Below, in pieces: positions 1 to 64,000 of a stretch of 64,000 bases of DNA. The first letter of the stretch is position 1; the number at the start of each line of letters is the position of its first letter. The DNA comes from Ralstonia pickettii (GTDB taxonomy: Bacteria; Pseudomonadota; Gammaproteobacteria; Burkholderiales; Burkholderiaceae): assembly GCF_000607165.1 (NCBI RefSeq), contig NZ_JFZG01000009.1:1-64000 (forward strand), written 5' to 3'. The notes below the pieces were generated by a model. The model saw nothing but the letters and a program-made list of their open reading frames with translations. It did not search any database and was not told the DNA's origin. Position numbers and translations under genes: made by a program.

Positions 1-24
1 GTAAGCGGTCTTTTAAGGGCGCCC
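1..24. repeat. IS66 terminal inverted repeat (tnpC side)
   Basis: Begins GTAAGCGGTC. It agrees with the reverse complement of the other end (GTAAGCGCTC) at about 16 of the first 23 positions, including the diagnostic first seven bases. Confidence 0.85.
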
Positions 25-47
25 CTTGCGGCCGCCGGCGGTATCCG

Positions 48-1637
48 CTAGACGGTTGAGGGCTTGAGCCTCCAGGGCAGCAGAGCCTCGTAGTCGTCGG
101 CGGTCTGTGCGTGTGGCAACGCCTTGAACAAGGCAACGAGATACTGATACGGATCGACGTCGTTGGCCTTGCAGGTTTCCACCAGCGAGTAAAGACTTGC
201 GCTAGCGTTGGCACCGGCCACGGTGTCGCAGAAGAGGAAGTTTCTCCGTCCGATCACGAATGGCCTAATCGCGTTCTCGCAGGGATTGTTCGAGATCGGC
301 CAGGTTCCGTTCTCGATGTAGCGCACGAGCTTTGGCCACTGCCCATGCAGGTAGTGCAGCGCCTTGCCGAACAGGCTTTGCGGCAGCACGGTATGCAGAT
401 GTTGCAGCAGCATCGTTTCGATCTCGGCCAGCAGCGGCTGGCTTTGTTCGGCGCGAACCTGCTGCCGTTGTTCCGGCTTCATCTTGAGCGTGTGGCTTTC
501 GATGGCAAACAGCTTGCCGATGCGCTGCAGGAATCCGGTGACCGGGTGGTCGGGGCGCTTGTCCTTGGGCAAGGCTTGCTCCGCCTCGACCAGGTAGCGG
601 CGCGCGTGTGCCCAGCATCCGAGATGCACCAACTGATAGGTGTTTGCGACGTCGTCGTATGGTGCATAGCCGTCGGTCATCAACACCGCCCCAGGCTTGA
701 TGCCGGCATAGAGAGCCGTAGCCTGCTTTGTCTCGCGTGTCGGGCTATAGGCAAACAACCGTACCGGCGGCCCTGTGCCATTCATCTGCGCCCATAGGAA
801 GCTCTTTCTCTGGGCAGGCCTGCCGGGCTCCTTGAGCACCTGTACCGTTGTCTCGTCACCGTACACGACGTCTGCTTCCAGCAGATGGTCACGCAGCAGG
901 TTGATGATTGGCTGCACCGCCTGGCCTACTCGCACTATGCTTGCGGCCAGGGTGCCGCGAGAGAGGTCCCCGCCGAAGCGATGCAGCAGCGCTGCCTGGC
1001 GGTACAGCGGCAGGCCATCCTGATACTTCGAGGTGATGCACCAGGCCAGCGCCGATTCGGTAAGGAGTCCCTTGGGAATAATGCGCGCCGGTGCCGGCGT
1101 CGTCTTGATGCCGCCGTCGCAGCATGGGCAGGCGTACTTGACCCGCTGGTGCTGGATCACGCGGACCTGCTGCGGCACGATGTCGAGCTGTTCGCTGACC
1201 TCGACGCCAATCTCGACCAGAGCCTGGCCATCGAGGGGGCAGACGCGTTCCGATTCGGGTAGTTCGTGACGAACCTCGACACGGGGCAGCGCCGGGTCGA
1301 GCGGCTTGCGGCCGCGCTTCTTGCGTTTGTGTCCGGCCACTTCGGTCTCGGGCGTACCTTCTTCTTCCTGCGCCGGCTGCGCGGCCGCCGTCGCCAAGGC
1401 CTCGGCCTCATTGAGGAACAAGTCCTTCTGCTCCGAGCCTCGCGCCTCGCTCTTTGCGGCGAACAGCTTACGCTGAAACGCCTTGAGCTGTTCCAAGAGC
1501 AGGTCTCGCTGGACCGTCATCACACGCAGTTCGCCCTTGATTGCCTCGCGTTCCGCGAGTATTGCCTTGAGCTCGCGCTCGGCGTCTCGCAACAGTTGCA
1601 GCTCGGCGGCGGTAACGGTGACGGGCGTGGATGGCAT
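48..1637 (-). CDS. tnpC: IS66 family transposase TnpC
   Basis: The 529-residue DDE-type transposase catalyses IS66 transposition. Visible in order: an N-terminal coiled coil (about residues 8-60), a basic KRKKRGRKPLDP linker, a Cys-containing zinc-binding region (VCPLDG, then ACPCCDG), and the DDE core with GDETTVQV, MTDGYAPYD and the late NPCENAIRPFVIGRRNFLF motif carrying the catalytic Glu. The length is normal for the family (about 510-540 residues). It is the last gene of the element, 31 bases after tnpB. No frameshift is seen. Confidence 0.95.
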   Translation of the reverse strand: MPSTPVTVTAAELQLLRDAERELKAILAEREAIKGELRVMTVQRDLLLEQLKAFQRKLFAAKSEARGSEQKDLFLNEAEALATAAAQPAQEEEGTPETEVAGHKRKKRGRKPLDPALPRVEVRHELPESERVCPLDGQALVEIGVEVSEQLDIVPQQVRVIQHQRVKYACPCCDGGIKTTPAPARIIPKGLLTESALAWCITSKYQDGLPLYRQAALLHRFGGDLSRGTLAASIVRVGQAVQPIINLLRDHLLEADVVYGDETTVQVLKEPGRPAQRKSFLWAQMNGTGPPVRLFAYSPTRETKQATALYAGIKPGAVLMTDGYAPYDDVANTYQLVHLGCWAHARRYLVEAEQALPKDKRPDHPVTGFLQRIGKLFAIESHTLKMKPEQRQQVRAEQSQPLLAEIETMLLQHLHTVLPQSLFGKALHYLHGQWPKLVRYIENGTWPISNNPCENAIRPFVIGRRNFLFCDTVAGANASASLYSLVETCKANDVDPYQYLVALFKALPHAQTADDYEALLPWRLKPSTV

Positions 1638-1668
1638 GGCGGGTTAGACCGCTGCCGCCAAACAGCGT

Positions 1669-2019
1669 TCACGCAGCGCGATGGTATTCTCGGTGCGGGT
1701 GCCGGCGCATCGCCTCGATGTCGATTCCCTCGAGCAGCCAGTGCAACTGTTCGACCGTCAGCGTAGCCACAGCCGCCTCGCGTGGCCAGGCAAACCGGTC
1801 CGCCTCCAATCGCTTCAACAATAGCCAGAAGCCGTTGCGATCCCACCCGAGAATCTTGATGCGATCGGCCCGCTGGTTACGGAACACAAATACAGCCGAT
1901 GCAAACGGATCCAGCCCGAGCGTCTGCTCGACCAGCAGTGCCAGGCCGTTGATGTTCTTACGGAAGTCCACTGCGTCGCGATGCAGATACACCCGCAGCT
2001 CAGCGTCGAGCCGAAACAT
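1669..2019 (-). CDS. tnpB: IS66 accessory protein TnpB
   Basis: The 116-residue protein starts MFRLDAELRVYLHRDAVDFR and contains the family signature DPFASAVFVFRN and DRNGFWLLLKRLE. TnpB is required for full IS66 transposition, but its biochemical role is not settled. Its ATG overlaps the tnpA stop codon (ATGA at 2016-2019 read on the minus strand), which indicates translational coupling and decides the start. An in-frame extension further upstream exists but lies within tnpA. Confidence 0.93.
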   Translation of the reverse strand: MFRLDAELRVYLHRDAVDFRKNINGLALLVEQTLGLDPFASAVFVFRNQRADRIKILGWDRNGFWLLLKRLEADRFAWPREAAVATLTVEQLHWLLEGIDIEAMRRHPHREYHRAA

Positions 2020-2483
2020 CAACGGTCTCCACTCAGTGCTTCGATCATTGCCTTTACGAGCCCAACGTCTCGCTCGCTGCATTCGAGCTCAAGTGATACA
2101 CCGTTGGGCAGCTTTGCGCTCAAGAGCGCCAGCGGTTGCGCTTGCCGCGGTGGCGGATCGCCAGTCGCTGATGCCGCTTCGTGACGCGGCACCGCAACCT
2201 TTGCAAGTGTCTCGATTGGCCGCGAATCCTGAACCTCCTGGACAACCGGCACGAATGCCGGCAACGCACCTCGCGCCTGCACTGAATCTCGGTAGTCCCG
2301 AATCCATTTGCGCAACTGGTTAGCGTTGATACCGGCCTTGAGCGCCGTGCCCGAGACCGATGCTCCCGATTGAAGACAGAACTCAATCAGACGCCGCTTG
2401 GCCGCTGGCTCGTAGTCGCGCTTCCCATTGGAGCGGACTCGCACCGCCTGCAGCGGAAATAGGTCAATCTCGTCTTGGATCAT
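2019..2483 (-). CDS. tnpA: IS66 accessory protein TnpA (HTH)
   Basis: The protein of about 154 residues carries a helix-turn-helix (AAKRRLIEFCLQSGASVSGTALKAGINANQLRKWIRDY, about residues 30-65, described here by its ends AAKRRL and KWIRDY), typical of IS66 OrfA/TnpA, a probable DNA-binding partner in transposition. The first good ATG is at 2483. A TTG at 2537 would add 18 residues, but that extra stretch is a perfect hairpin in DNA (2488-2512), so I prefer the ATG. The C-terminal half is Pro/Ala/Gln rich and ends in LECSERDVGLVKAMIEAL, also typical of the family. Confidence 0.85.
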   Translation of the reverse strand: MIQDEIDLFPLQAVRVRSNGKRDYEPAAKRRLIEFCLQSGASVSGTALKAGINANQLRKWIRDYRDSVQARGALPAFVPVVQEVQDSRPIETLAKVAVPRHEAASATGDPPPRQAQPLALLSAKLPNGVSLELECSERDVGLVKAMIEALSGDR

Positions 2484-2487
2484 GTTT

Positions 2488-2512
2488 GCGTCCGCAAAGT
2501 CTTTGCGGACGC
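2488..2512 (-). promoter_or_regulatory. Perfect inverted repeat upstream of tnpA
   Basis: GCGTCCGCAAA (2488-2498) and TTTGCGGACGC (2502-2512) form a perfect 11-bp stem with a 3-nt loop. It starts four bases upstream of the tnpA ATG. In the tnpA mRNA it would form a hairpin over the ribosome-binding region; as DNA it could be an operator. Either way it is placed to limit transposase expression. The function is inferred. Confidence 0.55.
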
Positions 2513-2541
2513 TAGCCTGCCAACGTTCAGCCTTCAATACC

Positions 2542-2565
2542 AGACGTCGTCAATTGAGCGCTTAC
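2542..2565. repeat. IS66 terminal inverted repeat (tnpA side)
   Basis: Ends ...GAGCGCTTAC at 2565. Its reverse complement, GTAAGCGCTC, matches the opposite terminus. Immediately outside it the reading frame of the interrupted regulator resumes. Confidence 0.85.
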
Positions 2566-3547
2566 GAATCATCCGTTGCTACGAGCCGGACTTGCGCAGT
2601 TGCTCGCGCATCCCACCCTTGGCCTGGAGGTCGTCGCCCCGGCATTGCCTGCGGGCATCCCCGGCGAACTGCACGCGTTCGATGAGCGAGCCGATCTGCT
2701 CGTCATCGGGCTGGACGAGGCCGAGGGCCCGATCAACGCTGGTCAATTCGCTGCCCAATTGCGCGAGGCCATCGATGCCAGCGAGGCCAGCCGCGTGGTG
2801 CTGCTCGCCGCAAGCCTGTCTGCTGAAGAAGCGCACGTCGCCATGACGTGCGGTGTGGACGCCTACTGCGCCAAATCGCAATCGCCCGAAGTCTTGCTGG
2901 CCACGCTGCGGCTGGTGCTGGCCGGCGGCCAGTCGTATCCGGCGTTGATGCCGCGTGCGGCGAATGCAGTCATGCCGATGCTCTCGCTGGATGCATCGGA
3001 AGCGGCGCAGCGGCTGAATGTTTCGCTGCGACAGTACGAAGTGCTGGTGTTGCTGTCGCGCGGTCACTCCGTCAAGGGTGTCGGCCGCCTGCTGGGCATT
3101 TCGGAGGCCACCGTCAAGACGCACGCGTGCACGCTGTATCGACGCCTGAACGTGCGCAACAAGAGCGAAGCGGTGTACGCCGCCATGCGCCTGGGGATTC
3201 CACTGGAACTGCAGGGCGGGGCTGCCGCCACCATCAGCGCTGCATCTGCGCACACATCGGTCCAGGTGTCTGGAGATGCGCAAGACGCAGATGTGTTCGT
3301 GCAAACCGCTGCACGCACACCGACTCCGCTCCAGGCCGGCGCACCGGCCCGAGACGCGGTGATGGCGTCTTCATCCCCCCAGCCGGGAGCGTCCGAGCGG
3401 ACCACCACATCGGTGACTGCTTCGGGCGCTGAACTGGGCGCCGAATCGCGCTGGGCCGCCATGACACGGGCCTTTGGGGGCGTGACGCCTGCCAAGCCGA
3501 TGCGCGCCCCGGTGCGCACCGCCAACGGTACGGCCCGCCTCGGCTGA
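2566..3547 (+). pseudogene. LuxR/NarL-type response regulator, 5' end lost to IS66
   Basis: Reading into the frame right after the IS gives N-H-P-L-L-R-A-G-L, the usual start of a NarL-type receiver (D-D-H-P-L-L-R-x-G-L), so only about the first ten codons are missing. The receiver covers about 110 residues, followed by a GerE/LuxR helix-turn-helix (QYEVLVLLSRGHSVKGVG to SEATVKTHACTLYRRL) and a low-complexity tail of about 110 residues. The receiver is atypical: the phosphoacceptor position reads VIGLDE instead of L-L-D-L and the conserved Thr is Ala, while the Lys (CAKS) is kept. It sits directly upstream of pgaABCD and may have controlled it. A TTG at 2576 could restart translation without the first strand. 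Confidence 0.8.
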
Positions 3548-3611
3548 CTCAGCCCGGTCAACTCTTCATGCAATGCGGATGGCGTGCGCCCGCACGCGCC
3601 GCCCACTGGAC

Positions 3612-6086
3612 ATGACAACAATGACAACCCACGAGCCAATCTCCTGGAGCCTGCCGGCCGAGCGCAACAGCGCGGCCGCGGCATGGCATCCTCGCCGCTG
3701 CGCGATTGCTGCCGCCACCGTTGTGGTGGTCGGCACGGTGCCGATGATCGCGCACGCCGCGACCGACGATGCTTCCAACGCGGCCACGCGCCGCTTGATC
3801 GATACGCAACTGACCGACGCCGCGGCCAAGGGCCCGGCCACGTTTGCATCCACGACCGTCATCGCCGGCGGTGATGGCGTGCCGGCGTCTCCGGCCAACA
3901 CGCTCCTTGTTGCGCAACAGGCGGTGCCGCCTGCGGATTCATCCGTCACGACATCGCCCGCGTCAACCGCGCCGGCTGCCACGTCGCCGATGCCTGCTGT
4001 TGAGGCGGCGCCCCCGGCGCCACCATCTGCGCCGCCGTCGCCCACGGTGATCCTGCCGCCAGGCGCCCCCGCACCGGATACGGCTGCACAGGCGCCCGCC
4101 GTGCCTTCGGGCCCGAGCGCTCAAGGCCCCGGCGCACTCGAACCGCTGCCGGTGTCGCCAGAAGCGGCCAATGCAGCAGCGACCCACGCCGCCGGCAATG
4201 CGCCTGACAATGCGCCCGTCGGCCCGATGCCGACCGACCGCCAGGCCTTCCACGATGAGGTCATGCGCGAGTCGCGCGAGGGCGCTGCCACGTTGGCGCA
4301 AGAGCACCTGCGCCAGCACCCGGACTGGTTCAAGGAAAGCGAATCGTGGCACGTTGACCATGCCGCCGCCGCGCAGCGCATCCGCTGGGGGCGTCAGCAG
4401 TTGAAGGTCATCAACGGGCCGGAACGCTTCGTCATCATCGATCAGGCTGTGGCCGAGATCGAGGCGCTGCTCAAGAAGGTGCCCGATACGCCGGAAAACG
4501 CAGAGTTCCGCCAGCAGATCGTGGCGGACGAAGTGGTGGCACTGGCTTCGCGCGGGCGCATGAAAGATGCCGTCAAGCGCTACGAAGCCATGTCGCAGAC
4601 GGGCAAGGTGCCCGCCTACACGCGCGTGGCCGCGGGGGATGCCTATGCGTATCTCGATACGCCCGACAAGGCCGCAGATGCCTACGCCCGCGCGCTCAAG
4701 GATGCCAGCCCTGGCGAGATCGAAACCGGCGACGTTCAGGAAGGCCTGTTCTACGCCATGCTCGACACCGGGCGTTTTGAAGAGGCTCGCGCGCTGCTCG
4801 ACAAGATGAAGGCCGACAACCCGGAATACGTGCGCCTGGCGCCCGAAGCCGGTACGCCCAATCCCGATTACTCGCGCATCAAACGTCTGGAAGCGCAGTA
4901 CCTGATCCTGACGGGCCGCACGCACCAGGGCATTGCCGAGCTGGACAAGTGGCGCCACGAAGCACCGTTCGCCGCATCGCTCGTCAGCGCACGTGCCGAC
5001 GGCGCGATGGTGCAGACCGAGCCGTATCGCTCGCGCGACATGTACAAGACCGCGCTGGCCGAGCACCCGGATGACCTGAGCGTGGTAGCCGGCTATGGCC
5101 GTGCATCGCTGGCAGTGGACGACCTGAAGACCGCCAAGGATGTCGCCAACGGGCTGGACGAGCGCTTTCCGGAGAACGGCTCGGTGCGTGCGCTGCGCAG
5201 GGATCTGGACGTCTATCAGAGCCCGCAGCTCATCATTCAGTCAACGGCGGACAAGGGCAATTCGGCGTTCGCCAACAACGAGTACGGTATCGACACCAAG
5301 GCCTACAGCGGCCCGTTTGCCGATCACTATCGACTGTTCTTCCACAACTTTGCCGGCCGCGCGCAGTTTGACGGCGCATCGCAGAGCCGTGTGCGCAACG
5401 GCGCGGGCCTGCAGTGGTTCGACACCGGCGTCGAGGTGAACGGCGAGGTGCACCAATCGGTTGGCGCGGTGGGCAAGACCGGCGGCACCCTGGATGCAGC
5501 GTGGATTCCGAGCGACCACTGGAAGGTGTCGGGCATGGTCACCAACGACGACCTGGAAGTGCCCTACAAGGCGTACCAGGTGGGCGTGACCGGCAAGACC
5601 GTCAGCGGCAACGTGCGCTACACCTGGGACGAAACGCGCTACGCCTCGCTCACGTATGGCGTGTCGCGCTACACCGACGACAACCTGCGCCAGCGCGTGG
5701 GAGCCAACTTCTATCAGCAGGTGTTCACCTCGCCGCGGCACACCATCGGCGTGCTGTTCGGGGCCGATACCAGCCGCAACACGATGACGGGCCTGAACTA
5801 CTTCAGCCCATCGCGCGACTACAGCGGCCAGGCCACGGCCATCTGGTCGTGGACGCCCTGGCGCTACGCCGACAAGTCGTTCACGCAGCGCGTGTACCTG
5901 ACCGGCGGCATGTACAACCAGCAGTCGTTCGGCAGCAGCCCGATGTACGAAGCGCGGCTGGAGCACGTGTGGCAAATCAATCGCAAGACGCAGGTGTCTT
6001 ACGGCATCGGCTTTGGTCGCCATAGCTATGACGGCCAGCCTGAGAACCGCAAGTTCCTGTACCTGAACCTCAACATTCCGCTGTGA
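3612..6086 (+). CDS. pgaA: Poly-beta-1,6-GlcNAc export porin PgaA
   Basis: Outer-membrane exporter of PNAG/PGA. A signal peptide with a hydrophobic core (AIAAATVVVVGTVPMIAHA) ends in a signal-peptidase-I-type AHA|A site. A Pro/Ala-rich spacer (about residues 60-205) leads to TPR-like helical repeats (about 210-540) that bind deacetylated polymer in the periplasm, then a C-terminal 16-strand-type beta-barrel (about 545-824) ending in alternating hydrophobic residues (KFLYLNLNIPL). About 824 residues is the normal size. The start is uncertain: ATG 3573 would add 13 residues, and neither start has a clear ribosome-binding site. The stop overlaps the pgaB start (TGATG). Confidence 0.93.
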   Translation: MTTMTTHEPISWSLPAERNSAAAAWHPRRCAIAAATVVVVGTVPMIAHAATDDASNAATRRLIDTQLTDAAAKGPATFASTTVIAGGDGVPASPANTLLVAQQAVPPADSSVTTSPASTAPAATSPMPAVEAAPPAPPSAPPSPTVILPPGAPAPDTAAQAPAVPSGPSAQGPGALEPLPVSPEAANAAATHAAGNAPDNAPVGPMPTDRQAFHDEVMRESREGAATLAQEHLRQHPDWFKESESWHVDHAAAAQRIRWGRQQLKVINGPERFVIIDQAVAEIEALLKKVPDTPENAEFRQQIVADEVVALASRGRMKDAVKRYEAMSQTGKVPAYTRVAAGDAYAYLDTPDKAADAYARALKDASPGEIETGDVQEGLFYAMLDTGRFEEARALLDKMKADNPEYVRLAPEAGTPNPDYSRIKRLEAQYLILTGRTHQGIAELDKWRHEAPFAASLVSARADGAMVQTEPYRSRDMYKTALAEHPDDLSVVAGYGRASLAVDDLKTAKDVANGLDERFPENGSVRALRRDLDVYQSPQLIIQSTADKGNSAFANNEYGIDTKAYSGPFADHYRLFFHNFAGRAQFDGASQSRVRNGAGLQWFDTGVEVNGEVHQSVGAVGKTGGTLDAAWIPSDHWKVSGMVTNDDLEVPYKAYQVGVTGKTVSGNVRYTWDETRYASLTYGVSRYTDDNLRQRVGANFYQQVFTSPRHTIGVLFGADTSRNTMTGLNYFSPSRDYSGQATAIWSWTPWRYADKSFTQRVYLTGGMYNQQSFGSSPMYEARLEHVWQINRKTQVSYGIGFGRHSYDGQPENRKFLYLNLNIPL

Positions 6087-8311
6087 TGCCCATGCAAGCT
6101 CTCCGACAACCGTCATTGCGACGATTCTTCGCCTGGATGGCACCGAGACTGGCGCTGGCCCTGACGTTGGCTTTCCTTGCTGCCGTTCGGCCTGCCGCCG
6201 CCGTTCAGGTGGACTTCCTGCCCAAGCCCGATCCGGACGATGGCAAGACGTTCCGCGTGCTGTGCTTTCACGACATCCGCGACAACCTGCGCGCCAGCTT
6301 CGAGACGTTGCCCGATGGGTTTGCCGTCGACACCAAGATGCTGACGAACATGTTCAGTTGGATCCAGGCCAACGGCTACCACCCGGTCACGCTCGCGCAG
6401 ATCGACGAGGCGCGCCATGGCGGCAAGCCGCTGCCCAAGCGCCCGCTCCTGCTGACGTTCGATGACGGCTATGAAAGTCACTACACAAAGGTCTTCCCGC
6501 TGCTCAAGCAGTTCCGCTTTCCGGCGGTGTTCGGGCTGGTAACGGAGTGGACCAACGCACCCCAGGGATCGAAGGTCAAGCTGTCGGACAAGCAGATCGT
6601 GCCGCGGGACTTCTTCATGAACTGGAACCAGATCCGCGAGATGCAGGCCTCCGGCCTGGCAGAGTTCGCCACCCACACGGCAGATATGCACCACGGCGCG
6701 CTGGGCAACCCCCAGGGTAACGAGATGCCGGCGGCGACCACGCATGAATATCTGCGCAATCTGGGCCGCTATGAGACCGATGACGAATACCGCAAGCGTG
6801 TGCATGATGACCTGCAGCGCAGCATCGACCTGATCCAGAAGAACACGGGTACCAAGGTGCAGACGGTGGTGTGGCCGTATGGCGCCCACAACCTGATGGC
6901 TGACCAGGAGGCCGCCAACGTGGGCCTGAAGTACATGCTCACGCTGGAGCCGGGTCCGAACACGCCGGACGTGCCGCTCACCGCCATCCGCCGAAGCCTG
7001 ATGGGCTACGACACCAACACCGGCGATCTGGAGCGTTCGCTGCGCGAGCCCGTGACTCATCACGGCGAGATCAACCCCGTGCAGCGCGTGGTGCAGGTTG
7101 ACATGGATTACATCTACGACCCGGACCCGAAGCAGCAGGAAGCGAACCTCGGCAAGCTGATCGACCGCATCAAGGACTTGGCGCCGCGTGTGGTCTACCT
7201 GCAGGCCTTCGCCGATCCGAAGGGCAACGGCGCCGTGGACGCTGTGTACTTCCCGAACCGGCACATGCCGATGCGTGCGGACCTGTTCTCGCGCGTGTCG
7301 TGGCAGTTGAAGACGCGAGCAAAGGTGGAGGTGTACGCCTGGCTGCCGATGCTGTCGTACAAGCTGCCGGCCAACAACCCGGCCGCCACGCACCTGGTGC
7401 AGTCGTTGCCGGGCGCGCCGCAGAAGCCGGGCACCGTCAAGCCGCCGCGACTGTCGCCGTTCGATCCGCAGGCACGCCAGATGATCCGCGACATCTATGA
7501 GGACCTGGCCAAGAACTCGATCATCGACGGCGTGCTCTTCCACGACGACGGCGTGCTCGACGACTACGAAGATGCCAGCCCCGCCGCGCTCAAGGCCTAC
7601 GAGGCCATGGGCCTGCCCGGCGATATCAACAAGATCCGCCAGTCGCCGGAGTTGATGCAGAAGTGGTCGAAGGCCAAGACCGCTGCGCTGATCTCGTTCT
7701 CGAAAGAGCTGATCGCGGTGGCGCAGGGCTATCAGAACGGCCGCGACATGCTGACCGCGCGCAACATCTTTTCGGGGCCGGTGCTTGATCCGAAGGCCGA
7801 GGCCTGGACGGCGCAGAACTATGACGACTTCCTGGAGGCGTACGACTACGTGGCGCTCGAAGCCATGCCGTACATGGAGGAAGCCAAGGACCCGAAGGAT
7901 TGGATGAAGAAGCTGACCGCCGCCGTGGCCAAACACAAGGGTGGGCTGAAGAAGACCATCTTCGAGCTGCAGGCGGTGGACTGGCGCAATCAGGACAAGC
8001 CGATCCCGACGACCGAACTGCGTGACCAGATGCGCGCGCTGCGCTCGGCAGGGGCTCTGAATTACGGCTACTACCCGGATGATTTCATTGCCGGCCGGCC
8101 CGATACCGAGGTGCTGCGTGATGTGATGTCGCTCAAGACGTATATCGAGACGCGCAAGCCGCCCGGCGGCAATACGCGCAGCGTCGAGAAGCTCGACAGC
8201 AGTGCTGCCCCGCAGAGCCAGCCGCCGAAGGCCAGCGCGACGGGCGCAGACAAGCAGCCCGGGACGACCGAAGCGGCAGCGCCGTCCCACACCAACAAGG
8301 CGGGAGGCTGA
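6086..8311 (+). CDS. pgaB: PNAG N-deacetylase PgaB
   Basis: Periplasmic enzyme that partly deacetylates poly-beta-1,6-GlcNAc so that it can be exported by PgaA. The N-terminal CE4 deacetylase domain shows LLTFDDGYES (catalytic/metal Asp pair), the metal-binding His region ATHTADMHHG and VVWPYGAHN. The C-terminal GH-like domain (from about residue 335, DMDYIYDPDPKQQEANL through GVLFHDDGVLDDYEDA) is the part that binds and cuts the de-N-acetylated polymer in PgaB homologues. The signal peptide ends PAAA and has no lipobox Cys, so unlike E. coli PgaB this form is probably not a lipoprotein. The tail of about 60 residues is low complexity. It overlaps pgaA by one base. Confidence 0.95.
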   Translation: MPMQALRQPSLRRFFAWMAPRLALALTLAFLAAVRPAAAVQVDFLPKPDPDDGKTFRVLCFHDIRDNLRASFETLPDGFAVDTKMLTNMFSWIQANGYHPVTLAQIDEARHGGKPLPKRPLLLTFDDGYESHYTKVFPLLKQFRFPAVFGLVTEWTNAPQGSKVKLSDKQIVPRDFFMNWNQIREMQASGLAEFATHTADMHHGALGNPQGNEMPAATTHEYLRNLGRYETDDEYRKRVHDDLQRSIDLIQKNTGTKVQTVVWPYGAHNLMADQEAANVGLKYMLTLEPGPNTPDVPLTAIRRSLMGYDTNTGDLERSLREPVTHHGEINPVQRVVQVDMDYIYDPDPKQQEANLGKLIDRIKDLAPRVVYLQAFADPKGNGAVDAVYFPNRHMPMRADLFSRVSWQLKTRAKVEVYAWLPMLSYKLPANNPAATHLVQSLPGAPQKPGTVKPPRLSPFDPQARQMIRDIYEDLAKNSIIDGVLFHDDGVLDDYEDASPAALKAYEAMGLPGDINKIRQSPELMQKWSKAKTAALISFSKELIAVAQGYQNGRDMLTARNIFSGPVLDPKAEAWTAQNYDDFLEAYDYVALEAMPYMEEAKDPKDWMKKLTAAVAKHKGGLKKTIFELQAVDWRNQDKPIPTTELRDQMRALRSAGALNYGYYPDDFIAGRPDTEVLRDVMSLKTYIETRKPPGGNTRSVEKLDSSAAPQSQPPKASATGADKQPGTTEAAAPSHTNKAGG

Positions 8312-8312
8312 C

Positions 8313-9596
8313 ATGGTGGACGCACTCGCCGCTAAGCGCTGGATCTCGGGCTTTGTCTTTTACTACCCGTTCTTCATGTCGTATTTCTGGATGATCGGCG
8401 GGCTGCTGCATTACTTCCTGCTCGAGCGGGGCACGCAGAACGTGCGGCATCCGCTGGCACTCCTGGGGGTGAAGAGCTATCCCAAGGTGTCGATCATCGT
8501 GCCCTGCTACAACGAAGAGGCCAATGTGCGCGAGGTGATCAGCCACCTCGCACGCATGCGGTATCCGAACTACGACATCATCGCCGTGAACGACGGCAGT
8601 TCTGACCGCACCGGTGAACGCCTGAACGAACTGGCGGCGGAATACCCGCAACTCGTGGTGATCCACCAGTCGTCCAACCAGGGCAAGGCGATTGGCCTCA
8701 CCACCGCGGCGCAGGTGACCGACGCCGAGTACCTGATGTGCATCGATGGCGATTCGATCCTGGATGTGGATGCGATTGCCTGGATGATCCGCCACCTGAT
8801 GGAGAACCCGACCATTGGCGCGGTGACGGGCAACCCGCGCATCCGCACGCGCTCGACCTTGCTGGGGCGCATGCAGGTGGGCGAGTTCTCGTCGATCGTG
8901 GGGCTCATCAAGCGCACGCAGCAGGTCTATGGCCGGCTGCTGACGGTGTCGGGCGTGGTCGTGATGTTCCGCAAGCACGCCATTGAAGATGTCGGCTACT
9001 GGAGCAACGACATGCTCACCGAAGACATCGACATCAGCTGGAAGCTGCAGGTGGGCGGCTGGATGATCCGTTACGAGCCGCGCGCGCTGTCATGGATCCT
9101 GATGCCCGAGACCTTCCGCGGCCTGTACAAGCAGCGCCTGCGCTGGGCCAAGGGCGGCATCCAGGCGCTGATCAAGTACGCGCCGGCCATGGTGAGCCTA
9201 CGGCAATCGATGATGTGGCCGATCTTCTTCGAGTACGCACTGTCGGTCGTGTGGGCGTACAACATGCTGATCGTCATCACGTGGTCGGTGCTCGGCTTCT
9301 TCATCACCCTGCCACCCGAATGGCGCATGGAAGCCTTCCCGCGCTGGCACGGCACGCTGCTTTTCATCACATGCGTGCTGCAGTTGCTGATCGGCTGCTT
9401 TATTGATCGCCGCTACGACGACAACATCCTGCGCTACTTCATCGACACTGTCTGGTATCCGGTTGCGTTCTGGATCCTGAACCTTGTCACCACGGTGGTC
9501 GGCTTTCCGGCCGTCGCCTTCCAGCGTACGCGTGCCCGTGCCCGCTGGACCAGCCCTGACCGGGGCATCCAACAACAACAGGGGAATTCGCCATGA
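8313..9596 (+). CDS. pgaC: PNAG synthase glycosyltransferase PgaC
   Basis: Family-2 inner-membrane glycosyltransferase that polymerises UDP-GlcNAc into poly-beta-1,6-GlcNAc, 427 residues. Visible: VSIIVPCYNEE, VNDGSSD, the DxD-type MCIDGDS, the catalytic TED (MLTEDIDISW) and the processivity motif QRLRW. There are hydrophobic segments at the N-terminus (about 12-32) and two clusters at about 300-395. The start ATG at 8313 is set by a GGGAGG ribosome-binding site at 8302-8307 inside the pgaB end and lies one base after the pgaB stop. An upstream in-frame extension overlaps pgaB and is rejected. Confidence 0.96.
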   Translation: MVDALAAKRWISGFVFYYPFFMSYFWMIGGLLHYFLLERGTQNVRHPLALLGVKSYPKVSIIVPCYNEEANVREVISHLARMRYPNYDIIAVNDGSSDRTGERLNELAAEYPQLVVIHQSSNQGKAIGLTTAAQVTDAEYLMCIDGDSILDVDAIAWMIRHLMENPTIGAVTGNPRIRTRSTLLGRMQVGEFSSIVGLIKRTQQVYGRLLTVSGVVVMFRKHAIEDVGYWSNDMLTEDIDISWKLQVGGWMIRYEPRALSWILMPETFRGLYKQRLRWAKGGIQALIKYAPAMVSLRQSMMWPIFFEYALSVVWAYNMLIVITWSVLGFFITLPPEWRMEAFPRWHGTLLFITCVLQLLIGCFIDRRYDDNILRYFIDTVWYPVAFWILNLVTTVVGFPAVAFQRTRARARWTSPDRGIQQQQGNSP

Positions 9597-10603
9597 CCAT
9601 GCTTGTCATTGATGTTTCGCGAAACTCGATCCGACAGTCGTTCTCAGACAAGGGTGTCGTCGGCACCTTGCACCACGTGCTTTGGTTCCGCATCTTCCGG
9701 CCGGTGCTCGTGATTTCGATCTGGGGCCTGCTGGGCCTGTATGTGGGGTACTCCATCAGCAGCGTGGGCCCCAGCGGCCTGCCATTCGAGCAATTGCGCA
9801 TGTACGGCAACATCATCGCCGGCATGGGCGGGGTGCTCGTGGTGTGGATGATCCTGTCGCGGTTGGACCGCGCCATTCGCCGCAAGCTTGTACGTGCGCC
9901 GGCGGTGCCCGCTCCATCCGTCGGGGCTTCCGCCCGCGCGTCGCGGGGGGCGTTGCATGGGCAGCAGCAACCGGCCTGGCAGCGTCCGCGCAACACGCGC
10001 CTGCTGGTGGTCGACCACGACGATGACGGCGATATCACCCACGTGCGCTCGTGGCAGGAGTGGGCGGGTCGCCCGGCACCTGCCGGCACCGCCACACCGC
10101 CCACGCCGTTCATCCGCAGCCCCGAATACGACCCGGAAGAGCCGGTACTGGGCATGCGCCCCGTCAGCGAGGCGATCGTGCTGGAGAACCTCGACCGCGA
10201 AGAGCCTTCGCTGGCACGCGTTGATGCACCTGCACAGCAACCGCGCGACGTGGTGAAGGCCGTGGATGCGGTGACGGCCGATGCCGCCGGCTTTCATCGC
10301 TTTGGCTATCGCGGCCGTCTGGGCCGTAACGATTGGGTCGAGCCGCAATCGGCCCAATCGCCAGCCCAGACGTACGCGATGCGGCCCGGTATGGCCCGCC
10401 ATTACGGCAGCGTGACCGCCGTGGTGCATGGCCGTGCTGCAGTGCACGCAGCGGACCGAGCCACCGAACGCCATCGCGCGCTGCATGCATTTGGTGCGCA
10501 TGCACAACTGGATGATCCGTACGCGCGACTCCAACGCGTCGAACGCATTGACCCGCTGCACGGCTTCGGCCGCCGTGCCAACATCGTCGACGACGACCTG
10601 TAA
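9593..10603 (+). CDS. pgaD: PgaD with long C-terminal extension
   Basis: PgaD is the small inner-membrane partner of PgaC that is needed for polymer synthesis and for c-di-GMP activation in E. coli. Residues 1-100 look like PgaD: a short N-terminus, then two membrane segments (LVISIWGLLGLYVGYSI and NIIAGMGGVLVVWMILSRL) and a basic end. The remaining 230 or so residues have no counterpart in usual PgaD proteins (about 140-170 residues) and are rich in Pro, Ala, Arg and His without a recognisable fold. The ATG overlaps the pgaC stop (ATGA at 9593-9596). Assignment to pgaD rests on position and topology. Confidence 0.85.
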   Translation: MTMLVIDVSRNSIRQSFSDKGVVGTLHHVLWFRIFRPVLVISIWGLLGLYVGYSISSVGPSGLPFEQLRMYGNIIAGMGGVLVVWMILSRLDRAIRRKLVRAPAVPAPSVGASARASRGALHGQQQPAWQRPRNTRLLVVDHDDDGDITHVRSWQEWAGRPAPAGTATPPTPFIRSPEYDPEEPVLGMRPVSEAIVLENLDREEPSLARVDAPAQQPRDVVKAVDAVTADAAGFHRFGYRGRLGRNDWVEPQSAQSPAQTYAMRPGMARHYGSVTAVVHGRAAVHAADRATERHRALHAFGAHAQLDDPYARLQRVERIDPLHGFGRRANIVDDDL

Positions 10604-10627
10604 GGTCGCCCCCCAGCGCAGCACTCA

Positions 10628-10665
10628 GCGCCCCGGTGATGTGAGTCACCGGGGCGCGTTCTTTT
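10628..10665 (+). terminator. Rho-independent terminator of pgaABCD
   Basis: A perfect 12-bp stem GCGCCCCGGTGA (10628-10639) / TCACCGGGGCGC (10646-10657) with a 6-nt loop is followed by GTTCTTTT. It lies 25 bases after the pgaD stop. Confidence 0.9.
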
Positions 10666-10945
10666 GGGCAATTGATTTAGCGCAAACGGAGGAGGACGGA
10701 CTTTTCTGTGATGCGCAATCGTTGCCGCCGGTGCGCAATACAGCACGGCAAACGGTTGATGCACCGTCATCGCCCATGCGGCCGCAGGCGCCGACGGAAG
10801 AAGGATGGAATTGCCCTCTTGAATGCCGCTGCGAGGGTGCCTATGCTGGCTTCTCCTGCAAGCCCAGCTGCTCTCTCCCGGTGTTCTTGGTGGCTCTTGC
10901 AGTGCTCATGGTGTCAGTGAAAACCAAGCCCACCCACCGTCACGC

Positions 10946-11209
10946 ATGCCGTGGCCAACAGACAAGCTGGAGCCAACTGTGCTGAGTCCCCATGAATTTG
11001 CCGTCCTGCTTCTCGTCAACGACGGCGCCGAATCCGACGACCTGGATCGCGCCGATGTCGAAGCGCTCATCGAGCGACAGCTCGTGACGCTGGAACGCCG
11101 TGGCCCCGACCACAGCTATGCCCGGGTAACCCTCCAGGGCTACGTTTTGCTCAAGGCTTCCGGACACGTTCGCACCAGCGGCCGCCGTTCGATGGCCGCG
11201 TCTCACTAG
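10946..11209 (+). CDS. Small hypothetical protein
   Basis: A possible 87-residue protein starting MPWPTDKLEPTVLSPHEF. The core LSPHEFAVLLLVNDG, DLDRADVEALIERQLVTLE and RVTLQGYVLL looks like a short winged-helix-like or hypothetical Burkholderiales protein, with amphipathic helices and good codon usage from about 10980 on. No family is assigned. The start is uncertain (no clear ribosome-binding site; GTG at 10979 is an alternative). It stands alone between the pga terminator and the glutamate dehydrogenase gene. Confidence 0.45.
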   Translation: MPWPTDKLEPTVLSPHEFAVLLLVNDGAESDDLDRADVEALIERQLVTLERRGPDHSYARVTLQGYVLLKASGHVRTSGRRSMAASH

Positions 11210-11273
11210 ACGATCCTTCCTCATTGCAGTGCAGCAAGTCGTTGCCTGGGCGCAAAGTCCAGGACGGCGAGTG

Positions 11274-11477
11274 ATGTGCCTGCGATCGATACAGACAGAA
11301 ACGCGCTGTTCGTGGCCCAAGCGCACCCGATGCGAGCTTGGCTACTTCCAGTACGGAGGATCGACGTACTGCATGTTTTTCCAGCCCGGTGTGGTGGATG
11401 CCTTCGTCATTCAGCCGCCGTTCTCGCACGACACGCCACCAGTGCGCGTCAACGCCGCACTGGCGCGTGCCCGATAG
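11274..11477 (+). CDS. Doubtful small ORF
   Basis: The 67-codon ORF starts ATG after an AGGA about nine bases upstream. The second half (YFQYGGSTYCMFFQPGVVDA) has plausible composition, but no family is recognised and the other strand is also open here. It is listed only because the interval is otherwise empty, and it runs convergently toward the glutamate dehydrogenase gene. Confidence 0.22.
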   Translation: MCLRSIQTETRCSWPKRTRCELGYFQYGGSTYCMFFQPGVVDAFVIQPPFSHDTPPVRVNAALARAR

Positions 11478-11486
11478 CGGCGTTGA

Positions 11487-14400
11487 TCAAGCGTCGACCT
11501 CTGCCAGTGCCTTGAGACCCACCGACAGCATCGCCAGATCAGCCGAGCCGGCCGCGACCTGATCGGCAATCACGCGGTTGTAGCGCGCCAGCGCCTCCTG
11601 TCGCGTGCCGCGCCATGTGTCGATGAGGGCATCCGCGCTCGTGCCGGGCGCCGCATCCTGCAAGACGGATTGCGTGAGCCGCCGCCGCAGTTGCCCCAGT
11701 TCTTCGAGCAGCGTTGCGCGCGCCAGCATCTGCCAATGCGTTTGCGTCGGCAGGCCGAGGATGCCGCCTTGCAGCCACCCGTAACCCAGCGGTTGGTCGA
11801 GGGCAAAGTACACGCGTGCGGCGAGCCGTGCATCGCAGCCGCCGGCGGTCGCAACCTCGGCGATATCGAGCAATGACACACGCGCCGGCACGCCAGTTGC
11901 CACGCGCGCCAGTGCTTCCGGCACGCCGGCATCGGTAAAGACCTGCAGCTGCTGCACCGCAGCTTGCGCAGATTCCTCAGGCTGCAGCGCGTCAATCTCG
12001 GGTGCGAGCGCATCGACCGCAGACCTGAAGTGCTCGACTGCGGTTGGTACATCCGCCACGCGCCGCCGCAGGAACCACAACGTCGCGCGCTCATGCAACT
12101 GCGCGAGCGCCGTGAACAGGGCAGTTTGCGTTTCGTGCGGCACCTGGGCGTCCAGGGCATCGACTTGTTGCCAGAGCGCGTCGAGCCGGTAGACCGCGCG
12201 TGCGACGAGGCTTGCCCACACCACGGCAAGCGGCTCTGCGCCGGTTTCTTCGGCCATCCGGTGCACGAAGGTCACGCCGGCCCGGTTGACGAGCGCGTTG
12301 GCGTGCATCGTCGCCAGAATCTCGCGACGCAGCGTGTGCCGGGGGATCGATGTAGCGCAACGCGTGTGCAGCGGCTGCGGAAAATAGTCCGGCAGACCGT
12401 CGGCCACGAAAGGCTGGTCGGGCAGATCGCTGCCCAGCAGCACGTCGTACAGCCACATCTTGCTGTAGGCCATCAGCACGGCGCGTTCGGGTGTGGTCAG
12501 GCCGCCGCCGCTTGCCCGGCGAGCGTCGATCTCTTCATCGGCAGGTAGGAACTCGATTGCGCGATTCAGGCGCCCGCCGCGCTCCAGATACCGCATCAGC
12601 CGCGCCTCGGGGTCGAGCCACAGCGCCGTGCGCGTGCGCGCAAGTGACAGCGCCTGCGTCTGGAAGTAGTTGTCGCGCAGCACCAGTTCGCCCACCTCGT
12701 CGGTCATCTCGGCCAGCAGCGTGTTGCGCTGCTTGAGTGTCATCTCGCCGTCGGTCACGACCAGCCCCAGCAGGATCTTGATGTTGACCTCGTGGTCGGA
12801 GCAATCCACGCCGGCGGAGTTGTCGATGGCATCGGTGTTGATGCGCCCGCCATGCTGCGCGTACTCGATGCGGCCGAGCTGCGTGCAGCCCAGGTTGCCG
12901 CCCTCGGCCACGACCTTGCAGCGCAGCTCGGCGCCGTTCACGCGCAGGCCATCGTTGGCCCGGTCGCCCACCTGTGCATGCGTTTCGGTGCTGGCCTTGA
13001 TGTAGGTGCCAATGCCGCCGTTGTAGAGCAGATCAGCAGGTGCCTTGAGGATGGCGTGCAGCAGGTCGTTCGGCGCCATCTCGGTGGCCGTCACATCCAG
13101 CATGGCGCGCACCTCCGGCGTGAGCGCGATCGACTTGACCGTGCGCGGGAATATGCCGCCGCCGGGGCTGATCAGTGCCCGGTCGTAATCGGCCCAGCTT
13201 GAACGCGGCAGGTTGAACAGGCGCTCGCGCTCGGCAAAGCTCGTGGCCGCATCGGGCGACGGGTCGAGAAAAATGTGCCGATGGTCAAACGCCGCGAGCA
13301 GGCGGATATGGCGCGAGAGCAGCATGCCGTTGCCGAACACATCGCCCGACATGTCGCCCACGCCCACGACGGTGAAGTCCTGCGTCTGCGTATCGACACC
13401 CATCTCGCTGAAGTGACGCTTGACCGATTCCCATGCGCCACGCGCGGTGATGGCCATCTTCTTGTGGTCGTAGCCCACCGAGCCGCCCGAAGCGAAGGCG
13501 TCGCCGAGCCAGAAGCCGTATTCGGCCGAGATGGCGTTGGCGTAGTCGGAGAACGTGGCCGTGCCCTTGTCGGCGGCAACGACCAGGTAGGGATCGTCTT
13601 CGTCATAGCGCACGACGTCGCGCGGCGGCACGACGCGGCCGTCGACGTAGTTGTCGGTCAGGTCGAGCAGCCCGCGCAGGAAGGTCTGGTAGCACGCCAC
13701 GCCTTCGGCCAGATACGCGTCACGGTCGCTGGCCGGCGGCGGTTGCTTGACGACAAAGCCGCCCTTGGAGCCCACCGGCACGATGACGGTGTTCTTGACC
13801 ATTTGCGCCTTGACCAAGCCGAGCACCTCGGTTCGGAAGTCTTCGCGCCGGTCAGACCAGCGCAAACCACCCCGCGCAACCTTGCCGCCGCGCAGGTGCA
13901 CGCCTTCTACGCGCGGCGAATACACCCAGATCTCGAACATCGGCTTGGGCTCGGGCAGGCCCGGCACGCGCGCTGGGTCGAACTTGAACGACAGATAGGG
14001 CTTGGGCTGCCCCTGTCCGGCGTCCGGCAGGCTCTGAAAATAGTTCGTGCGCAACGTGGCTTCCACCACGCCCAGGAACTGCCGCAGGATGCGGTCTTCA
14101 TCCAGGTTGGGCACGTCTTCGAGCGCCTCGTCGATCTGCTTGCGCAGCGTTTCGCTCGCGCGCGAACGTTCGGCCTCGGCAAGGGCAGGGTCGAATCGCA
14201 CCAGGAACAGCCGCACCAGCGCCCGTGCAATCGACGGGTTGCCGTTCAGCGCGCTTTCCATATACGTATTGCTGAAGGTCGAACCGATCTGGCGGATGTA
14301 GCGCGCGTATGCACGCAGGATGCGGACCTCGCGCCAGGTCAGGCCGGCCTGCAGCACGAGGCGGTTGAGATCATCGTTTTCCAGCTCGCCGCTCCAAATG

Positions 14401-16409
14401 CGCGCGAAGGCGTCTTCAAAGCGTGCGCGGGCTTCGTCCAGATTGACTTCGCTGCCGTCGATGGTCTCCATGCCGAAGTCGTGCATCCAAATGGGGGCGG
14501 TATCGGCAGGTTCGATGCAGTAGGGGCGCTCTTCGTTGACGCGCACGCCCAAGTGTTCAAGCATCGGCAGGCTGTGCGACAGCGATGTTGGCTGGCCGGC
14601 GCGGTAGATCTTGAAACGCAGCGCGCCGGGTGGCGCTTCGAGCGGCCGGTAGAGCTGCATGGTCAGCACGTTGTCCGCGGCATTGGCGCCGAGCAGCGGC
14701 TCCATCAGTTCGATGTCGCGCACGGCAAGGCGTGCGGCGTAGTCCTCGCGGAAGCCCGCGGGAAACGCGCCGGCATAGCGGCGCAGCAGGCGATTGCCGC
14801 GCTCTTCGCCGCCGCGTTCGAGCAGCGCGTCGGCCAGGTCGTCCTGCCAGCGCCGGGCGGCCTGCACGATGCGGTCTTCGAGTTCGGCCACGTCCACGTC
14901 GGGCACGTTGCCTGGCTGCGTACGCACGGTGATGTGGATGCGCGCCAGCATCGATTCCGACAGCAATGGCGTGAACTCCACTGCGGTGCCGTGATACGCC
15001 GCCTGCAGCAGACCCTGGATGCGCACGCGCAGGTCCGTGTTGAACTTCTCGCGCGGCACGAACACGAGGCACGACACGAAGCGGTCAAACGGATCACGGC
15101 GAACGAACAGGCGCGTGCGCTGGCGCTCCTGCAACCGCAGGATGCCGAGTGCGATGTCGTGCAACGCTTCGGCGTCCATCTGGAACAACTCGTCGCGCGG
15201 GTATTGCTCCAGGATCGTGACGAGCGTCTTGGCCAGATGCCCGTCGGGAAGGAAGCCCGTGCGTCGGATGACGTCGGCCACCTTGCGGCGCACCAGCGGA
15301 ATGTCTTCAGCCGGCACCATGTAGACGTTCGACGTGTACATCCCCAGGAAACGCCGCTGCCCACAGACACGGCCCTCGGCGTCAAACAGTTTGATGCCGA
15401 TGTAGTCGAGATACCCGGGCCGGTGCACGGTGGCCCGCGAGTTGGCCTTGGTGAGGAAGATGGGCTCGGGTGCGTCGATGAACTTGGCCGCGCCCGGTGC
15501 CAGGCGCGTCGTGTCCGGCGTGGAGGTGTCGCGCAGCGCTTCACGCAGCACGCCCAGGCCGGTGCCTGGTATGCCGCGCAGGTAATGGCCATCGTCTTGC
15601 GTGATCAGTTCGTAATCACGGTAGCCAAGGAAGGTGAAATGCCGCTCGATCATCCAGGTGAGGAAGGCCTGCGTTTCGGCGATCTCGGCACGTTCCACGT
15701 CACCGGTGGAGGGCTGCGCGGCGCGTACGGCCAGCGCATCGATGGCGGCCTGGGCGGCCGTTTGCATGGGCTTCCAGTCTTCCACCGTGGCACGCACGTC
15801 GCCAAGTACACGCATGAGGCCGTCGTGCAAAGCCTGCAGGCGGTCCGGTTCGGAGAACCGATCGACCTCGATGTGGATGGTCGACTCGAAGCGGGCAACG
15901 CCGTGGGTTTCCCTGTCCGCATCGGCGGGTGTATCGGGCATGTCGCCCGCAAGGGCCGCCGGGCGCTGGACACCGCCACCAGCCGAGACCGCCACGCGCA
16001 TGCCTGCGCCATCGCGCTGTACGCGGTAGACCGGATGGAAGGCGGAATGCAGCGCCAGCCCTTGCCGGTTGATCTCCATGGTCACGGAGTCGAACAGGAA
16101 CGGCATGTCGTCGTTGACGATTTCAACGACCGTGTGACCGCAGTACCAGCCGTGCTGTTCGAGGCTCGGGTTGTAGACCCGTACGCGCGGTTGGCCCGAC
16201 ACGAATTTCTGGCCCAGTTGCCAGTGCGCCATCGCCGCGCCGTAGAGGTCGGCAACGCTGCGCGAGATCACGTCTTCGGGGTCTGCCAGGCCGTAGTAAT
16301 GCCGCAGGAACGGCTCGAACAGGTCGGCAATATCGGGCGCACGTTCGCGCGCCAGGGCCACTGCATCCGCCATGTGCTGGCGGACCTTGTCTTCGTGCTG
16401 GGCAGGCAT
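11487..16409 (-). CDS. NAD-specific glutamate dehydrogenase (large, ~180 kDa class)
   Basis: Catalyses oxidative deamination of glutamate to 2-oxoglutarate and ammonium with NAD+, mostly in amino-acid catabolism. About 1640 residues is normal for the proteobacterial large class. The N-terminal half contains ACT-like regulatory segments. The catalytic region shows RGGLRWSDRREDFRTEVLGLVKAQ (given here by its ends RGGLRW and VKAQ), VPVGSKGGFVVKQ, VVGVGDMSGDVFGNGMLLS and FLDPSPD, and the Rossmann region contains VVAEGGNLGCTQLGR. The start at 16409 (MPAQHEDKV) is preferred because GGGAG lies seven bases upstream; a longer ORF of 19 more codons has no such site. The sequence is intact. Confidence 0.95.
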   Translation of the reverse strand: MPAQHEDKVRQHMADAVALARERAPDIADLFEPFLRHYYGLADPEDVISRSVADLYGAAMAHWQLGQKFVSGQPRVRVYNPSLEQHGWYCGHTVVEIVNDDMPFLFDSVTMEINRQGLALHSAFHPVYRVQRDGAGMRVAVSAGGGVQRPAALAGDMPDTPADADRETHGVARFESTIHIEVDRFSEPDRLQALHDGLMRVLGDVRATVEDWKPMQTAAQAAIDALAVRAAQPSTGDVERAEIAETQAFLTWMIERHFTFLGYRDYELITQDDGHYLRGIPGTGLGVLREALRDTSTPDTTRLAPGAAKFIDAPEPIFLTKANSRATVHRPGYLDYIGIKLFDAEGRVCGQRRFLGMYTSNVYMVPAEDIPLVRRKVADVIRRTGFLPDGHLAKTLVTILEQYPRDELFQMDAEALHDIALGILRLQERQRTRLFVRRDPFDRFVSCLVFVPREKFNTDLRVRIQGLLQAAYHGTAVEFTPLLSESMLARIHITVRTQPGNVPDVDVAELEDRIVQAARRWQDDLADALLERGGEERGNRLLRRYAGAFPAGFREDYAARLAVRDIELMEPLLGANAADNVLTMQLYRPLEAPPGALRFKIYRAGQPTSLSHSLPMLEHLGVRVNEERPYCIEPADTAPIWMHDFGMETIDGSEVNLDEARARFEDAFARIWSGELENDDLNRLVLQAGLTWREVRILRAYARYIRQIGSTFSNTYMESALNGNPSIARALVRLFLVRFDPALAEAERSRASETLRKQIDEALEDVPNLDEDRILRQFLGVVEATLRTNYFQSLPDAGQGQPKPYLSFKFDPARVPGLPEPKPMFEIWVYSPRVEGVHLRGGKVARGGLRWSDRREDFRTEVLGLVKAQMVKNTVIVPVGSKGGFVVKQPPPASDRDAYLAEGVACYQTFLRGLLDLTDNYVDGRVVPPRDVVRYDEDDPYLVVAADKGTATFSDYANAISAEYGFWLGDAFASGGSVGYDHKKMAITARGAWESVKRHFSEMGVDTQTQDFTVVGVGDMSGDVFGNGMLLSRHIRLLAAFDHRHIFLDPSPDAATSFAERERLFNLPRSSWADYDRALISPGGGIFPRTVKSIALTPEVRAMLDVTATEMAPNDLLHAILKAPADLLYNGGIGTYIKASTETHAQVGDRANDGLRVNGAELRCKVVAEGGNLGCTQLGRIEYAQHGGRINTDAIDNSAGVDCSDHEVNIKILLGLVVTDGEMTLKQRNTLLAEMTDEVGELVLRDNYFQTQALSLARTRTALWLDPEARLMRYLERGGRLNRAIEFLPADEEIDARRASGGGLTTPERAVLMAYSKMWLYDVLLGSDLPDQPFVADGLPDYFPQPLHTRCATSIPRHTLRREILATMHANALVNRAGVTFVHRMAEETGAEPLAVVWASLVARAVYRLDALWQQVDALDAQVPHETQTALFTALAQLHERATLWFLRRRVADVPTAVEHFRSAVDALAPEIDALQPEESAQAAVQQLQVFTDAGVPEALARVATGVPARVSLLDIAEVATAGGCDARLAARVYFALDQPLGYGWLQGGILGLPTQTHWQMLARATLLEELGQLRRRLTQSVLQDAAPGTSADALIDTWRGTRQEALARYNRVIADQVAAGSADLAMLSVGLKALAEVDA

Positions 16410-16565
16410 GAGGCGGCTCCCGAAGAAGGGCTGCCTCATGCTACGCCGCGTGCCCATGGCTGGCAATCAGCGTGCGCGGCGCGCGGCTTTTCAGATGCCG
16501 CTGTGTGCAGTGCAGCGAGAGAACAGGTGGTTCACTCGCTACTTGCCGCGCGCATCAGCGATGCG

Positions 16566-16898
16566 TCATCCAGCCTTTACGACGTTGATGCGCAGGGCCG
16601 GCTCACCCGCCGCGATGGCCAGCAGGCGGTCCACATTCGGGTGGGCGCCGGGGCGGTTGCGTGCATCGATGGTGTGCTCGGCAAACACGGCCAGGCCGTG
16701 CTCGGCGGCCTTGGCGTCGAGCTGCCCGAACGTCTGCTGCAGGTAGTGATACACCGCCACCGAACCTTGCTTGCCCGGCTTGTTTTCGATATCGGCCACC
16801 ACTGCGCCCTGGCCGTCGACCAGATCGATGCGTTCGATGCCGTCAATGGCGGGCAGTTGGGCGAGGTTGTCCTTGAATACGCTGGTCGGTTGAATCAC
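16566..16898 (-). CDS. DUF2322 family protein
   Basis: Small cytosolic protein of 110 residues of unknown function. The pattern FKDNLAQLPAIDGIERIDL, ENKPGKQGSVAVYHYL and GLAVFAEHTIDARNRPGAHP matches my recollection of the DUF2322 family, which is common in beta-proteobacteria. No membrane segment or catalytic motif is apparent. It is on the same strand as, and upstream of, the glutamate dehydrogenase gene, about 156 bases away, so probably has its own promoter. Confidence 0.8.
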   Translation of the reverse strand: MIQPTSVFKDNLAQLPAIDGIERIDLVDGQGAVVADIENKPGKQGSVAVYHYLQQTFGQLDAKAAEHGLAVFAEHTIDARNRPGAHPNVDRLLAIAAGEPALRINVVKAG

Positions 16899-16975
16899 TG
16901 CGGTTGCTCCGTTGGTTGATCAGGCGGGCCGTATGTTAACGGCTCCGGCCCGACCCGCACGAGCTTGCGCGTTCT

Positions 16976-17371
16976 TCAGCGTTTGGCGCCGGCCTTGTTC
17001 ACGGCAATGGCTGCCTGGATGAGCGCCTTCAACGCCTTCTCGTTCACCTTGTCGCCCTCGCGGAAATCGATGGCGCGGCGGGTGTTGCCGTCCAGGCTGG
17101 AATTGAACAGGGCGGAAGGATCAGGCACTGAGGCGCCCTTGGCAAACGTCATCTTCACCGTCTGCTTGTAGGCCTCGCCGGTGCAGATCAGGCCATGGTG
17201 CGACCACACGGGCACGCTCCATTTCCATTCCTCCACCACGTCGGGATCGGCCGCGCGGACGATGGCGCGCAGGCGGGCGAGCATCTCGCCGCGCCAGTCG
17301 CCCAGCTCTGCAATGCGTGCGTCGATCAGTTCGGATGCGGGTGCGGCGGTGTCCTGCGTGCTCTTCTTCAT
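16976..17371 (-). CDS. DUF1801 domain protein (YdhG-like)
   Basis: The 131-residue protein shows the DUF1801 pattern: LARLRAIVRAADPDVVEEWKW, VPVWSHHGLICTGEAYKQTV, and a C-terminal NEKALKALIQAAIAVN. The family has an MmcQ/YjbR-like or YdhG-like small fold, and the molecular function is unknown. The start ATG 17371 is chosen because GGAGG stands eight bases upstream (minus strand) and an upstream extension is poor. It is a monocistronic-looking gene. Confidence 0.82.
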   Translation of the reverse strand: MKKSTQDTAAPASELIDARIAELGDWRGEMLARLRAIVRAADPDVVEEWKWSVPVWSHHGLICTGEAYKQTVKMTFAKGASVPDPSALFNSSLDGNTRRAIDFREGDKVNEKALKALIQAAIAVNKAGAKR

Positions 17372-17830
17372 GTGTCTGCCTCCGTGGTGGGCCCAAGCAG
17401 AACATTCTGGCAGGAACATGGGCTGGTAGCCACTCGGCAACGGTGGGCGAGATGCCCCATCTGGCCGCGCGCTGAAAAACCGATAAATGCCGTTTTTTTT
17501 GCTTTTGGCATCAACAAAAAAATAATTCGCGAGGTAAAAAGAAAATAAAACGGCGCTCAGTTAACGGCGATGAGAAAAATAACTTGAGCGTTTCTGCGCA
17601 ATTCCCCACTTGAGTGGGGGTGTAAAACGATTTCGCCGGGAATCCAAGTGCAGCAAGGGTAGGCGCCGCAATGCCTGTGCCACGAAAATTCAATGCCGCA
17701 ATGCCCGGATGGTTGATGCGACAGTCATCGATTGGTCATCTTTCGACTTCAATAATTGCGCCTCCGGAGTTTAGGAAAACATATTGAGGCACCCTTCTTT
17801 CAGGGGGTGGCTGAATCGAGAGAATTTCAA
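17372..17830. other. Gene-free interval, partly A+T rich
   Basis: The interval separates the divergent DUF1801 gene and the receptor-kinase gene. Bases 17475-17580 are clearly more A+T rich than the surroundings, with runs of T and A. No convincing ORF, and no promoter with both boxes that I would defend, was found. It must contain the promoters of both flanking transcription units. Confidence 0.5.
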
Positions 17831-20215
17831 ATGACCATTCGTCATCGCATTACATTGCTGGTGGTGCTGATGTTTGCCGCGCTGGCGGCCATCGGCGGAT
17901 ACGCGGTCTACCAGACCCGGGGCAGCGCGGCAGAAGTCCGCCAAGTGACCGAGGGCGTGGTGCCAAGCGCGCTGGCATCGGCTGATCTTGTATCGCTCGT
18001 CAAGGATGTCCAGCTTGCGACGATGGTGCTGGTGTATGCCCCTGACGGTAACATCGTTGCGCAAGCCCGGGACGACCTGAAGGCCAAGGAAGCGGCGCTG
18101 CGCGCTGCGTTGGACGTGCAAGCCAAGCGCGCCAACAGCCACGCGCAGGAAGGCCTGGTTGCACAGGCCAAGGAAAGCGTCGACAGCTATGTCGAGGCCA
18201 TCCAGCAGACCACCGACATGAAGCTCGCGGGCAAGGACGAGCTGGCACAGGCCTTCTTGTTTGCCAACGTGGCCAGCTACCGCGACGTGCTGGAAAAGAT
18301 TGTCGAAACGCTGCGCATCGAGAAAAACCGTGAGAAGGACGAGGCCATCGCCGGCCTGAACGGCAAGCTTGCGAACACAGCCACCACCATCGGCGTGGTG
18401 AGCGGCGTGGCCATCGTGCTGCTCACCGCCATCGGCATGCTGCTGTATCGCCAGATCACGCGTCCGCTCACGCGCATGCAGGCTGAGATGAGCGAGATCG
18501 CCACCAGCCAGGACTTCACGCGCCGTGTGCCGGTGGGCCGCATGGACGAGATCGGCCATTCTGTTGTCGCGTTCAACCAGATGATCGAGAAGATCCAGGA
18601 GAACGCCGCGCTGCTCAAGCAGAAGACGGCCGACATCCAGGCGATGCTGCAGAACATGCAGCAGGGCATCCTGACCGTGGTCGATGGCGGCGTGGTGCAC
18701 GAGGAATACTCGATCTACCTCGAATCGATTTTTGAGACGCAGGAGATCGCCGGCCGCAAGTTGATGGAGCTGATCTTTGCCGATACCAGCCTTGGCGCCG
18801 ATACGCTGTCGCAGGTGGAGGCGGCGGTCGATGCCTGCCTCGGGCAGGACATCATCAACTTCGCGTTCAACCAGCATTTGCTGGCGAGCGAGGTGGAAAA
18901 GCGCATGCCGGATGGGCGCGTGAAGACGCTCGACCTGTCGTGGTCGGCCATTACCGACGAGAGCGACACCATCCTGCGCCTGATGCTGTGCGTGCGCGAT
19001 GTAACCGAGCTGCGCAAGCTGGCCGCCGAGGCCAGCGAGCAGCGCCGCAACCTGGAGATGATCGGCGAGATCCTGGCGGTGAGCCAGGAGAAGTTCCAGC
19101 ACTTCATCGACAGCTCCACGACATTTGTGCACGAGAACGAACGGATCATTCGCCAGTATTCGCAGGCGGACAGCGCGGCCATTGCGGCGCTGTTCCGCAA
19201 CATGCACACCATCAAGGGCAATGCGCGCACGTACAACCTGCAGCATCTGACCAACGTGGTGCACGAGACCGAGCAGACCTACCACGCGCTGCGCGAACCT
19301 GACACCGAACACACATGGGATCAGGACTGGCTGATGGAAGAGCTGACGCGTGTGCGCGAGGCCATCGAAAACTACGCCCGCCTCAATGAGGTGAAGCTCG
19401 GCCGCAAGGGCGATGCGGTGTCAGGCCATGCCACGCAAGCCGCTCCCGACGCGATGCTGCGCATTCAAGAAAGCCTGCGCCTGCTGGAATCGGCCAACCC
19501 GGGCAGCCTGCACGAACTCGTGGCGATGCGCGATTCGGTCTATCAACTGCTGCGCCTGCTGGGCAGCGAGACGGTGGACGCGCTGTTGTCCGGCGCGTTG
19601 CAATCGCTGCCGTCGCTGGCGCAAGAGCTGGGCAAGGAGCCTGTGGCCGTGCGCATCGACGACAACGGCTATCGCGTGCGCACCGAGGCGCGCGGCATCC
19701 TGCAGAACGTGTTCATGCACCTGCTTCGCAACTCGATCGACCACGGCATCGAACCGGCGGAAGAGCGTATCGCCCACGGCAAGCCGGCTGCCGGCACGAT
19801 CGATATCGACGTCGGTGTGGACCAGGGCATGCTCCAGATCACGCTGTGTGACGACGGCCGGGGCCTTGCGCTCGACCGCATCCGCAGCATCGCCATGGAG
19901 CGCGGCTGGATCGGCCCAGGCCAACACGCCAGCGACGAAGACATCGCGCAGTGCATCTTCCGTCCGGGCTTCTCGACCGCCGACAAGGTGACAGAAGTGT
20001 CCGGACGCGGCGTCGGCATGGACGCCGTGCTGGAGTTCCTTAAGCGCGAGCATGGCCGCATCGAACTGCGCTTTACCGACGACAACAAGGGTGCTGCGTT
20101 TCGCCAGTTCCAGACGGTGGTGTGCCTGCCCGAACGTTTTGCAGTCGACAGCGTGAACGCTGCGCTCGGCGCGCAACCGGCAGTGCGCATGGATCTGGAT
20201 AAGGAAGCATCGTGA
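17831..20215 (+). CDS. Membrane receptor-histidine kinase, HPt + CheA-type ATPase
   Basis: About 794 residues. In order: a transmembrane helix (about 9-27); a periplasmic helical sensor (about 28-193) resembling the four-helix bundle of chemoreceptors; a second transmembrane helix (about 194-214); HAMP ([14 protein letters not shown]); a PAS-like region (about 280-385); an HPt domain with [12 protein letters not shown], making His459 the likely phosphorylated residue; and a CheA-style ATPase ([37 protein letters not shown]). There is no CheW-like P5 domain. It probably autophosphorylates and passes phosphate to the receiver encoded at 21506. The start is ATG 17831 behind GAGAG. The stop overlaps the next gene (TGATG). 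Confidence 0.85.
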
Positions 20216-20931
20216 TGGGGGCGATTGTTCTGGCCGTAATCACCGGCGGCTCCGTGGCTGGTGTGCTGGTGTGGCTGATCCGGCAACGGAAGGTGAGTGC
20301 GATGGCGCGCACCTTGGACGATGCCGATGGCCGCATCGCTGATCTGTCGGTCGAGCTTGCAAGGCACGCCGCGCTGGTGGAAACGGGCATGCGTGAGGTT
20401 GCCGCACTGGAAACCACCGTCGCCCAGATGCGCGATGCCGCTTCCGATCAACTGGAAGTCATCGAGCAACTGCGTACCGAACTGCAGTCGGCCACGGCAG
20501 CGAAGGAACAGTGGGCGAGCCGCGCCACGAAGATTGCTGAAGAAGCCGCACGCCTGCGGGGCCTGGCGCTGACGTTCGAGCGCTGGCATGAGCAGATGAT
20601 CTCGCTCATGGAGCAGAACCACGACATGCACGCGAAGAACCAGGAGCTGCAGTCCATCGTGCGGCATGTCGTGATCGTCTCGCTCAATGCATCCATCGAG
20701 GCGGCGCGTGCGGGCACGGCGGGCCGGGGTTTTGCCGTGGTGGCCAGCGAGGTGCGCGCGCTGGCTGCGCGTTCGGAAGAACTGTCGAAGAGCTACCGGA
20801 ACAGCCTGCACCTCAACGATCTGACCACCACCGCCACGTTCCAGGACATCCAGGCGGGCGGCAAGATGATCACCGCGTCGCTGTCGAGCGTCGAGGCGCT
20901 GGCTAGCCAGTTTCAACACCAGCTTCACTAG
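20215..20931 (+). CDS. Short MCP-like signalling protein
   Basis: The 238-residue protein has one N-terminal transmembrane helix (about residues 3-23), a long coiled coil and only the hairpin tip of the chemoreceptor signalling domain ([19 protein letters not shown], then [12 protein letters not shown]). It has no sensory domain and no HAMP. It could assemble with the neighbouring receptor-kinase and control it as chemoreceptors control CheA. The start ATG 20215 overlaps the upstream stop, with GGAAG at 20203-20207. Part of a four-gene operon. Confidence 0.82.
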
Positions 20932-20942
20932 GCAGGCCCGAC

Positions 20943-21476
20943 GTGATCCGCAGCAACGCACAAGACAGTTTCGATCGCATCTTCCGTAAGGCCGCACGTA
21001 CGCGGCTCACGCGGCAGCCGGAAGACACCTGCCATATCAGCACCGCAGCCGAAGGTGACACCCTGAGTGGCGAGGACGCCCTCATCCTCACCATCTCGTC
21101 CATCGCCTTTCGCCTGCTGCTGGTGTTGCGCTTTGATGACTCCGACGCCACGCGCGCCTACTTCACTGGTGAAGGCGCGGGCCGTTCTTTTGAAGAGGCG
21201 CGTCTGGAAATCGGCAACCTGTGCTGCGGCGCGCTTAACCAGGAACTGCTGCAGGTGTTTCCCGACCTTGGCATGTCCACGCCCTATGTGGTGAGCGCGC
21301 GCTGCCTGCCGTATCTGGACGTGCTTAAGCCAGGCTACGTGGCCGCCTATGCGGTCACCATCAACGACACGGTGCGGGTGGACGCTACCGTGTGCGTGTG
21401 TGCCCATGCACCGCTGGATTTCGTGGCCGATGTGAGCGGCGAAGTGGAATCCGGCGGCGAGTTGGAATTGTTTTGA
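20943..21476 (+). CDS. CheX/CheC-like putative phosphatase
   Basis: The 177-residue soluble protein starts with GTG. The segment FEEARLEIGNLCCGALNQELL has the E-x-x-N spacing and following Gly of CheC/CheX/FliY phosphatases (described here by its ends; the key residues are the Glu and Asn of EIGN). Family members hydrolyse CheY-phosphate. In this operon the natural substrate would be the receiver encoded immediately downstream. The N-terminal 45 residues are unassigned. The call rests on one motif plus context, so it is only moderate. Confidence 0.6.
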   Translation: MIRSNAQDSFDRIFRKAARTRLTRQPEDTCHISTAAEGDTLSGEDALILTISSIAFRLLLVLRFDDSDATRAYFTGEGAGRSFEEARLEIGNLCCGALNQELLQVFPDLGMSTPYVVSARCLPYLDVLKPGYVAAYAVTINDTVRVDATVCVCAHAPLDFVADVSGEVESGGELELF

Positions 21477-21505
21477 TTGGATAGATTGAGAACGAGGAAA
21501 GCGTC

Positions 21506-21871
21506 ATGAGCAAGATTCTGGTTGTCGACGATTCGAGCACCGTCCGCGATGAGGTGGCCGGTTTTCTGAAGAAGCACGGTCTGGCGGTGGACACCGCCGT
21601 GGATGGCAAGGACGGCCTGGCCAAGATCAAGGCCAACCCCGGCGTCAGACTCGTCATCAGTGACGTGAACATGCCCAACATGGACGGCCTGACTATGGTC
21701 GAAAAGGTGCGCGGTGAGCTGGGCAACAAGACGGTCAACGTCATCATGCTCACCACCGAAAGCAGCCCTGCCATGAAAGACCGTGGCAAGGCCGCCGGCG
21801 TGAAGGGCTGGATCGTCAAGCCGTTCAAAGGCGACGCAGTGCTGGAGACCTTCAAGAAGTTGGCAAGCTGA
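21506..21871 (+). CDS. CheY-like single-domain response regulator
   Basis: The 121-residue stand-alone receiver has ILVVDDSSTVR (acidic pair), the phosphoacceptor Asp53 in VISDVNMPNMDG, Thr83/Thr84 in MLTTESS and Lys105 in VKPF: all receiver catalytic residues are present. There is no output domain. GAGGAAAG precedes the ATG by about six bases. It is the last gene of the receptor-kinase operon and its probable phosphate acceptor. Confidence 0.92.
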   Translation: MSKILVVDDSSTVRDEVAGFLKKHGLAVDTAVDGKDGLAKIKANPGVRLVISDVNMPNMDGLTMVEKVRGELGNKTVNVIMLTTESSPAMKDRGKAAGVKGWIVKPFKGDAVLETFKKLAS

Positions 21872-21989
21872 AAGACGGGGCGGCACGGCCGGGTGCTTCA
21901 TGATCAACCCGGCGCTGGAGGGCATGGCGCCCGCGCGATTTTGGAGCCAAACTTGCTTGCCTGAAGCTGGTTTGGCCGAGGGAGCCATC

Positions 21990-22322
21990 ATGCAAGAGCT
22001 CGCCTTTCGCACGCTGCTGTACCGCTACTTCTTCTTCGGCTGGCTGTTCAAAGACGCCAGCCGCGGCAACCTGTTCGAGCGCTCGGCCGCGTGGCGTTTC
22101 AATCAGGCGCACGCGCACTGGCTGCTGGCCTATATGCGGCGCTGGCTCTGGTGCGGGTTGCTTTTCTACGCCCTGGGCGGCGTGCTGGAACTGGGGCTCA
22201 ACACGCCGGGCCTGTCGGTGCTGTTCTACGTGCCCAGCGCGTTGAGCGTGCCCGTCAACGTAGTCATTGGGGTGCTGTGGATTGGCCTGAAGGCACTGCC
22301 CGGCCCGCTGCGCGAGCGGTAG
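21990..22322 (+). CDS. Small conserved-looking membrane protein
   Basis: The 110-residue protein has hydrophobic segments at about 47-66 (WLWCGLLFYALGGVLELGL) and 72-100 (LSVLFYVPSALSVPVNVVIG), with a basic, aromatic N-terminal part. The function is not recognised. The ATG at 21990 follows GAGGGAG with good spacing; an ORF extending to 21900 has no such site. It is possibly co-transcribed with the upstream receiver gene, 118 bases away. Confidence 0.65.
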   Translation: MQELAFRTLLYRYFFFGWLFKDASRGNLFERSAAWRFNQAHAHWLLAYMRRWLWCGLLFYALGGVLELGLNTPGLSVLFYVPSALSVPVNVVIGVLWIGLKALPGPLRER

Positions 22323-22334
22323 ACGCGTGCGCGG

Positions 22335-23195
22335 CTAGACCGTGGCCACGAGCAGCTCTTCGGCATTGCGCGGCGGGCGCAGGCCGTCGGCGCGGCCTGC
22401 AAAATAGCGGTCCGTCAACATGTCTGCCGAAATGTGCTGGGCATCGCGAAAGCCGTTTTCGCGGGCCAGCGCGAATATTTCGGGCGGCGTGAAGAAGCTG
22501 ATGAACGGCGTGCCGCTCGCGCGTGCACCTTTCTCCGCCATCTCAAGGCCAGGCCGGACGTCCGGGTCTGCCATCTCCAGCGGCAGCAGGAACGTCATCG
22601 CCAGCATCGAGCCCGGCGCAAGCGACGCCACCTGCCGCAGCGTGGCCGCATTCGCTTCTTTCGACAGATACATGCTCACGCCCGTGGACACCACAATGGC
22701 CGGCCTGCCCGTATCAAACCCGGCGGCGACCAGCGCATCCTGCCAGGATTCGCGCGCCTCAAAATCCACCGGAACGAAGCGCAGCCAATGCGGAACGCCG
22801 AAGCCCAGTTCTTCCAGGCGCTGCCGCTTCCAGGCCTGCGGCCCCGGCTGATCGACCTCAAACACCGTCATGCGCGATGCCACATCGGGCCGGCGCTGCG
22901 CAAAGCTGTCCAGTCCCGCCCCGAGAATCACGTACTGGCTCAAACCACGGGCTGCTTGTTCGATGACGAGGTCTTCGATAAAGCGTGCGCGCGCCACAAT
23001 GGACGCGCGAAACGGACGCGTGAACTGCGGGTCCATGTCGCCGCGTTGTTGCCAGCCGGGTTCTGGATCCAGCAACTTCAAGCCCACCTCGTCTTCCAGC
23101 ACGTGCGGCGGTGCATCGCTGTGCACATGCAAGGCGCGCCACAATGCGACGCGCGCTGCGGTGCTGTCGGGGGATGCTGTCTGTGGTTCGTTCAT
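22335..23195 (-). CDS. SAM-dependent methyltransferase, PPM1/LCM-like (TIGR00027 type)
   Basis: The 286-residue protein has the SAM-binding signature VILGAGLDSFAQRRP, the acidic strand end MTVFEVDQP and an early FRASIVARARFIEDL, typical of the leucine-carboxyl-methyltransferase-like family often found in actinobacteria and beta-proteobacteria. The methyl acceptor is unknown. The start is at MNEPQ (23195); an upstream Met three codons earlier is possible. It lies 40 bases downstream of the GST gene on the same strand, so co-transcription is plausible. Confidence 0.85.
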   Translation of the reverse strand: MNEPQTASPDSTAARVALWRALHVHSDAPPHVLEDEVGLKLLDPEPGWQQRGDMDPQFTRPFRASIVARARFIEDLVIEQAARGLSQYVILGAGLDSFAQRRPDVASRMTVFEVDQPGPQAWKRQRLEELGFGVPHWLRFVPVDFEARESWQDALVAAGFDTGRPAIVVSTGVSMYLSKEANAATLRQVASLAPGSMLAMTFLLPLEMADPDVRPGLEMAEKGARASGTPFISFFTPPEIFALARENGFRDAQHISADMLTDRYFAGRADGLRPPRNAEELLVATV

Positions 23196-23235
23196 TGCAC
23201 ACACGCCTCCATCGATGGATCAGTCGATCAGGTGA

Positions 23236-23901
23236 TCAATTCGGATGCTGATACTCGGGAAACACAGCAACGGCCTGCACGGGCTGCTTCGTCATGCAGA
23301 CCTCGAACAGGCGGCTGCCGAGCCACTCGGCCAGCCAGGCCTGCACTGCCGACAAAGGCTGACCGGCAAACCAGTCCGGCTCTACCGCAGCAAACTGCCG
23401 CACGAACGGGAAGATCGCCAGATCCGTTGCGCACGGTGTCGAGCCGCCAAGATAGCGTTGATCCAGCAAGCGTGATTCCAGCGGTATCAGCAGGGCTTCT
23501 GTTGCCCGAGCACGGGCCGTCTCGCGGGGCGTGGTCTCGTGCGAATAGCGGTCGGGGTACTTGTAGCGATCGAGCTGGCGTTTGAACTCGCCGTCGTTGG
23601 TACGCAGCAGGGCGAGGTTGTCATCGGATTGCGCGCGGCTCCACCAGCCATCGGCGTCGCGTGCGTTGAAGGCCCAGCGCATGATGTCGAGGCTCTCTTC
23701 CAGCACGCTGCCGTCTGTCAAATGCAAGACAGGAACAGTGCCCTTGGGAGACAGCGCCAGCAGTTCGGCAGGCTTGTCGCGCATGACGATCTCAAACGTC
23801 CGGAAGCGCCGATTGGCCTGCAGCATCGCCAGGCGCGCACGCATGGCGTAGGGGCAGCGGCGATAGCTGTAGAGCAGGGGCAAGTCTTGGCGGTCGGACA
23901 T
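23236..23901 (-). CDS. Glutathione S-transferase
   Basis: The 221-residue cytosolic GST has a thioredoxin-like N-terminal domain with YSYRRCPYAMRARLAM (a Cys-Pro active-site motif, as in omega-like or glutaredoxin-like GSTs), the glutathione-binding cis-Pro region KGTVPVLHL and the DGSVLEESLDIMRW motif, then an all-helical C-terminal domain (DLAIFPFVRQFA). The substrate is unknown. The start MSDRQ at 23901 gives the normal length; the longer ORF runs into the regulator gene and is rejected. Confidence 0.88.
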   Translation of the reverse strand: MSDRQDLPLLYSYRRCPYAMRARLAMLQANRRFRTFEIVMRDKPAELLALSPKGTVPVLHLTDGSVLEESLDIMRWAFNARDADGWWSRAQSDDNLALLRTNDGEFKRQLDRYKYPDRYSHETTPRETARARATEALLIPLESRLLDQRYLGGSTPCATDLAIFPFVRQFAAVEPDWFAGQPLSAVQAWLAEWLGSRLFEVCMTKQPVQAVAVFPEYQHPN

Positions 23902-23965
23902 CGGTGCGAATGCGAAGTGACGGATTTCAAGCGCGTCAGGGTAGCGGATGCATGGGCGCGGCGTG

Positions 23966-24946
23966 CTAGGCCACCAGGCGTGTGTGGCCCGATCGTCCCG
24001 ATCGCCCGGAGCGCCCCGAGCGCCGCACCGATTGCGGCGGCTGCCCGAACACGCGGATGAACGCGCGCCGCATGCGTTCCGGATCGGCAAAGCCCACGGC
24101 GCGCGCGACCTGTTCCAGCGATTCATCGCCGGCTTCCACGCGCGGCCGGGCGATTTCTGCACGGAGCTTTTCGATGGCCTTGGCCGGCGTCTGGCCGGTC
24201 TCTGCCACAAAGGCGCGGTCGAACTGCCGGCGGCTCAGGTGGGCGACTTCGGCCAGGCGGTCGACATCGAGCGCTTCATGCAGGTGTTCGCGCGCATAGC
24301 CCAGCGCACGTGCAATGCGGCTCGATGCCGGGTCCAGCTCCAGCAAGGTCGAGAACTGCGATTGCCCGCCGGGCCGCCGGTGGTAGACCACCAGCTCGCG
24401 GGCCACGGCGCGCGATACGTCGACCCCCAGGTCTTCCTCAATGAGCGCCAGCGCCAGGTCGATGCCCGACGAGATGCCGGCCGACGTCCAGACCGGCCCG
24501 TCGTGAATGAAGATGTGATCGCTCTGCACCTGCACGCGCGGATAGCGCCGCTGCAGCAGCGCTGCCATGCGCCAGTGTGTGGTTGCGCGCCGGCCATCGA
24601 GCAGGCCCGCCGCCGCCAGCGCAAAGGCGCCGGAACACACGCTTGTCATGCGTCGCGAATGCTCGGCCGCTTCCCGCACGAAGGCGATCAGCCGCGGCGA
24701 GAACGCGTCTTCGCGCGGGCCGTTGCCGCCCGAGATGATCAACGTATCGAAGACTGGATCGTCCAGGCCCTGCGTCTGCATGACGAGGCCGGGCGCGCTC
24801 TGCACCAGCGTGCCGCTTTCGGACAGCACGTCGATGCGATATGCCGGCTGCGGCGCGAGTCGATTCGCCACGTCAAAGGCCGTCAGCGGGCCGGTGAAAT
24901 CGAGCAGGCTGCAGCCCGGAAACACCAAAAAGCCGATTCTGCGCAT
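23966..24946 (-). CDS. GlxA-family AraC/DJ-1 transcriptional regulator
   Basis: The 326-residue protein has an N-terminal DJ-1/PfpI-like domain (RRIGFLVFPGCSLLDFTGPL; nucleophile-elbow-like SVCSGAFALAAAGLL) and a C-terminal AraC HTH pair (VDRLAEVAHLSRRQFDRAF and LEQVARAVGFADPERMRRAF). It probably regulates the divergent MFS gene; the 89-base intergenic region carries an inverted repeat. The C-terminal tail is a short tandem RSG repeat, unlike the rest of the protein. Confidence 0.9.
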   Translation of the reverse strand: MRRIGFLVFPGCSLLDFTGPLTAFDVANRLAPQPAYRIDVLSESGTLVQSAPGLVMQTQGLDDPVFDTLIISGGNGPREDAFSPRLIAFVREAAEHSRRMTSVCSGAFALAAAGLLDGRRATTHWRMAALLQRRYPRVQVQSDHIFIHDGPVWTSAGISSGIDLALALIEEDLGVDVSRAVARELVVYHRRPGGQSQFSTLLELDPASSRIARALGYAREHLHEALDVDRLAEVAHLSRRQFDRAFVAETGQTPAKAIEKLRAEIARPRVEAGDESLEQVARAVGFADPERMRRAFIRVFGQPPQSVRRSGRSGRSGRSGHTRLVA

Positions 24947-24955
24947 GATGTCTTG

Positions 24956-24977
24956 AAATGAGGGATTAACGTCATTT
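24956..24977. promoter_or_regulatory. Inverted repeat between glxA-type regulator and MFS gene
   Basis: AAATGA (24956-24961) and TCATTT (24972-24977), separated by 10 bases, lie in the shared promoter region and are a candidate operator. AraC-type proteins often bind direct repeats, so the link to this regulator is weak. Confidence 0.35.
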
Positions 24978-25035
24978 AGGCCTGATGTTGCTCCGCCAGA
25001 CTGCTGCTGTCAAACGCATTTCTGGAGAAACGATC

Positions 25036-26295
25036 ATGACAACCGCGATGTGCTTACCGGCCACTTCGACGCCCATGTCGCGCCATCACCGCTGGAAGGT
25101 GCTGGGTGTGGGCGTGGCGGCCAATGCGAGCTTTTCGGCAGCGTTCTCAGGCATCCCGACGACTGCCGTGTTTATCCGCTCGGCGTATCACCTGGGCAAT
25201 GCGGAGCTGGGCGTGGCACTGGGCGCGTTGGGACTGGGCATCGCCATCAGCGAGTTGCCGTGGGGCTTGCTGACCGACCGCTGGGGCGACCGCACGGTGC
25301 TGCTGACGGGGCTTGGGTTGACCGCGCTGGCGCTGTTCGTGATGGCATGTTGCGTGGCGCCGCTGCATGGCCACGTGCCGCCGCTGGCGTGGCTGGTGGG
25401 CGGCATGCTGAGTGTGGGCCTCTTGGGTGGCAGCGTGAACGGATCAAGCGGGCGCGCCGTCATGGGCTGGTTTCGCGAAGGCGAGCGGGGGCTGGCCATG
25501 AGCATCCGCCAGACCGCCGTTCCGCTGGGCGGCGGCATTGGCGCCCTGGTGCTGCCGAGCCTGGCCGCGCACGCCGGGTTTGCCGCCGTGTATGGGGTAC
25601 TGGCGGCGGCGTGTGCGTTGACTGCGGCGCTGACGTGGTTGTGGGTGCATGACGCACCGGACACGGTGAATGCGGTTGCACACACAGCGGCGCCTGGCGG
25701 TACGGGCCCGCTGCGCGATCCGACGCTGTTGCGCATGGCCTTGGCCATTGGGCTGCTGTGCGTGCCGCAAGGGGCGGTTGTCGCCTTCGCCACGGTGTTC
25801 CTGCGCGACTTTGCGCACGCCAATGTGCTCACGCTCAGCCTGACCATGGCAGCGGTGCAGGGCGGGGCGGCCGTCATGCGCGTTTGGAGCGGGCGCTGGA
25901 CCGACCGTCACGGCAATCGCCGCGCCTATCTGCTTACCTGCGCGCGGTTGAGCGCCGGGCTGTTTGTCGTGCTGGCCGGCGTGGCGTGGATGACGTCGGC
26001 GCTGTCGATCGATCTGTCGGTCATGCGCGTTGCGCTGGTAGCGGCCGTGGTGGCGGGCGGCATCTGCGTATCGGCGTGGCATGGCGTGGGCTATACCGAA
26101 CTGGCCACCTTGGCCGGTGCGCAGCGTGCTGGCACGGCGCTGGGTCTGGGCAACACGGGCGCGTTTGCGGCGCTCGGGATCACATCGCTGTGCCTGCCGC
26201 AACTGCTGGCGTGGTCGTCGTGGCCCGTGGTGTGGCTGGTGACAGCGGGGAGCGCGCTGATTGCTTGGCGTGTGCTGCCGGCGGACCGTCGGTAG
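25036..26295 (+). CDS. MFS transporter
   Basis: The 419-residue inner-membrane protein has about 12 hydrophobic segments and the MFS motif A region (LLTDRWGDRTVLLTGLGL) after TM2, with a second-half copy SGRWTDRHGNRRAYLL. It is a proton-driven importer or exporter of unknown substrate. The ATG at 25036 has GGAG nine bases upstream. It is divergent from the GlxA-type regulator, suggesting inducible transport of that regulator's effector. Confidence 0.9.
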   Translation: MTTAMCLPATSTPMSRHHRWKVLGVGVAANASFSAAFSGIPTTAVFIRSAYHLGNAELGVALGALGLGIAISELPWGLLTDRWGDRTVLLTGLGLTALALFVMACCVAPLHGHVPPLAWLVGGMLSVGLLGGSVNGSSGRAVMGWFREGERGLAMSIRQTAVPLGGGIGALVLPSLAAHAGFAAVYGVLAAACALTAALTWLWVHDAPDTVNAVAHTAAPGGTGPLRDPTLLRMALAIGLLCVPQGAVVAFATVFLRDFAHANVLTLSLTMAAVQGGAAVMRVWSGRWTDRHGNRRAYLLTCARLSAGLFVVLAGVAWMTSALSIDLSVMRVALVAAVVAGGICVSAWHGVGYTELATLAGAQRAGTALGLGNTGAFAALGITSLCLPQLLAWSSWPVVWLVTAGSALIAWRVLPADRR

Positions 26296-26401
26296 GCGCG
26301 CGCCACGCCAATCCCCTTCGTTTCTTCCTATAGTGACCCGCAGGGCGCCGCCCCGCGCGGGCCCGCAGAACGAAGCAACGCAACGAAACGAGGGGGCCGC
26401 C

Positions 26402-27808
26402 ATGGCTGGCTTGGATGCAATCGAGCACGTGGTCGTGCTGATGTTGGAGAACCGGTCGTTCGACAACCTGTTCGGCACGCTGTATTCAAAGAGCGCGGAG
26501 TTCGACGGCCTGTCGGGCGAAGAGACGAACCCCGACGGCGGCGGCCAGCCCATCCGCGTATGGACATCGCCCGCGCCGCCCAACGTGATGACGCTGCCCA
26601 ACCCCGACCCGGGCGAGCTGTTCACCGACATCAACCAGCAGCTCTTCGGTCAGCAGATGCCGCTGGGCCAGACGCCCACCATGCAGGGTTTCACCACCAA
26701 CTACGCCAAGAACGGTGGCGACCCGCGCGACATCATGCATTTCTTCACGTCGGACCAGGTGCCCGCACTCAGCACGCTGGCGCGCAACTACGCCGTGTGC
26801 GATGCGTGGTTTGCCTCGGCGCCGTGCCAGACGTGGCCCAATCGGTTCTTTGTGCACACCGGTACCGCGCACGGTTATCCGAACAATTCGCCGGTGCACT
26901 TTCCGTATCTCATGCCGACGCTGTTCAATGTGCTCGACGGCGCGGTGCCCGACGATTGGGCCGTCTATTACCACGACTTCGCGCAGTCGCTCACGCTGAC
27001 GCGGCTGTGGCTGCATCTGGACCACTTTCACCTGTTCGACGATTTTCTCGACGATGCGTCCAGCGGCAAGCTGCCCTCATACAGCTTTATCGAGCCCCGC
27101 TACTTTGCCGATCTCGACTGGCCCAACGATATGCATCCGCCGCACGACGTCGGCTACGGCGATGCGCTCGTCGCGCAGGTGTACAACGCGCTGCGCAGCT
27201 CGCCGCAGTGGCATCAGACCATGCTCGTCATCACCTTCGACGAGCACGGTGGCTGTTTCGACCACGTGCCTCCGCCCGCCGTGGTGCCGCCCAGCCCGCC
27301 GCAACCGGGGCAGCTCTTCGCGTTCGACCGGCTGGGCGTGCGCGTGCCGGCGGTGGTGGTGTCGCCGTGGATTCCCAAAGGCACGATCTTCCGCTCGACG
27401 GTGGCGCAGCCGTACGACCACACCGCCATCATCAAGACACTGCGCGTGCGGTACAACATCCGGACGCCGCTCACCGCCCGCGATGCCAGCGCGCCCAACC
27501 TGGGGCAGGTGCTGGAGTTGAGCGCGCCCGATGACAACCGCGAGCCCGTCGTCGCGCGTGCCATGGCTGCGAATCCGGCGGGCTTGCAGGCCGCCCGCAA
27601 CGCGCCGCTCAATGACTTCCAATGGGCCATGCACGAATCGGCGGCGATGCTGGCGCCGCTGGGCACCGGCATCAGCATCGATGACCACGTGCGCAACTTG
27701 TCGACCGATCAACAGCCGCCCGTCCCCGCTGCGCAGAATGCCCAGCAGGCGGCACAGCACATCAAGGATGTGCTCGCGTCGATGGACATGCCGCACGCGG
27801 GGCAATGA
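26402..27808 (+). CDS. Phosphoesterase (phospholipase C / acid phosphatase family)
   Basis: The 468-residue member of the alkaline-phosphatase-like phosphoesterase family (PF04185) has the nucleophile and metal motif VVVLMLENRSFDNLFG at the extreme N-terminus, CQTWPNRFFVHTGTAHGYPN in the middle and the metal-ligand motif TFDEHGGCFDHVPPP near residue 280. It probably hydrolyses phosphomonoesters or phospholipid head groups. No signal peptide is visible, unlike classical secreted PLC enzymes, so location is unclear. The start is chosen at ATG 26402 behind a GAGGGGG site. It is 106 bases after the MFS gene. Confidence 0.88.
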   Translation: MAGLDAIEHVVVLMLENRSFDNLFGTLYSKSAEFDGLSGEETNPDGGGQPIRVWTSPAPPNVMTLPNPDPGELFTDINQQLFGQQMPLGQTPTMQGFTTNYAKNGGDPRDIMHFFTSDQVPALSTLARNYAVCDAWFASAPCQTWPNRFFVHTGTAHGYPNNSPVHFPYLMPTLFNVLDGAVPDDWAVYYHDFAQSLTLTRLWLHLDHFHLFDDFLDDASSGKLPSYSFIEPRYFADLDWPNDMHPPHDVGYGDALVAQVYNALRSSPQWHQTMLVITFDEHGGCFDHVPPPAVVPPSPPQPGQLFAFDRLGVRVPAVVVSPWIPKGTIFRSTVAQPYDHTAIIKTLRVRYNIRTPLTARDASAPNLGQVLELSAPDDNREPVVARAMAANPAGLQAARNAPLNDFQWAMHESAAMLAPLGTGISIDDHVRNLSTDQQPPVPAAQNAQQAAQHIKDVLASMDMPHAGQ

Positions 27809-28015
27809 TCGTGAAAGCAGCGCGAATGTTTCACCCGTTGAGCGCGCGTACGTGCAGTGTGCGAAGTGCGTTCAGCAGTGCGCTGTATGCGCCGTATATT
27901 CAGTACAAACCCGGACATATTGATTAAAGAACGCTGAGTATCTGTCGTTAATTTGGCTAAAGTCGGCGCCCCGTCTGGGCTCGCGACGTTTTGTTCTTAG
28001 CAATCCACGGCAGAT

Positions 28016-29563
28016 ATGAAGACGCTCTCCATCAAGGCCCGGCTGGCGCTGGTCCTGTTTGTTTTGGCTGTATTCCTGGCGGGCGTCGGCGCGCTCGGGT
28101 TGTACGGCAACATGCGCTCCAACAACGCGCTGAAGGAAACCTATTCGAATCAGCTCGCATCCACACGTGCGCTGGGTCAGGCCATTTCGAGGCTGGTGCA
28201 AGTCCGTACGGCGCTGGATCGTGCCGTCTATGAAACGGATGACGCGAAGATCGCCGACTTGGTGAAGGCCGCCCGCGAACAGGTCAAGGCAAGCGACGAC
28301 GGTTGGAATGCCTACAGCGCCCTGCCGTTTGCGACGCCCGAGGAAGAGCAGACCGCCGGCGAGGCCAAGCGCCTGCGCGATGCGTTCTTCAACGACGGCC
28401 TGAAGCCGGCTCTGGCGGCGTTCGACCGCCACGATTACGCTGCCGCGCGCCCGCTGGTGCTCGACAAGCTGTACGAACTGTTCGTCCCGTACGCCATCAA
28501 GGCCGATCGACTGAGCGCCATTCAAGCTGAGGTGGCCGCTTCGTCCTACGGTAAGGCGCAGTCGTTCTTCGACGGCCTGGTGTGGGCATTCATCATCGTG
28601 ATTGCCGTGGGTGTGGCGCTGGCGGCTGCGTGCTACCTCGTGCTCTCGCGTGCCATCTCGCGCCCGCTTGAAGAGATGCTGGTGCACTTCCATGAGATCT
28701 CGGGCGGCAACCTGACCACCAACGTACGCATCCACTCGCGTGACGAGATGGGCCTGCTGATGGAAGGCCTGCAACAGATGCAAGCCAAGCTGAAGGAGAC
28801 CGTGGTGACGGTGCGTCGCGGCAGCGAGTCGATCGCCTCGGCCACGCAGCAGATCGCAGCGGGCAACACCAATCTGTCGCAGCGCACGGAAGAGCAGGCC
28901 AGCTCGCTGGAAGAAACCGCCTCGAGCATGGAAGAGCTCACGAGCATCGTGAAGCAGAACGCCGACAACGCGCGTCAGGCGAGCACGCTGGCGGTCAGCG
29001 CCTCCGAGATTGCCGTGGAGGGCGGTGCCGTCGTGCAGGATGTGGTAACCACCATGGGCGAGATCAGCGAATCGTCGCGCAAGATCACCGACATCATCGC
29101 CGTGATCGAAGGCATTGCGTTCCAGACCAACATCCTGGCGCTCAACGCTGCGGTGGAAGCCGCGCGTGCAGGCGAACAGGGCCGCGGCTTTGCCGTGGTG
29201 GCCGGTGAAGTGCGCACGCTGGCGCAGCGCAGTGCGGGTGCCGCGAAGGAGATCAAATCGCTGATCGAAGACTCCGCCACGCGTGTGGAGTCGGGCTCGA
29301 CACTGGTGGCGCGTGCAGGCAAGACGATGGAAGAGATCGTCGTGGCCGTAAAGCGCGTGACCGACATCATGGGCGAGATCAGCGCGGGCTCGGCTGAGCA
29401 AAGCACCGGCATCGAGCAGATCAATGAGGCGGTCACGCAGATGGACGACGTGACGCAGCAGAACGCGGCGCTGGTCGAGCAGGCCGCAGCCGCTGCACAG
29501 GCACTGGAGGAACAAGCGGACGAGCTGCGCCGCGCTGTGGCGGTGTTCCGCGTGGCGATGTAA
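28016..29563 (+). CDS. Methyl-accepting chemotaxis protein
   Basis: The 515-residue transmembrane chemoreceptor has TM1 (about 9-30), a four-helix-bundle periplasmic sensor (about 31-185), TM2 (about 187-207), HAMP (SRAISRPLEEMLVHFHEIS) and a signalling domain whose tip is FQTNILALNAAVEAARAGEQ with [20 protein letters not shown]. Methylation helices flank it. It has no C-terminal CheR-tethering pentapeptide. The ligand is unknown; Tar/Tsr-type architecture suggests a small amino acid or organic acid. It is monocistronic, with a strong terminator downstream. The upstream 200 bases contain no gene. Confidence 0.93.
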   Translation: MKTLSIKARLALVLFVLAVFLAGVGALGLYGNMRSNNALKETYSNQLASTRALGQAISRLVQVRTALDRAVYETDDAKIADLVKAAREQVKASDDGWNAYSALPFATPEEEQTAGEAKRLRDAFFNDGLKPALAAFDRHDYAAARPLVLDKLYELFVPYAIKADRLSAIQAEVAASSYGKAQSFFDGLVWAFIIVIAVGVALAAACYLVLSRAISRPLEEMLVHFHEISGGNLTTNVRIHSRDEMGLLMEGLQQMQAKLKETVVTVRRGSESIASATQQIAAGNTNLSQRTEEQASSLEETASSMEELTSIVKQNADNARQASTLAVSASEIAVEGGAVVQDVVTTMGEISESSRKITDIIAVIEGIAFQTNILALNAAVEAARAGEQGRGFAVVAGEVRTLAQRSAGAAKEIKSLIEDSATRVESGSTLVARAGKTMEEIVVAVKRVTDIMGEISAGSAEQSTGIEQINEAVTQMDDVTQQNAALVEQAAAAAQALEEQADELRRAVAVFRVAM

Positions 29564-29619
29564 CGCACGATTCCTGATGGGTTGCCCTGGCAGCGAAATG
29601 GCTGCCGCGGCGCTACACT

Positions 29620-29655
29620 GCGGGGTCGGCCTTCGGGTCGGCCCCGCTTTGTTTT
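29620..29655 (+). terminator. Rho-independent terminator after the chemoreceptor gene
   Basis: A 12-bp stem (GCGGGGTCGGCC / GGTCGGCCCCGC, with two G-T wobbles) and a TTCG tetraloop at 29632-29635 are followed by TTTGTTTT. Confidence 0.85.
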
Positions 29656-29754
29656 ATGCGGTGCACTCAGAAGCCGCTCATGGTCCTGCCACGCCCCCCG
29701 AGCCGCTCGCTACGCGCCATGAGCCGGTTCACATAACGATTATCCGGAGGTGTC

Positions 29755-31191
29755 ATGCGTTTCCAGTGTCGTCGTGTTCCCGTTCGCGCCTTGGTGTCTG
29801 CAGCTGTGTTGGCATGCAGCGCTGGCGCGTTCGCTCAGACCATCCCCGCCAGCAAGCCCGCGCCCACCACGCTCACGCCCGAGCAGCAGCGCTATCACGA
29901 CATCTACAAAGAGCTGGTCGAGATCAACACGACGCATTCGGCCGGTGACACAACCAACGCTGCGCATGCGATGGAAAAGCGCCTGCGCGACGCGGGGTTT
30001 GCCGCTGCCGACATACAGGTGCTTGAGCCGTTCCCGAAGAAGGGCAACCTGGTGCTGCGCTTCAAGGGCAGCGGCGCCAAGAAGCCGATGCTGCTGCTTG
30101 CCCACATTGACGTGGTGGAAGCCAAGCGCGAAGACTGGAAGACCGACCCCTTCAAGCTGCAGGAGACTGACGGCTATTTCACCGCGCGTGGCGCGATTGA
30201 CGACAAGGCGATGGCCTCGGCCTTCGTGTCGGTGCTGGGGCAGCTTAAACAGGAAGGCTTCAAGCCATCGCGCGACATCATCCTGGCGTTGACCACCGAT
30301 GAGGAGCGCGGCGATGTGCCGACCAACGGCGCGTACTGGATCGTCAATAACAAGCCCGAGCTGGTGAAGGCCGAGTTCGGCATCAACGAAGGCGGTGGTG
30401 GCGAGTTGCGCAATGGCAAGCCGGTGCTCCATCGCATTCAGGTGGCCGAGAAGATGTACACGACGTACGAGCTTGAAGTGCGTGACGTGGGCGGCCACAG
30501 CTCGGTGCCGACGAAGACGAACCCGATCTATGCGTTGTCAGCCGCGCTGGATCGGTTGGGGGCGTATCAGTTTCCCGTCAAGCTGGCCGACGTGACGCAG
30601 ACCTACTTCGCACGCAGCGCGCCGCTGGCCACGGGGCAGCTGGCGGACGACATGCGTTCGGTCGGTACCGGCAAGCCGGACCAGGCTGCGATCGATCGGC
30701 TCTCGGCCATTCCGTTCTACAACGCGCAGTTGCGCACCACCTGCGTGGCCACGATGGTCAATGCCGGCCATGCAGAGAATGCGCTGCCGCAATCGGCCAA
30801 GGCCACCGTCAATTGCCGCATCCTGCCGCACGATGATCCGGCCGATATTGATCGTCAGTTGAAGCAGGTGATCGGCAACGAGAAGATCAGCGTGCGCTAC
30901 GTCAACAAGCCGCTTGCGAGCCCCGCGTCGCCGCTCAATGGCGACCTGGTGAAGACGGTGGAGGCGCTGACGCAGCAGATGTGGAATGTGCCGGTGATTC
31001 CGGCGATGAGCACGGGGGCGACCGACAGCCGGTTCATGCGCAATGCCGGTATTCCGATGTATGGGGTGTCGGGGCTGTTTACCGAGCCGGCTGACTTGCG
31101 CACGCATGGTCTGGATGAGCGCATCGAGATTGCGCGCTTGTATGACGGGCGGGAGTTTCTTTATCGGCTTGTGAGGCAGTTGGCTGAGTGA
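29755..31191 (+). CDS. Secreted M20-family metallopeptidase
   Basis: The 478-residue di-zinc hydrolase of the M20/M25/M40 type has a signal peptide (core ALVSAAVLACSAGAFA, cleavage AFA|Q) that sends it to the periplasm. Metal and catalytic residues: LLAHIDVVEAK (His, Asp), GAIDDKAMAS (bridging Asp), TTDEERGD (Glu-Glu) and FGINEGGGG, with a dimerisation domain (VGGHSSVPTKTNPIYAL). It probably trims amino acids from small peptides or N-acyl compounds. A CCGGAGGTG ribosome-binding site precedes the ATG. Confidence 0.92.
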   Translation: MRFQCRRVPVRALVSAAVLACSAGAFAQTIPASKPAPTTLTPEQQRYHDIYKELVEINTTHSAGDTTNAAHAMEKRLRDAGFAAADIQVLEPFPKKGNLVLRFKGSGAKKPMLLLAHIDVVEAKREDWKTDPFKLQETDGYFTARGAIDDKAMASAFVSVLGQLKQEGFKPSRDIILALTTDEERGDVPTNGAYWIVNNKPELVKAEFGINEGGGGELRNGKPVLHRIQVAEKMYTTYELEVRDVGGHSSVPTKTNPIYALSAALDRLGAYQFPVKLADVTQTYFARSAPLATGQLADDMRSVGTGKPDQAAIDRLSAIPFYNAQLRTTCVATMVNAGHAENALPQSAKATVNCRILPHDDPADIDRQLKQVIGNEKISVRYVNKPLASPASPLNGDLVKTVEALTQQMWNVPVIPAMSTGATDSRFMRNAGIPMYGVSGLFTEPADLRTHGLDERIEIARLYDGREFLYRLVRQLAE

Positions 31192-31276
31192 GTTGTCGGG
31201 CGCTGCGCTTGCTTTTTTTGCGGGCGCGGCTGGTTGGTGCTGGTTTGTGTTGGGTTTCGTCCCCTGCCGGGGCCGA

Positions 31277-31440
31277 CCTACTTTCTTTGTCTTGCCAAAG
31301 AAAGGTAGGCAAAGAAAGGCGCGCCCGAGATGGCGACCCACTCCTTGAATTTCTGTCGCAGAGAGGGAGAGGAGGCAAACTCGCTGCGCTCAGACAGCCT
31401 CCTCTCTTTTTCCTCCCTGCAACAGAAATTCAAGGCGCCA
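31277..31440. repeat. Hairpin-rich intergenic repeat (REP/BIME-like)
   Basis: Between convergent genes. First hairpin: CCTACTTTCTTTG (31277-31289) pairs with CAAAGAAAGGTAGG (31296-31309, one bulge), and CAAAGAAAG occurs again at 31310-31318. Second hairpin: CCTTGAATTTCTGT (31343-31356) pairs perfectly with ACAGAAATTCAAGG (31422-31435), enclosing GAGAGGAGGC (31367-31376) / GCCTCCTCTC (31397-31406). The rest of the 31192-31515 gap shows nothing else. I recall similar sequence between genes in Ralstonia and Burkholderia genomes. It may act as a bidirectional terminator. Confidence 0.7.
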
Positions 31441-31515
31441 TTTAGGGCAGGGTACGGCCACCCCTTCTGGGCGCCGGGGTTGGCGGCGCGGCGAGCGTCT
31501 TTAGACGGTTGCTTC

Positions 31516-32280
31516 TTAGATGAATCCGCCGTCGGTCATCAAGGTGCGGCCGGTGATCCAGCGGGCGTCGTCGGAGGCCAGGAAGGCGATGGCGTCGGCG
31601 ATGTCGTCCGGCTCTGCCAGACGGCCCATTGGTGTCGATTCGCGCATGCGCGCTTTGACTTCATCGGGAATCGGGGCAGTCATGTCGGTGCGCGTGAGCG
31701 CGGGTGCCACGGCGTTGACGGTGATGTTGCGCGAGCCCAGTTCCACCGCAAACGCGTGGGTGAGGGCGCTGACGGCGGCCTTGCTTGCCGCATACACCGC
31801 AAGCCCCGATCGGGGCCGGTACACCAGGCTCGACGACACGTTCACGATATGCCCGCCGCGTGCCGGCACATGCGGCAGCACCGCCTGCGTCACGAGAATC
31901 GTCGAGAAGGCATTGGTGCGGAACTGCGCGTCGAATGATGCGAGATCGATGCTGCCGACCAACTGGCTTTCCAGGATGCCGGCGTTGTTGACGAGGATGT
32001 CGATGGCGCCGAAGGCCTCGCGCACGGTGCTCACCATTGCGTCGACGGACAGGGCATCGCTCACGTCGGCTTGTACGGCAATGGCTTGTGCGCCGGTGCC
32101 GCGGATGGCGTTGACCACGGCGTCGGCTTCCGCAGCGTTGCTGCGATAGACCACGGCCACGCGTGCGCCGTCGGCCGCCAGTCGATGCGCCACGGCGGCG
32201 CCAATGCCGCGAGAGCCTCCGGTGACGATAGCCGTGCGACCTGCGAGGCGTTGTGCGGGTGTGGATTGAGTTTGAGACAT
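31516..32280 (-). CDS. SDR-family oxidoreductase (FabG-like)
   Basis: The 254-residue NAD(P)-dependent short-chain dehydrogenase has the cofactor motif VTGGSRGIGAAVAHRL, the NNAG motif (ILVNNAGI), the catalytic Ser in NVSSSLVY and YAASK (Tyr-Lys), and a C-terminal GRTLMTDGG as in 3-oxoacyl-reductase-like enzymes. Arg/Asn choices after the second strand (VVYRSN) suggest NADP preference. The substrate is unknown. The CGNR regulator gene lies 115 bases upstream on the same strand. Confidence 0.9.
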   Translation of the reverse strand: MSQTQSTPAQRLAGRTAIVTGGSRGIGAAVAHRLAADGARVAVVYRSNAAEADAVVNAIRGTGAQAIAVQADVSDALSVDAMVSTVREAFGAIDILVNNAGILESQLVGSIDLASFDAQFRTNAFSTILVTQAVLPHVPARGGHIVNVSSSLVYRPRSGLAVYAASKAAVSALTHAFAVELGSRNITVNAVAPALTRTDMTAPIPDEVKARMRESTPMGRLAEPDDIADAIAFLASDDARWITGRTLMTDGGFI

Positions 32281-32395
32281 GCTGTTCTCCTGAGGCGCTG
32301 AATGTTTCGGGAGAACAGATTACGAACCGGCGGGCTGATGCGCAGCCCGTTTGGCCGCGACGCGGCGTTCCAGCATTGGAACGAGCGAAGTGCGA

Positions 32396-32989
32396 TCAGC
32401 CTTGCTGCCGCTTGCGGTATTCGGCCACTTTGTGGCGGTTGCCGCAGACCGCCATGCTGCACCAGCGGCGCTTGTGCGACTTTGTACGGTCGTAAAACCA
32501 CAGCGTGCATTCGGGGTGTTCGCACACGCGCACGAGCTGGAAATCGCCCTCGGCTAGCAGGTGCGCGGCGGCTTCGGCCAGCGGCGCCAGGCATTGTTCG
32601 ACTGAATCGGTCGGGCGCACGCGTTCGACACGCGGGGTGCCGCTTTCCCATACCAGCACTGGATGGCTCGGCGCCTGCCGCAGGAACACGTTGAGCGCAT
32701 CGGCGCTGGCTACACGGCCCGCCTTGCGTGCTTCCACCAATGTGCGAATCACCTCGCGCAGGTGCCGCGCCACAGCCAGCAGCACGCCAGGAGGGTAGCG
32801 GCCTGCCACCGGCTCAACGAGCCAGCCCGCGCGCACCAGCCAATCGGAGACATCGGCGTCGTTCTGCCAGAAATCGTGCGGGTGGCCGTTGATGTTGGCC
32901 ACGGTGTTGAGCATGTCCAGGACCGGGTCGTCGGCGATCAGCAGGGGCTTATCGGCGGCGGGGGCGGGGGCGGCGGCAGGTGAGGACAT
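32396..32989 (-). CDS. CGNR zinc-finger / ABATE-domain regulator
   Basis: About 197 residues. The N-terminal ABATE-like (DUF1470) stress-responsive domain starts at DDPVLDMLNTVANING. The C-terminal CGNR zinc finger reads VCEHPECTLWFYDRTKSHKRRWCS followed by VCGNRHKVAEYRKR (given here as ends; Zn ligands are the four Cys). The family is thought to be transcriptional regulators. It is divergent from the nitronate monooxygenase gene and upstream of the SDR gene, so either could be its target. Start at MSSPAAA (32989). Confidence 0.88.
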   Translation of the reverse strand: MSSPAAAPAPAADKPLLIADDPVLDMLNTVANINGHPHDFWQNDADVSDWLVRAGWLVEPVAGRYPPGVLLAVARHLREVIRTLVEARKAGRVASADALNVFLRQAPSHPVLVWESGTPRVERVRPTDSVEQCLAPLAEAAAHLLAEGDFQLVRVCEHPECTLWFYDRTKSHKRRWCSMAVCGNRHKVAEYRKRQQG

Positions 32990-33020
32990 GGTGGTCTGCA
33001 AGCAAACGGACGGTGGAATT

Positions 33021-33050
33021 GTAACCAATTTAACGTGATATTCCAGTTAC
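33021..33050. promoter_or_regulatory. GTAAC...GTTAC element in the CGNR/NMO divergent promoter
   Basis: GTAAC at 33021-33025 and GTTAC at 33046-33050 are 20 bases apart between the two divergent genes. Only the outer five bases are symmetric. It is noted because a stronger element with the same ends occurs upstream of the hydrolase gene at 34307-34337. Confidence 0.3.
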
Positions 33051-33137
33051 TTGTTGCATGCACGTTTCAACGGCCCAATCCGGTGAAAAGCCCGCCGCAT
33101 TACCATGTGTCGTCCACGTTTCTTGCCGGAGATGATC

Positions 33138-34208
33138 ATGAGCGCATGGCCTGATGCACGCGTGCTGGAGTTGTTCAATATCGAAGTGCCCATCGTGCTG
33201 GGGCCGATGGCGGGTGTGGCCGGCGTGGAGTTGGCGATTGCCGTGGCACGTGGCGGCGGCCTTGGTTCGCTGCCTTGCGCGATGCTCAGCGTCGAGCAGA
33301 TCCGCCAGCAGGTCGAGCAGTTTCGGGCGGCCATGCGCGGCCCCATCAACCTGAATTTCTTCTGCCACACGCCGCCCCAGCCGGACCCCGAGCGCGATGC
33401 CAGATGGCGTGCCCATCTGGCGCCCTACTACGCCGAGTTCGGTATCGACTTGAACGCGCAAGCGCCGGCCGTGAACCGCGCGCCGTTCGACGAAGCCACC
33501 TGCGCGCTGGTGGAGGAACTGAAGCCGGAGGTGGTGAGCTTCCATTTCGGCCTGCCCTCGCCGGCGTTGCAGGCCCGCGTGAAGGCCGCGGGGGCGAAGG
33601 TCATCTCCGCCGCCACCACCGTGGAAGAGGCGCGCTGGCTGGAAGCGCGCGGCGTAGACGCCATCATCGCGATGGGCAACGAGGCGGGCGGCCATCGCGG
33701 CATGTTCCTCGCCAAGACGATCGAATCGCAGGTCGGCACGTTCGCGCTGGTGCCGCAGGTGGCGGATGCGGTGAAGGTGCCCATCATCGCAGCGGGTGGC
33801 ATCGGCGATGCGCGCGGTGTGGTGGCGGCATTGGCGCTGGGGGCATCGGCGGTGCAGATCGGTACCGCCTATATGTTGTCGCCGGAGGCCAAGACTTCGG
33901 CCATTCATCGCGCGGCGCTCAAGCAGGCAACGGATGCCGACACCGCCCTCACCAACCTGTTCACCGGACGGCCGGCGCGCGGCATCGTCAACCGGCTGAT
34001 GCGTGAGATCGGCCCGATGAGCACGTTTGCCCCGGCCTTCCCCACGGCCGGCGGTGCATTGGCGCCGTTGCGCGCCAAGACGGAGCCCACCGGCTCGGGC
34101 GATTTCATCAACCTGTGGTCGGGCCAGGCCGGCCGGCTGGCCACGGAAGACTCGGCAGAAGCCATCACGCGGCGCATTGCCGCCCAGGCGCTCGAACGGC
34201 TCACCTGA
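33138..34208 (+). CDS. Nitronate monooxygenase family protein
   Basis: The 356-residue FMN-dependent TIM-barrel enzyme (2-nitropropane dioxygenase-like) has LGPMAGVAGVELAIAVARGGGLGSL at the start (shown by ends LGPMAG and GGLGSL), NLNFFCH, VVSFHFGLP, the catalytic/flavin MGNEAGGHRG and the phosphate-binding AAGGIGDARGV and QIGTAYMLSPEA. It oxidises nitronates or acts as an enoyl reductase in other family members. Start ATG 33138 (MSAWPD) is placed seven bases after CCGGAG; ATG 33132 is the alternative. Followed by a strong terminator. Confidence 0.9.
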   Translation: MSAWPDARVLELFNIEVPIVLGPMAGVAGVELAIAVARGGGLGSLPCAMLSVEQIRQQVEQFRAAMRGPINLNFFCHTPPQPDPERDARWRAHLAPYYAEFGIDLNAQAPAVNRAPFDEATCALVEELKPEVVSFHFGLPSPALQARVKAAGAKVISAATTVEEARWLEARGVDAIIAMGNEAGGHRGMFLAKTIESQVGTFALVPQVADAVKVPIIAAGGIGDARGVVAALALGASAVQIGTAYMLSPEAKTSAIHRAALKQATDADTALTNLFTGRPARGIVNRLMREIGPMSTFAPAFPTAGGALAPLRAKTEPTGSGDFINLWSGQAGRLATEDSAEAITRRIAAQALERLT

Positions 34209-34234
34209 GTTTTTCTGTTGCATCGTCTCCCGCG

Positions 34235-34266
34235 CGGGCACGCCAGACGGCGTGCCCGTTTTATTT
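34235..34266 (+). terminator. Rho-independent terminator after nitronate monooxygenase
   Basis: A perfect 10-bp stem CGGGCACGCC / GGCGTGCCCG with loop AGAC is followed by TTTTATTT. Confidence 0.88.
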
Positions 34267-34306
34267 CGCATCACAAATCGGTATGCGAGCGATGGGAAAA
34301 TTTTAT

Positions 34307-34337
34307 GTAACTTGTGAAATGTAATTTCAAAGGTTAC
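34307..34337. promoter_or_regulatory. 31-bp inverted repeat upstream of the hydrolase gene
   Basis: GTAACTTGTGAAAT (34307-34320), a 3-base spacer, then ATTTCAAAGGTTAC (34324-34337): 12 of 14 positions pair. It lies 47 bases before the start codon in an A+T-rich promoter-like stretch, so is a likely repressor operator. Confidence 0.55.
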
Positions 34338-34383
34338 GATGGTTTCGCTGCTGTTTCCCCGAAACCCATCCCGGAGCCTTGCC

Positions 34384-35292
34384 ATGAACGCCCCTGCCCG
34401 AACCGCTGATCTGGTTGTCGATGCGTATGCCCCAAGCGCCGTGCGCCACCGCACGGTGGATGTCGAGGGTGTGCGCGTGTTCTATCGGGAGGCCGGCCCC
34501 GCCGATGCGCCGACCGTGCTGTTGCTGCACGGTTTTCCCAGCGCGTCGCATATGTTCCGCAACCTCATCCCCCAGTTGGCGGAGCGCTATCACGTGGTGG
34601 CGCCGGATTTTCCCGGCTTTGGCCTGACGCAGGTGCCGAGCGGCTTCCGCTACACGTTCGACAACCTGGCGCGCGTGGTAGACGGCTTTACGCAGGCGAT
34701 CGGTTTGTCGCGTTACGCAATCTACGTGTTCGACTACGGCGCGCCGGTCGGTTGGCGCCTGGCGACGGCGCATCCGGAGCGCATCAGCGCCATCGTCACG
34801 CAAAACGGCAACGGCTATGAGGAAGGCCTGGGCGAGGGGCCGTGGGCGCCAGTCAAGGCCTATTGGGACAACCCGGACGAAGCGCATCGCCGTGAGTTGC
34901 ATGCGATCGTTTCGGATGAGATGACCCAGTGGCAATACCTGAATGGCGTGCCAGACCCGACGCGCGTGGCACCGGATGGCTACCTGCTCGACCAGTATTT
35001 TCTGAGCCGCCCGGGCCAGCTCGACATCCAGATGGATCTGTTCCTGGATTACGCGAGCAACGTGGCGCTGTATCCGACACTGCACGCGTACTTTCGCGCG
35101 CATCGCCCACCGCTGCTGGCGGTGTGGGGGCGCAATGACACCATCTTCATTCCGCCCGGCGCGGAGGCCTTCAAGCGCGACCTGCCGGAGGCGGAGATCC
35201 ACTTTGTCGACAGCGGCCACTTTGCGCTGGAGACGCACCATGCGGAAATTGGTGCGCGCATGCTCGACTTTCTTGGTCGCGTGGTGAAGTAA
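34384..35292 (+). CDS. Alpha/beta hydrolase, Asp-nucleophile type
   Basis: The 302-residue protein of the haloalkane dehalogenase / epoxide hydrolase group has an oxyanion-hole motif LLHGFPSASHMF, a nucleophile elbow VFDYGAPVG (Asp rather than Ser), an acid in WGRNDTIF and His in SGHFALE. The Asp nucleophile rules out an ordinary serine esterase. The substrate is unknown. Monocistronic, with a putative operator just upstream. The start at ATG 34384 is supported by GGAG upstream. Confidence 0.88.
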   Translation: MNAPARTADLVVDAYAPSAVRHRTVDVEGVRVFYREAGPADAPTVLLLHGFPSASHMFRNLIPQLAERYHVVAPDFPGFGLTQVPSGFRYTFDNLARVVDGFTQAIGLSRYAIYVFDYGAPVGWRLATAHPERISAIVTQNGNGYEEGLGEGPWAPVKAYWDNPDEAHRRELHAIVSDEMTQWQYLNGVPDPTRVAPDGYLLDQYFLSRPGQLDIQMDLFLDYASNVALYPTLHAYFRAHRPPLLAVWGRNDTIFIPPGAEAFKRDLPEAEIHFVDSGHFALETHHAEIGARMLDFLGRVVK

Positions 35293-35301
35293 CGCGTGGG
35301 T

Positions 35302-36219
35302 TCACGTCATCGGTTGCATGGTGGCTTCCGCGGCAAAGCGCTCGCGCAGGAACGCCACCAGCGCCTTCACCGAAGGCGGCACGCCTGCACGCGATGGATA
35401 GAGTGCGTGCAGGTCGGCCGGCTCGGGTGTCCACCCCGGCAGCACCGTGCGCAGGTGGCCACTGTTAAGCGCCGCATGGCAGCAATGCTGCGGCAGGATG
35501 GCCAGGCCAAGCCCCGCTATGGCGGCTTCGCGCAGGGCGATGATGTTGTCGCTGGCAAAGCGCGGGCGAATCGGCAGCGCGAGCCGATGGCCGCGCGCAT
35601 CCTGCAATATCCAATCACGGCTGCGGGCGAGCGAGCCTTGCCCCAGGCACGGGAAATCTTCCAGCGCGGCGGGCGTGTCGGGCTCACCCACACGGGCAAT
35701 CAACGCGGGGCTGGCCACCAGCACGCGCGGCGAGACCACCAGATGCCGCGCCACCACATCGCGTGAGGGCAGCGGCCCCGTGGCTGCGCGGATCGCCACG
35801 TCAATGCGCTGCTCGATCAGGTCGACGTAGGTGTTGGACAAGTCCAGCTCGATGCGCAGCTTCGGATGTGCATCGGCAAATTCGGCCAGCCAGCCGGCCA
35901 CCAGCGTTTCCGCCAGCAAAGGCGACGTGCCGACGCGCAGCACGCCGGCCGGTTCGCTGCGTGCTGCGCCGGCCAGCGCTTCAATGGCCGCTGACGCATC
36001 GGCCATGTCGCGAGCGTGCCGATACACCGCTTCGCCCACCGGCGTGACCGATACGCGATGGCTTGAACGCTGCAGCAGCCGCGTGCCGAGCTGCACCTCC
36101 AACTCGGCAATGCGCCGGCTCAGACGTGACTTGGGGATGCCCGTGGCGCGCTCGGCAGCGGAAAAACCGCCGGCTTCCACGACGCGCGTGAAGAGGTACA
36201 GGTCGTCGAATCGCTTCAT
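35302..36219 (-). CDS. LysR-family transcriptional regulator
   Basis: The 305-residue protein has an N-terminal winged HTH (FTRVVEAGGFSAAERATGI, then SRLSRRIAELEVQLGTRLLQR) and a LysR substrate-binding domain. The N-terminus MKRFDDLYLF is typical of the CrgA/AaeR-like subgroup. It is divergent from the serine hydrolase gene at 36402, its likely target. The start at 36219 is chosen over a much longer ORF with no support. Confidence 0.9.
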   Translation of the reverse strand: MKRFDDLYLFTRVVEAGGFSAAERATGIPKSRLSRRIAELEVQLGTRLLQRSSHRVSVTPVGEAVYRHARDMADASAAIEALAGAARSEPAGVLRVGTSPLLAETLVAGWLAEFADAHPKLRIELDLSNTYVDLIEQRIDVAIRAATGPLPSRDVVARHLVVSPRVLVASPALIARVGEPDTPAALEDFPCLGQGSLARSRDWILQDARGHRLALPIRPRFASDNIIALREAAIAGLGLAILPQHCCHAALNSGHLRTVLPGWTPEPADLHALYPSRAGVPPSVKALVAFLRERFAAEATMQPMT

Positions 36220-36401
36220 GGTGGTACAGGGTTGCGGTCGAATCGCATTGAAGCATAGGCGCTGCCCGGACGTTGTCGCGGGCAATGGATCAGCGCTGTA
36301 CAGTGTCGCTGGGCGGGGCTGCGCGCGTCGGAATACCGCGCAGACCGGATCGGAGTCTGGCAAGCCTGCGCCCGGCGCGGGCATCAATGCAAGGAGAAGG
36401 C

Positions 36402-37667
36402 ATGGACAGGCAAGGCACGCAAACGCAGGGGATGTCCCGCGATCGGCTCGCACGGGTCGAGCGCTTCATCGATGACGCTTACATTGCGACGGGCAAGCTG
36501 CCCGGCGCGCTCGTCCAGGTATGGCGGCGCGGCGAACTGGCCTTGAACTCCGTGCTGGGCCTGGCCGACCGCGAGCGCCAGGTGCCGCTGGCCGAAGACT
36601 CGATTTTCCGCATCTACTCGATGACCAAGCCCATCACGTCGGTGGCGTTCATGATGCTGGTGGAGGAATGCAAGGTCGCGCTGGACGATCCGGTCAGCAA
36701 GTTCATCCCCGCGTGGGCGAACCTGGGCGTGCACGCCGGCGGCTTCATGGAGGGCTTCCAGTCGCGCCCGGTCAAACGCCCCATGCGCATGGTCGACCTG
36801 CTGCGCCACACCTCCGGCCTGACCTATGGCTTCCACCAGAACACGAATATCGACGCGGCGTACCGCCGGCTGAAGCTGGGCGACATCGCCACCGATGGCA
36901 CGCTCGACGAGATGATCGAAAAGCTGGCCGGCGTGCCGCTGGAGTTCTCTCCGGGCGACGCGTGGAACTACTCCGTCTCCACCGATGTGCTCGGCTACCT
37001 GGTCGGCAAGATCAGCGGCATCCCGTTCGAGACGTTCCTGAAGGAGCGGATTTTCGACCCGCTTGGCATGGTCGATACGGCCTTTCATGTGCCGGAAGAG
37101 AAGGCGTCGCGCCTCTGCGCATGCTATGCCGTGGGGGCGATGGGGTCGAAGACGGTGTCCGATCGTGGGCCGGTCTTGCAGGACGATCCGCGCGCCAGCC
37201 CGTACCTGAAGCCGCTCAGCTTCATTTCTGGCGGTGGCGGTTTGGTTTCTACCGCAGCGGACTACCTGCGCTTCTCACGCATGCTGCTGCAGGGCGGCGA
37301 GCTGGATGGCGTGCGCCTGCTGGGGCCGAAAACGCTGGCGTTGATGACGGCCAACCATCTGCCGGGCGGGCGCGACATGTCGAGCCTATCGTCGCCTTCG
37401 ATGTTCAGCGAGGCAGCCTATGACGGCGTGGGGTTCGGGCTGGGCTTTGCAACCACGATCTCCCAGGCGGCCACGTTGATTCCCGGCAGCACGGGCGATT
37501 TCTTCTGGGGCGGCGCGGCTGGCACCTTCTTCTGGGTGGACCCGCAGGAGGATCTGATCGGCCTGTTCCTGACGCAGGTCCTGCCGTCGTCTGCTTACCC
37601 CGTGCGTCGGCAATTGCGCACGCTTGTCTATAGCGCGATCACGGATGTAGGTGGCGCGGCGCGTTGA
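36402..37667 (+). CDS. Serine hydrolase of the beta-lactamase/EstB family
   Basis: The 421-residue class-C-like fold has the catalytic SMTK (Ser-x-x-Lys) in IYSMTKPITS, the Tyr motif in NYSVSTDVLGYLVGK and a WGGAAGTFFWVDP region where lactamases have the K-T-G box. Such EstB-like enzymes are usually carboxylesterases, not true beta-lactamases. There is no signal peptide, so it is probably cytosolic. An AAGGAGAAGG site directly precedes ATG 36402. Divergent LysR regulator. Confidence 0.9.
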   Translation: MDRQGTQTQGMSRDRLARVERFIDDAYIATGKLPGALVQVWRRGELALNSVLGLADRERQVPLAEDSIFRIYSMTKPITSVAFMMLVEECKVALDDPVSKFIPAWANLGVHAGGFMEGFQSRPVKRPMRMVDLLRHTSGLTYGFHQNTNIDAAYRRLKLGDIATDGTLDEMIEKLAGVPLEFSPGDAWNYSVSTDVLGYLVGKISGIPFETFLKERIFDPLGMVDTAFHVPEEKASRLCACYAVGAMGSKTVSDRGPVLQDDPRASPYLKPLSFISGGGGLVSTAADYLRFSRMLLQGGELDGVRLLGPKTLALMTANHLPGGRDMSSLSSPSMFSEAAYDGVGFGLGFATTISQAATLIPGSTGDFFWGGAAGTFFWVDPQEDLIGLFLTQVLPSSAYPVRRQLRTLVYSAITDVGGAAR

Positions 37668-37681
37668 GCCCGCGTTGACCA

Positions 37682-37715
37682 TCAAGGCGGCGGAGCATTC
37701 CGCGCCGCCGCCTGA
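37682..37715. terminator. Hairpin between convergent genes
   Basis: TCAAGGCGGCGG (37682-37693) pairs with CCGCCGCCTGA (37705-37715) with a single bulge and an 11-nt loop. There is no clear T run, so it is a possible terminator for either flanking gene. Confidence 0.4.
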
Positions 37716-37738
37716 TCATCACGTCGATTAAACGCCGA

Positions 37739-39271
37739 TCAAACGTCGAACCGGACGCCCTGCGCCAGCGGCAGCGCGCCGCTGTAGTTGACGGTGTTGG
37801 TGGCGCGGCGCATGTAACCCTTCCATGCGTCCGAGCCGGATTCGCGGCCGCCGCCGGTTTCCTTCTCGCCGCCGAATGCACCGCCGATCTCGGCGCCCGA
37901 TGTGCCGATGTTGACGTTGGCAATGCCGCAGTCGCTGCCCGCCGACGACATGAAGCGCTCGGCATCGCTCAGGTTTGCCGTGAAGATGGCGGACGACAGG
38001 CCCTGCGGCACGCCGTTCTGGATGGCGATGGCCTGCTCGGTGTCGCCGTCATACGTCACGACATAGAGGATCGGTGCGAAGGTCTCGCTTTCCATCACCT
38101 TCGTCGGCTTCGGCATTTTGACCAGCGCGGGGCGCACGTACCAGGCGTCGGTGCCCAGGTCTTCGCGCACGCGCTCGCCACCCAGTACTTCGCCCCCTTC
38201 AGCGCGGGCCTGCGCCAGTGCCTGCTGCATGCCGTCGAAGGCAGCCTGGTCGATCAACGGGCCGACCAGCATGCCGTCCGCCAGCGGGTCGCCAATCGCA
38301 ATGCTCTGGTAGATCTTTTCCAGACGGGCGAGGAGTGTGTCGGCCACCGAGCGGTGCACGATCAGGCGGCGCAACGACGTGCAGCGTTGGCCCGCCGTGC
38401 CAACGGCGGCAAAGGTGATGGCGCGTGCCGCCAGTTCCAGATCCGCCGAAGGCGTGACGATCATCGCGTTGTTGCCGCCCAGCTCCAGGATCGAGCGGCC
38501 AAAGCGTTCCGCCACTTTCACGCCCACCTGACGGCCCATGCGCGTCGAGCCCGTGGCGCTGACGATCGGCACAAGGTGGCTGGCAACCAGCGCTTCGCCC
38601 ACATCGCGCCCGCCGATCAGCAGTTGGCTCAGCCCGGCAGGAATGGCCCCTGGCTTTTCCGCATTGAACGCGTCGACAACCTGCTGCATCAGGTGCTGGC
38701 AAGCAATGGCCGTCAGCGGTGTCTTCTCCGACGGCTTCCACACGATGGCGTTGCCGCACACCAGGGCCAGCGCAGCGTTCCACGACCACACCGCCACCGG
38801 AAAGTTGAACGCCGAGATGATGCCCACCACCCCCATCGGATGCCAGGTTTCCATCATGCGGTGCCCAGGGCGCTCGCTGGCGATGGTCAAGCCATGCAGT
38901 TGCCGCGACAGACCGACGGCAAAGTCGCAGATGTCGATCATCTCCTGCACTTCGCCCAGGCCCTCGGAGGTGATCTTGCCTGCCTCCAGTGAGACCAGTT
39001 CGCCAAGCGCTGCCTTGTGCGTGCGCAGGACCTCGCCCAGGCGGCGCACCAGTTCTCCGCGCACGGGTGCCGGCACGGTACGCCATGCCAGATACGCCTG
39101 ATGCGCGCCCTGGATGGCAGCCTCGGCCTCGCTGGCGGTATGCGATTTCACGGTCGCCAATACCGCGCCATCGCGCGGGGCGCGGCTCGTCCAGTCCGAC
39201 CCTTCGTAGGCCTTCAGGTCCAGGCCGAGGGCCTTCAGTACGGTCTGCAATCGTGTTCGTGAATCTGACAT
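37739..39271 (-). CDS. amaB: Alpha-aminoadipate-semialdehyde dehydrogenase (ALDH7, AmaB type)
   Basis: The 510-residue NAD(P)-dependent aldehyde dehydrogenase oxidises L-2-aminoadipate 6-semialdehyde (in equilibrium with Delta1-piperideine-6-carboxylate) to L-2-aminoadipate. The ALDH7/antiquitin subgroup is marked by AVGTAGQRCTSLRRLIVH (catalytic Cys), ETFAPILYV, GSDCGIANVNIGTSGAEIGG and GGGRESGSDAWKGYMRR; ELGGNNAMIV carries the catalytic Glu. It is the last gene of the minus-strand transporter/oxidase cluster, 65 bases after the binding-protein gene. The start at MSDSRTRL (39271) follows the family. Confidence 0.9.
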   Translation of the reverse strand: MSDSRTRLQTVLKALGLDLKAYEGSDWTSRAPRDGAVLATVKSHTASEAEAAIQGAHQAYLAWRTVPAPVRGELVRRLGEVLRTHKAALGELVSLEAGKITSEGLGEVQEMIDICDFAVGLSRQLHGLTIASERPGHRMMETWHPMGVVGIISAFNFPVAVWSWNAALALVCGNAIVWKPSEKTPLTAIACQHLMQQVVDAFNAEKPGAIPAGLSQLLIGGRDVGEALVASHLVPIVSATGSTRMGRQVGVKVAERFGRSILELGGNNAMIVTPSADLELAARAITFAAVGTAGQRCTSLRRLIVHRSVADTLLARLEKIYQSIAIGDPLADGMLVGPLIDQAAFDGMQQALAQARAEGGEVLGGERVREDLGTDAWYVRPALVKMPKPTKVMESETFAPILYVVTYDGDTEQAIAIQNGVPQGLSSAIFTANLSDAERFMSSAGSDCGIANVNIGTSGAEIGGAFGGEKETGGGRESGSDAWKGYMRRATNTVNYSGALPLAQGVRFDV

Positions 39272-39336
39272 GGCGCGAATCCTTGCTGTTCTTTCGTGTT
39301 CAATCAAAAAACTGTTGCGTTGCGGCAGCGCTCAAC

Positions 39337-40401
39337 TCAACGCTCGACGGTGCGGTTCCAGCGCTTGCTCCACTCGGGGCGTTCGGCGTTGATCACGTCC
39401 CAGTCCAGGGCAACGGCCGTCTTCAGGATGTTGTTCATCTTGTTCTGCTCGTCCGCCGCCTTGCCCTTGAGCGGCGCCTTGGGGTTGACTGGATTGTAGG
39501 AGCCGTTTTCCATGGCGAGCGCCTGGGCCTCGGGGCTGATCAGGTAGTCCGCCAGCTTCTGCGCCAGATCGGCATCCGGGTTGTTGGCCAGCACGCACTG
39601 CGCCGTCAGCAGAACGACGGCGCCTTCCTTGGGGGCGACGAATTCCATCGGGATGCCCTTGGACTTCATCAGCTCGACCTGCGTGAGCGTGTAGGGAAAC
39701 AGCGCGGCATCGCCGGCCTGCATCATCTCCACCACCTTCGACGAGTTGGGGATGTACTCGACCACGTTCGGGCCGATGGTGGTGGGCCATGCCTTGAAGG
39801 CCGGATCGACGTTCTTTTCAGTGCCGCCCTTGAGGCGGTTGAACATCAGGAAGGCATCCAGCCCAAACGACGAAGCCGGCATGGATTGCACGACCACCTT
39901 GCCCTTGTATTTCGGGTCAGCCAGATCGCCCCACGAGGTCGGCGGCGTCCAGCCCTTGTCGGCAAAGATCTTGGTGCTGTAGGCCAGGCCGGTCAGCCCC
40001 ATCGACAGGCCCACGGCGTAGTCCCCCTTGAGGTGGGCAATGGCGGGCACGGCCGACAGGTTGGCCGAAGGCTTGAGCTTTTCGCATAGCCCCATGCCGA
40101 TGGCGCGGAACATGACGCCGTCGTCCAGCGTCATCACGTGCATCTGCGCCTTGCCCTTGGTCGCCTGGGCCTTGGCGAGGATGTCGGTCGAGGTGCCGGG
40201 CACGACGACGACCTTGACGTTGTTGGCCTTCTCGAACGGCGGGAATACGAACTGCGTGTAGGTGCGTTCCATGTTGCCGCCGTTCATGCCGATGTACAGC
40301 GTCTTGGTTTCGGCGTGGGCGGCGCCGGCGGCGAGCAGCGCGGTTCCGGCAGCCGCTGCAATGATGGACGTGAACGATGTTTTCGCGTGTTTCACAAGCA
40401 T
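39337..40401 (-). CDS. ABC transporter periplasmic binding protein (PotD-like)
   Basis: The 354-residue protein has a signal peptide with core SIIAAAAGTALLAAGAAHA (cleavage AHA|E), then an extracellular solute-binding fold of the spermidine/putrescine/opine group (LYIGMNGGNMERTYTQFVFPPF, shown as ends; SWGDLADPKYKGKVVV). It would deliver the substrate to the permeases and ATPase encoded upstream. The ligand is unknown; genomic context points to a lysine-derived amino or imino acid. AGGAG lies seven bases upstream of ATG 40401. Confidence 0.88.
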   Translation of the reverse strand: MLVKHAKTSFTSIIAAAAGTALLAAGAAHAETKTLYIGMNGGNMERTYTQFVFPPFEKANNVKVVVVPGTSTDILAKAQATKGKAQMHVMTLDDGVMFRAIGMGLCEKLKPSANLSAVPAIAHLKGDYAVGLSMGLTGLAYSTKIFADKGWTPPTSWGDLADPKYKGKVVVQSMPASSFGLDAFLMFNRLKGGTEKNVDPAFKAWPTTIGPNVVEYIPNSSKVVEMMQAGDAALFPYTLTQVELMKSKGIPMEFVAPKEGAVVLLTAQCVLANNPDADLAQKLADYLISPEAQALAMENGSYNPVNPKAPLKGKAADEQNKMNNILKTAVALDWDVINAERPEWSKRWNRTVER

Positions 40402-40427
40402 GGTGGTCTCCTGGGGCATCAAGTGCA

Positions 40428-41561
40428 TCAAGCTGCGGGTTGCAGAAAGCGTTGGATGGAAAAGGGTTCGATCGGCGTGGTGGTGCGGCCTTCGGCAATC
40501 AGCTCGGCCATGACATCGCCCACGCCTGGCCCGAGCTGGAAGCCGGCGCCGGCAAAGCCAAAGGCGTGGAACAGGCCGGGGCGGCGGGCACTGGGCCCAA
40601 TCACGGGCTGGTCGTCGGGCAGGTTGCCTTCCGTGCCGCTCCACGTGCGGATGATGTGGGCGCCCGTGAGTTGTGGCAGCAGGGCAGCCAACTGCGGCAA
40701 CTGGCGCAGGATCGCCACGTGCGACGAGCGCGCGCGCTGGTCGTCCAATACGTAGCCGCGCCCGCCGCCGAATACCACATTGCCGCGCCGCACCTGCCGG
40801 CAGTAGATGCCGCCGCCTTCCACGCCCAGGCTCCAGGGCAGGAAAAACGGCAGCGGCTCGGTCACGCCCATGGTGGGCGGGATGGTGAACATCGGCACGG
40901 GCTCGCCCCACTGCGCTGCAAACTGCGCTGCCCAGGCGCCGGCGCAGTTGACGAGCGCGGAGGCTTTGACCTCCAGATCGCGGTCATGCTGCCGTGCATG
41001 AATGACGAAGCGGGCGCCATCGTGCTCGACCGATTGCACCGGCGCGTGCTCGCGCACATCGGCGCCTGCCGCGTGCGCCGCGCGCGCAAATGCGGGCGAC
41101 AGCAGGCGCGGATTGGCCTGCCCGTCTTCAGGGCACAGCGAGCCGCCGACGATCTGATCGCCGCCCATCGGAAAATATTTCTGCAGCGCAGCCTGGCCTT
41201 CAATGAGCTGCAACCCGAGGCCAAAGCCCTCGCTGCGTGCTGCATAGCTGGCCAGCGATTCCATGTCAGCCACGCAACGAGCGATCTTGAAGTGCCCGCT
41301 GCGCTCGTACTCGGCCTCGGTGCCGATCAACTCGGTCAGACGCCCCCAGATCTGGTGCGAACGCTGGGCCAGCGGCAATTGCTCAATGGAGCGCCCCTGA
41401 CGCCGCACACCGCCAAAATTGACGCCGCTTGAGCGCGAACCGCACAGGTCGCGCTCGAGCAACGTGACGGCCAGCCCGCGCCGGCGCAGGAACAGCGCGG
41501 TGGCGCTGCCCATGATGCCGCCGCCGATGATGGCCACGTCGCACGCAAGCTGCTCACGCAT
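40428..41561 (-). CDS. FAD-dependent imino/amino-acid dehydrogenase, catalytic subunit (LhpB/HcnC/OoxB-like)
   Basis: The 377-residue member of the DAO-type FAD oxidoreductases has an N-terminal dinucleotide motif VAIIGGGIMGSATALFLRRR, SSGVNFGGVRRQG near the flavin, a C-terminal GTEGNLPDDQPVIGP and FGFAGAGFQLGPGVGDVMAELI. In D-hydroxyproline dehydrogenase, opine oxidases and HCN synthase this subunit holds the substrate site. It overlaps the alpha-subunit gene by eight bases. I infer it oxidises pipecolate or a lysine-derived opine, because downstream products match. Confidence 0.85.
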   Translation of the reverse strand: MREQLACDVAIIGGGIMGSATALFLRRRGLAVTLLERDLCGSRSSGVNFGGVRRQGRSIEQLPLAQRSHQIWGRLTELIGTEAEYERSGHFKIARCVADMESLASYAARSEGFGLGLQLIEGQAALQKYFPMGGDQIVGGSLCPEDGQANPRLLSPAFARAAHAAGADVREHAPVQSVEHDGARFVIHARQHDRDLEVKASALVNCAGAWAAQFAAQWGEPVPMFTIPPTMGVTEPLPFFLPWSLGVEGGGIYCRQVRRGNVVFGGGRGYVLDDQRARSSHVAILRQLPQLAALLPQLTGAHIIRTWSGTEGNLPDDQPVIGPSARRPGLFHAFGFAGAGFQLGPGVGDVMAELIAEGRTTTPIEPFSIQRFLQPAA

Positions 41562-42984
41562 GGTGGCTCTCCGGTTCGCTTGCCTCGGTCACATCCAGCG
41601 GTAGCGGCTTGATCGGTGCCTGGCCGCGCAACCGGCCCACTTGCGCCAGCGGAACGGACTGCGCGTGCGCCAGGATTTCCGCTGCCGCTGCGCCGCACAT
41701 CCGGCCCTGGCAGCGGCCCATGCCCACCCGGCACAGCGCCTTCAGCCGGTTCAGCTCGTGCACGCCGCATTCCGCTGCCGTCTGGCGCAGAGTGCCTGCG
41801 GTGACGTTTTCGCAGCGGCATACGACCAGGTCGTCGCTGGCGTGCGCGGCCCAGTCATCGGGAAAGGGGAAGGCCACTTCCAGCGCGTGGCGGAACCGCT
41901 CGATCTTCTGCAGACGCTGGCGCAGCGCAGCCAAGCGATTGGTGTCGACGGTGATTTGCCGATCCTGCAACAGGGCGAGCGCCGCCAATTCGCCCGAGTA
42001 CTCGGCTGCATCGGCGCCCATGATGCCCGCGCCATCGCCTGCCAGATACACGCCCGCGACCGAGCTGCGCCGCATGGCGTCGATGCGCGGCACATGGCAG
42101 CGGTGCAGTGCAGAAAACTCGAACGCGCAGCCCAGCAGATCGGCGAGCTGTGTTTCGGGCCGCAGTGCGTAACCCATGCCCACAGCGGAGCAAGCCGTGC
42201 GTTGTTCGCGGCCGGCGCTGTCTTGCCAGACGAGGTGCTCCAATGCCGCATCGCCTTCCGCGCGCAGCAAACGCACGCCGTGATGCATGGGGATGCCGTG
42301 CAGCTTGAGCCAGCCCACCAGCGCCATGCCCTTGGCCATGACGCCAGGCTGGCCCAGCATGGCCGGCGCCGCCTTGTAGCGCGCGGTGGCCGGGGCAGTG
42401 TCCAGCACCGCCACGACGTTTGCGCCGGCCTTGGCGTACTGGCAGGCCACCAGATACAGCAGCGGGCCGGTGCCTGCAAACACGACGGCATCGCCAATCG
42501 CGCAGCCCTGGTACTTGAGCGCGACTTGCGCGCCGCCCAGCGTATAGACGCCCGGCAGTGTCCAACCCGGGATCGGCAGCACACGGTCTGTGGCGCCGGT
42601 GGCGACAATCACATCGCGCCAGGGCAGGCTGCTGACCGCGCGCGTAGGCACATGCAGCAGGTCGAGCAGATCGGGCTGGGCATTCCACACCAGGGTCTGC
42701 GGGTGGTAATCGATCTGTGGCTGGAGCTGGTCAAAGGCGGCATGTACGGCCTGCGCACGCGCGGCTTCGGTGCCGTACAGATCGGCCGCGCTCCGGGCAA
42801 AGCCATCCGGCTGGCGGCGATAGATCTGACCGCCGGCGCGCGGAGCCTCATCCAGCACGATGGGCTTGAGGCCGTGCGCCAGCAGCGTCTGCGCCGCACG
42901 CACACCTGCCGGCCCCGCACCGATGATGACTGGCGGCAGATCCGCCTGCGACTGGCGCTGCAGCGTGGGGGCGGGTTGCGTCAT
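41554..42984 (-). CDS. NAD/FAD oxidoreductase subunit with BFD-type [2Fe-2S] domain (LhpF/HcnB/OoxA-like)
   Basis: The 476-residue protein has two dinucleotide-binding regions (VIIGAGPAGVRAAQTL and VVFAGTGPLLYLVACQYAK), the VIVATGATDRVLPIPGWTLPG stretch typical of this family (shown as ends VIVATGA and GWTLPG) and a C-terminal BFD-like cluster site: VCRC near residue 395, then LCRVGMGRCQGRMCG. It passes electrons from the catalytic subunit. The start at 42984 overlaps the 2Fe-2S gene stop (ATGA) and decides against a longer ORF. Confidence 0.88.
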   Translation of the reverse strand: MTQPAPTLQRQSQADLPPVIIGAGPAGVRAAQTLLAHGLKPIVLDEAPRAGGQIYRRQPDGFARSAADLYGTEAARAQAVHAAFDQLQPQIDYHPQTLVWNAQPDLLDLLHVPTRAVSSLPWRDVIVATGATDRVLPIPGWTLPGVYTLGGAQVALKYQGCAIGDAVVFAGTGPLLYLVACQYAKAGANVVAVLDTAPATARYKAAPAMLGQPGVMAKGMALVGWLKLHGIPMHHGVRLLRAEGDAALEHLVWQDSAGREQRTACSAVGMGYALRPETQLADLLGCAFEFSALHRCHVPRIDAMRRSSVAGVYLAGDGAGIMGADAAEYSGELAALALLQDRQITVDTNRLAALRQRLQKIERFRHALEVAFPFPDDWAAHASDDLVVCRCENVTAGTLRQTAAECGVHELNRLKALCRVGMGRCQGRMCGAAAAEILAHAQSVPLAQVGRLRGQAPIKPLPLDVTEASEPESHHA

Positions 42985-43310
42985 CACGCGGCTCCCTCGC
43001 TGCCAGCCGGTTGCGTGCAGATGTGCATGCCGGGTTCGATCATGGTCTGGCACGCGCGCAGCGATTTGCCATCGGCCAGACGCACCCAGCAGTCCTGGCA
43101 CGCGCCCATCAGGCAGAAACCGGCGCGCGGCTGCTGGCTGAATTCGTTCAAGCGCAACTGGCGTGTTTGCGTGAGCACAGCCGTCAGGACGGTGTCGCCG
43201 GCAAGCGCTTCGGCGGGGCGGCCATCCAGCACGAAGGGCACCGCGGGGCGGTTGCGCTCTTTGAGGCGCTGGAGCTGCGCGCGGGCCGATGGATTTGCAG
43301 GAGCGTTCAT
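42984..43310 (-). CDS. Small [2Fe-2S] ferredoxin-like subunit (HcnA/LhpE-like)
   Basis: The 108-residue protein has the plant-type ferredoxin cluster motif GFCLMGACQDCWV plus a fourth Cys (LRACQTM). In HcnABC-type complexes this is the third subunit, relaying electrons toward the respiratory chain. It is translationally coupled with the next gene (ATGA), so the three genes encode one heterotrimer. Confidence 0.88.
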   Translation of the reverse strand: MNAPANPSARAQLQRLKERNRPAVPFVLDGRPAEALAGDTVLTAVLTQTRQLRLNEFSQQPRAGFCLMGACQDCWVRLADGKSLRACQTMIEPGMHICTQPAGSEGAA

Positions 43311-43323
43311 CGTGATCTGTGTC

Positions 43324-44118
43324 TCAATGCTTGCCGATCAGAATGCGGTCCAGGCCGTAGACCTTGTCCAGCAGCAGCATCAGCGCGAGCGTGAGGAAGA
43401 CGATCAGCGCCGAGACGGCGGCCATCATCGGGTCGAGCGATTCCGTGGCGTACATGTACATGCGCACCGGCAGCGTGACGGTGGCGGGCGACACCACGAA
43501 GATCGACATGGTCAGTTCATCAAAGCTGTTGATGAAGGCCAGCAGCCACCCGCCCGTGATGCCCGGCAGGATCATCGGCAACGTCATGCGGCGGAACACC
43601 GTGAAGCTGCTCGCACCCAGCGAATAAGCGGCGTGCTCGACCGAGTGGTCAAAGCCCACCAGCGCTGCCATCACCAGCCGCATGGTGTACGGCGTGACGA
43701 TCAGTGCATGGGCGAAGATCAGCCAGCCGAAGCTGCCTTGCCCGCCCACCAGCGAGAACATGCGCAGCAGCGCCACGCCCAGCACCAGGTGCGGAATGAT
43801 CAGCGGTGACAGAAACACGCCTTGCAAATACTGCAGCCCCGGCGCGCGGTAGCGGACGATGGCCATGGCGGCCGGCACTGCCAGCGCGGTAGACAGCGTG
43901 GCCGCCGCCAGGCCCAGCCACAGACTGTTCCAGAACGATTGCACGAAGTCGGGGTGATGCAGCACCTGATCGAACCAGCGCAGCGAGAAATGATGGGTCG
44001 GCAGTGTGAGCGTTTCTTCAGGCGTGAAGGCGACGATGCACACGATCACCAGCGGTGCCAGCATGAAGATGATGACGAGCGCGTTGAAGATGAGCGCGAG
44101 CGGTCCGTTCTTTTGCAT
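43324..44118 (-). CDS. ABC transporter permease (PotC-like)
   Basis: The 264-residue inner-membrane protein has six hydrophobic segments and the permease EAA-type loop EHAAYSLGASSFTVFRRMTLPMILPG (shown as ends EHAAYSLGA and PMILPG). It is the second permease of a polyamine/opine-type importer. AAGGAG lies about eight bases before the ATG at 44118. The gene is 13 bases upstream of the 2Fe-2S subunit gene, linking uptake to oxidation. Confidence 0.9.
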   Translation of the reverse strand: MQKNGPLALIFNALVIIFMLAPLVIVCIVAFTPEETLTLPTHHFSLRWFDQVLHHPDFVQSFWNSLWLGLAAATLSTALAVPAAMAIVRYRAPGLQYLQGVFLSPLIIPHLVLGVALLRMFSLVGGQGSFGWLIFAHALIVTPYTMRLVMAALVGFDHSVEHAAYSLGASSFTVFRRMTLPMILPGITGGWLLAFINSFDELTMSIFVVSPATVTLPVRMYMYATESLDPMMAAVSALIVFLTLALMLLLDKVYGLDRILIGKH

Positions 44119-44128
44119 GTGCGCTCCT

Positions 44129-44986
44129 TCAGCCCAGCGTTCTTTTGTAGCGCCCTTCAATCATGCGGTTCCAGCCCAGCATGATGACGAGGTTGGCCGC
44201 CAGCAGAATCAGCGCGATGGCTGCGCCCAGCGGCCAGTTCAGTTCGTTCAGGTATTCGTCGTAGATGAGCGTGGCGACCATCTTCACGCGGCGCCCGCCC
44301 AGCAGGCCCGGAATGGCGAATGAGCTGGCCGCCAGGCCGAACACGATCAGGCTGCCCGACAGAATGCCCGGCATGACCTGCGGCAGCACCACGCGGCGCA
44401 AGGTGGTGAAGTGCGATGCGGACAATGACAGCGCGGCGTTTTCCACCCACGGGTCGAGCTTTTGCAGCGAGGTCCACACCGGGATGACCATGAACGGCAG
44501 CATCACGTGCACCAGCGCAATCACGACGGCCGTCTCGTTGTACAGCAGCTTGACCGGGCCGATGCCAACGGCCTTGAACGCGGCGTTGATCAGGCCTTCG
44601 GGCCCGAGCAGCATGCTCCAGCCGAAGGCGCGCACCACGACCGAGATCAGCAGCGGCGCGAGAATGACGAGCAGAAAGATCGAACGCCACGGCTTGCGCA
44701 TCCGGCTCAGGATGTAGGCCTCGGGCGCGCCAATCAGGATGCAGACCAGCGTCACGAGTGCCGAGACGCGCAGCGTGCGCCAGAAGATCTCGTAGTAGTA
44801 CGGGTCTTGCACCACGTGCAGGTAGTGCACGAACGTGAAGGTGCCCGCAATGGGGCCCTTGTCGGCATCGAACACGTTGAACGACAAAATCACGCTCAGC
44901 GCGAGCGGCACGAACAGCATCACGGCAAAGAGGGCCAGCGCTGGGCCGGTCATGCTCCATGGCACCCAGGTCGGTCTGCGGCTCAT
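44129..44986 (-). CDS. ABC transporter permease (PotB-like)
   Basis: The 285-residue inner-membrane permease has about six transmembrane helices, starting with LALFAVMLFVPLALSVILSF, and the ATPase-coupling loop ENAALSLSASHFTTLRRVVL near residue 195. The ATG at 44986 overlaps the ATPase gene stop (ATGA). It pairs with the PotC-like permease downstream. Confidence 0.9.
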   Translation of the reverse strand: MSRRPTWVPWSMTGPALALFAVMLFVPLALSVILSFNVFDADKGPIAGTFTFVHYLHVVQDPYYYEIFWRTLRVSALVTLVCILIGAPEAYILSRMRKPWRSIFLLVILAPLLISVVVRAFGWSMLLGPEGLINAAFKAVGIGPVKLLYNETAVVIALVHVMLPFMVIPVWTSLQKLDPWVENAALSLSASHFTTLRRVVLPQVMPGILSGSLIVFGLAASSFAIPGLLGGRRVKMVATLIYDEYLNELNWPLGAAIALILLAANLVIMLGWNRMIEGRYKRTLG

Positions 44987-46047
44987 GCTGCATGCCCCTC
45001 GGTACCGATCACGCGGACATAGCGGTCCTGCCAATCCACGCCGACGGTCTGGCCCACTTCGCGCGGGGCATCGCCATCGTTGACGGCGGATACCAGCATC
45101 GCGCCGAGCGGCGTGTCGACGGTGTACATCCACTGGTTGCCGAGGAAGAAGCGTTCGGTCACGCGGCCTTCACAGCGGCCGGCGCCGTCGGCGGTGCACG
45201 TCATCTTTTCCGGGCGCAGCGCCAGCACAACCTTGCTGCCCACCGGCGTGCCCGGCGGCAGCGCGAGTTGCACGGAACCGATCGATGCGCGAAGTTCGCC
45301 GTCGGTGCCCGACACCACCGCGGCATGCAGCAGATTGGCCTTGCCGACAAAGGTGGAGATGAACGCATTGCGCGGATGCTCATACACCGCCAGCGGTGTA
45401 TCCACCTGGGTGATGCGGCCCGCCTCCATGACGACCACGCGATCGCTGATCGACATGGCTTCGGCCTGATCGTGGGTGACCATGATGGTGGTCGTGCCGA
45501 CCTTGCGCTGGATCTCGCGCAGCTCGAACTGCATCTCTTCGCGCAGCTTGGCGTCCAGGTTCGACAGCGGCTCATCCAGCAGCAGCACCGGCGGCTTGAT
45601 GACCAGCGCCCGCGCCAGGGCAACGCGCTGGCGCTGGCCGCCCGAGAGTTCGCGCGGGTAGCGATCAACGTGCTTGTCCAGGTGCACCAGCGCCAGCGTC
45701 TGCATGGCGCGCTCACGGCGCTCTGCTGCGGGGCACTTGCGCATCTCCAGCCCGAATTCCACGTTCTCGCGCACCGTCATGTGCGGGAACAGCGCGTAGG
45801 TCTGGAACACGATCCCCAGGCCGCGCGCGTTGGCCTTGGCACGGGTGATGTCCTTGCCGTCCAGCTCGATCGAGCCTTCCGTCACCTCCGCGAAGCCCGC
45901 AATCATCTGCAGGGTCGTGGTCTTGCCGCAGCCCGATGGGCCCAGCAGCGAGACGAACTCGCCCTTGTGCACGTTCAGGTTGAAGTCCTGAACGACCCGC
46001 AGGTCGCCGTACTGCTTGGAGACATGGTTGAGGCGCAGAAAACTCAT
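44983..46047 (-). CDS. ABC transporter ATP-binding protein (PotA-like)
   Basis: The 354-residue energy-coupling ATPase has Walker A GPSGCGKTT, the ABC signature LSGGQRQRVALARAL, Walker B VLLLDEPLSNLD, the switch His in VTHDQAEAM and a C-terminal TOBE domain. It is the first gene of the eight-gene minus-strand operon (ATPase, two permeases, three oxidase subunits, binding protein, aldehyde dehydrogenase). It is divergent from the IclR regulator. Confidence 0.93.
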   Translation of the reverse strand: MSFLRLNHVSKQYGDLRVVQDFNLNVHKGEFVSLLGPSGCGKTTTLQMIAGFAEVTEGSIELDGKDITRAKANARGLGIVFQTYALFPHMTVRENVEFGLEMRKCPAAERRERAMQTLALVHLDKHVDRYPRELSGGQRQRVALARALVIKPPVLLLDEPLSNLDAKLREEMQFELREIQRKVGTTTIMVTHDQAEAMSISDRVVVMEAGRITQVDTPLAVYEHPRNAFISTFVGKANLLHAAVVSGTDGELRASIGSVQLALPPGTPVGSKVVLALRPEKMTCTADGAGRCEGRVTERFFLGNQWMYTVDTPLGAMLVSAVNDGDAPREVGQTVGVDWQDRYVRVIGTEGHAA

Positions 46048-46182
46048 CGGTCATCCTTTGCGACTTGGGGGCGTCGCCAGACGCTTCTGTTTGAACAATA
46101 TGGCTATGCTATTGCAACACCTGTGCCAAAACATCGTTCCAGCCTAGGTGTATACGCTGTAGTTGGAATTTTTCTCATATTT

Positions 46183-46199
46183 ATTCCGTTCATCGGAAT
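46183..46199. promoter_or_regulatory. Candidate IclR operator
   Basis: ATTCCG (46183-46188) and CGGAAT (46194-46199), 5 bases apart, form a perfect inverted repeat in the A+T-rich divergent promoter region, 36 bases before the IclR gene and about 135 bases before the ATPase gene. A further TTGGAATT half-site-like sequence lies at 46164-46171. Confidence 0.5.
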
Positions 46200-46235
46200 A
46201 CAATCGATCAACCGAATTCAGTCCGTTCCAGCTTT

Positions 46236-47078
46236 ATGTCCGTAGATTCCGACGACGACGCGCATCAGCGCAGCGCCATGCACCGCACCTTCCAGATCCT
46301 GCGCACCATGGCGGAGCAGCAGCACCAAGGTGTGCGCGTCACCTACCTGGCCAAGACGCTGGGAATGACCCCCGCCACCACGCACCGCCTGCTGCAGGGG
46401 CTGACGCAAGAAGGCATGGTCGAGCAGGATCAGCAGAACAAGCTGTACCGGCTGAGCCTGGACCTGTTCTGCCTGGCGGCCCAGGCCGGTGCGGTGAACG
46501 ACTTGCGCTCGGTCGCCCGGCCGGCCCTGCTGCGGCTGAATGCCAGCCTGGGCGACACAGTGTTGCTGCTGGTGCGCTCGGGCTTTGATGCGGTGTGTCT
46601 GGATCGCGTGGAAGGCCAATATCCGATTCGCACCTTCACCGGCGACGTGGGCGGCCGGATCGAACTAGGAGTGGGGCAGGGCGCCCTGGTGATCCTGGCG
46701 CACCTGCCCGAGGCCGAGCAGGAGGAGGTGCTGCGCTACAACTTGCCGCGCATCCGGCACTACAGCGTGTACGACGAGGTCTATCTGCGCTCCGAGGTCA
46801 GAAAGGCGCGCGAACTCGGCTACAGCGCCAAGACGGACGGGTTGCTCGAAGGCATGGCAGGCATTGCCGTGCCGGTGTTCGATCGCAATGGCAATGTCGT
46901 CGCCGCGCTTTCTGTGGGGACGCTTGCCAACCGCCTGAGCGCCGAGCGCCTGCCCATCGTCTACGACATGCTGCTGCGCGAGGCCAATCGGCTGACCACG
47001 CAGATCAATCCGTTTGACCCGACACTGCGTCGGCCCATGCAATCAATGGCCGTGAGCGATACCTATCGCGCCATCTGA
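46236..47078 (+). CDS. IclR-family transcriptional regulator
   Basis: The 280-residue protein has an N-terminal winged HTH (TFQILRTMAEQQHQGVRVTYLAKTLGMTPATTHRLLQGLTQEGM, shown as ends TFQILR and TQEGM) and a C-terminal IclR effector domain (YSVYDEVYLRSEVRKAREL, GMAGIAVPVFDRNG, ALSVGTLANRL). It probably senses the imported compound or a pathway intermediate and controls the divergent transporter/oxidase operon. Confidence 0.92.
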   Translation: MSVDSDDDAHQRSAMHRTFQILRTMAEQQHQGVRVTYLAKTLGMTPATTHRLLQGLTQEGMVEQDQQNKLYRLSLDLFCLAAQAGAVNDLRSVARPALLRLNASLGDTVLLLVRSGFDAVCLDRVEGQYPIRTFTGDVGGRIELGVGQGALVILAHLPEAEQEEVLRYNLPRIRHYSVYDEVYLRSEVRKARELGYSAKTDGLLEGMAGIAVPVFDRNGNVVAALSVGTLANRLSAERLPIVYDMLLREANRLTTQINPFDPTLRRPMQSMAVSDTYRAI

Positions 47079-47091
47079 TCTGACCAGGCGA

Positions 47092-48507
47092 TCATGCGAG
47101 CACGCGACCCGGGTTCAGCAAGCCTTGCGGGTCAAGTGCCTGCTTGATGGTCCGCATCAATTGCAGGGCCACCGGCGCCTTGTAGTGCGAAAGATGATCG
47201 CGCTTGAGCGAGCCGATGCCATGTTCGGCTGAGATCGAACCGCCAAATCGGTGGACGGACTGGTACACCGCATCGCCAATCGCAGCCTCATGCGCGGCAA
47301 CGAACGCTGCAGCATCCGCGCCCGCCGGCGGCTGCACGTTGTAGTGCAGGTTTCCATCGCCCAGGTGCCCGAAATTGATGAGCCGCAGCCCGGGCGCCAG
47401 GGCCTGCAGTTGCGCATCGGTCTGCGCCACAAACTCGGGAATGCGCGAGATCGGCACCGAGACATCGTGTTTGATGTTGGGCCCTTCGGCCGCCTGGGCC
47501 AGGGTGATGCTCTCGCGGATGTGCCACAGGTCGTGCGCCTGCCGGATGTTCTCGGCGATGATCGCGTCGGTCACGATGCCGTCTTCCATCGCGGTTTCCA
47601 GCAGGTGTTCAAACTGCGCCCGGGCGTGCGCCTCTGACTCACTGTCGGAGGCTTCCAGCAAGACGCACCACATCGTGTCGCGCCACATCGGCACGCGCAG
47701 ATGTGGATAGTGCGAGTCGACCAGCCGGAGCCCTTCCTGGCTCATCACTTCAAAGCCTGTGAGCGCGGCAGACAGATGCCGGTGCGACAAGGCCAGCAAC
47801 GCCGTGGCTGCTTGCAGCGAAGGCACGGCGGCCCACGCTGTCAACTGCGCGGCCGGTTGCGGATAGAGGCGCAGCGTGGCCGCCGTGATGATGCCCAGCG
47901 AGCCCTCGCTGCCGATGAACAGATTGCGCAGGTCATAGCCGGTGTTGTCCTTGCGCAGGCCTTGCAGGCTCTCCCAGATTTGCCCGTCAGCCAGAACAAC
48001 TTCCAGCCCCAGGCACAGCTCGCGCGCATTGCCATAGCGCAGCACCTGTGTGCCGCCCGCGTTGGTCGCCAGGTTGCCGCCGATCGTGCAACTGCCTTCC
48101 GCGCCCAGGCTCAACGGGAACAGCATGCCCGCCTCGCTTGCCACGTCCTGCAGTGACTGGAGTACGCAACCGGCATCCACCGTCATCGTCATGTTGGCCG
48201 CGTCGATGGCGCGCACGGTCTGCATGCGGCGCAGGCTCACAACGATCTGCCCGCCGCTGGCATCTGGCACCGAGCCTTCCACCAGGCCCGTATTGCCGCC
48301 CTGCGGCACGATGGACGCTCCAGCTTGCGCACACGCGCGCACGACCGCGGCCACTTCCGCCGTACAGCCCGGCCGCACCACGCACAGCGCCTTGCCGCGC
48401 ACGCGCTGGCGCCAATCGGATTCGTATTCGGCGCAGTCGTCGCCGGTCAGAACATGGGCGGGGCCCACGATGTCGCGCAAGGCCGGAATCAGGTTGTCGG
48501 GTGTCAT
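47092..48507 (-). CDS. FAD-linked D-2-hydroxyglutarate dehydrogenase
   Basis: The 471-residue flavoenzyme has an N-terminal FAD-binding PCMH domain (SIVPQGGNTGLVEGSVPD, GGNLATNAGG, FIGSEGSLGIITAATLRLYP) and a C-terminal FAD-oxidase domain with the metal-binding FGHLGDGNLHYN and SISAEHGIGSLKRD motifs of the D2HGDH/GlcD/D-lactate group. In this operon the substrate should be D-2-hydroxyglutarate made by the DUF1338 enzyme, giving 2-oxoglutarate. D-lactate or glycolate is the generic alternative. It lies 38 bases after the aminotransferase gene. Confidence 0.88.
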   Translation of the reverse strand: MTPDNLIPALRDIVGPAHVLTGDDCAEYESDWRQRVRGKALCVVRPGCTAEVAAVVRACAQAGASIVPQGGNTGLVEGSVPDASGGQIVVSLRRMQTVRAIDAANMTMTVDAGCVLQSLQDVASEAGMLFPLSLGAEGSCTIGGNLATNAGGTQVLRYGNARELCLGLEVVLADGQIWESLQGLRKDNTGYDLRNLFIGSEGSLGIITAATLRLYPQPAAQLTAWAAVPSLQAATALLALSHRHLSAALTGFEVMSQEGLRLVDSHYPHLRVPMWRDTMWCVLLEASDSESEAHARAQFEHLLETAMEDGIVTDAIIAENIRQAHDLWHIRESITLAQAAEGPNIKHDVSVPISRIPEFVAQTDAQLQALAPGLRLINFGHLGDGNLHYNVQPPAGADAAAFVAAHEAAIGDAVYQSVHRFGGSISAEHGIGSLKRDHLSHYKAPVALQLMRTIKQALDPQGLLNPGRVLA

Positions 48508-48544
48508 GGCAATGGCGATGAAGGTTGTCTGTTTGAGGGCGCTA

Positions 48545-49795
48545 TCAACGCATGGACAGCGTTACCGCCGCAGCCAGCCGCCGCACGGCCTGCTCGATCT
48601 GCGGCACCTCGGGCGCGGCAAACGACAAGCGCATGGTGTTGAGTTGTGCGTTGTCCGGGTAGAACGCCGTGCCCGGCACGTAGAGCACCTGCTGCGACAC
48701 GGCGGCATCAAAGAGCGCTTGCGGGTCGATCGACTGCGCGAACGTCGCCCAGACAAACATGCCGCCTGCCGGCGCGGCGCATTGCACATGGCCATCCAGC
48801 TGCGTGGCGATGCCTTGCACCAGGGCCAACATGCGCCGTTGATACTCGATGCGGGCGCGCTGCACCGTGGCCGGGTAGCGGTCGCTTGCCAGATAGCGGG
48901 CCGCCACCATTTGCGTCAGCGGCGACGTGCACAGATCCACCGTCTGTTTGGCGATGGCGCAGCGGCGCAGCAGGCTGCTGTCGGCCAGCATCCAGCCGAT
49001 CCGCAGCGCGGGAGCAACGGTCTTGGACAGGCTGGAGAGATACACCACCGGGTTCATGCCGTCTGCTGCCAGCCGATCGCCCAAGGCACGCAAGGTTGGA
49101 GGCATCGCAGCGGCGTTGCTCTCCGGCGCATCAAAGCGCAGCTCGCCGTAGGGATCGTCTTCCACCACCCAGAAGCCGTGGGTGCAGGCCAACTGGACGA
49201 GGGCTTCGCGCCGCTGTGCAGACAGCAGCGTGCCGCGCGGGTTGGAAAAATTCGGCACCGTGTAGAGCAGCTTGGGGCGCTGCGTGGCGGGCAACCGGTG
49301 CAGCAGGTCGGCCAGTGCATCGGTCTGCAGGCCGTGTTCGTCCATCGGCACGGGCACGATACGGGCTTGTGCCAGGCGCAAGGCTTGCAGCGTGGCAGGG
49401 TAGGCGGGCACTTCCACCAACACCGTATCGCCGGGTTCGATCAACGCCCGCACCAAAAGGTCGAACGCTTGCTGCGAGCCCGTGGTCACCATCATCTGCT
49501 CGGCGCTGGCCTGGATGCCCCGTGCACCCATCAGCGCTGCGAGGGCCGTGCGAAGGACGGGCAGCCCTTCAGTGGCGCCGTATTGCAGGGCTTGCGCATC
49601 GCCCGCCATGGCCTGGGCGGCGGCCTGCGCCAACCCTTCGGCATCGAACAGACTGGGCGACGGATACCCGCCCGCCAGCGAGATCATCCCCGGCTGGCTG
49701 AGGTACGGAAACAGTTCGCGGATGGGCGAGCCGGCGGGGTTTGCAAACGGGGCGGCAAAGCCCGGCATGGCGGCGGGTGTGTGCAGGCCGGTCAT
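48545..49795 (-). CDS. PLP aminotransferase (2-aminoadipate aminotransferase-like)
   Basis: The 416-residue fold-type-I class I/II aminotransferase of the MocR/LysN-like subgroup has GGYPSPSLFD, TTGSQQAFDLL, VEDDPYGELRF, the PLP Lys258 in YLSSLSKTVAPALRIGW and a C-terminal Arg in MRLSFAAPE. It has no N-terminal DNA-binding domain. Context (2-oxoadipate dioxygenase gene directly upstream with ATGA overlap) points to 2-aminoadipate plus 2-oxoglutarate going to 2-oxoadipate plus glutamate. Confidence 0.88.
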   Translation of the reverse strand: MTGLHTPAAMPGFAAPFANPAGSPIRELFPYLSQPGMISLAGGYPSPSLFDAEGLAQAAAQAMAGDAQALQYGATEGLPVLRTALAALMGARGIQASAEQMMVTTGSQQAFDLLVRALIEPGDTVLVEVPAYPATLQALRLAQARIVPVPMDEHGLQTDALADLLHRLPATQRPKLLYTVPNFSNPRGTLLSAQRREALVQLACTHGFWVVEDDPYGELRFDAPESNAAAMPPTLRALGDRLAADGMNPVVYLSSLSKTVAPALRIGWMLADSSLLRRCAIAKQTVDLCTSPLTQMVAARYLASDRYPATVQRARIEYQRRMLALVQGIATQLDGHVQCAAPAGGMFVWATFAQSIDPQALFDAAVSQQVLYVPGTAFYPDNAQLNTMRLSFAAPEVPQIEQAVRRLAAAVTLSMR

Positions 49796-51201
49796 GCGGC
49801 ATCCACGACGGCCGTGCCGCGCAGCACGGCGCGCACCTGATCGATCGAGCGCTGCTGCGCCGCCTCGTACAACGCGATTTCGTCATGCACGCGTGCACCC
49901 AGCGCAGCCTCAAACGCTTGCTGTGCGGCGTGGGCTTGGTACTGCTTTTGCTCCTCGCCACCCAGGTTGGATTGGAAGATGCCTGCCGCGCTCACCGGCA
50001 AGAAGTCTTCATACGTGATGGGATCGGCTTGTACCCAGCCCTTGGCCAGAAGTTCATCCAACGACGCATCGGCCGCCGCTGCGCTGTCGGCGTGTGCATG
50101 GCCCGTTGGCGTGAGGGTGTAGCGATAGAACGCCAGCCCTTGCGCACGCAACGCCTCATGGGTATCCGGAAAGGCGCGGAACGCCTGGGCTAGCCGATCT
50201 TCGTAGTTGGGTGCGGCACTGCCGGCATTGCCCATGCTGCGCACCTCGGCCAGCAGTTGGTCGTATAGCGCGCGGCCCTTGCGTGTGAGGGCCACACCGC
50301 GCTGCTCGATTTCGCCAAAGCGCGCCGTGTGGGCGCCGGCATCGTCGGTAAAGCGCACGGCTTCCTGCAGCGCCTTGAAGCTGGTCTGGCGCAGCAGGAT
50401 GGGGCAGTTGCGGGGCGGCGGACCTTCCACCACATCTTTGGCGTCCATGCCGCGTGCGGGCATGGCGGCCTGTGCGGCGTCGATGTCGAGCGTGCGCGGC
50501 GTCAGGTGGTTGATGTGGGGGCCGCGGAAGCACACCACGTCGGCCACCAGGCGGTGGGCGGCTTGCAGCGCGCGATACGTCTCGGCATCGACCGTGGCGG
50601 TGCTGTGCCAGCGGAAGGTCTCCAGCGCCTCGCGCACAAAGGCGTCCGCATCCGCGTCGGCCAGACCGCCGTCAGCTTCGCGTTGGGCGATCAGTTCCAG
50701 CACGCGCGGCGTAAAGATCTGCCGTTGCGTCAGGATGGCAGTGGCCTTGTCGCGCAGGGCAGCGTCGGCAATCAGTTCAAGCCGCAGCAGCGACGTGAAC
50801 ACGCGAAACGGATTGGCCAGCAACGCGGCATCGGCCACCGGGCGAAACGCCGTCGAATGCACGGGCACGCCAGCCACCGAAAGATCGTAGTAACCCACCG
50901 GCTCCATCCCCATGACGGCAAACAGCCGGCGCAGCGTGGCCAGTTCGGCTGCCGTGCCGACGCGAATGGCGCCGTGGCGCTCGACGTCCAGCCGCTCCAG
51001 TTCGCCCGACTGCGCCATCTGCGCGCGCAGCGCGGGCTGGGCGTCCAGCGTGCGAGCGTTGATGTCGGATACCAGCTCGACCAGAGTGCCGTATTGGGGC
51101 ACTTCTTCGCGGTACATGGCGGACATGGCGCGCGAAAAGCGGGAGCGGATTTCGTTCGCGTGGATGAAGTTCGACGCCGGAGGTTGATGCGCAGTGCTCA
51201 T
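49792..51201 (-). CDS. hglS: DUF1338 2-oxoadipate dioxygenase/decarboxylase
   Basis: The 469-residue protein is of the DUF1338/YdcJ family. A characterised member in Pseudomonas putida (HglS) is an Fe(II) enzyme that turns 2-oxoadipate into D-2-hydroxyglutarate. Candidate metal ligands visible: His in GVPVHSTAFRPV, His in FRGPHINHLTPRTLDID and Glu in RFGEIEQRG. It is the first gene of a three-gene operon with the aminotransferase and D-2-hydroxyglutarate dehydrogenase, exactly the enzymes on either side in that pathway. Divergent LysR regulator. Confidence 0.9.
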   Translation of the reverse strand: MSTAHQPPASNFIHANEIRSRFSRAMSAMYREEVPQYGTLVELVSDINARTLDAQPALRAQMAQSGELERLDVERHGAIRVGTAAELATLRRLFAVMGMEPVGYYDLSVAGVPVHSTAFRPVADAALLANPFRVFTSLLRLELIADAALRDKATAILTQRQIFTPRVLELIAQREADGGLADADADAFVREALETFRWHSTATVDAETYRALQAAHRLVADVVCFRGPHINHLTPRTLDIDAAQAAMPARGMDAKDVVEGPPPRNCPILLRQTSFKALQEAVRFTDDAGAHTARFGEIEQRGVALTRKGRALYDQLLAEVRSMGNAGSAAPNYEDRLAQAFRAFPDTHEALRAQGLAFYRYTLTPTGHAHADSAAAADASLDELLAKGWVQADPITYEDFLPVSAAGIFQSNLGGEEQKQYQAHAAQQAFEAALGARVHDEIALYEAAQQRSIDQVRAVLRGTAVVDAA

Positions 51202-51280
51202 GACTGAATGGGGTTTGGCAGGGACGAGGCCATGCTAGGTTGGCCAAGGAACGCCGGTCAAACGATAATCCGGCCCTAGG

Positions 51281-51299
51281 TCATTCCAAACTAGAATGA
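51281..51299. promoter_or_regulatory. LysR-type operator between hglS and its divergent regulator
   Basis: TCATTC (51281-51286) and GAATGA (51294-51299) form a perfect inverted repeat with a 7-base spacer, and the core fits the LysR T-N11-A rule. It lies 80 bases from the DUF1338 start and 37 bases from the LysR ATG. Confidence 0.55.
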
Positions 51300-51335
51300 T
51301 TGAGCGACTTCTGCACCGCACAACTCCTGCGCCCC

Positions 51336-52256
51336 ATGTTCCTGTCCCGCCGCTTTCTGCCGCCGATGTCCCTGCTATGCGCGTTCGAGGCCGCCGCGCG
51401 CCACCAGAGCTTCACGGCTGCCGCTGCCGAGCTGCACCTGACGCAGAGCGCCGTCAGCCGCCAGATCCGCGCGCTGGAAGATCGCCTGGGCGCTGAGCTA
51501 TTCGTGCGTGAACGCCAGACCGTGCGGCTGAGCGCGGCGGGCCAGGCGTATGCGGAGGAAATCCGCGGTGCGTTGATGCGCATCTCCAGCGCCACGGTCG
51601 GGTTCCGCGCCAATCCGCAGGGCGGCAGCTTGAATCTGGCCATCCTGCCGACGTTCGGCACCCGCTGGCTGGCACCGCGCCTGCCGGCGTTTTTTGACGC
51701 GCACCCCGGCATCACCATCAATCTGACGACGCGGCTGTCGCAGTTCGACTTTCAACTGGAAGCGGTGGACGCGGCCATCCATTTCGGTACACCGCACTGG
51801 CCGGGGGCGGAACTGGCCTTGCTGATGAGCGAAACCGTCGTGCCTGCTTGCAGCCCGGCATTGCTGGCCCGCTACGACTTTGCGCAGCCGCGCGATCTGC
51901 TGCATGCGCCGCTGTTGCACCTGGCCTCGCGCCCCGATGCCTGGCCGCGTTGGCTGGCCAGCCACCACGTGACGGGTGCCGAACCCCAGGGCATGCTGTT
52001 CGACCAATTTGCCACGGCCGCGCAAGCTGCAGTTGCCGGCCTGGGCGTGGCGTTACTGCCGCGTTTTCTGATCACCCACGAGCTGCAGCAAGGCGACCTG
52101 GTGCGGGCGTTGCCGCATGTGCCCGAGATGGAAAGCGCCGAGCGTTACTACCTCGCCTGGCCCACGAGCCGCGCGGATTATCCGCCGCTGCAAGCGCTGC
52201 GGACATGGCTGGTGAAAGCGGCGCAAGACTTCATGCCCACGCAGTCCGCAGAGTGA
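51336..52256 (+). CDS. LysR-family regulator (GcvA-like)
   Basis: The 306-residue protein has an N-terminal HTH in the pattern LLCAFEAAARHQSFTAAAAE and LTQSAVSRQIRALEDRLG, typical of the GcvA subgroup, and a LysR effector domain. Start ATG 51336 (MFLSRRFLPPMSLLCAFEAA) gives the usual length; TTG 51300 is possible. It is divergent from the aminoadipate/2-oxoadipate operon, which it likely activates with 2-aminoadipate or 2-oxoadipate as effector (inferred). Confidence 0.9.
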   Translation: MFLSRRFLPPMSLLCAFEAAARHQSFTAAAAELHLTQSAVSRQIRALEDRLGAELFVRERQTVRLSAAGQAYAEEIRGALMRISSATVGFRANPQGGSLNLAILPTFGTRWLAPRLPAFFDAHPGITINLTTRLSQFDFQLEAVDAAIHFGTPHWPGAELALLMSETVVPACSPALLARYDFAQPRDLLHAPLLHLASRPDAWPRWLASHHVTGAEPQGMLFDQFATAAQAAVAGLGVALLPRFLITHELQQGDLVRALPHVPEMESAERYYLAWPTSRADYPPLQALRTWLVKAAQDFMPTQSAE

Positions 52257-52313
52257 GGCGCTGCGCTTTCGCAAAGCGCAAAAACACGCGAGGTGCTCGG
52301 CGCCGCGATTTCC

Positions 52314-52661
52314 TTAACGTGTGGCGGCCGTATAAACAGCCGTATCGGCGCTAATGCCGAGGTCACGGCGGAACGTTTCCGGATCGAACCCCTCCTGAAC
52401 CTGCTGCGCCTCAATCGCGGATTTGGCGGTCTCCATGGCTTGCAGACTGGCCCATTCGACGATGGACACAACGTTGAACTCGGCGGTGCCAGCGGGGTGC
52501 GTCAGCACTGAGCTTTTCAAGCAGCCTGGTTGGGCTGCAAGCAGGTTTCTCGCTTGCTGGATGCGCTCCATGAAAGCCGGCATCGCGGCAGGCGGCACGG
52601 CAAAGCGGCTGATGCGGAAAACCGCCGTGTGTGAGTCGTCGGAAGCTTGTGCGGATGTCAT
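52314..52661 (-). CDS. ABM-domain monooxygenase-like protein
   Basis: The 115-residue ferredoxin-like dimeric fold protein of the antibiotic-biosynthesis-monooxygenase type has AVFRISRFAVPPAAMPAFMER, AAQPGCLKSSVL, EFNVVSIVEWASLQAMETAK (each shown only in part). ABM proteins are cofactor-free oxygenases acting on quinol-like or phenolic compounds. GAGG precedes ATG 52661. The promoter is a SoxR-type site shared with soxR, so it is probably induced by redox-cycling chemicals. Confidence 0.82.
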   Translation of the reverse strand: MTSAQASDDSHTAVFRISRFAVPPAAMPAFMERIQQARNLLAAQPGCLKSSVLTHPAGTAEFNVVSIVEWASLQAMETAKSAIEAQQVQEGFDPETFRRDLGISADTAVYTAATR

Positions 52662-52702
52662 GCGGAACCTCGTCATTAGAAATGGCCAGGAGATACCGCC
52701 GT

Positions 52703-52733
52703 ACTCTAAAATCTCAAGCAAGGTTGAGGTCAA
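52703..52733 (-). promoter_or_regulatory. SoxR-type promoter driving the ABM gene
   Basis: On the minus strand: -35 TTGACC (52728-52733), a 19-bp spacer, -10 TAGAGT (52703-52708). The spacer contains the dyad CTCAA-N6-TTGAG (52713-52728) resembling the SoxR box. Overlong 19-bp spacers are the hallmark of MerR/SoxR-activated promoters. The site is 16 bases upstream of soxR on the other side. Confidence 0.75.
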
Positions 52734-52744
52734 GAGGTTCGCGC

Positions 52745-53224
52745 ATGAAAAAACATCCCTTGGAAGAAATGGGTATTTCGCTCACGTTGAGCGTGGGAGA
52801 GGTATCCCGTCGCAGCGGCGTGCCTGTATCGACACTGCATTTCTACGAAGCCAAGGGCCTCATCGAGAGTCACCGGACGAGCGGCAACCAGCGCCGATAT
52901 TCGCGCGACGTTTTGCGCCGCGTAGCGTTTGTGCGTGTGGCGCAGCGTGTCGGAATTTCGTTGGCTGAGATAGCGGCCGGGCTGGACAAACTGCCGAAGG
53001 GCAGCATTCCGGACCGCGAAGCTTGGTCGCGATTGTCGACGACATGGCGCAGTGATCTCGACGAGCGCATCGCTCAACTCAAGAAGCTGCGCGACACATT
53101 GGACGATTGCATCGGCTGTGGCTGCTTGTCGATCGACCGGTGCCGCCTGCGCAATCCCCTGGACAAGTTAGCCCAGGAGGGGGCCGGGCCGCGACGACTG
53201 ATGATCAAACCTCTGAAATCGTAA
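52745..53224 (+). CDS. soxR: Redox-sensitive transcriptional activator SoxR
   Basis: The 159-residue MerR-family dimer has an N-terminal HTH (LSVGEVSRRSGVPVSTLHFYE, shown in part; HFYEAKGLIESHRTSGNQRRY), a dimer helix and the [2Fe-2S] cluster motif CIGCGCLSIDRC with Cys122, 125, 127 and 133. Oxidation of the cluster by redox-cycling compounds activates transcription. No soxS is adjacent; as in most non-enteric bacteria it probably controls a nearby enzyme gene directly, here the divergent ABM gene. Confidence 0.95.
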   Translation: MKKHPLEEMGISLTLSVGEVSRRSGVPVSTLHFYEAKGLIESHRTSGNQRRYSRDVLRRVAFVRVAQRVGISLAEIAAGLDKLPKGSIPDREAWSRLSTTWRSDLDERIAQLKKLRDTLDDCIGCGCLSIDRCRLRNPLDKLAQEGAGPRRLMIKPLKS

Positions 53225-53539
53225 CGGCGGCAACTTGCAGTGGTGTTCCGCAGGGTGGGTAACGCCGGGCTTTGCTCACGTGGCTGCCGGATGCACGTAA
53301 TACGGCCGCAGGGGCCTGCCAAGTGGGAACGTTGCACTAACGTTGGTGGCGAGGGACTGCCAAATACGTCCTATCCGTGCGAAGAGCACGAGCGTGAGCG
53401 GGGGCGCAATCAGCGTTCAAAACGCCGTGGCAAGTCATTGATTTTATTACCAAGGAAAGCCCTGATCTGGTGGGAAAAAATCTTCCACCTGAGGGGCGCT
53501 CTGCATTTAGAATCAACGGCTTACAAAAAAAACTCCACC
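53225..53539. other. Gene-free interval upstream of padR
   Basis: No ORF with credible start and codon use, and no strong hairpin. The last 100 bases are A+T richer and probably hold the padR promoter. Confidence 0.45.
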
Positions 53540-54076
53540 ATGTCCATCCAACACGCACTGCTGACATCCCTGCTGGAAAAGCCCTCGTCGGGCTACGAGC
53601 TTGCTCGACGCTTTGACAAGTCGATGGGCTATTTTTGGAGCGCCACGCATCAGCAGATCTACCGCGAGCTTGGCCGCATGGCCGAGGCTGGCTGGGTGAG
53701 CGTGGAAGAAGAGGAGGACAGCCGCAAGAAGACGTACACCGTGTTGCCGCCCGGCCGGGACGAACTCGCACGCTGGGTGCTGGAGCCGACCGTGTCGTCG
53801 GACAACCGTGAGGAAGTGCTGGTGAAGCTGCGTGCCGAAGCGGTGATCGGCCCCCTCGGTTTTGCCGACGAGATGCAGCGTCTGATCGAGCAGCACCGCA
53901 CGCGCCTGAACACCTTCCGCGAGATCGAGAAGCGCGATTTTTCGCGGGCTGATCTCACACGTGCGCAGCAGTTGCAGCACGCGGTGCTTCAGCGCGGCAT
54001 CGTTTACGAAGAAGGCTGGCTCGCGTGGGCAGACGATGTGCTGCCGTTGCTGGAGCCAGCCCCTGTGACGGCCTGA
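53540..54076 (+). CDS. PadR-family transcriptional regulator
   Basis: The 178-residue protein has an N-terminal winged HTH of PadR type (ALLTSLLEKPSSGYELARRFDKSMGYFWSATHQQIYREL, shown as ends ALLTSLL and QIYREL) and a C-terminal helical dimerisation domain (Vir_C/AphA-like class). It is convergent with the nitronate monooxygenase gene 20 bases away. It likely represses or activates that operon through the palindrome at 55665-55684. The start is ATG 53540; the longer ORF upstream lacks support. Confidence 0.9.
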   Translation: MSIQHALLTSLLEKPSSGYELARRFDKSMGYFWSATHQQIYRELGRMAEAGWVSVEEEEDSRKKTYTVLPPGRDELARWVLEPTVSSDNREEVLVKLRAEAVIGPLGFADEMQRLIEQHRTRLNTFREIEKRDFSRADLTRAQQLQHAVLQRGIVYEEGWLAWADDVLPLLEPAPVTA

Positions 54077-54096
54077 TGGCCTGAAGGCCTAACTGC

Positions 54097-55101
54097 TTAC
54101 ACCGTCGTCTTGTCACCCGCCGGAGCGCGCAGGGCTTCGATATTGTTCAGGCGACGGCGGGCTACCTCGAACTCTTCGGCAAAGCGCTTGACGAGTTCTG
54201 CCGCCGGCACCACGCGCTTGACTGCGCCCACGCCCTGGCCGGCGCCCCAGATGTCCTTCCATGCCTTGGCCTTTGCGCCGCCGCCCGAGCCGAAGTTCAT
54301 CTTGCTTGGGTCCGATTCCGGCAGCGCGTCTGGGTCCAGGCCGGCGCCTTCGATGCTCTTGCGCAGGTAGTTGCCGTGCACGCCAGTGAACAGGTTCGTA
54401 TAGACGATATCGCTGGCGGTGCTTTCCACGATCGCTTGCTTGTAGCCCTCGATCGCGTTGGCTTCTTCGGTGGCGATGAACGCGGATCCGACATAGGCCA
54501 GGTCCGCACCGGCTGCCAATGCCGCCAGGATCGCATTGCCGTTGGCGATGGCGCCCGACAGCAGTAGCGGGCCGTCAAACCATTCGCGTATCTCGTGGAT
54601 CAGCGCAAAAGGTGAGGTCGTGCCCGCATGGCCGCCCGCGCCCGCCGCCACCGCGATCAGGCCATCCGCGCCTTTCTCGATCGCCTTCTTCGCAAATTTA
54701 TTGTTGATGACATCGTGCAGGACGATGCCGCCGTAGCTGTGCACCGCCTGGTTCACATCTTCACGCGCGCCCAGCGAGGTGATGACGATGGGCACCTTGT
54801 ACTTCACGCACAGCGCCAGGTCGTGCTCCAGACGGTCGTTCGACTTGTGCACGATCTGGTTAACGGCAAACGGTGCCGATGGTTTGTCGGGGTGCTGCGC
54901 GTCGTATTCGGCCAGCTCCGTCGTGATGCGCTGCAGCCAGGTTTCCAGCAGCTCGGCCGGCCGTGCGTTGAGCGCCGGGAACGAGCCGACCACGCCCGCC
55001 TTGCACTGCGCGATCACGAGGTCGGGGTTGGAAATGATGAACAGCGGCGAGCCCACCACGGGCACGGACAGGCGGTTTTGCAGGATCGGGGGCAGCGACA
55101 T
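54097..55101 (-). CDS. Nitronate monooxygenase
   Basis: The 334-residue FMN-dependent enzyme of the 2-nitropropane dioxygenase family has VPVVGSPLFIISNPDLVIAQCKAGVVGSFPALN at the N-terminus (ends shown), FAVNQIVHKSNDRLE, VIAVAAGAGGHAG-type flavin/catalytic region (LIAVAAGAGGHAGTTSPFAL), LLLSGAIANGNAILAALAAGADLAYVGSAF (in part). It oxidises alkyl nitronates such as propionate-3-nitronate. It is the second gene after the NTF2-like gene, 49 bases apart. Confidence 0.9.
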   Translation of the reverse strand: MSLPPILQNRLSVPVVGSPLFIISNPDLVIAQCKAGVVGSFPALNARPAELLETWLQRITTELAEYDAQHPDKPSAPFAVNQIVHKSNDRLEHDLALCVKYKVPIVITSLGAREDVNQAVHSYGGIVLHDVINNKFAKKAIEKGADGLIAVAAGAGGHAGTTSPFALIHEIREWFDGPLLLSGAIANGNAILAALAAGADLAYVGSAFIATEEANAIEGYKQAIVESTASDIVYTNLFTGVHGNYLRKSIEGAGLDPDALPESDPSKMNFGSGGGAKAKAWKDIWGAGQGVGAVKRVVPAAELVKRFAEEFEVARRRLNNIEALRAPAGDKTTV

Positions 55102-55150
55102 GGCAGTCTCCGTTGGTTTTGGTTGGAATTCGGAATTGGGGGATGGGTAT

Positions 55151-55594
55151 TCAGGCGCCGGCCTTGAGCATGCCGATCTTGTCGCCCAGCTTTGCACCCA
55201 TGGCAGCGCCGAGTGCCTGCAAGCCGGTGGCGGGGCGGACCATGACTTCGAACTCGACGATCTTGCCTTCAGCGTTGAAGCGCACCATGTCGATGCCCTT
55301 GAGCGCCTTGCCGCTCACGTTGGCGCTGAATTCCAGCACCACGCTGGCGCCGTCGTCGGTGGCGAAGCTGCGGTGGTATTCGAAGTCTTCAAAGACGGTG
55401 TTGACGGTGCGCAGCACCAGCGTGGTCGCCGTGCGGCCCGGGTAGGGCGTATGCGCCACGGGTGAGCGGAAGACCACGTCGTCGGCGAACAGCCGGTCGA
55501 GATCGTCCATGTTGCCGCTGTCGAGCATGGCATGCCAGGCCTCGAGCGTGGCTTGCGCGGGGGCGTTCAATGTCTGGGGAATCGGCTGCGGCAT
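55151..55594 (-). CDS. NTF2-like / SnoaL-like protein
   Basis: The 147-residue cone-shaped fold protein has TLEAWHAMLDSGNMDDLDRLFADDVVF and FRSPVAHTPYPGRTATTLVL (shown in part), with Val/Glu-rich strands VLEFSANVSGKALKGIDMVRF. Such proteins are small isomerases, dehydratases or binding proteins; no specific role is assigned. It is the first gene of the nitronate monooxygenase operon. Start at MPQPIPQ (55594). Confidence 0.82.
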   Translation of the reverse strand: MPQPIPQTLNAPAQATLEAWHAMLDSGNMDDLDRLFADDVVFRSPVAHTPYPGRTATTLVLRTVNTVFEDFEYHRSFATDDGASVVLEFSANVSGKALKGIDMVRFNAEGKIVEFEVMVRPATGLQALGAAMGAKLGDKIGMLKAGA

Positions 55595-55664
55595 GCTGGC
55601 TCCTGAGCAGAAAGTGCAACGGATTGCATCAACGTGGGACGCAACATAGCACAGCCGCGTTTTT

Positions 55665-55684
55665 CTATGCAACAAGTTGCATAG
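55665..55684. promoter_or_regulatory. AphA/PadR-like palindromic operator
   Basis: CTATGCAAC and GTTGCATAG, separated by AA, form a perfect 20-bp palindrome 71 bases upstream of the NTF2-like start codon. Its core TATGCA-N6-TGCATA fits the site reported for the PadR-family regulator AphA of Vibrio cholerae. The regulator would be the PadR protein encoded just beyond the operon. Confidence 0.7.
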
Positions 55685-55709
55685 TGGGGCTATTCGACTT
55701 CAGACAAGA

Positions 55710-56177
55710 TCAGCCGGCAGCGTGGTCCGGGTGCTGGGCGCGTACCACGATGACGGTGCGGTGCGACAGGCGCGCCGTGCGCTCGGCCACGCTGCCCAGC
55801 AGAAGGCGCGCGAGCCCGTGCTTGCCGTGCGAGCCCACCACGATGGTGTCGGCCTGCCAGCGCTCGGCCTCGTGCTCGAGCGCGTGGCCGATGTCGTCGT
55901 CGGTGGAGTCGAGCATCAGCACGCCGGTTTCAGCAGCGGTGCCGTCGGCGTCGAACAGGCGCTGCAATTCGACCAGCGATGCGCTGGCCGTCCGGTGCGC
56001 CTCTTCGCGCAACTTGTCGACGCTGTAGATTTCGCGCGACTCCGGCATGGCCGGCGATCCGATCGCCCAGACGACCCGGACCCGGCCGTTGAATGCACGG
56101 GCAAGGGCGGCGGCTTCTTCCACCGCCAGGTGGGCTTCATGGGTGCCGTCGAAAGCGGCAAGAATGCGTTGATGCAT
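55710..56177 (-). CDS. Universal stress protein (UspA family)
   Basis: The 155-residue UspA-fold protein starts with RILAAFDGTHEAHLAVEEAA and has the ATP-binding motif GSHGKHGLARLLLGSVAE near the C-terminus, ending in VIVVRA. An ATP-binding member with a role in stress survival is expected. It is a single gene between the PadR-operator region and a LysR gene on the same strand, 90 bases upstream. Confidence 0.92.
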   Translation of the reverse strand: MHQRILAAFDGTHEAHLAVEEAAALARAFNGRVRVVWAIGSPAMPESREIYSVDKLREEAHRTASASLVELQRLFDADGTAAETGVLMLDSTDDDIGHALEHEAERWQADTIVVGSHGKHGLARLLLGSVAERTARLSHRTVIVVRAQHPDHAAG

Positions 56178-56267
56178 GGGGCGCTCCGCAGAATCGGAAT
56201 GGAATGCGTCACTGTAGCAGCGCAGGTGGGCGATGCTGCACCCCGGATGTGCCCGGGTTGCGTCGCA

Positions 56268-57167
56268 TCAAACGGGCGCTGTCGTGCGCGCGGGGTGCGC
56301 CAGCAGCAAGTCCAGCAGCCCTTGCGCCGCCACCGACAGGCTGCGTCCGTCGCGCCGGATGACATACAGCGTGCGCACCAGCCCCGGCAGGGGCAGCGGC
56401 CGCACCACCAGCTCTGGCAGGCGGAACTGGAACAGCGCCAGCGCGGGAATGACGGTGATGCCCAGGTTGGCCGCCACCAGCGCAGCCGCCGTGGCCAGGT
56501 GTTCGACTTCCATGCCGCTGCGCAGCTTGGTCGGGTGCAACGCCGCATCGAGGTATTGCCGGATGCTCGTGTTGCGCGCGAGGTGGATGAACGGCGTATC
56601 GACGAGATCGCCCACGGCCAGCGCCTGCTTGCGCGCCAGCGGGTGATCCTGGTGACAGACGAGGTGGAAGTCGTCGGTGCAGAACGGTTGTGCGGCCAGA
56701 CCCGCCATGTCGGCGCCCATGGCCGCGATGGCGAAGTCCGCCGCGCCGCGCCGGACCATGTCGATGCACGGGTCCGAGAGTTGATCGTGCAGCGCCAGTT
56801 GAATGCCCGGATGCTGGGCAGAGAACGCGGCCAGCACGCCCGGCAGAATGCCCGCCGCGATCGACGGCAAGGCGGCCACCGTCACGCGCCCCGTGCGTGC
56901 GGCGGCGCGATCGCGCAACTCCGAGAATGTCGCCTCGAAATCAGCCAGCAGGCGCAGCGCCGATTCGGCAAAGGCTTCGCCCTCCGGGGTCAGTTCAACA
57001 TGGCGCGTGTTGCGGTCGAACAGGCGCACGCCGGCGTCGGCCTCCAGGTTCTGGATCAGCGCGCTGAAGGCCGATTGCGACAAGTGGCACGTCTGTGCCG
57101 CCTGCGTGAAGTTCTTGTGCTCGCGCAGCGCGGCAAAGGCGCGGAGCTGCTTGACGGAGAGGTTCAT
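56268..57167 (-). CDS. LysR-family transcriptional regulator
   Basis: The 299-residue protein has an HTH MNLSVKQLRAFAALREHKNF with LSQSAFSALIQNLEADAG, and a LysR substrate domain (TLYVIRRDGRSLSVAAQGLLDLL). It is the last gene of a run with the CitMHS/AtuA operon on the same strand (26 bases after the small AtuA partner), so it likely regulates that operon. Confidence 0.9.
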   Translation of the reverse strand: MNLSVKQLRAFAALREHKNFTQAAQTCHLSQSAFSALIQNLEADAGVRLFDRNTRHVELTPEGEAFAESALRLLADFEATFSELRDRAAARTGRVTVAALPSIAAGILPGVLAAFSAQHPGIQLALHDQLSDPCIDMVRRGAADFAIAAMGADMAGLAAQPFCTDDFHLVCHQDHPLARKQALAVGDLVDTPFIHLARNTSIRQYLDAALHPTKLRSGMEVEHLATAAALVAANLGITVIPALALFQFRLPELVVRPLPLPGLVRTLYVIRRDGRSLSVAAQGLLDLLLAHPARTTAPV

Positions 57168-57193
57168 GGCGATGCCGGGCGTGGTGCGCCAGC

Positions 57194-57514
57194 TTAGCCT
57201 GGAATCTCCAGCGTGAGCAGCGCGCTTGCGAGCGACTTGCCATGCGCATCCAGCGCCAGGGATCGCGTCACGCCGCCGGCCAGGGCACCGTGGAGCACGA
57301 AGTTGAGCGCGCCAAGCTGCGACAGCACGTAGCGCTCGACATCGCCGCGAACAAGGTCAGCGAAATGCGCGCGCACGCGCTCGGCCGTGACGTGTTGTTC
57401 AAGCAAGGCAAATTCTTCCGTGCATTCCGGACGAAGCGCGATGACGGAGATGCACGAGATGTCGCCCTTGTCGCCGGCGCGGGTGTGGGCGAGGTCGCGG
57501 AGGGTGCGGGGCAT
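57194..57514 (-). CDS. Small AtuA-associated protein
   Basis: The 106-residue protein starts LRDLAHTRAGDKGDISCISVIAL, the typical opening of the small domain that follows or is fused to AtuA-type proteins (shown in part; key GDKGD). Probably a subunit of the AtuA enzyme. One base separates it from the AtuA gene, so they are co-translated. Confidence 0.85.
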   Translation of the reverse strand: MPRTLRDLAHTRAGDKGDISCISVIALRPECTEEFALLEQHVTAERVRAHFADLVRGDVERYVLSQLGALNFVLHGALAGGVTRSLALDAHGKSLASALLTLEIPG

Positions 57515-57515
57515 G

Positions 57516-58871
57516 TCAGCTCTCCAGAATGTGCACGGCGTGCGGTGCGAGGTCAGCGGGAATCAACGTCGATGCGACGGCGATGATCTCGCGCGCGCTC
57601 TTGGTCGCGCCTCCGCCGCCGGACGGGCCGCACGTCAGCAGGGTTTCCACTTCGTTGCCGATGCGTACGGCTTCGGCCATCGACTCGGTGCGCGCGGCCA
57701 CGCGCACGCGCACTTCATACGGTTCGGCATCGGTGCGGGAAAGGGCAGCGCCATGCAGTGCATCCACGCCGATCAGTTCAAAGCGCGTTTCCGTCATCTG
57801 CACGCCGGTGAGCGCCAATCGCTCGCGCACGATGTCGAGTGCCAGCTTGCCGCGGGCGACCGCGTTCGGGCCGGCATAGCTGATCTGGCCTTCGCCGATG
57901 TAGCTGTCGAGATAGCCGATCGACACCTTCAACTGGCCCGTGCGTGGTGTGCCGGTGGCGCCTTCAATGACGACGCGGTCTTTGCCGCCGCCGTGCATGC
58001 GCACGTTGGAGAAGTCCGCCACCACGTCAGGTGTCAGGTACCGCGCCGGGTCATGGATCTCGTACAGCAACTGCTCCTTGCATGTGGCTTCGGTGACGAG
58101 GCCGCCGGCCGTGGCGACCTTGGTGATGAGCACCGAGCCGTCTTCACCGACTTCGCCAATGGGGAAGCCCAGACGTGCGAGGTCGGGTACGTCCTTGATG
58201 CCGGGGTCGGCAAAGTAGCCGCCGGTGATTTGCCCCGCGCATTCGAGCAGATGCCCGGCGAGCGTGCCGCAGCCCAGGCGATGCCAGTCGTCCATGCGCC
58301 ATCCAAACGCATGGATGAGCGGCCCGAGCGCGAGCGCCGGATCGGCCACGCGCCCGGTGATGACGATGTCCGCGCCTTGCGCCAGCGCATCGACAATGCC
58401 CTGCGCGCCGAGGTACGCATTGGCCGACACCATGCGTGCCTGCAGCGATGCGACCGGTGCGCCGCCATCCATCAGCGTGAAATCCTGGCCGCGGGCCTGC
58501 AGCAGATCGAACACATCGTCGCCGGTGACGGCCGCCACGCGCAGCTTGAGGCCCAGCTCGCGTGCGATGTCGCGCGTACGCTCGGCAGCCGCCTGCGGGT
58601 TGGCCGCGCCCATGTTGGTGACGATGCGGATGCCGCGGGCCGCGCAGGCGGGCAGCACGGCGCGCATGCGCGCTTCGAGCAGCGGGTCGTAGCCGTGCGA
58701 TGGGTCTTTGCGGCGCACCTGCTGCGCGAGCGCGATGGTGCGCTCGGCCAGGCATTCGAACATCAGCACGTCGATGTCGCCGTGCTCTGCCAGTTCCAGC
58801 GCCGGTTCGATGCGGTCGCCCGAATAACCGGCGCCGCCGCCGATGCGGAATGTCTTCAACTCGGTCTTCAT
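57516..58871 (-). CDS. AtuA-family protein (DUF1446)
   Basis: The 451-residue protein starts FRIGGGAGYSGDRIEPALEL, with VTNMGAANPQAA, ITGRVADPALALGPL and CGPSGGGGATKSA. AtuA was named from acyclic terpene utilisation in Pseudomonas, but most homologues sit beside CitMHS or similar carriers, and their reaction is not established. Here the operon is CitMHS, AtuA, small partner, LysR, which suggests a role in using an imported tri- or dicarboxylate. Confidence 0.88.
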   Translation of the reverse strand: MKTELKTFRIGGGAGYSGDRIEPALELAEHGDIDVLMFECLAERTIALAQQVRRKDPSHGYDPLLEARMRAVLPACAARGIRIVTNMGAANPQAAAERTRDIARELGLKLRVAAVTGDDVFDLLQARGQDFTLMDGGAPVASLQARMVSANAYLGAQGIVDALAQGADIVITGRVADPALALGPLIHAFGWRMDDWHRLGCGTLAGHLLECAGQITGGYFADPGIKDVPDLARLGFPIGEVGEDGSVLITKVATAGGLVTEATCKEQLLYEIHDPARYLTPDVVADFSNVRMHGGGKDRVVIEGATGTPRTGQLKVSIGYLDSYIGEGQISYAGPNAVARGKLALDIVRERLALTGVQMTETRFELIGVDALHGAALSRTDAEPYEVRVRVAARTESMAEAVRIGNEVETLLTCGPSGGGGATKSAREIIAVASTLIPADLAPHAVHILES

Positions 58872-58875
58872 GCCA

Positions 58876-60174
58876 TCACCATGGAAGCACGCCCAGCACC
58901 ACGGCCACTGCGGTCATCAGCAGCGAGGCACCGAACAGGAAGGGGATCGAGAATTTCTGGTGGTCCGCCAGCTCGATACCGCACAGGCCGACCACGAGAA
59001 AGGTGGCGGGTGTGAGCGGGCTGACGGGGAAGCCGGTGGTCATCTGGCCGAGCACGGCGGCCTGCGCCACATGCACCGGCGCAACCCCCAGCATCTTCGA
59101 TGCTTCGGCTACAACGGGCAGCACACCGAAGTAGAACGAATCCGGATCGAACAGCAGCGACAGCGGCATCGACAACACGCCCAGCACCACCGGAATGTGG
59201 TGCGCCATGCCGGGCGGAATGAAATCGACCGCCGTCTTCGCCATTGCCGTGAGCATGCCCGACTTGCTCATGATGCCGGTGAACACCCCCGCCGCCAGCA
59301 GGATGCTCGCCATCATCAGGGCGGCCTTGGCGTGGGCGTCCACCCGCTGGCGTTGCTCGTCGACGTTCGGGTAGTTGATCAGCAGTGCGGCGACCACGCC
59401 CAGCATGAACATCACCACCGGATCGACCTTGCCGCTCACCATCACGCCCATCACCACGACGGTGAGGATGAGGTTGATCCAGAAATTGCGTGGGCGGCGC
59501 AGCGCTTGTTCCGCGTCCGACAGCGGGCGCGCAACGACTTGCGCGCCGCCGGCGTGGTTGGCCAAGCCCAGGCGTTTTTCCTCATGCTTGCCCAGCAGCC
59601 ATGCGCACGCGAACACGAAAACGAGCCCCGCAATCTGCACTGGAATCAACGGATTGAAGATGTCCGTGACGGGCATATGCAGCGATGCGGATGCGCGGAT
59701 CATCGGCCCCGTCCACGGCAGGAAGTTCACGCCGCACGCCATCGACGTCACGCACGCAAGGATGCGGCGGTCCATGCCGAGCCGGTCGTACAGCGGCAGC
59801 ATGGCGGGAATGGTGATCAGAAACGCCACCGCGCCCGAGCCATCCAGGTGAATGAGCAGCGCCAGCAGCGCCGAGCCCACCACGATGCGCGGCGGGCGGC
59901 TGCCCACGGTGCGCAGGATGCGGTCGATGATCGGGTCCAGCATGCCGGCGTCGGTGACGATGCCGAAATACAGGATGGCGAAGATGAACATCCCCGCCAC
60001 GGGCGCGACGTCCTTGATGCCGCCGATGATGAACTTGCTGGTGTTGAGCCCGAAGCCGCCCACAAGCGCGGCGATGACGGGAATGGCGATGAGCGCGACC
60101 AGCGGCGACATGCGTTTGGTCAGGATGACGACAAACAGCGCAACGATGGTCAGCAGCCCGAGCAGTGCGAGCAT
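58876..60174 (-). CDS. CitMHS-family citrate-metal/H+ symporter
   Basis: The 432-residue inner-membrane carrier has about 11-12 hydrophobic segments. Visible features: LLIHLDGSGAVAFLITIPAMLPLY, SMACGVNFLPWTGPMIRASASL and FDPDSFYFGVLPVVAE (shown in part), the usual CitMHS signatures. It imports citrate or a related carboxylate as a metal complex. A GGAGGAG ribosome-binding site precedes the ATG. First gene of the AtuA operon, four bases before atuA. Confidence 0.9.
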   Translation of the reverse strand: MLALLGLLTIVALFVVILTKRMSPLVALIAIPVIAALVGGFGLNTSKFIIGGIKDVAPVAGMFIFAILYFGIVTDAGMLDPIIDRILRTVGSRPPRIVVGSALLALLIHLDGSGAVAFLITIPAMLPLYDRLGMDRRILACVTSMACGVNFLPWTGPMIRASASLHMPVTDIFNPLIPVQIAGLVFVFACAWLLGKHEEKRLGLANHAGGAQVVARPLSDAEQALRRPRNFWINLILTVVVMGVMVSGKVDPVVMFMLGVVAALLINYPNVDEQRQRVDAHAKAALMMASILLAAGVFTGIMSKSGMLTAMAKTAVDFIPPGMAHHIPVVLGVLSMPLSLLFDPDSFYFGVLPVVAEASKMLGVAPVHVAQAAVLGQMTTGFPVSPLTPATFLVVGLCGIELADHQKFSIPFLFGASLLMTAVAVVLGVLPW

Positions 60175-60191
60175 GGTCTCCTCCGAGTGAG

Positions 60192-60220
60192 GGGTCGATG
60201 GACCCTAGGATTCGGAATCC
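60192..60220. promoter_or_regulatory. Two inverted repeats upstream of the CitMHS gene
   Basis: GGGTC-N4-GACCC (60192-60205) is followed directly by the palindrome GGATTC-G-GAATCC (60208-60220), 18-46 bases upstream of the CitMHS ATG. Candidate operator(s) for the LysR protein or another regulator. The rest of 60175-60386 shows nothing else. Confidence 0.45.
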
Positions 60221-60386
60221 CTGTTGGCGGGATTTAGGAGCGACTGTAGAAGTTGGTGATCTGCCTGTGAAACAGAATATTTGGATCGATTGTGCGGATT
60301 CGCCGATCAGTGCCGCCGACGCCGCGCACCAAATCCCGGCAGAATGTCTCGCATCCCCAATTCCACCCATCCCTGCCGGAGACACC

Positions 60387-60935
60387 GTGAGCGCTACCCC
60401 GACCGTCCTGATCCTCCCCGGCTGGCAGAACTCCGGACCCGAGCATTGGCAATCGCGCTGGGAACGCCTGCATGGTGATCGCCGTGTCGAACAGCGCGAC
60501 TGGTTTGCCCCCAAGCGTGCGGATTGGGTGGCCGCGCTGGAAGCCGAAGTCAGCGCGGCGCCCGGCGACGTCATTTTGGTGGCGCACAGCCTGGGCTGCG
60601 TGCTGACGGCGCATTGGGCGGCCACGTCGGCTCGTGCTGTGCGGGTGCGCGGGGCCTTGCTGGTTGCTCCGCCGCAGCTCGATCGCGCCGACATGCCGCC
60701 GGAGCTGGCCGACTTCAGGCCCATTCCGCAACAGCGTTTGCCATTTCCCGCTGTGCTCGTCTTCAGCACCGACGACCCGTTCAGCGACGCAGCGTGGAGC
60801 CACAGCCAAGCCGAAACGTGGGGTGCGGAGCCCGTCAACCTGGGCGCGCGCGGCCATATCAATGCCGAATCGGGTCTCGGTGACTGGCCGGAAGCCCGCG
60901 CCATCGTCGCCAAGTGGATGAAGGATCTCATCTGA
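60387..60935 (+). CDS. RBBP9/YdeN-like serine hydrolase
   Basis: The 182-residue alpha/beta hydrolase of the RBBP9 family has ILPGWQNSGPEHWQSRW (characteristic N-terminal motif), nucleophile Ser in VAHSLGCVL, an Asp in FSTDDPFS and His in RGHINAESGLGDW. The substrate is unknown. It starts with GTG 60387, supported by GGAG six bases upstream; the ATG-extended ORF reaches back over the CitMHS promoter and is rejected. Confidence 0.88.
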   Translation: MSATPTVLILPGWQNSGPEHWQSRWERLHGDRRVEQRDWFAPKRADWVAALEAEVSAAPGDVILVAHSLGCVLTAHWAATSARAVRVRGALLVAPPQLDRADMPPELADFRPIPQQRLPFPAVLVFSTDDPFSDAAWSHSQAETWGAEPVNLGARGHINAESGLGDWPEARAIVAKWMKDLI

Positions 60936-60955
60936 AATCAGCGGAATGGGGGGGC

Positions 60956-60986
60956 TTGACCCTGAAGCTTCTTCAGGGTTTTGAAT
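60956..60986 (+). promoter_or_regulatory. MerR-type metal-responsive promoter of the P-type ATPase
   Basis: -35 TTGACC (60956-60961), a 19-bp spacer, -10 TTGAAT (60981-60986). A perfect dyad, ACCCTGAAG (60959-60967) and CTTCAGGGT (60971-60979) with 3 bases between, fills the spacer, as in CadR/PbrR/ZntR promoters. No merR-family metal sensor gene is next to it in this window, so the regulator must be encoded elsewhere. Confidence 0.8.
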
Positions 60987-60992
60987 GGAGGC

Positions 60993-63410
60993 ATGAAACC
61001 CGATCTCGCCTCCACCCTGCCTGTCGACGACCACGCCACGCCGGAAGCCTCTGGCTGTGGCGGTTGCTGCGGTCATGCGCAACCGGTCGCAAGGGACGCC
61101 GCCCAACATGCGCATGATCATGGCCACGATCATCACGGTCACGGTCACGGTCACGGTCACGGTCACGACCACGACCACGACCACGACGATCATGATCATG
61201 ATCACGCGCCCGAAGCCGCGGCCCCCGTCGATGTCGAGGCACGCGCAGCCGCCACTGGCCGCACCGTCGTGCGCATCGAGCAGATGGATTGCCCGACTGA
61301 AGAGCGCATGATCCGCGCCAAGCTCGGCAGCGCCGACGGCGTTGTCGCGCTGGATTTCAACTTGCTGGAGCGTCATCTCACCATCCACCACACCGTTGAC
61401 GATGTGGCGCCCTTCCTGGAGGCGCTGCGTGCCATCGGCATGGATGGCGAGGTGCTTGAACAGCACGATCGCCTGGCCGCAGCACCTGCGGAACCGGCCC
61501 GCATCTCGCGCCGGACGTGGCTGCTCGGTATCGGCGGCGTGACCGCGTTCGGGGCGGAGGCCATCGCCTGGTCGCTTGGCGATCACGCCTGGCCTGTGCT
61601 GGCGCTGGCGCTTGCCTCCATCGCGTTGGCGGGTGGGCCGACGCTGCGCAAGGGCTGGATTGCCTTGCGCGCGCTCACGTTCAATATCAACTTCCTGATG
61701 GCGGTGGCCGTCATCGGCGCGCTGCTGATCGGCAAGTGGGCCGAAGCCGCCATGGTGATCTTTCTGTTTGCCGTGGCAGAAGCCATTGAAGCGCGCGCGC
61801 TGGTGCGTGCTCGCGACGCTGTGCGCGCTCTCACCGCCATCGCGCCAGACACCGCGGAGTTGGCCGATGGCGCGGGCGGCTGGCGCGAAGTGGCTGTCGA
61901 CACCGTTGCCGTTGGCGCGCGCCTGCGTGTGCGCACCGGCAGCCGCGTGCCTGTCGACGCGCGCATCGTCAGCGGTCGCGCGGCGCTGGACGAATCGCCC
62001 GTCACGGGGGAAAGCCTGCCGGTGGAAAAAGCCGTTGGGGACACCATTCTCGCCGGCACCATCGTGACCGACGGCGTGGTCGAGGCGCAAGCCACGGCGG
62101 TGGCTGCGGACAGCACGCTCGCGCGTATCGCCGGGGCCATCCAGCAAGCGCAATCGCAGCGCGCGCCCACGCAGCGCTTTGTCGACAAGTTCTCTTCGAT
62201 CTACACGCCCGCAATGATGTTGTTGGCGCTCGCGGTGGCCGTTATTGGCCCGCTGGTCACGGCCGACGGTTGGCTGGCGTGGACGTATCGCGCGCTGGTG
62301 CTGCTGGTGATCGCCTGCCCGTGCGCGCTGGTGATCTCCACCCCGGTCACGGTGGTCAGTGGCCTGGCCGCTGCTGCGCGCCGCGGCATCGTCGTGAAGG
62401 GCGGTGTGTATCTGGAAAGCGGCCGGCGCCTGCGCGCGCTGGCGCTGGACAAGACCGGCACGCTCACCGCCGGCCGCCCGGTGTTGGATACGGTGATGTT
62501 GCCCGACGGCACACGCCGCGCCGTCGCAGATCTGAACGCCGCACCCGACGCCACGCAGTTGCATGCGCTGGCAGTGGCCGCAGCGTTGGATGCCAACACC
62601 ACGCACCCGATTGCCGTGGCCATCGTGCAGGCCGCTGCGGCGCACGGTGCGGTCGATGCGAATGCGGTGGAAGACCTGTCGGTGCTGCCGGGCCGTGGCG
62701 TGGCGGGCACGCTCAACGGTGTGCGCTGGCATCTTGGCAACGCGGCGCTTGTCGCAGAGCGTGGCTTCGACACGTCGGCCTGGCGTGCTGCTGCCGAGTC
62801 GTTGCAAGCGGTGGGCATGTCCGCTGTCACGCTGTGCGATGCGAACGGTGTCGTGGCGCTGTTCGGCGTGCGTGACCGCGAGCGCGCCGAAAGCGCCGAA
62901 GCCATCGCCGCATTGCGCGCACTGGACGTGACGCCCGTCATGCTCACCGGCGACGACCGCCGCGCCGCACGGGCCATCGCCAAGACGGTCGGCATCGACA
63001 ACGTGCACGCAGAGCAGCTCCCCGTCGACAAGCAACGCGTGGTGGGCGAGCTGGCCGCACAACACGGCTTCGTCGGCATGGTCGGCGACGGCATCAACGA
63101 TGCCCCGGCACTTGCGCGTGCCGATATCGGCTTCGCCATGGGCGCCGCCGGTACCGCCACCGCGCTGGAAGCGGCCGACGTGGCCATCATGGACGACGAC
63201 CCGCGCAAGCTCGCCAGCTTCATCCGCATCAGCCGTCGCACGGTGGCCGTGCTGCGTCAGAACATTGTGCTGGCGCTGGGCATCAAGGCGGTGTTTCTGG
63301 CGCTGGCCGTGATGGGCGACGCGACGCTGTGGATGGCGATCTTCGCCGATGTGGGCGCAAGCCTGCTGGTGGTGTTCAACGGCCTGCGGGTGATGCGCAC
63401 GCGCGCCTGA
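60993..63410 (+). CDS. Zn/Cd/Pb-exporting P1B-type ATPase
   Basis: About 805 residues. The N-terminal metal-binding part has CGGCCGH and a His/Asp-rich run (about residues 39-67), followed by an atypical HMA domain (RIEQMDCPTEERM), membrane helices, the ion-site CPC at 442-444 (IACPCALVISTPV), the phosphorylated Asp486 in DKTGTLTAG, the HP-type THPIAVAIV and GDGINDAPAL. CPC with these features fits Zn2+/Cd2+/Pb2+ export (ZntA/CadA). ATG 60993 is only one base after GGAGG and falls at the expected transcription start (see findings). Confidence 0.92.
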   Translation: MKPDLASTLPVDDHATPEASGCGGCCGHAQPVARDAAQHAHDHGHDHHGHGHGHGHGHDHDHDHDDHDHDHAPEAAAPVDVEARAAATGRTVVRIEQMDCPTEERMIRAKLGSADGVVALDFNLLERHLTIHHTVDDVAPFLEALRAIGMDGEVLEQHDRLAAAPAEPARISRRTWLLGIGGVTAFGAEAIAWSLGDHAWPVLALALASIALAGGPTLRKGWIALRALTFNINFLMAVAVIGALLIGKWAEAAMVIFLFAVAEAIEARALVRARDAVRALTAIAPDTAELADGAGGWREVAVDTVAVGARLRVRTGSRVPVDARIVSGRAALDESPVTGESLPVEKAVGDTILAGTIVTDGVVEAQATAVAADSTLARIAGAIQQAQSQRAPTQRFVDKFSSIYTPAMMLLALAVAVIGPLVTADGWLAWTYRALVLLVIACPCALVISTPVTVVSGLAAAARRGIVVKGGVYLESGRRLRALALDKTGTLTAGRPVLDTVMLPDGTRRAVADLNAAPDATQLHALAVAAALDANTTHPIAVAIVQAAAAHGAVDANAVEDLSVLPGRGVAGTLNGVRWHLGNAALVAERGFDTSAWRAAAESLQAVGMSAVTLCDANGVVALFGVRDRERAESAEAIAALRALDVTPVMLTGDDRRAARAIAKTVGIDNVHAEQLPVDKQRVVGELAAQHGFVGMVGDGINDAPALARADIGFAMGAAGTATALEAADVAIMDDDPRKLASFIRISRRTVAVLRQNIVLALGIKAVFLALAVMGDATLWMAIFADVGASLLVVFNGLRVMRTRA
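61118..61205 (+). repeat. Tandem repeats encoding the His-rich tract
   Basis: About five hexamers of GGTCAC (61137 on) are followed by three of GACCAC and then GATCAT units, encoding alternating His with Gly or Asp. The pure hexamer run could change length by slippage, changing the number of metal-binding His residues without shifting the frame. Confidence 0.8.
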
Positions 63411-63437
63411 TTTGCCGGCGCGCGCGGGGCAACGCGA

Positions 63438-64000
63438 TCAGCGCAAGCCGGTGATGCGCGCGTCTTTCGGGTAGGTGATCAGGTAGTCGGCCGAAAAGCG
63501 CGCGCTTTCGCCGGCCGGGATCGTCTGCTCCCATGCGATCACGCCGCGGCGGCGTTCCCAGTTGCGCTTGGCGGGCTCCGGCGAGAAGGTGGAGCGCACC
63601 TTGATGTCGTCGGACTGGCTGACCGGCGTAGCTTCCAGGATCTGCACGTCGATCGCGTCACGGTGCCGGTTGCGCACCGTGTAGAGCGCCGCCAGCTGGC
63701 GCTCGTTGCGGTTGTCGAGCAGGCCCACGCTTCGCTGGAAGGTCTTCGGCGTTTCCACCACTACGTTCACGAGATCGTCACGGCCGAAGGGCAGCGTGAC
63801 CTTCTGGTCCTCGCCAGCCGGATTCCACTGTGTGCTGCCAACTACCGCGCCATCGCGGCGCAACTGCATGTTGCCTGCGGGCCAGATGCCCTCTGGGCGG
63901 TCCACCGTCGCAACGAGGTACGCAGTGGTATCCATGCGCGGGGTGCTGCGTGCCGCCAGTTTGGCGGGCAGCGTTTCGCTGGCCAGCGTGAGGGTGATCT
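63438..64000 (-). CDS. DUF4139 / MuiA-family protein, C-terminal part
   Basis: The gene runs off the right edge; at least 187 codons of the C-terminus are present. The reading frame continues upstream of the first Met at 63935 (ITLTLASETLPAKLA...), so that Met is internal. The sequence DTTAYLVATVDRPEGIWPAG, GRDDLVNVVVETPK and GVIAWEQTIPAGES with strand-rich composition fits the DUF4139 domain of mucoidy-inhibitor-like proteins, of unknown function. Convergent with the P-type ATPase gene. Confidence 0.82.
   Translation of the reverse strand, partial: ITLTLASETLPAKLAARSTPRMDTTAYLVATVDRPEGIWPAGNMQLRRDGAVVGSTQWNPAGEDQKVTLPFGRDDLVNVVVETPKTFQRSVGLLDNRNERQLAALYTVRNRHRDAIDVQILEATPVSQSDDIKVRSTFSPEPAKRNWERRRGVIAWEQTIPAGESARFSADYLITYPKDARITGLR

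Follow-up and report, generated by a model that had tools for sequence, protein, structure and literature searches.

A thirteen-gene block in Ralstonia joins a putative importer and three-subunit dehydrogenase to the 2-aminoadipate route

A proposed two-module catabolic block in Ralstonia

The window (the whole 64,000-nucleotide stretch that was analysed, part of a 5.75 Mb assembly of a Ralstonia near R. pickettii) contains a block of 13 genes at 37,739-52,256. We read it as a two-module catabolic block in which a heterotrimeric flavoprotein would act as L-pipecolate dehydrogenase in place of AmaA, and we give this reading a probability slightly above one half (about 0.55). The features of the block are the following:

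37739..39271, minus strand: amaB, L-piperidine-6-carboxylate / 2-aminoadipate semialdehyde dehydrogenase (ALDH7; NF050084, solved relatives)
39337..40401, minus strand: SBP, the importer's periplasmic substrate-binding protein (Pfam SBP_bac_8, structure model)
40428..41561, minus strand: beta, the presumed catalytic subunit of the heterotrimeric dehydrogenase (DAO family; FAD motif, R-x-W)
41554..42984, minus strand: alpha subunit (Pyr_redox_2 FAD domain and BFD-like [2Fe-2S] domain; Pfam Pyr_redox_2, Fer2_BFD, SO_alpha_A3)
42984..43310, minus strand: gamma subunit ([2Fe-2S] ferredoxin-like; Pfam Fer2_4, C-X4-C-X2-C-X12-C)
43324..44118, minus strand: PotC-like permease (BPD_transp_1)
44129..44986, minus strand: PotB-like permease (BPD_transp_1)
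44983..46047, minus strand: PotA-like ATPase (ABC_tran, TOBE_2)
46183..46199, no strand: palindrome ATTCC-N7-GGAAT in the potA/iclR gap (presumed IclR operator; recurrence across loci)
46236..47078, plus strand: iclR-family regulator, divergent from the importer/dehydrogenase operon (IclR-family NCBIfam models, all below cut-off)
47092..48507, minus strand: d2hgdh, D-2-hydroxyglutarate dehydrogenase-like flavoenzyme (solved relatives)
48545..49795, minus strand: LysN/AADAT-like aminotransferase, which may convert 2-aminoadipate to 2-oxoadipate (solved relatives)
49792..51201, minus strand: hglS, 2-oxoadipate dioxygenase/decarboxylase (NF049974; H/R/H/E motifs against 6w1g)
51283..51297, no strand: ATTC-N7-GAAT box in the hglS/lysR gap (presumed LysR site; Ralstonia comparison)
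51336..52256, plus strand: lysR-family regulator, divergent from hglS (PRK11139, GcvA subfamily)

Read leftwards, the first row is iclR and, divergently, potA-potB-potC-gamma-alpha-beta-SBP-amaB; the second, read leftwards from 52,256, is lysR and hglS-lysN-d2hgdh, and several adjacent genes share a few bases. All the genes named by the first-pass annotation are present in the order and on the strand that it gave, and the two divergent regulator genes, iclR and lysR, are added to its list, which brings the block to 13 genes and its right end to 52,256. Its description as two divergent-promoter operons stands as a gene layout and not as promoters, since scans for consensus promoters and terminators in the window did not rise above shuffled sequence.

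The beta subunit is 93-98% identical to its counterparts in five records; four of these are from Ralstonia, R. pickettii among them. Five more Ralstonia loci were read from end to end. Four of them keep the 13 genes and their order, so that the order is not due to chance; the fifth (L036) lacks lysN and d2hgdh. We also searched 150 genomes sampled from the family, among them 14 Ralstonia, at E <= 1e-40. Beta and HglS occur together, 5.6 to 8.3 kb apart, in 12 of the 14 Ralstonia (own genome included), and in each of these 12 the distance between amaB and beta is about 1.25 kb; elsewhere in the family the genes are rarely linked. At the same threshold both proteins are missing from the other two Ralstonia, G024 and G144, the latter a draft that is 90% complete. 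G024 is collinear with the window at 29,019-39,525 and 53,426-61,153 (91-92% identity) and has about 0.8 kb in place of the intervening 13.9 kb; its amaB is whole and a remnant of the SBP, residues 293-354, persists at 95% identity. Most simply, the G024 lineage lost the block. As AmaB survives there, it has other uses.

The lower route to 2-oxoglutarate

The lower half of the block is the known P. putida pathway, and the proposed series AmaB, LysN-like enzyme, HglS and D2HGDH is supported. Two of these assignments are backed by curated family scores above the cut-offs for equivalogs: AmaB obtained 813 bits with NF050084 (L-piperidine-6-carboxylate dehydrogenase; cut-off 730), with the semialdehyde dehydrogenase Pcd (6rtr) and human ALDH7A1 entries among its best solved relatives, and HglS obtained 739 bits with NF049974 (cut-off 550). 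In the alignment to the solved HglS 6w1g the motifs HGAIR (76-80), NHLT (231) and GEIEQR (296) are kept, and with them the H-H-E metal triad and the substrate arginine. The latter corresponds to R74 of the P. putida enzyme, where R74A abolishes activity (PMC7286885).

Homology points to the two remaining steps. The aminotransferase scores 232 bits against T. thermophilus LysN (2egy) and 157 against human AADAT; archaeal multi-substrate aminotransferases score above LysN (255-269 bits), and no curated model was reached. Among solved relatives the flavoenzyme is closer to human D2HGDH (6lpn, 330 bits) than to D-lactate dehydrogenase (197), with 468 bits to the uncharacterised protein 3pm9 and no NCBIfam model above cut-off. 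The score for YdiJ is 99 bits against a cut-off of 1350.

The three-subunit dehydrogenase and its importer

The adjacent gamma, alpha and beta genes encode a [2Fe-2S] protein, a FAD protein and a DAO-family protein with R-x-W, the arrangement of heterotrimers of the OpnDH, D-HypDH and L-ProDH type. Gamma carries the [2Fe-2S] motif C-X4-C-X2-C-X12-C, and its stop codon is overlapped by the alpha ATG at 42,984. Alpha has a FAD motif and a Fer2_BFD domain above the Pfam cut-off; its cysteine pairs C-X-C and C-X4-C stand 33 residues apart, a wider spacing than in the cluster printed as C-X-C-X15-20-C-X4-C in PMC4575208. Beta has a FAD motif and the R-x-W considered a putative FMN site (PMC4575208). 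The chemistry of the complex would follow from this homology.

Archaeal heteromeric L-proline dehydrogenase (1y56, 24% identity) is closer to beta than is 7fgp, the solved flavin opine dehydrogenase (34 bits), and both this score and the fold comparison do not favour a flavin opine dehydrogenase as its nearest relative; the comparison with OpnDH runs through 7fgp. In the fold comparison L-proline dehydrogenase is level with glycine oxidase and heterotetrameric sarcosine oxidase, and the substrates of this fold family are glycine, sarcosine, proline and N-methyl amino acids. In contrast to the archaeal enzyme, gamma is a separate protein in the Ralstonia block. With the OdhABC enzymes of types 1 and 2 (PMC4575208) the complex shares the alpha, beta and gamma subunits with their FAD, [2Fe-2S] and R-x-W motifs, as well as nearby ABC transporter genes; it differs from them in being linked to the enzymes that break down 2-aminoadipate.

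The importer had been called PotABC-type, a name that holds for the superfamily and fails for a polyamine importer, because all subunits score below the NCBI polyamine-importer cut-offs: the ATPase reaches 368 bits with the PotA equivalog (cut-off 482) and falls narrowly short of the potA subfamily model (346 against 356), the permeases reach 173 of 348 (PotB) and 149 of 326 (PotC), and the SBP only 30 of 582 (PotD). The structure model of the SBP (pLDDT 86.7, from 15 sequences; one frame-shifted row, L070, was left out of the comparison) has opine-binding proteins among its fold neighbours.

An AmaA encoded elsewhere in the genome was also sought and discarded: with the whole genome scored against NF050086, the best protein reached 108 bits and beta 56, the cut-off being 600. 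The Ldh_2 family, to which we take DpkA to belong, is likewise missing from this genome.

Distribution of the cassette and its linkage to amaB

We defined the cassette as iclR and, divergently, potABC-gamma-alpha-beta-SBP, and searched for it with a beta alignment, keeping the best 80 of more than 80 loci. It is widespread in Burkholderiales, Pseudomonas and Azospirillum: the best 80 loci include Ralstonia, Comamonas, Polaromonas, Acidovorax, Variovorax, Rhodoferax, Rhizobacter, Curvibacter, Herbaspirillum, Achromobacter, Azospirillum and Pseudomonas, among others, with an SBP in all 80 and an IclR gene in 73. One of the loci (L110) belongs to Acidovorax sp. GW101-3H11. Relatives of beta also occur in 63 plasmid records. 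In a quick tree of 88 beta proteins, in which the program flags long branches, 85 form one group apart from three remoter heterotrimers.

Taking as linked an AmaB of at least 55% identity over at least 80 residues within about 10 kb, we found it in 33 of the best 80 loci, against about 0.26 expected, and in 28 of the 75 outside Ralstonia, on either side of the cassette. The linkage is clustered on the beta tree, with 11 changes where shuffling gives 26.8 on average, so that much of it is inherited, and at least seven changes are forced by starred branches, so that it was gained or lost several times. In this count seven short loci without a visible AmaB were given no state, and the window, L014 (genus g10) and L066 were scored as linked from separate evidence. 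Given this linkage in 33 of 80 loci, repeatedly gained or lost, the heterotrimer very likely delivers the substrate of AmaB. The earlier suggestion that the oxidase feeds AmaB is thus strengthened by recurrent linkage in several genera and by a genome with neither AmaA above cut-off nor the Ldh_2 family.

Besides AmaB, the cassette is accompanied in genus g10 (L038) and in Polaromonas (L060, L066) by a compact HGLS-family protein and a LysN-like gene. In the family sample, linkage outside Ralstonia was seen in two of 63 genomes with a beta relative (G009 and G047, genus g10), these relatives being taken at E <= 1e-40 and many of them remote. Thirty-eight cassette genomes were examined as a whole (34 from the best 80 loci and four more): AmaB is encoded in 36, the exceptions being two Rhizobacter, and HGLS-family proteins in 22. 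AmaB is common across the family (104 of 150 genomes), and its presence alone is weak evidence.

Proposed pathway and alternative explanations

In the pathway that we propose, the importer of the first module, beside iclR and of the PotABCD superfamily, would take up a small amino or imino acid, with L-pipecolate as the likeliest candidate. The gamma-alpha-beta complex would oxidise it at the C6-N bond to piperideine-6-carboxylate, passing the electrons presumably to the respiratory chain, and AmaB would convert the open-chain form of this product, 2-aminoadipate semialdehyde, to 2-aminoadipate. In the second module, beside lysR, the LysN-like enzyme would transaminate 2-aminoadipate to 2-oxoadipate, HglS would form D-2-hydroxyglutarate and the D2HGDH-like enzyme 2-oxoglutarate. 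The heterotrimer would then replace the single-chain pipecolate oxidase AmaA without being its orthologue. It should be noted that substrate, electron acceptor and regulation are drawn from gene context.

Several observations were counted against L-pipecolate. All seven Pseudomonas examined have AmaA and AmaB together with the cassette, amaA adjoining amaB in each, and the representative cassette neighbours scanned there include no metabolic gene (a sigma factor, a ZapE-like protein, an effector-like repeat protein far below cut-off and two proteins without a model). AmaB is unlinked among the best 80 loci in all 22 from Pseudomonas, all three from Comamonas and all three from Azospirillum, and linkage is rare in the family sample. 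Two Rhizobacter lack AmaB and 16 of the 38 cassette genomes lack an HGLS-family protein. Some cassette genomes encode AmaA relatives below cut-off, which reach 456 bits in Azospirillum and, in one Ralstonia, 351. AmaB is kept where the block was lost, no excess of palindromes lies upstream of AmaB, much of the linkage is inherited, and glycine and sarcosine oxidases equal L-proline dehydrogenase in the fold comparison.

A different substrate would explain why the Pseudomonas cassette stands alongside AmaA, and an imported epsilon-N-substituted lysine (saccharopine, an N-epsilon-carboxyalkyl-lysine or a lysine opine) is one candidate: the heterotrimer would cut the secondary amine to give 2-aminoadipate semialdehyde and a second amino acid. 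The described heterotrimers of like architecture include flavin opine dehydrogenases, with the same C-A-B gene order reported for B. thailandensis (PMC4575208), and the fold neighbours of the SBP point the same way. We regard it as a fair rival, though rather unlikely, as beta is far from the solved opine enzyme and no gene for handling the second product was recognised within the block. Moreover, the assayed opine dehydrogenases use nopaline and octopine, which are arginine opines formed with 2-oxoglutarate or pyruvate, and unpurified relatives were measured by the arginine released (PMC4575208); the equivalent cut on a lysine opine would yield lysine, which is not the substrate of AmaB. The Km of BjOpnDH2 for octopine is 19.5 mM (PMC4575208), so octopine may be a stand-in substrate.

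The substrates of the fold family, the two cassette genomes without AmaB and the unlinked loci of Pseudomonas, Comamonas and Azospirillum would also suit a cassette for another imino or N-alkyl amino acid, of the D-proline, hydroxyproline or sarcosine type, whose nearness to AmaB and HglS would be clustering without a common pathway. This we judge improbable in view of the excess of linked loci and the several linkage changes on the tree, and because in Ralstonia amaB is the final gene of the cassette's own apparent operon. Oxidation of D-pipecolate or D-lysine at the alpha carbon, to piperideine-2-carboxylate, would fit the subunit assembly shared with D-hydroxyproline dehydrogenase (PMC4575208); however, this product is not a substrate of AmaB and would require a reductase of the DpkA kind, a family missing from this genome, and we regard the idea as very improbable. 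Ornithine cyclodeaminase-family proteins, which could substitute for a DpkA-type reductase, are present in this genome.

Relation to known pathways

In P. putida, D-lysine and pipecolate are degraded through AmaA, AmaB, a 2-aminoadipate aminotransferase, HglS and YdiJ. The Ralstonia block shares with this route AmaB and HglS, by curated cut-off, and the same intermediates from piperideine-6-carboxylate down; it differs in having the three-subunit dehydrogenase as presumed replacement of AmaA, a D2HGDH-type enzyme in place of YdiJ, a LysN-like aminotransferase, a dedicated ABC importer and everything in one block. HglS is established in the P. putida route (PMC7286885). The view that the lower steps are scattered in Pseudomonas was overstated: besides the amaA-amaB pair of the seven genomes examined, P. 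viridiflava has hglS, amaB and amaA within 5.6 kb.

As far as the literature was searched, what is new is the importer-heterotrimer cassette as an entry to the 2-aminoadipate route, and its repeated link to AmaB. A search of the open-access literature on bacterial pipecolate catabolism, with most subscription journals outside its scope, listed no report of an importer for pipecolate or of a pipecolate enzyme that is heterotrimeric, and a search within PMC12462448 and PMC5979394 gave nothing on the subject.

Pipecolate is a plant immune signal in systemic acquired resistance. A broader and more tentative proposal, with the odds somewhat against it, is that the cassette is a dedicated L-pipecolate capture and oxidation system of plant- and soil-associated Burkholderiales, Pseudomonas and Azospirillum, acting through an unrecognised heterotrimeric L-pipecolate dehydrogenase; if true, it would tie soil and plant bacteria to the removal of that signal. 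The L-pipecolate reading offers a testable substrate for a widespread importer and three-subunit dehydrogenase, and points to a second solution for the conversion of pipecolate to piperideine-6-carboxylate.

Regulators and candidate operator sites

The iclR product matches IclR-family NCBIfam models, none above cut-off, and the lysR product just exceeds the GcvA subfamily model PRK11139 (288.6 bits, cut-off 288). Among the exact dyads of 74 potA-iclR gaps, ATTCC-N7-GGAAT is the most frequent, being present in 55 gaps. When 90 loci (1,753 kb) were scanned, 61 of its 62 exact sites fell in the potA-iclR gap, one per locus in 61 loci, the palindrome having been picked from the same loci. Our genome has two exact sites, one in this gap and another within coding DNA, which is taken as chance. 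With one mismatch allowed, the window alone gives a single match against a shuffled mean of 1.08, that is, chance level; what speaks for the palindrome is that so many loci have it in the same position, not its count within the window. Before the AmaB genes, the best scores for a shared palindrome were no different from those of random stretches. We regard ATTCC-N7-GGAAT as the presumed IclR site and ATTC-N7-GAAT as the presumed LysR site. The latter box is absent from five loci outside Ralstonia; within the genus, exactly one copy, with a variable centre, occupies the hglS-lysR gap in all 11 sequences, which come from 10 genomes, as G129 was counted twice (L037 and L056) in both scans.

Three related loci, one of genus g10 (L038) and two of Polaromonas (L066 and L060), encode compact HGLS-family proteins:

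L038:18103-18981, compact HGLS-family protein (PF07063), running off the locus end
L066:2462-3493, compact HGLS-family protein (PF07063)
L060:2335-3579, compact HGLS-family protein (PF07063)

This form is about 340 residues long, against about 460 for the full-length form, retains the HGALR and NAFNH motifs and exceeds the Pfam cut-off for PF07063; none of the NCBIfam models matched it. The search across cassette genomes gave nine compact forms, these and further ones, and amaB lay at most 4 kb away from six of them. These proteins may represent a second type of 2-oxoadipate dioxygenase/decarboxylase that has so far gone unrecognised.

The Azospirillum genome G165, which also carries locus L079, contains a further pair of genes:

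G165:C38:2063-5799, AmaA-like protein and full-length HglS, 1.3 kb apart

The AmaA-like protein scored 456 bits, under the cut-off of 600.

Within Ralstonia, the block of G105 (L036) lacks only lysN and d2hgdh at the locus, and one region is without the block:

L132, G024:C2:291000-310000, Ralstonia region without the block

There amaB is retained, as are the final 62 residues of the binding protein.

In the related clusters L046 and L048-L051, two DAO-family beta-like genes lie near a single alpha subunit gene, a pairing reminiscent of the Bradyrhizobium opine dehydrogenases, with gene order B1-C-A-B2 (PMC4575208).

The window itself contains two palindromes, alike and differently spaced:

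46183-46199, ATTCC-N7-GGAAT, preceding iclR/potA
51283-51297, ATTC-N7-GAAT, preceding lysR/hglS
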